From Utricularia gibba (lineage: Eukaryota > Streptophyta > Magnoliopsida > Lamiales > Lentibulariaceae): a stretch of 31,585 bases of DNA. The notes under the pieces were generated by a model that was not told the DNA's origin, did not search any database, and saw only the letters and a list, made by a program, of their open reading frames with translations. Both the position numbers and the translations under genes were made by a program. Position 1 is the stretch's first letter. Every line of letters starts with the position of its first letter. Positions 1 to 31,585 of this stretch are shown piece after piece. The stretch lies in the NCBI GenBank assembly GCA_002189035.1, contig NEEC01000157.1, positions 1 through 31,585 on the forward strand, given 5' to 3'.

Positions 1-299
1 AGGGACCAGTCGCCGGTCAGAGGGATGGTTGATTCCTATCAACTGCTTTCTCTTTCATGATTTAATGTAATAAGACATTTTCCGTAATGATGTATCTCTA
101 TTTGTCTCGTATTCCATGAAGTTAGCCGTAGGTAGAAGAAGGTCGGATGAAAAATCATGACAGGGGAGATGGAAACGGACGTCAAGTTTCCAGCTTTGCT
201 TAACCTTCGTGGAGTCGTGGCGGCCATTTGGGAACCTTCTGTGAGAAAGATGAATACCAGGATGTTATTTCTGAAACAACATTTATACATGATTGAGTT

Positions 300-860
300 T
301 TTTAGGCCGTGAAGATTGCTGCTAAGAGGGCTGTAAATGGAGTCGGAATCGCCACTGATTTCTTCTTCAACCCTTGCCCGAACTGGCTTACCAGATTAAT
401 CACCATCGGAGTTTCCCAAAATAGGACCTTTTGCGCTGCTGATGCCGAATGCCATTACTGCTCCTTTGTGATGTCCTGCAACTGCGACCACCCACGTTCC
501 CATTTCTTCTGGGTTGTTTTCTGTGTCCATAGATTTGTGATCCCTGTTTCCATTAGAAGATTCGCCATTGCTGTGACTCTGAGGGGTTTCCATTGGTATG
601 TGAGTAGGCTGTTGCACCAGCACGTTTTTCTGCTCAGTTTCAGGCACCACATTGTTGCTGCTCGTTAGGCTTCCTGCTGGTAGATTGCGTTTTTTGGGGG
701 TGGAGTAGATGAATATTGGGTTGGACGGCGGCGGCAGAGAGCATGTAGGAAGATGAAGTGGTGAACGGTGATATGGATGGAGTTCCGGGCGTCAGCGGCG
801 GAGGTTAAATCGGAGACCTTGTAGGTGACCACGCCTTGTACTACTCCTAGGATACGGCGT
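300..860 (-). other. Unrecognised coding-like region, minus strand
   Basis: I do not recognise this. On the minus strand an open stretch at 396-650 (extending upstream in the same frame to about 715) encodes a hydrophilic Ser/Asn/Pro/Gln-rich peptide followed by a small Gly/Ala/Val-rich segment (WVVAVAGHHKGAVMAFG). The adjoining region up to about 860 is GC-rich and has coding-like composition in other frames. One of these holds a Ser/Thr/Pro-rich run ending near 640. A plausible 3' splice acceptor (minus strand, near 248) could lead to a further exon at 70-247. The switching of frames resembles the single-base breaks seen in the other genes here, but without a recognised homologue I cannot place them. 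It may be one multi-exon minus-strand gene or a decayed copy. Confidence 0.25.
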
Positions 861-1106
861 TGCAATCACGGAGGGGCAGGCGCAACACTCTGTCAAAGCG
901 GCACAGTTACCGAGGACATCCGCGGAGGAGCACATTCACCATTCGGCGGCGGCGCCTTATCAACCCACACTGCGGCGGCGCTGAATAAACGATTTTACAA
1001 GACTGAAATCACCCCCAACCCTACGTCCCAACGGCGACGCATGTCCCATTACGTGTCCCGATCCGCACTCGGCTCCACCGGACACATCTGAAACGACCCG
1101 GAGGCG

Positions 1107-1126
1107 CACGTGATTGGATACACGTG
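1107..1126. promoter_or_regulatory. Paired G-boxes (CACGTG x2)
   Basis: Two perfect CACGTG palindromes lie at 1107-1112 and 1121-1126 with an ATTGG (inverted CCAAT) between them. They lie upstream of the coding-like minus-strand region and in a GC-rich patch that ends abruptly in AT-rich DNA. G-boxes are bound by bHLH and bZIP factors. The pairing suggests a light- or ABA-responsive promoter, which is inference. Confidence 0.4.
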
Positions 1127-1139
1127 CCCACTACAAACC

Positions 1140-2270
1140 GCGACCAAATAAATCATAATAAAATAATCATTTTTCAAATATATCTTATTTTTAAAAACTA
1201 TTTCATGGGACGTAATCTATGTAATAAAAGTGGGGCGTCAATTGTAATAAAATAATTATTTCGCTTCCGATACGGTGCCGACTCCTGCGACTCATTTAAA
1301 GCCACGCCCTGACACGTATACCCTACGAACAAATGCACTCCTCTCAAATAAGCTCCGCCCCTGCCCCCTCATCATCGTCCAATCATCCTTTCACACAACT
1401 CCTCCGTCACCATCCATTTTTTTTCGGTGTCAATTAAAATAAAAAAAAATTTTTTAGATTTTCTTATTTAAAAAATAAAATCATTTATAATTAATTAGAT
1501 TTAATCTTTTTAATATCATTCACATTTATTATGTATTTGAATTTCACCACAAATAATCCCGTTCGTTCGATAGAATCTTTAATTATAGGAAAAGCATATT
1601 CTATATCATGTTTTTCAATTATATTATGAACTCAAAGCTTCATTAAGTGAATTTCTTCAAACCTATGGATCATGATAAATGAAATAAATAAACGTAAAAT
1701 CGTGAAGAATTGGATAATAGGGTACCTAGGGACATTGAATTGCCACGTTATTGGTGAGTGGATGCGTGAGGCGGACTCCGGGTCGCTGTTGGATGAACCG
1801 GAACCCATTCATTGCCAAAAGGAGCTCGTCATGCCCATGAGTTGGAAGGAGACTGGATTTCCACTTTCCGATTCCTTCGCTTCTCCGACGGCCACCGGGA
1901 TTCCTTTTTGGATTCTAATTTTATTTGTTATTATAAATTTAAATATTTTTTTTTACGTGTAAGTGGGAGCTATTTTTTTAAAATAAAATAGTTATATTTC
2001 ATGTTTAATATAATTTAATAATCAAAACATCAGGCGAAGTCATCATAATCAAGACGAGGGACCGGAAAAGAGCCGCTCCGGTTGGAAGCTAAACGGGGAT
2101 ATTCTGTTTAAGATGTGGGATATTAAAAAAAGAAAAAGAAAAGAATGAAATGAAGAAGCTATAGTAGTAGTCTTCTTCCCTGGTTCTCTGTTCGAGCGCT
2201 AAACCCCGTCTCTGCTTCCTCTGCCACATCCTCACGGAGGAACGGAGAGAGAGAGGGGTTGGGATTTCTG
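1140..2270. other. Intergenic, AT-rich; 5' flank of AAA-ATPase gene
   Basis: No gene seen. Most of the stretch is AT-rich with homopolymer runs (1427-1460). A short open frame at 1672-1962 has no coding features I recognise. The last 150 bases (about 2120-2270) are probably promoter and 5' UTR of the plus-strand AAA-ATPase. Confidence 0.5.
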
Positions 2271-3688
2271 ATGTGGGATTTCAGAGTTTTTTTGATATGC
2301 TGCGTATCGGTACCGGGATTCGCGTACCTGTTTTGGCTCTTCCTCCACCGCACTGCCCTCATCTACGTCCTCAAGAAAGGGTGCGAACGCCTCCTTGATT
2401 TCGTGCACGTTCACCAACGCTTCAGAGTCCCGGAGTTCGAGGACGAGGACGATCGCCGTGAGAATCACCTGTACAGAATCGTTTCCCTCTACCTCAACGC
2501 CCTCCATTCTCTGGAGGACTCCGACTACGCGAACCTGAAATCTGGGAAGAAGTCAAATGAGATTCTTATATCGCCGGAGGGCAATCAGGCCATCGACGAC
2601 GTTTTCCTCGGAGCTCGCGTTTCGTGGGTGAATCAGATCGTCAGGGACGACAGAAACTGCGTCGTTTCAAGGAGCTTTGTTCTCAGGATCAGGAAGAAGG
2701 ATAGACGGAGGATTTTGCAGGCGTATCTCCAGCATATACATTCGGTTTCAGGGGATATCGAGCAGAGGGGAAGCAGCTGAAGATTTACAATAACCTTGAT
2801 GGGAAATGGAGACCAGCGCCGTTCAATCATCCGCGAGTTTCGATTCGCTTGTTATTGATCCTGAGGTGAAGGCCAAAATCAAGAACGACCTTGAGACGTT
2901 TGTGAAATCAGAGCAGAGTTACCAAAATCAGGGCGCGTTTGGAAGCGGAGTTACCTTCTATGTGGCCCTCCTGGTACCGGAAAATCTAGCTTCGTCGCCG
3001 CGACGGCGAAGCAGCTCAATTACGACCTGTATAATCTCAATTTGTGGCAAGTATCCGATGACGCTGATCTCTACGCGCTTCTGTTGCGAACCAGAAGCAA
3101 ATCGGTGGTCGTCGTCGAGGATTTAGATCTGTATCTCAAGGGTCAACCACGGATTTCGTTCTCCGGACTACTGAATTTCATGGATGGTATACTGAATTTA
3201 CAGGATGAGAAGATCACGATCTTCACGATGAACTCGAAGGACGGAATCGATTCGGCGTTGCTCCGGCCGGGGAGAATCGATGTCCATATATGCTTTCCGC
3301 TCTGCGATTTCAATTCCTTCAAAAATCTGGCTAGCAATTATCTAGGCGTAAAGGAGCACAAATTGTTCCCCCAGGTCGAGGAGATCTTTCTGAGCGGCGC
3401 CACCATAAGCGCTGCGGAGGTCAGCGAATTGATGCTGGTTAATCGGAACTCACCCCGAGCACTCAGATCTGTGATCCTAGCTTTACAATCGAACAGCAGG
3501 AATTCCGGAAAATCTATCTCGAGGATCAGCAGCACCCACGTTCGTCGACGGCGGCCGAGATCACCGGCGGTAAAGATCCTACTCCACCGAAAGATCAGTT
3601 CCGTAAGCTGTACGATCGTCTAGGTTTGAAAAGTTGCTCAAAAATTGAACCGTCGGATATAGTCGAGCCAGAGACGATCGTACGGTGA
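2271..3688 (+). CDS. Plant BCS1-like AAA-ATPase (At2g46620 type), frame broken at four points
   Basis: Single-exon member of the plant AAA-ATPase/BCS1-like family, usually membrane-anchored ATPases; the exact role is unknown. The ATG at 2271 gives the family-typical MW start, followed by a hydrophobic N-terminal segment (about residues 5-27) and the AAA-associated N domain (HVHQRFRVPEF...EDSDYANL...GKKSNEI). Next come Walker A (GPPGTGKSS, about 2966-2992), Walker B (VVVVEDLD, about 3105-3128), LLRPGRID, and a C-terminal FRKLYDRLGLK motif near 3600. Reading it through needs four one-base restorations: near 2770 (GGGG run), near 2831, near 2941 (TTT run) and between about 3520 and 3545. All four are losses. 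With them the length is 473 codons plus stop, about the family length. There are no in-frame nonsense codons. It is either a recent pseudogene or a correct gene with consensus errors; I favour the latter. Confidence 0.85.
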
Positions 3689-3939
3689 AAAAGATGTTCA
3701 ATGGTTGCTATACTTGTTTAGCAGTTGGTACTTCAAAGCTGTGTTCATTTATTCACACTTTTTTATTTTTACCTTATTATTATTATTTTTTAATAGGCCT
3801 GTGTAGTGTGTACATTGATATTTGTTATTTATTTTTAGAATTAAAATGTTATAATTCATTGGGCCTTGTATTGGGTTTGGCATTTTTAACCCAACGCCTC
3901 AACATGGGCTCACAGAAGCGGTTAATGGGCCCATAAGTA

Positions 3940-4560
3940 GTTAGTTACCAAGGAGTCCAAGAATCGGTTCGTTCCTTGGGAGAATCGGCTTTATGCCCTG
4001 GCTCAGGCGACGGGTGTGATTCTTTTCAAGAGGCTGTTCAAGATGCCCGTTGAAAGTTTCCGTATTGTTCCTGATTATTCAAATGCAATATTACTGTTGT
4101 CGCGAACTTGTGGTGGAAGGGTGCACTGAAGGTGTTTGATGAAATTCCTGAAGGTTATGATATAGTAGAGATTCAGCATAGAAGGTGAATGGTGAGATAT
4201 TTACCAGGAGCTGATTCGGTTGTTCAGGGTTAAGGAAGAAATATGGAGGAAGGTGATTGTCTGTTGTCAACTGAAGTGATCTACGAATCATGATTATCAG
4301 GTTTCTGCAGACTGTATTTTTCTCAATGTGAGATCTTCTGCTCCAGATAAAGCTGTTACTGATCATGGGTGTGAGGGAAATGCTGAATTTGGATTGAAAT
4401 TTTATGACTTTAAATTGATTCTGGTTTGAGGTTTCAGACTCTTTGGTTAGCCTAAGAAGATTTATTAGGCCATGGGCGCCGACGCCTGGGGTTTGCATCA
4501 ATCCTGAAATGGTGGAACATTTGGATGATCATGTCTTAGTTACTACACACCGTACATGAA
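3940..4560 (+). other. Coding-like relic, family unknown
   Basis: From about 3955 to 4195 the plus strand has codon-like composition (a peptide containing PWENRLYALAQATGVILFK and, after a frame change near 4110, ALKVFDEIPEG). It soon hits stops in all frames. I do not recognise a family; the second part loosely resembles a PPR-type helix but is too short to call. The rest up to 4560 shows nothing I can support. It could be a decayed gene fragment or an unannotated UTR. Confidence 0.2.
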
Positions 4561-4931
4561 TTAAACTTTATATTGCTCGTCCAGCTCCTCCCGAATGGCC
4601 TTCTCAAGCCAAGTTACAGCATCCTCCATCATCTCTGGGCTCAACCTGATCATGAGGACGCAGAACTCCATCTCGTTGAGCACACCATCGCCATCGAGAT
4701 CCCCTTCTTCGACCATCGCCACAGCATCCTCATGGGTCATCCCCTGCAGACCCAGATGCTGGCAGTTCTCTGCAGACTAGCGGATGTGATGAGCCTAAGC
4801 CCTGTCCTCGGATCCGCCAGCATCCGGAACCCAGCGCAGAGCTCCTCCATGAAGGCTTCCACGTCCAGCTTCTCCGCCATCACCGGAAGTAAGTCCTCGT
4901 ACACTTCTTCCATTCCTTCCATTTGTTCCAT
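4561..4931 (-). CDS. PBP1/KIC-like single EF-hand calcium-binding protein
   Basis: Small plant calcium sensor of the PINOID-binding PBP1 / KIC group. Arabidopsis members bind a protein kinase or a kinesin in a Ca2+-dependent way. The N-terminal half reads VYEDLLPVMAEKLDVEAF then EELCAGFRML, as in the family. The single EF-hand loop at residues about 78-89 is DLDGDGVLNEME, with acidic ligands at positions 1, 3, 5 and 12, followed by FCVLMIRLSPEMMEDA. A one-base loss near 4757-4763 separates the N-terminal frame from the EF-hand frame. Restoring it gives 123 residues, about the family length. The start is taken at 4931 (MEQMEGMEE); a TATA box lies about 90 bases upstream. No intron, as usual for this family. 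Confidence 0.85.
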
Positions 4932-5020
4932 GTGAAAACGCTGACAGAATAGCAGTGATGGCAATACAACTAGTTCGTTGTGTTCCTGCTCCTTGCTCTT
5001 GTGGGGGATGGGGTAGTATT

Positions 5021-5029
5021 CTATTTATA
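5021..5029 (-). promoter_or_regulatory. TATA box of the PBP1/KIC-like gene
   Basis: On the minus strand the sequence TATAAATAG lies about 90 bases upstream of the ATG at 4931, with an ACGT core directly upstream of it. Position and sequence fit a core plant promoter. Confidence 0.6.
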
Positions 5030-5239
5030 CGTGGGAGACATGCGTCGCCATGGATTTCAACGGAGCTAGTTTAAATGGCGAAATTACATCAGTATGAATG
5101 AAGAAGGTGAACGGAACCTTCCTCGCATGCCTTAGATACGGCAACGTGGTGATTGATGCTGTGCAGGGGAAGGAAGCCAACTCACCCACCCTCCAACACA
5201 TGGTTGATGATGGTGGCGAGGTTGCTAAGAACCTTCCTG

Positions 5240-6430
5240 GAACCTTCCTATGAATAGTACTTACCCCGTGTGATGATATTTTGGTATTTTATGGCGTTAA
5301 AAAATGAAAATATTAGTAGCTTTCATGACTTGTACGATACGGTCGCGGTAAATAGATCAGAAGCAACTCGGAAATTGTATTCTCAATCTTTATTGGTCAA
5401 GTTACATGTGGTCCATTTTTATAGAAGTCGCCTAAAACTATAGGGCATGCATCTAGTGGTCTTCAGTATTTTAAAAACTGGTTAAATTTATTTTTAATTT
5501 AATTATGAAATTGACTTTATTTTTTAATAATTGATCATATTCAATAATTTTTTAAATATATCAATTATTATTTAAATGAATAAATTCACTACTCGTACCT
5601 AGTTACAAGTTTAGACTGAATTAAAGGACGATATTTCATATTAGTTTTAATTGACTTTATATAATATTATCTATTTAAAACATATATAATTCATAAGTTT
5701 ACATTATCCTCTTTTAGGAAAAATGTTTTGTATAAGATTAAATATTATTTTATTTAAACACATCTCTCTTATCCGTCCATAAAGAATATGAAATATCCTC
5801 ACTAGATCCATGTGTTTAAGTTTACTAGCTAATCATATCTTACGATTTCTATTGTAGCATACATAGAGTAGTCTATTTCCACAATTTTGAGTAAGTCAAA
5901 ATTGTTTTTAAAAGTGGATCTAACTTATGTTTTATGAGTTTTGGTTTTATTAATTTTAAAGAAAAATCCAAATGGATTCAATAATCAGAAATATTAAAAA
6001 TATGTTTAGATTCAATTAATAAAAAAATTTTTGTTATTTTTTCTTATGATACATATGTTAAAATAAATTTTAATTGGATAAAATTGATAAAAGTAAAATT
6101 TTATTTTTTATTATAATTAAATTTGAAAATTTTAAATTTATTCTAATTGATTCTGGAGTCCAACTATAATTTTAAAACGTCAGTTCAACTTATTTATAAG
6201 ATTATCACACGTTGAATATTTTAATAAAAAACAAAACGGGGCCCCATCAAACAATGGGTCAGCAGGATGGTTAATATTTAACATATAATAAAAAATAAAA
6301 AGCCTGGAGGGAGAAGAAGAGGGGGAGCCGAAGCGTCGCCCTCGTTTGCGAGTGTTTGATTCCAGTTCTGCAGTTGTTGAGCTAATCCATTTCTTTGGAT
6401 CCAAGAAAAGTATTGGGGTGTTTCCTGGGG
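5240..6430. other. AT-rich intergenic DNA
   Basis: Very AT-rich with frequent stops in every frame, no recognisable gene or RNA. It contains the promoter side of both flanking genes, which point away from each other. I see no clear terminal repeats. Confidence 0.5.
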
Positions 6431-6515
6431 GTTGTTTCCAGTTGAAGCATTTGTCGGTCGTTGCATTTTCGCCGTTTTTCAACTGAGATTTGTGAATCTC
6501 TTCAGCGGAAAAGGT

Positions 6516-7469
6516 ATGGGTCTTCTCTCCAACGAATTGGGGAGAAATGAGATCAAGCCTGGAGATCATATCTACACTTACAGGGCGGTAATTGCCTACT
6601 CACATCACGGTTAGCGATGTTTTTCAGATTTTCTTTTTTTTTTCTTCTTCGCGATCTGGGCTTTTCTGAATTTTCATCCCTGTGTAGGAATGTAAGGATG
6701 CGGGTATCTCTCTTTAGGTTAAATGTAGTGCCCATCTCTTATTTCTGTCTAGTTTTCCTGTGTTTGTCCTCAATTAGGGCTGATCCGTTTGCAAGTTGCC
6801 TTCTTTGTTGATCTGCTTGGAGATCTATCCAGTAAAATCTTGTTCCACTCACATTGTGCAGGCATCTATGTCGGTGGTGGCAAAGTTGTTCATTTCACCC
6901 GAATCGACACTTTTAACACCACCGGTGATCAACCTTCAGAATGCCCATATTTTCCAGACTGTGGATTCAAGCATCAAAACAGCAGCGTTCTCATTTCCTG
7001 TCTAGACTGCTTCCTCCATGAAGGATCTCTTTATCGCTTCGAATACGGAGTTGCCCCACCAGTTTTCATTGCAAAACTTCGCGGAGGAACATGCACCATG
7101 GCCCCATCAGATGATGGCGAAACAGTTGTTCATCGAGCCATGTATTTGCTTCGAAATGGATTCGGCAAGTACCATATTTTCCAAAACAACTGCGAAGACT
7201 TCGCACTATACTGCAAAACCGGACTGCTGATATCTGAACGTGCTGGCATTGGCACAAGTGGGCAAGCTTCAACCTTGATCGGTGCACCTCTAGCAGCCAT
7301 GCTTTCTTCTCCTTTGAAAAGGCTGATGCCAAGTCCGATTGCGGTGGCCACCGTTTCTACAGGGATGTATTGTCTGAGCCGATATGCAACGGATATCGGC
7401 GTCAGGAGCGACGTAGTGCAGGTAGATGTGGAAGATCTGGCTTCCTGGGAGATTGAGAATCGAAGCTGA
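6516..7469 (+). CDS. LRAT/NC-domain protein
   Basis: Two exons, 6516-6609 and 6862-7469, joined by a GT-AG intron that splits the Gly codon of HHG; 233 residues. The start MGLLSNE followed by [12 protein letters not shown] is typical of plant NC (LRAT-like, NlpC/P60 superfamily) proteins. [15 protein letters not shown] (residues 29-43) carries the putative active-site His, and [10 protein letters not shown] carries the putative nucleophile Cys142. These match the HxGIY...NCEHF pattern of lecithin:retinol acyltransferase. The C-terminal quarter has two weakly hydrophobic stretches (about 175-205) that may associate with membrane. Plant members are poorly characterised; a thioester-type acyltransferase or hydrolase activity is expected from the fold. 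The frame is intact. Confidence 0.9.
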
Positions 7470-7733
7470 GATTCCATGCTTCTGCTCATTTGTTAGTCAT
7501 TGATCTGAAAGTGTCCTAAACAGATGGATGGATTTCCTTGATGTGAAGGTAGGTGTAGAAGATGAAGTGTTCTCTAAGTCTATTAGAAATATAGTTATTC
7601 CTTCTTACTGATCATCCTTAACTAAAAAATTTGTCTGAAAATATGAAATAGAATGAGAGTATCATCACATTTGTAAATAATTTTTAATGTTGTCGAGTAT
7701 ATACAGGTTTTGAAAGTAGATAGGTGTTCATGT

Positions 7734-7749
7734 TATATATATATATATA
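7734..7749. repeat. (TA)n microsatellite
   Basis: Eight uninterrupted TA units in AT-rich intergenic DNA. Confidence 0.8.
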
Positions 7750-8122
7750 CATATTTTACTTAGGTGTATGTGAAAGAATGTGATAATATATATATTTATA
7801 AATGGCCTGTTTGAGGAGTAGTAGTCGGTTTAAAAAATTAAAAAATTAATCATTAAATTATTTTGAATCATAAATTGCAAAATTTAAAACAAATTAAAAT
7901 TGAATTTACAAATGATTGACAATTTTTTTTTAATATTGAAAATCACGAGCACAAGTCGTCGAGACTTATCCAACTCAATGTCGAAACGCTGTCGTTTTCC
8001 ACAGCGACCTTGCACTCTCCCACACTCCGCCACTATGATTAATTTTGATTAATACCAATTTATTTTATAACGTGTACTATTTTACCGCCCTTAGGTTTTA
8101 TTACTAACGAGGGTGATGATGA

Positions 8123-8141
8123 CACGTGGTCCACGCACGTG
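8123..8141. promoter_or_regulatory. Paired G-box/ABRE elements
   Basis: CACGTG occurs at 8123-8128 and again at 8136-8141 (ACACGTGGT and GCACGTGAC contexts), about 500 bases upstream of the ATG at 8648 and probably 100 bases or so from the transcription start. ABRE-type coupling is plausible; regulation itself is inference. Confidence 0.45.
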
Positions 8142-8637
8142 ACTTGGAATGGAGACGCATGAGTGCAACCGCAGGTGAAAGCAGTGGCCTTCGGTTCGGG
8201 ATCAGCGGGGATCCGGGATCTCGGGGGATCAAAGATTAGGACTTTGAGAAGGGGAAACTGCTAATACGAAGGTTATTCAGAGTTCGTTGGTGATGGGCTG
8301 CTGTGCTCACATGGGTGTTCGATTTTCGCCTCCCTTTTTGTGGATAAGTATTGGTGGTTGCTGATATGGGTTTTGGGGGTTTGGGATGGGGAGGGGAATC
8401 GGTTTGCTTCAGAATCTGCTCTCTTTTTTATTGGAAACTGGAATCTGGAATCTGCTTTCACCTAGGTTGTAGATTGGGATTATTGTTCTCTTTGTTTGCT
8501 TTTCGTACGTGAAATATGTATTTGTTTGCTTGAGATAACTGTTCTTTGATGTTATTGGAATTTCGCGTGGATGTGTTTTTGTCGGCTGCATCTGAGAAGT
8601 TTGTGCTTCTAAATCTAGATGGTATTTGCAGAGAGAA

Positions 8638-8667
8638 ATGAGGAGAAATGGCACTAGCAGAAGCTAG
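8638..8667 (+). promoter_or_regulatory. Overlapping upstream ORF
   Basis: An ATG ten bases before the main start opens a nine-codon frame that ends at TAG 8665-8667, inside the main coding region and in a different frame. Scanning ribosomes that use it would miss the main ATG unless they leak, so it could repress translation. The main ATG has the better context (GAAATGG). Confidence 0.4.
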
Positions 8668-10120
8668 AGCTGCTTGGCAGAGAGCCGCGAGTAGGTGCTT
8701 TGTTCAAGAAGATGCAAAGAGAGCTCCAAAATTAGCATGCTGCTCGTCGCTTGCTCCTTTCCAAGAACCTGAGTTGAGGCCTGCAGATGCAGCCAGTGGC
8801 CAAGAAATTCCTCCTGGTGATTTTTCGCGGTTGGATCCGGAACCTGTGTACTGTAATTTATCAACTAGGTCGCAGTGGTGGATGCATCTGCAGCAAGGTT
8901 ATGGACACCAGAGCAGATTAATGGATGAGAAACTTACTGTGATGAGTGACTGTGATGAAACTTCCGATTTAACAGAAGCTTCACAAGACTTTTTAGTCAA
9001 TGAAACTGACTTTGTGATTGTTGATCAGACTTCTGCCGAATCTGTCCTTAGTTCCCAGTTTTTAGTTAAAGAAGAAAAATTCAATTCATTTGACACCTGT
9101 GGTACCAGCATTGATGGGAAGAAAGCTCATGATGGAGTTAAAGCTGTCGAGAGTACTCTTGGTAATTACTTTGATCCAGAATCTTGTGAAAAGAGTGGTC
9201 CATGGTGGCAGAGTGCAGGTGCTGAAGAACTGGCGTTTTTAGTTGCACAAAGATCTCGTGGCATGATTGAGAACTGTGACCTCCCATCACCTCTGACTGC
9301 TTGTGGAAAGACTTCTCGAAGTTCTGAAACAATCTCTTCTTGCCGTCATAGAACTTTCACTCTGTCAAGACATCAAGATCTGGTTCAGTCTCCCAGCCAC
9401 TTGCGTTTTAGTGATCCTTTGACGGCTGATGTAGCTGGCCATAGTGCCTACCCAGCACGGAGATCACCATCAGAAAGTGCATATTGGTAAAATGATCTGG
9501 TTATCTTCGAGCTTGTAATCTATGTTGTTTATCTTCTAATTAATTCATCATGCTTTTAATGCATTATATTACAAAATCATGCACCTTTAGCTTTTTTAAA
9601 AATTGTGTTGTGCTTAGTTTCCTTATTTCTCCATCATTCTTCTGTTTATAGCTCTGCCCTTGGAGACGTTGGGAGGATGGATGGAGATACCTCACAGATA
9701 CTGGATGCTCTGCATCATTCTCAAACACGTGCCAGAGAGTCAGATAACATTGCAAAACAAGCTTGTGAGGAGAAAGAGCACATTATCAAGCTTGTGCTGA
9801 GACAAGCATCTCATCTCTTTGCCTATAAGCAGTGGCTCCGACTTTTGCAGCTGGAGAACAATACATATTTGCTGGCTCTACGCAGTAAGGGTCAGCAAGC
9901 ATTTCCAGGATCTCCATTACTTCCACCTTGGAAACCAATGAGGAGGAGGTCAAGGATCAATACGAGCCGGAGAAAGCCAGACGATAGATCTGGCAGATGT
10001 TGTGGCATTGGCAAGTATGCTGTGGTTTTCGTGGTGGGGTTGGGTCTGGTTGGTGTTGGCTTGATGCTTGGATGGGGCATGGCATGGATGCTCCTCCCTG
10101 GTGATCGATCAAGTTTGTGA
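8648..10120 (+). CDS. Plant protein of unknown function, C-terminal membrane segment
   Basis: Exons 8648-9486 and 9652-10120 (GT-AG intron) give 435 residues with an intact frame. The N-terminus (AEARAAWQRAASRCFVQEDA, then KRAPKLACC) is a conserved block I associate with a plant family annotated as UCP012943-like (e.g. Arabidopsis At4g25170); that assignment is from memory and tentative. WWMHLQQGYG follows at about residues 75-85, then an acidic, Ser-rich low-complexity middle. Exon 2 encodes a helical segment (ILDALHHSQTRARESDNIAK) and LRQASHLFAYKQWLRLL, then a basic stretch (MRRRSRINTSRRK). A single hydrophobic segment at about residues 401-428 ends seven residues before the stop, as in tail-anchored proteins. 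Function unknown. Exon 2 is duplicated at 21057-21500. Confidence 0.85.
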
Positions 10121-10788
10121 TAGTGCACGTCCAACATGCTATGCTGTGCCTGTACCATGTAGTAGTGTATATGTGATGAATGCCATTTGTGTTCCTATCA
10201 AGTGTGCCTGTACAGAAGTTGGAAATTGAAAGCTTAAGCGAAGCTGGATAGTTCATGAATCATTGACATAATTTCTTGATTATATGGACAGGGGAACTGT
10301 TAGTGTAGGATGTTTATGCATGTTGATACATGAAAGAAGGCTTTTTCTCCTGTTTTTTTTTTTTTCTTCATCTCCCAGGTAAAGACTTTAGCAGAGCAGC
10401 CGTACCAGGGAGACAGATGGATGGACCTGTCCGAGCATCGGGCCATAACAATATACTTTGGATATTCAACTATATATAACGGTTTCGTCTACAATTTGAT
10501 TATCTTTCCTTGTAAATATCTTACAGATACGCATGATTTGCTTCAAGGAAAAAACTACAATGATTCCATGGACAAGAAGACTATGGAGTAGGTCCCATGG
10601 CACGGCATTCTGTTACAGTTTCTTTCCACGTTTTCCACCTGCTGTTTCTGTCCTGTGTAAAAACGGTTACATCACTTGTTGAAAAGGGAAAAACAGAAAG
10701 TTTTGATTCGTATTTGAAGTTAAGCTTTCCGCTTCTTTAAAATGATGCTAAGCTTGCAGTGAAAAAGGGGGCATTTCCCATCAAGTCA
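10121..10788. other. 3' flank of the membrane-protein gene and bHLH-1 promoter
   Basis: No gene. Contains the 3' UTR, a poly-T run near 10351 and the bHLH-1 promoter. The whole stretch is repeated at about 21480-22145. Confidence 0.5.
10471..10479 (+). promoter_or_regulatory. TATA box of bHLH-1
   Basis: TATATATAA about 310 bases before the bHLH-1 ATG. The duplicated copy at 21835-21843 reads TATAAATAA, so the element is kept in both copies. Confidence 0.5.
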
Positions 10789-12067
10789 ATGGACCCAAGG
10801 AAGGTGAAAAAGCTGAAGAGCATGCTTAAGGAAACTTCTGCTGCTGCTGCTGCTTCTGCTCTTGAAATGGAGGCATTTAACGTAGGGAATGCAAGTTTTC
10901 ATGAGTCAAATCAGATGAGCACAGGCTTTGATGCTGAAAACCATTATCTTTTTCTTCAACACCACAGTATTGCAGCCGCTCCACCTGATTTGCTGCCTCC
11001 CACTTGTTCAATCCCCTTTTCAAACTCACCTCTAAATTATTCCAGTTTCCTGGGACACTTCAGCCCACCTGAATCTCATACCGACGATCCGGGTAACGTC
11101 GGCTATGACTCTTTGCTGTCTTTGAATCAACCATCTTCGCTGAGGGAGCCGTTTCCTTGTGGAGGAGAACCAAAGGTTGAATCTTTGTTTGGTTTTCTGG
11201 ACGGCAGTGTTGGTGCTGGAGCATTGTATCCTAGTCAAAATTTTGAGTTCTTCGAGTTCACTGCTGGAGAAACAGGTAGCCCCTGTCACATGAAAGATGG
11301 GAAAGTGACCAAATGTTCAAGCAATGAAAAGCAGAGAAGAGTCTCCATGAATGACAAGTTCAAGGATTTGAGTAAACTGATACCAAATCCCACTAAGGTA
11401 ATACTAATAGCCAAGGCTGTGTATCTGGAATCAACTCAAAAGTTGGCACAAAACAAGGCTATATGTAACTAATGATTTCTTCTTCTTCGTCGTCTTCTTT
11501 TTTTCTTTTACTTGGATTCAAGAATGATCAAGCCACCATTCTGGCGGACGCTATTGACTACATAAATGAGCTACAGAGGACAGTAGCTGAGCTCAAACTC
11601 CTTGCTGAGAAGAAGAGAAGTGCTAAAGAGAAGAGAATCAAGAGTCCCAAGATTGAAACTGATGATGTTCGCCAAGAGGATGGACGTGCCATGAGAACCT
11701 CATGGCTTCAGAGGAAATCTAAGAACACTGAGATTGATGTTCGAATCATAGATGATGAAGTTACTGTGAAGCTTGTGCAACAGAGGGCAATCAACAGCCT
11801 TGTATATGTTTCAAAGGTTCTTGATGAGCTTCACCTTGATCTTCATCATGTTGCTGGAGGCGTCATAGGTGATTATTACAGCTTTTTGTTCAACTCAAAG
11901 GTAAAACTAGTGTTCACGTTTTCAGAAAAGATAGACATCATAATGAAACAATTTTCTTCGCTGTTTTGTAGATCTGTGAAGGTTCTATTGTGTATGCAAC
12001 TGCACTGGCAAACAAGCTGATTGAAGCTGTGGATCTGCAATATGCAGCAGCAACATCAAGCTTATGA
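10789..12067 (+). CDS. bHLH transcription factor, bHLH10/89/91 (tapetal) type, copy 1
   Basis: Three exons, 10789-11397, 11523-11900 and 11972-12067, all GT-AG and phase 0; 360 residues, frame intact. The basic region/helix 1 starts at about residue 175 (NEKQRRVSMNDKF). It keeps Glu and the RR pair of the E-box-binding pattern but has Lys where most family members have Arg (ER to EK), plus an unusual CSSN before it. Helix 2 is ATILADAIDYINELQRTV. The C-terminal ACT-like part (SWLQRKSKNTEIDVRIIDDE, then LDLHHVAGGVIGDYYSF) is diagnostic of Arabidopsis bHLH10/89/91 and rice EAT1/DTD relatives, which act in the tapetum during pollen development. The start is the ATG at 10789, followed by a Lys-rich segment and an alanine run encoded by GCT repeats. 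A second bHLH lies 258 bases downstream on the same strand. Confidence 0.92.
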
Positions 12068-12325
12068 TGGTGCTGCTATCTTGTAGTAGAATGAATAGTT
12101 CAATCATCAAATCATAATATTCCAGTTTTTCACCAAACTCCAACCAAAACTAAACTGACTTTCTTTGATCTGCTAATCTCAAAACTACTTCATTCCTTCC
12201 CTTTTCTCCCTTACAAACATACAAGTGTAAATACAAAGAACAGGCTCTCAAAAATGTGATCTTGCAGTTACAGCTTTTTTGCTTAGTACGTGAAAACTTT
12301 AAAAGGGGGCACTGTACCCTTTTTC

Positions 12326-13538
12326 ATGGAGGAGAATGCTTTCAGCCACACCTCATTATCCCAGCAAGATGCTACCCTGGAAATGGAGCTTCAGCAAGGA
12401 TTCAACGTGGGAGATGATCAATTCTTCAACGTTGCCAATGAGAACGAAGTTCAACAAGCTGCTAATGACTTTCATTTACAAAGAACAAGCGGGTTTGACT
12501 GCGAAACTATGTATCTTCAATACCACACCTCTGCTTTTTCTGTTCACCCTCAAAGATTGCTCACAGAGTTGCCATATTCTTCAGTTAACTTTTTAAACTC
12601 AGCTCAGAATTCTCCCAGCTTGTTGGCTTCCCTAACCACAGGGAGCATAGTTAATGATCACCCCACTTTGAATCAACCTCCACCTCAACCACCTTTCCTG
12701 AGAGACATGTTTCATTCTTTACCTAGCACTGGTTTAGTTGTTAGATCTCCAAGAAATGGATCTCTATTTGAGAATGGGGTATTTGAGTTCACTGGAGTAG
12801 GGAAAAGCACCAAGCCCTTTGTCACAGAAAGGCACAGGAGGGTCCGCTTGAATGACAAGTTTGAAGCTTTGAGGAAACTGGTACCAAATCCCACTAAGGT
12901 AACTGATTTCACAAAGCATCATTATCACGATGAAAACAATAAGTGAACTATCTTACGTGTCATGGATCCCAGAGCGATAGAGCATCGACGGTAGGGAACG
13001 CCATTGACTACATCGACGAGCTCAAAAGGACAGTGACTGAGCTGAAAGTTTTAGTGGAGAAGAAGAGGTTCACAAAGGAACGGCTAAAAATGCTCAAGTC
13101 TGAGGAGTCAAATATTCTTGGAGATGTGAACAAAGAGAATGGCTCCCTAAGATGCTCTTGGCTACAGAGAAAATCCAAGAACACGATAATTGATGTTAAG
13201 ATCATCGATGATGAAGTTACAGTGAAGATTGTCCAACAGAAGAGAATCAATTGCCTTGTGTTTGTTTCGAAGGTTCTTCATGAGCTTCAGCTAGATCTGC
13301 ACCATGTTGCTGGAGGACTCATTGGAGACTATTACACGTTTTTCTTCAATTCAAAGGTGGTAGGAAACTTCTAGATTTTTTCAGTTCAACCTTTCCAGAG
13401 AAAATAGAATGTGTGACTGACCTTTTGTTGCAGATTTATGAAGTTTCAACTGTTTATGCAAGCGCATTGGCCAACAAACTGATTGAAGCCGTGGATCAGC
13501 AGTCTGCAGCAGCTGATCCTCCTCCAGATAGTAATTAG
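12326..13538 (+). CDS. bHLH transcription factor, bHLH10/89/91 (tapetal) type, copy 2
   Basis: Exons 12326-12898, 12973-13356 and 13434-13538, same intron positions and phases as copy 1; 353 residues, frame intact. The basic region is canonical for the group: KPFVTERHRRVRLNDKFEAL with the full ER-x-RR core (residue about 167 on). Helix 2 is AIDYIDELKRTVTELKVLVE. C-terminal blocks (RCSWLQRKSKN, IIDDEVTVKIVQQKRINCL, LQLDLHHVAGG) match copy 1 and the family. N-terminal regions of the two copies are alignable only in patches (SGFD, LNQP, FEFT), so the pair is old compared with the OSC duplication. Likely a nuclear E-box-binding regulator that dimerises; a tapetal role is by homology only. Confidence 0.92.
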
Positions 13539-13896
13539 GTATGTAAAATCCCGATATACTTGCAGATTATAGTGAATCTTTCGAACCCTTTGTCCCAAAT
13601 TCTCACAAAGAGTAGCTTGGCAACTGTTGACACAAGGCCAAACAAAGAAGCAGAAACAAAGAATCGAGTTCTGATAGAGCCTGGATCCCAAATCTATGTA
13701 GCGAGCCATGGATTCAAGTACTGTAACCTTTGAACTGATATTTCAAAACCAACGAAAATCTGTTCACAAAAAAAGTATAAGCTATTCCAGCACGATCTCG
13801 TTATAGACATCTAATTACAGCTGAGTTAGCCAATCGACAAGCATACACAGAACTACCAATTAATTGCCATAAACGTCTGCAACCTCAGACCCTTGT
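13539..13896. other. Convergent 3' flanks
   Basis: Between the bHLH-2 stop and the 3' end of the minus-strand DUF212 gene. Nothing beyond UTR-like sequence is seen; an 87-codon minus-strand open frame here has no family features. Confidence 0.5.
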
Positions 13897-14990
13897 TTAC
13901 AAGACTCGAGAGAGGCAGATCATACAGCATACCCAAGCTACGCCAATACCAAGCATGGCACCAGCAAAAACTTGAGAGGAGTGTGGCCCAGAAGCTCCTT
14001 GAGCTTTCTTTGGCTTATTGGATGCCACTGAAACAAGTCCTCAACTATAAGATTGAGTACCTGCATGAATTCAACAGATTATGACATAAATTGTCATACA
14101 AACAAAACATGCCCCCAGTCGATGTACTTTCCTAAAAGCCACCTCACATTACTACATTCAATTGATGTCCTGTTTATGCAAAGAAGATATCAAAGGGAAA
14201 GCCCAATAAAAAACTTGTACTAAAGCTGGTAAAAGTAAGATGATTACAAAATATTACCTAATTTCAGTCTCAAAAAGTGATCTTTAAAGGGAAGACTAAC
14301 GCACAAAAAAAGCAAGTACCTCAGCTTGCATCCCTGCGTGGCGCCGTACACCAGTAGCGTCGTACATGACAATCATACTAAACCAGAGACAAACTGGAAA
14401 TAAAGAATCGGCTACACCATGACAAATCGCCACAGAAGTAGTCATTGCAGTGCATAGAGCAGAATGAGAAGAAGGCATTCCACCAGATGCAAACATAATC
14501 CTAAAATCCCATTTCCTCTCCACCCAAAAATTCAAGAATACTTTAATAGTTTGTGCAATAGCCCACGCACATAATCCAGAAACAAAGTCGGGTTTGCAAC
14601 AAGTGTAGACATGAAAGGACTTATGTTAACCTTAGCAGCACCCGTGGCAGCAATAATCGCCGACGGAAGAGCATCATTCTGAAGAAAGCCCGTTTCTTGA
14701 ACATGGAGCACGGCGGCCCACTTCTGAGTTGAGGATTTCACTGCGTAGTCACTAACTTTCTGGACAAATGGGATTACATACGAAATGGGTTTTACAAGGG
14801 AACCGCAATTGGTCCATAAGGAATCGGGGTTGAGCGCATTCATAGCATTAACGCAGATAGAGGAGAATCTCTTAAACCTCAAAACCGAAAACTTGGACCA
14901 TCCGAGAGAAGTAGACCCAGGCGAAGCCGCTAATCGCAGGCTCTTGAAAGGAAAATGGATTAGAATTATAGAATCCATGAAAACATACAT
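13897..14990 (-). CDS. DUF212 / acid phosphatase-vanadium haloperoxidase-related protein
   Basis: Minus-strand gene with exons 14990-14320 and 14060 to 13897 around a GT-AG intron. The hallmark is SGGMPSSHSALCTAM, then MIVMYDATGVRRHAG (exon 1) and ISQRKLKELLGHTPL (exon 2), as in plant DUF212 proteins (Arabidopsis At3g12685/At3g61770 group), thought to be organellar membrane proteins of unclear activity. The region before the motif has a Ser/Arg-rich N-terminus that could be a transit peptide, then hydrophobic segments. Two one-base losses break the frame, both in T runs on the coding strand: near 14572 (before SGLCAWAIAQTIKVFLNF) and near 13965 (after GHTPLK). Without the second correction the protein stops at 13938; with it the family-like tail (FAGAMLGIGVA) ends at 13897. 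Probably a real gene with sequencing errors. Confidence 0.85.
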
Positions 14991-15181
14991 CAATTGAACA
15001 AGAGGTGAGCTTCAATCTTCATTCAAACCAACGAAAGAAGCAAGATCAGTAGCGCGCCGCACAGGCATACCGGAGAAAGGACAACCATTTCCTTTCACGG
15101 ACGTGAAAACAATCAAATATAGACATCACACATCAGAAAAAAAAAAAAAATTAGAGCGACGGCGGCACAAGTTGAGGCATC
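14991..15181. other. 5' flank of DUF212 gene, ends at OSC repeat unit
   Basis: Upstream of the DUF212 gene, with an A14 run near 15137-15150. A block starting about 15170 (GTTGAGGCAT then CTTCGGCCCCTGCAAGG) begins the repeat shared by the three OSC units. Confidence 0.5.
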
Positions 15182-15937
15182 CTTCGGCCCCTGCAAGGAA
15201 TATGCCATCCCAGTGAGATTTATCGTCTCGTAAACAATTATTCAAATTATGTGTAATATTGTAATATGTAAAATTTATACCTAAATTTCCACATAAACTA
15301 TTATTTAATTAACTAATATATGTATGTCAGCTTTGTATAACTATACTAATCACATATTTACTTTTTTAGCATATACATAAATGGAGAAATGGAGAGAGAG
15401 TAAGTTAATTATATCTATATCATTTATATGTAATTAAAATTTTATTCTTGAACATTAAATATTATATATAAGTAACTTATTTAATTATACTATACTTACA
15501 TATACTAATGCAATATTACTAAATTTAATTCAATAATCTTTATAAAAAATTGAAATTAAAAATATTAATATTTTTTAAATTATCTTTATTTTTCGTAATA
15601 TTTTTTCAATGAATTTTTCAAGAAATAAAACGAGACAGAATATCTTGTTTGGGCCACAACAGCCACAGAAACTGGGCCAATTAGGGAAGCCATCGAGCTA
15701 ATGGGCTACCGCCACCCCTCATACATTTGTGGCCGGCCCAAATTGGTGAATGATTTTTGTTGATTTTAACTTGTCCAGCTGCGTCTCTGCTATCGCAGAA
15801 TGCATGCTGGTAAAGGGATGACCATGGGGTCAAAAGGCATTCATCTCACGGTCGAACTGTCAGCAGAGCATTCAATATCGGTGTTGGTAGTTGGGATAGG
15901 ATCAACATTTGGAGATCTGATGCACTGCACAGAAATT

Positions 15938-17120
15938 TATTTAAATAAGTATGTCAGAAATTTCCATTTTTAAAATATCTGTAATTTACTTTTCTTTTTT
16001 GAAAATACCTGTCATTTTAATATTAGTGTTTTAATGCCCATTTTTATTTTTATTGAAAAGAATGTTATTGCATATTAACATAAATTAGTTTACTTCAAAA
16101 TTATTATTAATCAAAAAATTATTTTAATGGATTACTCTTAATGACAAAAAGAATAATAATTAAAAACATAGAAAACATAAATTGTAATATAAAACATAAA
16201 TAAAATAATAGTTAAATGTTTATGAATTAATATACAAAAGTAAATCATTGATGTTTTAAATTTAATTTTTAATTAAAATAATTTAAATTAAATTAAATTA
16301 TAGATATAACAATGAATTTATATTAAAAAAAGATAAAAAAACAATACAAATATTTTCATAATAACAAAATATTAATAGATAATTTTATAAAAACTTTTGT
16401 CGATACAGTTATTTTAACAAAAAGGCCTGAATTATTTGTCCAAAAAGTATTTAAATGGATTAATTTTGTCAACAAAGAAAAAATAATGATTAGAGAAATA
16501 AAAAATCCAAAATTATAATATTACCATGAATTTAGATGAATATTAAAAATTTATTAATGTAAATATGACTATATTTTTACTCACCTACTACTAACAAAAC
16601 AAAAAAATATGATTTTAAAACTTTTGTATTTTGAAAAGATAAAAGTTAATATATCAAAAAACATTCAAACACAAAAACTCTTAATAAATTAAAATATTAT
16701 CACATTTAGTAAACAATTCATGTATCATAAATTTTTTAAATGTTAAAAAAATAAATAAATAACATGAAAATATTACAAAATTTCGAATATTTTTTCAAAT
16801 ATATTTTTATTAATAAATAAACAAACATATATAAAATGTATAATTACAATATTTAATTAAATTTATAAATTTCTATTGATTAAATATAAAAATAAATTGA
16901 AAATGCTTAAAATTTGTTTTCAATTTTAAAAAAATTACATCTATTTTTTTATAATTACATATTCATCTAAAACATAATAAAAAAATATTCTAGGAAAACA
17001 CAGGTATTTTTTTATAATAACAGATTTTTTTACAAATTTATGTAAAAGAATAAAATAAAATAAAGTCATTTAAGTTATAAAAAAAAAAACATATATTTTG
17101 ATATATTTTTTATAGGCATA
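15938..17120. mobile_element. AT-rich insertion in OSC1 promoter, probable non-autonomous DNA element
   Basis: Comparison with unit 2 shows that after GATGCACTGCA (ends 15935) about 1.2 kb of extremely AT-rich, non-coding DNA replaces different sequence. Similarity resumes at the ACCTTGAAAA block (17145). Near the ends there is an imperfect inverted repeat: ATATCTGTAATTT and AAAATACCTGTCA at 15977-16013 face CAGGTATTTTTTT and AATAACAGATTTT at 17001-17026. No transposase. It may be a MITE-like element or a more complex replacement; I cannot find clear target duplications. Confidence 0.4.
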
Positions 17121-17336
17121 TTAACAAAACGGCCGGTGTTTGCGTACCTTGAAAACGACAACTTTGCTGTCTGCAATGCGTGGCCCTCCAGCCCTCCAAC
17201 TTGATTCTTTGTTTTTTAGAAAAATTGGCTGAATGCATGCCATTCTGCGTGCTTGAAGAAAATGTGGGCCTCCTACCATACAGAGCTACTCTTGCAGTAT
17301 GGAACTTTAGATAAGCAGGGGATCTCTCCTCAGAGT

Positions 17337-17342
17337 CACCTG
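17337..17342 (+). promoter_or_regulatory. E-box in OSC1 upstream region
   Basis: CACCTG (CANNTG) 169 bases before the OSC1 ATG, conserved at the same place in OSC2 (24777-24782). A bHLH could bind it, but six-base sites are common; only the conservation between copies is notable, and those copies are recent. Confidence 0.3.
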
Positions 17343-17510
17343 TGGCAACTCCAAGGCAGTCAGGTTTGCCTTTCTCTACTACTTCCCCTTCCTCTCTAGC
17401 CTGCAAACGACAAACAAACCTTGGTTTTTTCATGTAATACTTCGACACGCATGCATTTCAGAAAGCCATCATTGACATCATACATTCTTTGCAGCATAAA
17501 GTGGTCAGTC

Positions 17511-20500
17511 ATGTGGAGACTCAGAGTTGCTCAGGGAGACAATAATCCTTACCTCTACACAACTAACAACTTTGTGGGAAGACAGACGTGGACCTTCGAT
17601 GAGGACTACGGCACACCGGAGCTCCGGGAAGCAGTGGAGAAGGCCCGAAGTGACTTTTGGGAGAATCGCCACACTGTGAAGGCAAACGGTGATCTCCTAT
17701 GGCGGACGCAGGTATTTGCGTTGGAAAATGCATGCTGATCAAGATGCCAACTTATATACCATGCTGAACTGTGCAGTATTTGCACGAGAGTAACTTTCGG
17801 CAAAGGATACAGCAAGTGAGGGTGGGCGACGATGAAGATGTGAGTCATGAGAAAGCCACCGCCGCTCTACGACGTGGGGTTCATTATTTCGCGGCGTTGC
17901 AAGCCAGCGACGGCCACTGGCCCGCAGAAAACGCCGGCCCGCTGTACTTTCTACCGCCACTGGTAAAGCATTCGCCTTTGCCTGTTTAAGAAATAAAGCG
18001 TTCCAATTTTTTCAACCTTGCCACTTAAGCCATGCAGGTGATGGCCTTGTACATGATGGGATGCCTCAACACAGTTTTCTCACCCCAACACTGCAGAGAG
18101 ATTCTTCGTTATCTGTACTGCCACCAGGTAAACTAAGTAATATTTTGGGCAACAACTAAAATGAGATGAGAATTGGAGCAAACGCGAAAAAAAAGTAAAA
18201 ACATACTTGAGAATTGATGACAGAATGAAGATGGAGGATGGGGGTTCCATGTAGCAGGTCACAGCATGATGTTCTGCACTGCACTAAGTTACCTTTGCAT
18301 GAGGATTCTGGGCGTAGACAGCAACAATACCTCCTGCATCAAAGCTAGGAAGTGGATCATGGACCACGGAACGGTTAAGGCCATCCCTTCGTGGGGCAAG
18401 ACTTATCTATCTGTCTGTACTCTCTCTCAACTCTAAACTTTCAGAGATTGAGACTGGTTAAACATATACATGATTGTTCCTATTTTCAGATAATCGGGTT
18501 GTATGATTGGTCCGGTACTAACCCGATGCCACCTGAATTCTGGTTGTTCCCTACATATCTCCCAATACATCCAGGTCCTCTTCTGTCTGTTTTCCTTTTT
18601 CATGATGCAGGTTGACATCATAGATCTTATTTCAAATGACAGCCAAAATGATGCCTTATTGTCGTATGGTGTACATGCCGATGTCCTACTTGTATGGCAA
18701 GAGATTTGTAGCTCCAATCACTCCTCTGATCTTAGAACTCAGACAAGAGTTATATGATGAGCCTTACGAGAAGATTGATTGGAGAAGCCTGCGAAAAGTA
18801 TGCGCAAAGGTTAGTCATTGATAATGAATTACACTTAATGAAGAGGAAGGAGCAAGATCTGAAAACCTGTATTCTCTGGCAGGAGGATTTGTATTATGCA
18901 CATGGATTTGTACAGGACTTCATTTGGGATGCTTGCTATTTAATTGCTGAGCCTCTACTGTCTCGCTGGCCTTTCATTAAGCTACGGGACAAAGCTCTGC
19001 AAGTTACCATGAAACACGTTCATTATGAAGATGAAAACAGTAGATACATTACCATAGGCTGCATAGAGAAGGCACTTTGCTTGATGGCTTGTTGGGTTGA
19101 GGATCCTCAGGGGGAGTACGTCAAGAAACACCTCGCCCGCATCCCCGATTACATGTGGGTAGCGGAGGATGGCATGAAGATGCAGGTAATGTACCAGTGC
19201 GATGATTTATTCAGTTATTATAAACAAAAATGCTCACAATCCATGATCTAGAACTGAGATAACTGATCTTGTGTTCATAAACAGACTTTTGGCAGTCAAC
19301 TGTGGGATGCATCTTTTGCCATACAAGCATTATTGGAATGTGATCTCACTGGTGAGATAGGAGAGACCTTAAAGAGGGGTCATGAGTTCATAAAGAACTC
19401 TCAGGTTGCTACTTCATTACAAATGTTCTAGCCACGCTGCAAATCAATAGATATATCAATAGCTACTCATATGCAGGTGAAGGATAATCCTTCAGGTGAT
19501 TTCCGGAGTATGTACCGGCATATTTCTAGAGGATCATGGACATTTTCTGATCAAGATCATGGATGGCCAGTCTCCGATTGCACCGCAGAGGGTTTGAAGG
19601 TACACTTGCAATCCATTGGTATTTTGATTCTTGATGGAAAAGACATCCCTTTGAGTTTCTATTTCTCAGTGTTGCCTTCTCTTCTCCATGATGTCACCGG
19701 AAATCGTTGGAGACAAGATGGAAGACGTGAAACTCCACGATGCTGTCAATATAATCATGTATCTGCAAGTGAGACTTTTTAACAGACACGCTTTGGGCAT
19801 AATCCATGCAATTTGTCCATCTCACGGTTTACAACTGCAGAGCAAAAATGGTGGCTTTCCAGCTTGGGAACCAGCAGGGGCATCCAAGTGGCTTGAGGTA
19901 GGTTCCCACATCCACATTCCAAACCGATTGAACTTAATCCGAAAAAAAAACACATTTTGCAGTTGCTGAATCCTTCGGAGTTTTTCGAAGATAACGTTGT
20001 GGAACACGAGTACGTGGAATGCACCGCTGCATCAATCCAGGCCCTAGTTCTGTTCAAGAAACTGCATCCCCAACACCTTAATAAAGAAATCGAGATCGCC
20101 ATCAAGAAAGCTGATGAATATATCAAGAGTATTCAAAGACCGATGGCTCATGGTAAAAGAACTTCAACACTTACGATTCCAATCACCATCATCGATAGCA
20201 TATTGTTTTGCAAGGTACGGGAGTTGGGGAGTTTGCTTCACCTACGGCACATGGTTCGCACTCTCCGGACTATCGCCGCCGGCAATACATACCAGAATTG
20301 CTCCGCCATCCGTCGAGGAGTTAATTTTCTCTTAAGCACCCAGAGGGACGACGGCGGCTGGGGAGAATCCTACCTTTCTTGCCCAAAGAAGGTAAGTTCT
20401 GGAAAATAAATAAATAAATAATATATTCAAACGATTAATGAATTAAAATTATTAAATAACAGGAGTACGTGGCACTGGAAGGAAATCGCTCAAACTTGGT

Positions 20501-20882
20501 CCAAACATCATGGGCCATGTTGGGCCTCATGCATTCGGGCCAGGTCAATCATCAGCCCAACCCAACAGTCCATTTGTTGTTATATTAAATTAAAAAAAGT
20601 ATTATTTATTCCAGGCACAGAGAGACATCACCCCACTCAACCGTGCAGCAAGGCTTCTGATCAACGCCCAGTTGGAGGATGGAGATTTCCCCCAGCAGGT
20701 AACTCAATCAACGTTACTGCACTCTTGAGAATGGAATTTTCAGGAACTTACTGAGTCATTGAGAATGGAATTTTCAGGAACTTACTGGAGCCTTCATGAG
20801 AAACTGCATTGCCCACTACCCACTCTATCGGAATGTATTCCCGATCTGGGCTCTTGCCGTGTACCGTAAATGTATTGGCTGA
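17511..20882 (+). CDS. 2,3-oxidosqualene cyclase OSC1 (beta-amyrin/lupeol synthase group), two frame breaks
   Basis: Cyclises 2,3-oxidosqualene to a triterpene, at the ER membrane by family knowledge. Sixteen exons with GT-AG borders: 17511-17711, 17777-17962, 18038-18127, 18224-18412, 18490-18574, 18643-18809, 18883-19185, 19285-19404, 19477-19599, 19670-19768, 19841-19897, 19963-20152, 20215-20391, 20463-20543, 20615-20698, 20778-20882. The length is 752 residues once two one-base losses are restored: exon 12 near 20140 (CCG for CCCG) and exon 13 near 20273 (ATCGCC for ATCTGCC). Start [15 protein letters not shown] and NNFVGRQTW mark the dammarenyl-type OSC group. Catalytic Asp is in SDCTAE (residue about 481); QW motifs include ASDGHW, QRPDGSW and QRDDGGW. 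The MWCYCR motif reads MMPYCR (Met254, Pro255), and WQVSDCTAE reads [12 protein letters not shown]2 is 4 kb downstream. Confidence 0.93.
20727..20787 (+). repeat. 34-base tandem duplication at the last OSC1 splice acceptor
   Basis: A 34-base period: the block GAGAATGGAATTTTCAGGAA at 20727 recurs at 20761. Each copy has its own AG acceptor and the start of exon 16. Only the second (exon from 20778) keeps the frame. OSC2 has a single copy. Confidence 0.85.
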
Positions 20883-20950
20883 TGGAACCAGCAGCGAAGA
20901 AGGATCACCATTTGGCATCCTTTTGAATAAATAAGACATTCGTTTGGTGA

Positions 20951-20969
20951 TTTAGGGCTTAGGGTTTAG
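20951..20969 (+). repeat. Telomere-like motif at duplication junction
   Basis: TTTAGGGCTTAGGGTTTAG holds two and a half units of the plant telomere repeat with one mismatch. It lies just before the point (20976) where the copied 9567-11088 segment begins and just after OSC1/OSC2 similarity ends. Confidence 0.6.
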
Positions 20970-20975
20970 TGAAAC

Positions 20976-21500
20976 TATTACAAAATCATGCACCTCTAGC
21001 TTTCTTAAAAAATGTCTTGTGCTTGGTTTCCTTATTTCTCTATCATTCTTCTGCTTATAGCTCTGCCCTTGGAGACGTTGGAGGATGGATGGAGATACCT
21101 CACGGATACTAGATGCTCTGCATCATTCTCAAACACGTGCCAGAGAGTCCGATAACATTGCAAAACAAGCTTTTCCTGAGACAAGCATCTCATCTCTTTG
21201 CCTATAAGCAGTGGCTCCGACTTTTGAAGCTGGAAAACAATACATATTTGCTGGCTCTACGCAGTAAGAGTCATCAAGCATTTCCAGGATCTCCATTACT
21301 TCCACCTTGGAAACCAATGAGGAGGAGGTCAAGGATCAATACGAGCCGGAAAAAACCCGACCATAGATCTGGTGGATGTTGTGGCATCGGTAAGTATGCT
21401 GTGGTTTTCGTGGTGGGGTTGGGTATCGTTGGTGTCGGGTTGATGCTCTGATGGGGCATGCCATGGATGCTCCTCCCTGGTGATCGATCAAGTTTTTTAG
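20976..21500 (+). pseudogene. Copy of exon 2 of the 8648-10120 gene
   Basis: Matches the end of intron 1 and all of exon 2 of the membrane-anchored protein gene (20976 aligns with 9567). The splice acceptor and SALGDVG coding start are kept. One G is lost near 21080 (GTTGGAGG for GTTGGGAGG) and about 30 bases are missing near 21172. The C-terminal membrane segment ends early at a TGA (21449-21451) by substitution and loss. No exon 1, so it is a pseudogene fragment. By eye it is about 95% identical to the source over the longest ungapped stretch. Confidence 0.9.
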
Positions 21501-21834
21501 TAGTGCACGAATGCTGTGCCTGTACCATGTAGTAGTGTACATGCGATGAATGCCATTTGTGTTCTTATTAAGTGTGCCTGTACAGAAGTTGGAAATTGAA
21601 AGCTTAAGCGAAGCTGTATAGTTTATGAATCATCGACATAATTTCTTGACTATATGGGCAGGGGCACTGTTAGTGTAGGATGCATATGCATGTTGATACA
21701 TGAAAGAAGGCTTCTTCTCCTGTTTTTTCTTCATTTCCCAGGTAAAGACTCTAGCAGAGTATCTGGTATCAGGGAGACAGTTGGATGGACCTGTCAGAGC
21801 ATCGGAACATAACAATATACCATGAATATTCAAC

Positions 21835-21843
21835 TATAAATAA
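21835..21843 (+). promoter_or_regulatory. TATA box kept in the duplicated bHLH-1 promoter
   Basis: TATAAATAA at the position equivalent to the bHLH-1 TATA box (10471-10479). The flanking promoter sequence is also conserved, so the truncated copy may still be transcribed. Confidence 0.4.
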
Positions 21844-22145
21844 CGGTTTCGTCGACAATTTGATTAACTTCTCTTGTAAATGTCTTTACAGGTGCGCATG
21901 AATTGCTTCAAGGAAAAAACTACAATGATTCCATGAACAAGAAGACTGTGGAGTAGGTTCCCATGGCACGGCATTCTGATGCAGTTTCCACGTTTCCCTT
22001 CTGCTGTTTCTGTCCTGTGTTAAAACGGTTACATCACTTGTTGAAAAGCGAAAAACATAAAGCTTTGATTCTCATTTTAAGGTTACCGCTTCCTTAAAAT
22101 GATGCCAAGCTTGCAGGGAAAAAGGGAGCGTTTACCATCAAGTCA

Positions 22146-22440
22146 ATGGACCCAAGGAAGGTGAAAAAGCTGAAGAGCATGCTTAAGGAAAACTTCTGCT
22201 GCTGCTTCTGTTCTTGAAATGGAGGCGTTTACTGTAGGGAATGCAAGTTTTCATGAATCACATCAGATGAGCACAGGCTTTGATCCTGAGAACCAGTATC
22301 TTTTTCTTCATCATCACAGTATTGCTGCCGCTCCACCTGATTTGCTGCCTCCCACTTGTTCAATCCCCTTTTCAAACTCACCTCTAAGTTGTTCCAGTTT
22401 CCTGGGACACTTCAGTCCACCTGAATCGCATGCCGAAGAT
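22146..22440 (+). pseudogene. Truncated copy of bHLH-1
   Basis: Aligns with the first 300 bases of bHLH-1 exon 1 (22146 ATG matches 10789; 22440 matches 11088). An extra A after MLKE shifts the frame into a run of Cys codons and a stop at 22215, giving a 23-residue product. The rest of the exon is readable in the original frame (MEAFTVGNASF and PPDLLPPTCSIPFS) until it stops abruptly where OSC unit 2 begins. The whole bHLH domain is absent. Confidence 0.92.
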
Positions 22441-22499
22441 GCTTCGGCCCCTGCAAGGAATATGCCATTCCAGTGAGATTTCTCATCCAATCCATTTAT

Positions 22500-23000
22500 T
22501 GCCTCGTCTCTATTTGAAGTTTGCTCAAGATTATATCGAATAAAATTAAATTTAAAATTATATGAATAGAATCAATTTAAAATTATAAAACTGTGGGATA
22601 ATATAATATAATATTATAAAATTTAATAAAGTAAAATATATATTATAAAGTTTAATATATTAAATTATTATATAATTTAATTTTATGATATAAAAGTATT
22701 TTTAGAATAGATAAAATTTGAATAATATAATTTGTCTATTTAATCTCTGATATAGAGATTCAAGAAATTTAATAATTTATGAAGTTAATCATAGAATCCG
22801 AATTTCTGATTTTACTATAAAACAATTAAAAATTAAAATCTTCAAAAATTAAATTGAATTACTTTAAGAAATTCATAACACAAAACATACCCTTAGTACC
22901 CTTAAATCATAATTTTTAAATTTAATTCAATAATCTTTATAAGAAAATTTTAAAAAAATATTAATTTTCAAAAATTATATTTATTTTTCATACTCTTTTT
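22500..23000. other. AT-rich intergenic DNA
   Basis: No gene or RNA seen. It corresponds loosely to the AT-rich start of units 1 and 3. Confidence 0.4.
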
Positions 23001-23214
23001 TCAATGAATTGGAGTCCATGCATTTTTCAAGAAATAAAACGAAACGAAATATCTTGTTTGTGCGAAGCATTGCTATGTATTATGGGCCACAACAGTCACA
23101 TAAACTGGGCCAATGGGCTAACACCCCTCTTGCATTTGTGGTTGGCCCAAACGTTCGGCCCAAGTGCTTCTCGTTACTGTCAATTTCTCTCTGAGAGAAA
23201 AAAATTCAGTGTTC

Positions 23215-23234
23215 TTTTTTTTTTTTTTTTTTTT
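23215..23234 (+). repeat. Poly-T tract
   Basis: Twenty consecutive T in the unit 2 upstream region, absent from units 1 and 3 at this point. Confidence 0.8.
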
Positions 23235-23316
23235 ACAGACGCCACCTTCCTAATTCATCCCACAATGCATCAGCATGACGCCGGGAAAGGGATAACGATG
23301 GGGTAAAGGCCTTCAT

Positions 23317-23978
23317 CGAGGAAATAGGGTAAATACCCTAATTTTAAAATTTGATTTGTGTTTTACCTTTTATCTTGTCATTAGTAATTACCTTACTTTT
23401 TTGTTTGGTTTGCATTTTACCTTACTATTGAACAAAAATTTTAATTAAAATGCAAAAGTAAATAATTTTTTTTGTATCATATTTATTTTGCATTATGCAT
23501 TTCTTTTACCAAAATTTTCAACAACACAATTTATTCATACAGAATCAATATTATATAATATATATATTATACATTTGTATTGTTTTAATTATATTTTCTG
23601 ATAAGTAATTTGTTTATTTCAATCATTATGTAATAATATGAAAAAGTATTAAAATATATTTTTACTTTTTGATAAATAAAATATTTTAATTTACATTTGT
23701 ATTGTTTGATATTTTTCATGAAATCTATTTTGTTTTTTTATCATTAATATAATATTTAAAAAAATTCGTCAAAAATAATGTATCTTATTTTATTATTTTG
23801 ATAATTATATTTTGTAATCCTCTCAAAAAAGGAAAATTAATACACCATTTGATAAAATTATAAAGTTATTTTATTTATTTTTAATAAAAGCAAACAGTAA
23901 ATAAATGTTAGTAAGGTAAAATGCAGAGCTAAAATGCAAATCGCAGCCGTCTGACACCCGTACAAGGTCGACTGAGCC
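23317..23978. mobile_element. Non-autonomous insertion with 10-base target duplication
   Basis: About 660 bases, AT-rich, flanked by AGGCCTTCAT (23307-23316) and AGGCATTCAT (23979-23988). The empty sites in unit 1 (AGGCATTCAT near 15836) and unit 3 (AGGCATCCAT near 29618) contain the target once. Inside there are facing sequences GCATTTTACCTTACTA (about 23411) and TAGTAAGGTAAAATGC (about 23909). The left end CGAGGAAATAGGGTAAAT recurs at 24175. A 9-10 base duplication suggests a Mutator-type non-autonomous element. Confidence 0.7.
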
Positions 23979-24171
23979 AGGCATTCATCCCACAGTGGAA
24001 CTGTCAGTAGAGCATTCAATGTCGGTGTGGGTAGTTGTGATAGGATCAACATCTGGAGGTCTGATGCACTGCATGCAGTCTGGGGTTTCCAGCCGCCCCT
24101 CCATTTTGAACAAGTCGTCTGGCTCTGTCCCCCAGTTAACAATTCTCACATAGGATTCATATAGAAGAAGA

Positions 24172-24292
24172 TCGAGGAAATAGGGTAAATATCCTACTTT
24201 TAAAATTTTACTTGTGTTTTACCCTACTTTCATCTTGTCTTTAGTAAGGTAAAACGCAAAGAAACTCTATTAGTAGGGTAAAATGCAAATAG
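24172..24292. mobile_element. Small MITE-like relative of the 23317 element
   Basis: Begins with CGAGGAAATAGGGTAAAT, as does the element at 23317, and ends with GTAGGGTAAAATGCAAATAG, matching its right part. GTTTTACCCTACT near the left faces AGTAAGGTAAAACGC inside. Probably a short derivative of the same family. Confidence 0.5.
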
Positions 24293-24560
24293 CAGATGAT
24301 TGGGGCGATTTGGCAGAAAACCGTATGCTTTGGAGGAAGGTTGTACAGCATCTTGATCAGCGTGCATTTTTTGGGATCGAGCCTCGGTATCTGATTGGAA
24401 CCGGGGGCGGGCTTCTTGATTCTGAGGCTTCTTGGACAATCCGACCAAAGTCCAGGGGAGTGTGATGGAAAACCTAAGGATTTAAAAAGTCTCAGAGTCT
24501 AAGGAATGGAAGATGGTCACGGGGGTGTAAATGTTCGATCATTTATTGTTACAAGATCGT
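24293..24560 (+). other. Unit 2-specific upstream sequence with short open frame
   Basis: Present in unit 2 and missing from unit 1. A plus-strand frame to 24465 reads WGDLAENRMLWRKVVQHLDQ and has codon-like composition, but I do not recognise it and it is too short to call. It may be a leftover of a retroelement or a gene. Confidence 0.25.
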
Positions 24561-24776
24561 CGTTGCATACCTTGAAAAGGACAACAACCTAGCTGTCTGC
24601 AATGCGTGGCCCTCCAGCCCTCCTGTTCGATTCTTAGATTTTTAGAAAAATTGCCTGCATGCGTGCCCTTCTCCGTGCATGCAGTAAATGTAGAGCTCCT
24701 ACCTCACCATAAAAGATGAAGGCAGAGCTACTCTTGCAGTATGGAACTAGATAAGCAGGGGATTTCTCCTCAGAGT

Positions 24777-24782
24777 CACCTG
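24777..24782 (+). promoter_or_regulatory. E-box in OSC2 upstream region
   Basis: CACCTG 137 bases before the OSC2 ATG, the counterpart of 17337-17342. Confidence 0.3.
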
Positions 24783-24913
24783 TGTCAACTCCAAGGCAGT
24801 CAGGTTTGCCATTCTCTACTACTTCCCCTTCCTCTCTAGCCTGCAAATGACGAAGTGGTCAGTCATGCTATCATTGACATCATACTTCCTTTGCAGCATA
24901 GAAGTGGTCAGTC

Positions 24914-27900
24914 ATGTGGAGACTCAAAGTTGCTCAGGGAGACAATAATCCTTACCTCTACACAACTAACAACTTTGTAGGAAGACAGACGTGGATTTTC
25001 GATGAGGACTACGGCACACCGGAGCTCCGGGAAGCAGTGGAGAAGGCAAGAAGTAACTTTTGGGAGAATCGCCACCGTGTGAAGGCCAACAGTGATCTCC
25101 TATGGCGGATGCAGGTAATTGCGTTGGAAAATTTTCTGAACAGGTGATCATTGCCAACTTATATAGCATGCTGAACTGTGCAGTCTTTGCATGAGAGAAA
25201 GTTTCGGCAAAGGATACAGCAAGTGAGGGTGGGTGACGATGAAGATGTGAGTCATGAGAAAGCCACCGCCGCTCTCCGACGTGGGGTTCATTTTTTGGCG
25301 GCGTTGCAAGCCAGCGACGGCCACTGGCCCGCGGAAAACGCCGGTCCACTCTACTTTCTACCGCCACTGGTAAAGCATTCGCCTTTGCCTGTTTAAGAAA
25401 TAAAGAGTTCCAGTTTTTTCAACCTTGCCACTTAAGCCATGCAGGTGATGGCCTTGAACATGATGGGATGCCTCAACACAGTTTTCTCACCCCAACACTG
25501 CAGAGAGATTCTTCGTTATCTGTACTGCCACCAGGTAAACTAAGTAATATTTTGGGCAACAACTAAAATGAGATGAAAATTGGAGCAAACGCGAAAAAAA
25601 AGTAAAAACATACTTGAGAATTGATGACAGAATGAAGATGGAGGATGGGGTTCCATGTAGCAGGTCACAGCATGATGTTCTGCACTGCACTAAGTTACCT
25701 TTGCATGAGGATTCTGGGCGTAGACAACAAGAATAGCGCTTGTGTCAAAGCTAGGAAGTGGATCATGGACCACGGAACGGTTAAGGCCATTCCTTCTTGG
25801 GCAAGACTTATCTATCGGTACTCTCTCTCAACTCTAGACTTTCAGAGATTGAGACTAGTGAAACATGCACATAATTGTTCCTATTTTCAGATAATCGGGT
25901 TGTATGATTGGTCCGGTACTAACCCGATGCCACCTGAATTCTGGTTGTTCCCTTCATATCTCCCAATGCATCCAGGTCCTCTTCTGTCTGTTTTCCTTTT
26001 TCATGATGCAGGTTGACATCATATATCTTATTTCAAATGACAGCCAAAATGATGTGTTATTGTCGTACGGTTTACATGCCGATGTCCTACTTGTATGGCA
26101 AGAGATTTGTAGCTCCAATCACTCCTCTGATCTTAGAACTCAGACAAGAGTTATATGATGAGCCTTACGAAAAGATTGATTGGAGAAGCCTGCGAAAAGT
26201 ATGCGCAAAGGTTAGTCATTGATAATGAGTTATACTTAATGAAGAGGAAGGAGCAAGATCTGAAAACCTGTATGCTATGGCAGGAGGATCTGTATTATGC
26301 GCATGGATTTGTACAGGACTTCATTTGGGATGCTTGCTATGTAATTGCAGAGCCTCTACTTTCTCGCTGGCCTTTCAATAAGTTGAGGGACAAAGCTCTG
26401 CAAGTTACCATGAAACACGTTCATTATGAAGATGAAAACAGTAGATACATTACCATAGGCTGCATAGAGAAGGCACTTTGCTTGATGGCTTGTTGGGTTG
26501 AGGATCCTCAGGGGGAGTACGTGAAGAAACACCTCGCCCGCATCCCCGATTACATGTGGGTAGCGGAGGATGGCATGAAGATGCAGGTAATGTACCAGTG
26601 CGATGATTTATTCAGTTATTATAAACAAAGATGCTCACAATCCATGATCTAGAACTGAGATAACTGATCTTGTGTTCATAAACAGACTTTTGGCAGTCAA
26701 CTGTGGGATGCATCTTTTGCCATACAAGCATTATTGGAATGTGATCTCACTGGTGAGATAGGAGAGACCTTAAAGAGGGGTCATGAGTTCATAAAGAAAT
26801 CTCAGGTTGCTACTTCATTACAAATGTTCTAGTCACGCTGCAAATCAACAGATATATCAATAGCTACTCACATGCAGGTAAAGGATAATCCTTCAGGTGA
26901 TTTCCGGAGTATGTACCGGCATATTTCTAGAGGATCATGGACATTTTCTGATCAAGATCAGGGATGGGGAGTCTCCGATTGCACCGCAGAGGGTTTGAAG
27001 GTACACTTGCAATCCATTGGTATCTTGATTCTTGATGGAAAAGACATCTATTTGATCTTCTCTTTCTCAGTGTTGCCTTCTCTTCTCCATGATGTCACCG
27101 GAAATCGTTGGAGACAAGCTAGAAGACGTGAAACTCCACGATGCTGTCAATATGATCATGTATTTGCAAGTGAGACTTTTAACAAACACGCTTTGGGCAT
27201 AATCCATTCGATTTTGTCCCATCTCACGGTTGATAACTGCAGAGCAAAAATGGCGGCGTTCCGGTTTGGGAGCCAGCAGGGGCATCAAAGTGGCTTGAGG
27301 TAGGTTCGTACATCCACATTCCAAGCCGATTAAACTTCATCCGAAAAAAAAAAGAACACATTTTGCAGTTGCTGAATCCTTCGGAGTTTTACGAAGATAT
27401 CGTTGTGGAACACGAGTGCGTGGAATGCACAGCTGCATCAATCCAGGCCCTAGTTCTGTTCAAGAAACTGCACCCCCACCACCTTAATAAAGAAATCGGG
27501 ATATCCATCAAGAAAGCCGTTGAATACATCAAGATCATTCAAAGACCCGATGGCTCATGGTAAAAGAACTTCGACACTTACGATTCCAATCACCATAATC
27601 GATGGCATATTGTTTTGCAAGGTACGGGAGTTGGGCAGTTTGCTTCACCTACGGCGCATGGTTCGCACTCTCCGGACTATCTGCCGCCGGCAATACATAT
27701 CAGAATTGCTCCGCCATCCGTCGAGGAGTTAATTTTCTCTTAAGCACCCAGAGGGACGACGGCGGCTGGGGAGAATCCTACCTTTCTTGCCCAAAGAAGG
27801 TAAGTTCTGGAAAATAAATAAATAAATAATATATTCAAACGATTAATGAATTAAAATTATTGAATAACAGGAGTACGTGGCACTGGAAGGAAATCGCTCA

Positions 27901-28269
27901 AACTTGGTCCAAACATCATGGGCCATGTTGGGCCTCATGCATTCGGGCCAGGTCAATCATCAGCCCAACCCAACAGTCCATTTGTTGTTATATTAAATTA
28001 AAAAAAGTATTATTTATTCCAGGCACAGAGAGACATCACCCCACTCAACCGTGCAGCAAGGCTTCTGATCAACGCCCAGTTGGAGGATGGAGATTTCCCC
28101 CAGCAGGTAACTAAATCAACGTTTACTGCACTCTTGATCCAGTAACTGAGAATGGAAGTTTCAGGAACTTTCTGGAGCCTTCATGAGAAACTGCATTCTG
28201 CACTACCCACTCTATCGGAATGTGTTCCCTATCTGGGCTCTTGCCATGTACCGTAAATGTATTGGCTGA
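24914..28269 (+). CDS. 2,3-oxidosqualene cyclase OSC2 (beta-amyrin/lupeol synthase group), two frame breaks in exon 4
   Basis: Paralogue of OSC1 with the same 16 exons: 24914-25114, 25184-25369, 25445-25534, 25631-25817, 25891-25975, 26044-26210, 26284-26586, 26686-26805, 26878-27000, 27071-27169, 27243-27299, 27369-27559, 27622-27799, 27871-27951, 28023-28106, 28165-28269. Both breaks are in exon 4, each one G short in a G run: near 25646 (GGGG for GGGGG) and near 25799 (GGG for GGGG). Everywhere else the frame is open; corrected length 752 residues. The specificity motif is MMCYCR (Met254, Cys kept). The region before the catalytic Asp reads [11 protein letters not shown], where family members usually have [19 protein letters not shown] replaces OSC1 CFTYGTWF. 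By eye exon 7 differs from OSC1 at about ten of 303 bases and introns also align, so the duplication is recent. Unlike OSC1 it needs no repair in its second half. Confidence 0.93.
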
Positions 28270-28335
28270 TGGAACATCACTGATGAGGGTTCACCATTTG
28301 GCATCCTTTTAAATGAATAAGCCATTTGTTAAGTG

Positions 28336-29050
28336 TTCAATAAGTTTTTTTTTAAAAAAATAAATAATGAGATATATTTAATTATAACTTTAGGTCTAGT
28401 TTGATACGATTGTTTAATTTATTGTTCACTAAAATTATTATTGTTTAGATAAACAGATATTTGTTATTTATATTGGATATGTGTTTTATAACATTGTATC
28501 TAAATATAAATAAATATTTATAATATTTTGTGTTTGATAGATTATATGACTAAATGATCATTATGTATAAATTTTTTTATCTAAATGTAATATATAAAGT
28601 TGGAATTTCCAGTCGAAATGAAATGGACATAGTTTAGTTTTATTATATTTAATGATTAAAAAATAGCTTTCCAAGTACGCCAAGGTCATTTGTCTACCTA
28701 ACGATTATGTTTGGTATATATAAAAATTATATTAAAGATAAGAAAATATATAAAGATGATGTATATGATAGTAAAATTTTATTATATTCTATACTTTTGA
28801 ATTATTTTATTTCATATTTATAAATAATATAATTTATCCTATGTACCAAATATATTGTTTTTTGTTCTATTTAATTATTTCAATTTATAATTTCTATCAA
28901 ATACAGTCAAATAGTTTACTCGAGTTTTGGGAAAGGCAAGCGGCTGAGTCAGCCGTCGGTATAAAAACCCTGGCGGAAAGCTTTACCTGGAGACGTTGCT
29001 GCTGCAGTCACTGCTTGCGGGAATCTTTGTCCCCGTTTTCCGATCCTGTG
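28336..29050. other. Unique spacer between OSC units 2 and 3
   Basis: AT-rich to about 28915, then a GC-rich 130-base patch with a possible TATA box (GGTATAAAAACCC, 28958-28970). No recognisable coding region follows before unit 3, so the patch may be an orphan promoter. Confidence 0.4.
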
Positions 29051-29670
29051 GGTTGAGGCATCATCCTTCGGCCCCTGCAAGGAATATGCCATTCCATTGA
29101 GATTTCTCATCTCTCCGTTTACGAGCCTTGAATCGCAATTTTTCAAAATTATATTTGATATCATAGTATAGAAAATTTATAATTAAGTTTACGTATAAAT
29201 TATAAATAAATTAATTAATATATGTATATCAGTTTTATATGACTAAATGAGATAAAGTTAATTATATCTATACCTTAAAATTTTATATATAATTAACATT
29301 TTCAATTATAATATACTTATATATATACTAATATATTACTATTAAATATAATTTAATAATATTTATAAAAAATGTAATTAAAAATACTAATTTTTTAAAA
29401 ATTTATCTTTATTTTTCACAATATTTTTTCAATGAATTTTTCAAGAAATAAAGCGAAACAGAATATCCTGTTTGGGCCACAATATCCTAATGGGCTACCA
29501 CCTCTTACATTGGTGGCCGGCTCAAATTGGTGAATGATTGTTTTTTGTTTTAACTTCTCCAGCTGCGGCTCTGCTAATCTCAGAATGCATGCTGGTAAAA
29601 GGATAACGATGGGGTCAAGGCATCCATCTCCCGGTCGAACTGTCACTAGAGCATTCAATGTCGGTGCTGG
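29051..29670 (+). repeat. OSC repeat unit 3, truncated
   Basis: Starts with GTTGAGGCAT and the CTTCGGCCCCTGCAAGG block, then follows unit 1 through the TTTTTCAAGAAATAAA, GGGCCACAA and AATGCATGCTGGTAAA blocks to GCATTCAATGTCGGTGCTGG. There the similarity stops at the left end of the MULE-like element. No OSC exon is present in the window. Confidence 0.8.
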
Positions 29671-30003
29671 TGGGAGTTTTTTACTTTTCTACCCACTGTA
29701 ACTTAATGGTATTTGAAAAGTACCCACTATGTGCTACTATATGTTAAAAAAGTACCCATCTTCTAAAAATTATTTTTTATTCTACTCTATTTTACTCAAT
29801 TTCTATTAAACAAAAATCCTATATATTCATTTTATCTACTCGGATACCGGACATGAGTTTTAATTTTATTTTCTATTTATTTTATTATGTAAATTTGATA
29901 AATTATGTGAAAATTATTAATTTATGCTAAATATATGATAATTAAATATAAAAAGAATTATAAAACATTAAAAATATAACTAATTTTTCACTTTAATCAA
30001 ACT

Positions 30004-30145
30004 ACTGCACCCAACGCATTTTGGGGAGAACCAGCTAGTTCTAGGTTTGAATGGCATTTCACCCCCAACCACGACTCATTCGCTAATTCTTCAACATTAG
30101 TCGGTTCGGACATCCACTTAGTTTCGCCCAAACATCCTACTAGTT
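30004..30145 (-). pseudogene. Plastid 23S rRNA fragment (NUPT)
   Basis: The minus strand reads GTCCGAACCGACTAATGTTG, then GGGGGTGAAATGCCATTC, then AGCTGGTTCTCCCCAAAATG and GCGTTG. This is a conserved part of bacterial-type 23S rRNA (around E. coli position 800). The GCGTTG...GCAG continuation and the AACTAAGTGGA lead fit the plastid form better than the mitochondrial one. Several substitutions (e.g. GGTTCTCCCCAAAA for CCGAAA) show it is a diverged nuclear copy, not a functional RNA. Confidence 0.85.
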
Positions 30146-30441
30146 AGTAATCATAAAATATATATCATTATTCATTACAAATTTTTTTAATAAAATAAAT
30201 CTTTTAAAAAATCTATTAGTCAAATATCTAATTCTGGAATTGTGATCACACTAGCTCTTTTTTGATTTATTAATTTGTTAAGTTATTCATGTTTTTTATT
30301 CATATTATATGATATTGTATTTTTTATAACAAAAATAGCTATTATATTTATAAAAATGTAAATAAATAAATATGTAATATTGATTTCATTATAAATCATA
30401 TAACTACATGCACTTTTTAAAATTGACTATATGTATAATCA

Positions 30442-30462
30442 ATATATATATATATATATATA
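30442..30462. repeat. (TA)n microsatellite
   Basis: About ten TA units within AT-rich DNA of the MULE-like element. Confidence 0.8.
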
Positions 30463-30661
30463 TGTAATTAAATATAGTTTCTTATGAAATAGATTTAACA
30501 ACATATTTATTATAAATAAAGCTAAATATACAAAAAAAATTTCAATATAACATAATTAAATATGATCAATATAACCAACATATATAATAAATTGCAGCGT
30601 TTACATCATTTTATGAAAAAAAATTAAACATTCTTTGAAATGCATTTTTCTTACGTCGTTG

Positions 30662-31585
30662 TTAATTCGATGGTCCTGGTGGGTCGAAGTTCAGGTTTTG
30701 TGGACGTTCTTGTATAGAGGCACGTGGCGGTTGAGGAATCGGCTCGAAGTTGTGTCCATATGGCACATCCACAGATGATCTATGTGGTTGTGAATGACTT
30801 GGAGTTGTGTCTTCATCCACATGCATATATCCCGTTTTCACATGTCTATGTCTTCCTCTATCCATGTTCATTGGAAAGCGTGTACTACGATGGCGTCCAC
30901 GACGAACATGTCTAGCACGTTCAGGATCAACACGAAGAACCACTAGTGGTGAGGGCCAATGTTTCTCAGTTCTGAGTGGCTGAAATTGATTTCAATATGC
31001 ATTCAATAGATGCCGTAGAAGGTGGATTGGATTGACTAATGTTAGTGGATCGATCCCAAGAAGCTTGCAAGCCTATTCATGCAAAACAATTTGTATATAA
31101 TTAATATTGTATTTAAAAATATAAAGCAAGTTGTGGTTTGAGAAATTACTTGTTGTGCATGAGAGCACGGTATACCATAATTTTGCCATTTGGTACAAGT
31201 GCAAGTTTGATCTTTGATTTTAACGAAACACACATTCTCCAAGCCATTCTTCCGAATAGTTGTGACTCGAACCACCTTATGTCGACGATCATAAACCTCA
31301 ACATTTGTATATGGGATTGGTCTATCCCATCGCTTTAGTAGGAGTTCAGCTTCTTTGCTGAATACTTTGTTTTGACGCTCCATATTAAGAACCTCTTCCA
31401 AACCTTCATACATATATTTTTTGCACCGTGTGAATGTTGCCTACGGGAGGTATACACATATTAGATTAAAATATTTTATTTAAAATGATGTTAATATAAT
31501 ACCTGAGCTAATGGTGTTAATGGAAGATGTCGTGCACCCAAAAGCACACAGTTTATTCCTTCTACTTGATTGGTTGTCATAGTAC
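30662..31585 (-). pseudogene. MuDR/MULE transposase, C-terminal part, with an in-frame stop
   Basis: Minus-strand exons: 31585 (edge) to about 31503 (TTNQVEGINCVLLGARHLPL), about 31441 to 31131, and about 31074 to 30662. Exon 2 ends in the SWIM zinc finger CTCTKWQNYGIPCSHA (CxC...CxH), diagnostic of plant MULE transposases. The last exon has CKLLGIDPLTLVNPIH, then a TGA at 30994-30992, and after it the same frame continues (FQPLRTEKHWPSPLVVLRVD, RRGRHRSTRFPMNMD), the typical basic tail of these proteins. The stop cuts off the tail only. The N-terminal catalytic region lies outside the window. Likely defective, or readable if the stop is a consensus error. Confidence 0.8.

Follow-up and report, generated by a model that had tools for sequence, protein, structure and literature searches.

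The two cyclase genes of the window (the whole stretch of Utricularia gibba DNA analysed, 31,585 bases, which is the entire contig C237) belong to a tandem array of three genes with the features of non-sterol oxidosqualene cyclases (OSCs), and all three carry Met in place of the Trp of the MWCYCR motif. In plant triterpene synthases, whether this motif carries Trp or Leu is the classic determinant of the product. The plant OSC family itself is known, and what is new is, at the level of sequence, an OSC array in which Met is fixed at the product-deciding Trp. In our main reading, to which we give a probability of about 0.45, the second gene of the window (OSC2) would be expected to make lupeol or a lupeol/beta-amyrin mixture, and the other two genes of the array probably differ from it.

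The array and its motif site

The window duplicates part of the 3.5-Mb contig C304 of the same assembly (100,091,633 bases in 516 contigs), on the opposite strand and with 99.5-99.8% identity over three long stretches. The C304 locus is fuller, with three tandem OSC genes, A (= OSC1), B (= OSC2) and C, which are 93.9-94.5% identical pairwise at the protein level; gene C, the third member of the array, lies at about 2812.7-2816.2 kb of C304 and is outside the genes of the window. The exon borders of all array genes follow an alignment-based model (alignment to OSC2 and the C304 copies), built without RNA. The features to which we refer below are as follows.

17511-20882, + strand: OSC1 (gene A), OSC gene of 16 model exons, its frame broken on C237 in exons 12 and 13 (alignment to OSC2 and the C304 copies)
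18398-18420, + strand: region of the exon-4 donor in OSC1, where both contigs that carry gene A have the same insertion of 4 bases (exon model)
18643-18809, + strand: OSC1 exon 6, with MMPYCR near its start (exon model)
18648-18665, + strand: MMPYCR motif of OSC1, Met at the Trp257/259 site and Pro at the next Cys (sequence, codons)
19576-19590, + strand: DCTAE catalytic motif of OSC1 (sequence)
19993-19995, + strand: Asn at the MiFRS Ile555 position, private to gene A, in an exon that falls within the inverted stretch of C304 (window contig only)
20811-20813, + strand: Ala in place of Leu734, a change private to gene A that C304 also shows (alignment)
24914-28269, + strand: OSC2 (gene B), OSC gene of 16 model exons, frame-broken in exon 4 on C237, with an intact 752-aa frame on C304 (exon model)
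26044-26210, + strand: OSC2 exon 6, with MMCYCR near its start (exon model)
26049-26066, + strand: MMCYCR motif of OSC2 (sequence, codons)
26977-26991, + strand: DCTAE catalytic motif of OSC2 (sequence)

The original prediction had read MMPYCR in OSC1 and MMCYCR in OSC2, and both strings are indeed present in the translated window, in frame and in a conserved OSC exon, as KMMPYCR at 18645-18665 and KMMCYCR at 26046-26066 (both + strand). The codons are ATG ATG CCT TAT TGT CGT in OSC1 and ATG ATG TGT TAT TGT CGT in OSC2, and in the exon model both motifs stand near the 5' end of a 167-base exon, with AG at the acceptor and GT at the donor. A chance string can be ruled out, as the site is homologous and lies within a conserved exon of a long conserved gene; the Met of gene B aligns with Trp230 of human lanosterol synthase (gene B residues 96-748 aligned; 1W6K numbering as in Table 1 of PMC6678101). 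Gene A reads MMPYCR on both C237 and C304, gene B reads MMCYCR on both, and gene C also reads MMCYCR, so that Met occupies the Trp site in 3/3 array genes against 0/5 of the other OSC loci found, all of which have Trp. Since Met is common to all three, the change is older than the array. From Trp TGG to Met ATG two base changes are needed, through either Leu TTG or Arg AGG, and the Leu route would pass through the state of the listed lupeol synthases.

The Pro at the next position is private to gene A, and the loss of the motif Cys in OSC1 is confirmed by the CCT codon on C237 and C304. Sequencing or assembly error could also produce an MMPYCR string, and there are single-base length differences between the contigs nearby. 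However, the CCT codon on both contigs makes a one-contig error improbable, to the point that we reject it, and the change is a two-base substitution that leaves the length unaltered, unlike the length changes around it; error of any kind thus seems exceedingly improbable.

Five further OSC loci were found in the genome, four in tandem on contig C413 (MWCYCR) and one of the sterol type on C375 (MWCHCR), which has His at the motif Tyr position; the proteins of both contigs are projections from tblastn matches, with gaps. The C413 array (L005, L006, L007 and L008; C413 1912-1976 kb) combines MWCYCR with Thr263 and is partly mixed-amyrin-like, namely at Thr263 and Thr677 (4/4) and Gln375 (3/4) and not at 354, 617 and 715. 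As assembled, in-frame stops occur in the tblastn matches of two of them, L005 (in the last exon) and L008 (in the exon with the DGHWPAEN stretch). As these four copies are the only other non-sterol OSCs found in the genome, the array bears on the triterpenes that the plant can make.

Met at this site had been called unusual, and this holds: in Table 1 of PMC4346913 it stands at the Trp position in 0 of 22 OSCs, and the next Cys is present in 22/22. The strings MMCYCR and MMPYCR had no match in the literature searched, and a literature search on mutant names found no published Trp-to-Met mutant at the OSC site. For Utricularia gibba and oxidosqualene cyclase no paper was found, and Utricularia was unnamed among the triterpene matches listed. 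Ordinary enzymes with Met had been named as the finding that would speak against the prediction, and one candidate is reported, Iris tectorum ItOSC6, cited in PMC10850208 with the motif LMVLAR and hence Met at the Trp position.

Several side observations concern the contigs themselves. The left end of the window also matches C304 2843949-2850623 and the 29.7-kb contig C242, so that the assembly has window 1-6600 in three copies (on C237, C242 and C304), and the small contigs thus seem to be redundant with the large one. Window 13757-16699 (~2.9 kb) is absent from the matching C304 stretch, where both flanks join at 2836791; it contains a minus-strand ORF at 14532-14993, and its last 0.7 kb has copies elsewhere in the genome at 81-84%. 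Another minus-strand ORF, at 31042-31413, presumably resembles the end of a plant transposase that has the SWIM-type zinc finger. Between OSC1 and OSC2, window 20976-22440 repeats in part the neighbouring genes at 9567-11088 (via C304 matches); we take the repeated piece to comprise the end of one gene and the 5' part of a bHLH-like-looking gene; it seems that the array-forming duplication carried gene fragments along. A gene cluster with a cytochrome P450 found no support, the nearest on C304 among the matches listed (92 of 269 candidates scored) starting at 2965199, ~129 kb from the array.

Family, intactness and constraint

On C304, genes B and C each give, over 16 model exons, a 752-aa protein with a single terminal stop; exon 4 of gene B has neither of the two single-base length changes there that are seen in the window OSC2. 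The gene B protein has both squalene/hopene cyclase domains above the cut-off (PF13243, 196 bits; PF13249, 148 bits) and can be aligned over its whole length to the plant OSC in PDB entry 8j5z (1182 bits; 62.9% identity over 750 positions). With both domains in gene B and DCTAE in OSC1, OSC2 and gene C, the array genes qualify as plant OSCs by sequence, and Tyr rather than His in MxCxCR places A, B and C outside the sterol type.

Gene A is in a different state. The window copy has one single-base length change each in exons 12 and 13, and the C304 copy has such changes in exons 2, 6 and 15 as well as an inversion of ~520 bases (L003 9238-9757, that is, C304 2833238-2833757). The inverted bases are closer to OSC2 (99.2%) than to OSC1 (91.1%), and the stretch is either a misassembly or an inverted conversion tract. 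No intact gene A frame is found on C237 or C304 under the exon model, both copies being frame-broken. Across the two copies there are five single-base breaks; the one in exon 12 falls in the inverted stretch of C304, which offers no between-contig comparison, and the four comparable ones each occur on a single contig (4/4). Over the comparable exons, the C237 and C304 copies of gene A differ at 4 of 1297 bases.

These breaks raise the possibility that gene A is a young pseudogene whose MMPYCR reflects drift, with B and C as working genes. Beyond the frame breaks on both contigs and the 0.5-kb inversion, such a reading draws on the 4-base insertion at the exon-4 donor, which both contigs share, and on the amino acid changes private to gene A, 8/18 of which fall where the other two copies match 8j5z, compared with 5/22 in B and 6/18 in C. 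However, the comparable breaks are each confined to one contig, and the insertion creates two possible donors, of which one breaks the frame and the other keeps it. Moreover, S250T, one of the eight changes, occurs on the window contig and is absent from C304, and the private-branch dN/dS of gene A (0.33) does not exceed that of gene C (0.41), that of gene B being 0.26; pairwise values are 0.27 for B-C, 0.28 for A-B and 0.35 for A-C. All of these values and the private-change counts cover 708 of 752 codons and 707 comparable positions, gene A codons past the exon 12 and 13 length changes being excluded. The apparent constraint in all three lineages makes a long-dead gene A unlikely, and it may be compatible with recent decay. 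A Cys-to-Pro change is also compatible with activity in one apple enzyme, MdOSC1 (PMC10850208). Taken together, we regard a decaying gene A as possible though doubtful.

Pocket and class positions

Pocket positions were taken from the docking list of PMC5118845 and class positions from the residue table of PMC4346913; position 137 of the latter was excluded from the counts since the sterol-type control did not read the tabled Thr (index off), and the counterpart of MiFRS Val410 carries an uncertain index. Genes A, B and C all retain the motif Tyr, W417, F473, the Asp and Cys of DCTAE, W534, W612, F728 and Y736. Private to gene A are Pro258, Ile555 to Asn, Tyr552 to Phe and Leu734 to Ala, so that its 18 private changes include 3 of the 16 listed pocket positions, Pro258 not being listed (hypergeometric P 0.006, uncorrected across three genes); the private changes of B and C touch 0/16. 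Pro258 and Ala734 are found on both contigs, and the changes at 552 and 555 only in the window. The title of one beta-amyrin synthase study names Leu734 together with Tyr736. Gene C has Phe413 (the Phe of the MQSF stretch) changed to Ile, and Gly at 254. The prediction that the two window copies would differ from each other gains support from these private changes, which lie putatively near the pocket.

At the class-diagnostic positions, A and B match the listed beta-amyrin synthases at 8/10 usable sites, missing at 317 and 373, and many of these beta-amyrin-type positions are also common to lupeol synthases. The Trp257 (259 in Panax) expected of a beta-amyrin synthase is Met in 3/3 array genes, and of the lupeol pair Leu257 and Gly254 the former is Met in all three and the latter is present in gene C only. 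Val263, Cys375 and Ser677 in A, B and C, and not the asterid mixed-amyrin Thr263, Gln375 and Thr677, rule out the mixed (alpha/beta) amyrin class, and the friedelin-type Leu two residues before DCTAE is likewise rejected, the residue being Val. Where cycloartenol synthases have Gly-Tyr-Asn, the array has two residues, as expected of the pentacyclic Ser-Phe, but the letters are TF in A, TF in B and SI in C. In a tree of 624 columns with a single plant reference (8j5z), the C413 copies and, as outgroup, the sterol-type gene, the join of the array has a support of 53 and site patterns of 14/14/15, so that the array found no firm place and the tree was set aside.

It could be that Met is simply tolerated and that the array genes are ordinary beta-amyrin or mixed-amyrin synthases, the oleanyl cation being held by other pocket residues. 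The retained aromatic residues W417, F473, W534, W612, F728 and Y736 are consistent with this, as are the Iris OSC with Met, reported as a pentacyclic triterpene synthase (PMC10850208), and the mixed-amyrin synthases in the PMC4346913 table, which have Phe (apple, loquat) or Leu (pea, MLCYCR) at the site. The latter imply that the site is not the sole determinant. However, in published mutants of beta-amyrin synthases lupeol joins the products when the Trp becomes Leu or Phe, and the array has no mixed-amyrin residues at 263, 375 and 677; we consider such ordinary products unlikely.

Expected products and known counterparts

According to PMC10850208, the Trp of beta-amyrin synthases stabilises the oleanyl cation, and in the lupeol synthase of Olea the Leu may do the same for the lupenyl cation. 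A Trp-to-Phe change in a Pulsatilla beta-amyrin synthase added lupeol, and a natural Phe enzyme in the same report makes mainly lupeol (PMC9995806). Trp-to-Leu gave an equal mixture with lupeol added in Eleutherococcus, is cited as giving mainly lupeol in Panax, and abolished the product in a cycloartenol synthase (PMC12268154). The original prediction had held that swapping this residue changes the product, and published mutants do so, but the link is not strict, as the pea mixed-amyrin synthase with Leu illustrates. At the next Cys, saturation mutagenesis of apple MdOSC1 yielded a C258P mutant that makes only alpha-amyrin, with no overall gain in titre at the site. In Olea OEW none of the replacements increased lupeol, and the six that are listed as giving no lupeol do not include Pro; in licorice GgbAS V, A and S brought an increase, unlike most replacements (all as described in PMC10850208). 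The apple mutant implies that an enzyme can stay active with Pro at this position and that, in at least one case, Pro can shift the ratio of products.

The array enzymes would take oxidosqualene to pentacyclic products by way of the dammarenyl, baccharenyl and lupenyl cations. A flexible, aliphatic Met would replace the Trp held to stabilise the oleanyl cation, and lupenyl deprotonation could then compete, which is why lupeol, alone or with beta-amyrin, is what we would expect of gene B. Gene A (Pro258, Ala734, Asn555) and gene C (Ile413, Gly254) probably have another product spectrum or activity, and our best reading is that both have shifted further than B, or that gene A is decaying. The claim that these enzymes may make a different triterpene is thus plausible, given the unusual Met and the published product shifts, for B and C as found on C304, and for A only if it is intact.

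A further-reaching alternative is that the array makes other skeletons, for example of the germanicol or taraxasterol type or early-stopped tetracyclic, the departure being greatest in A and C. The three private pocket changes of gene A and the missing aromatic at 413 in gene C could point in this direction, but B and C have no private change at the listed pocket positions, and two of the three in gene A are seen on the window contig alone, so that we hold it to be quite improbable. As a speculative sequence of events, to which we would give similarly little credit, Trp-to-Met may have come first, followed by the pocket changes of A (Pro258, Ala734, Asn555) and C (Ile413, Gly254), giving different skeletons of which at least one would lie outside lupeol and amyrin, with Pro258 serving in nature as the product switch known from apple mutagenesis. 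The interest of the array lies in Met as a little-studied third state at the Trp/Leu switch, and three natural enzymes, ~94% identical, with Met in common and few pocket differences, offer a compact test of shared product control.

Among known enzymes, Iris tectorum ItOSC6, described as a characterised OSC in PMC10850208, has Met at the Trp position as in the array, but the remainder of its motif is non-canonical. With the plant beta-amyrin synthases (MWCYCR; Panax PNY, Euphorbia EtAS) the array shares the motif Tyr, DCTAE, the six aromatic pocket residues named above, and Val263, His354, Cys375, Val614, Thr617, Ser677 and Glu715, several of which are common to other classes; Ala254 is shared by A and B. 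It differs from them in having Met for the motif Trp, Gly at 317 and Ala at 373, as well as Pro258 in gene A and Ile413 and Gly254 in gene C. The plant lupeol synthases (MLCYCR; Olea OEW) are likewise aliphatic at the Trp position, and the five listed in the PMC4346913 table have Leu257 (5/5), Gly254 (5/5), the latter as in gene C, and a GCQ triplet (4/5), whereas the array has Met, GSQ and, in A and B, Ala254, which speaks against the lupeol reading. Finally, apple MdOSC1 C258P has Pro at the position where OSC1 has it naturally, preceded by another non-Trp residue (Phe). It is an engineered mutant of a mixed-amyrin synthase, whereas OSC1 has a preceding Met and further changes, and the Pro258 of gene A is in this respect the natural counterpart of the engineered C258P.
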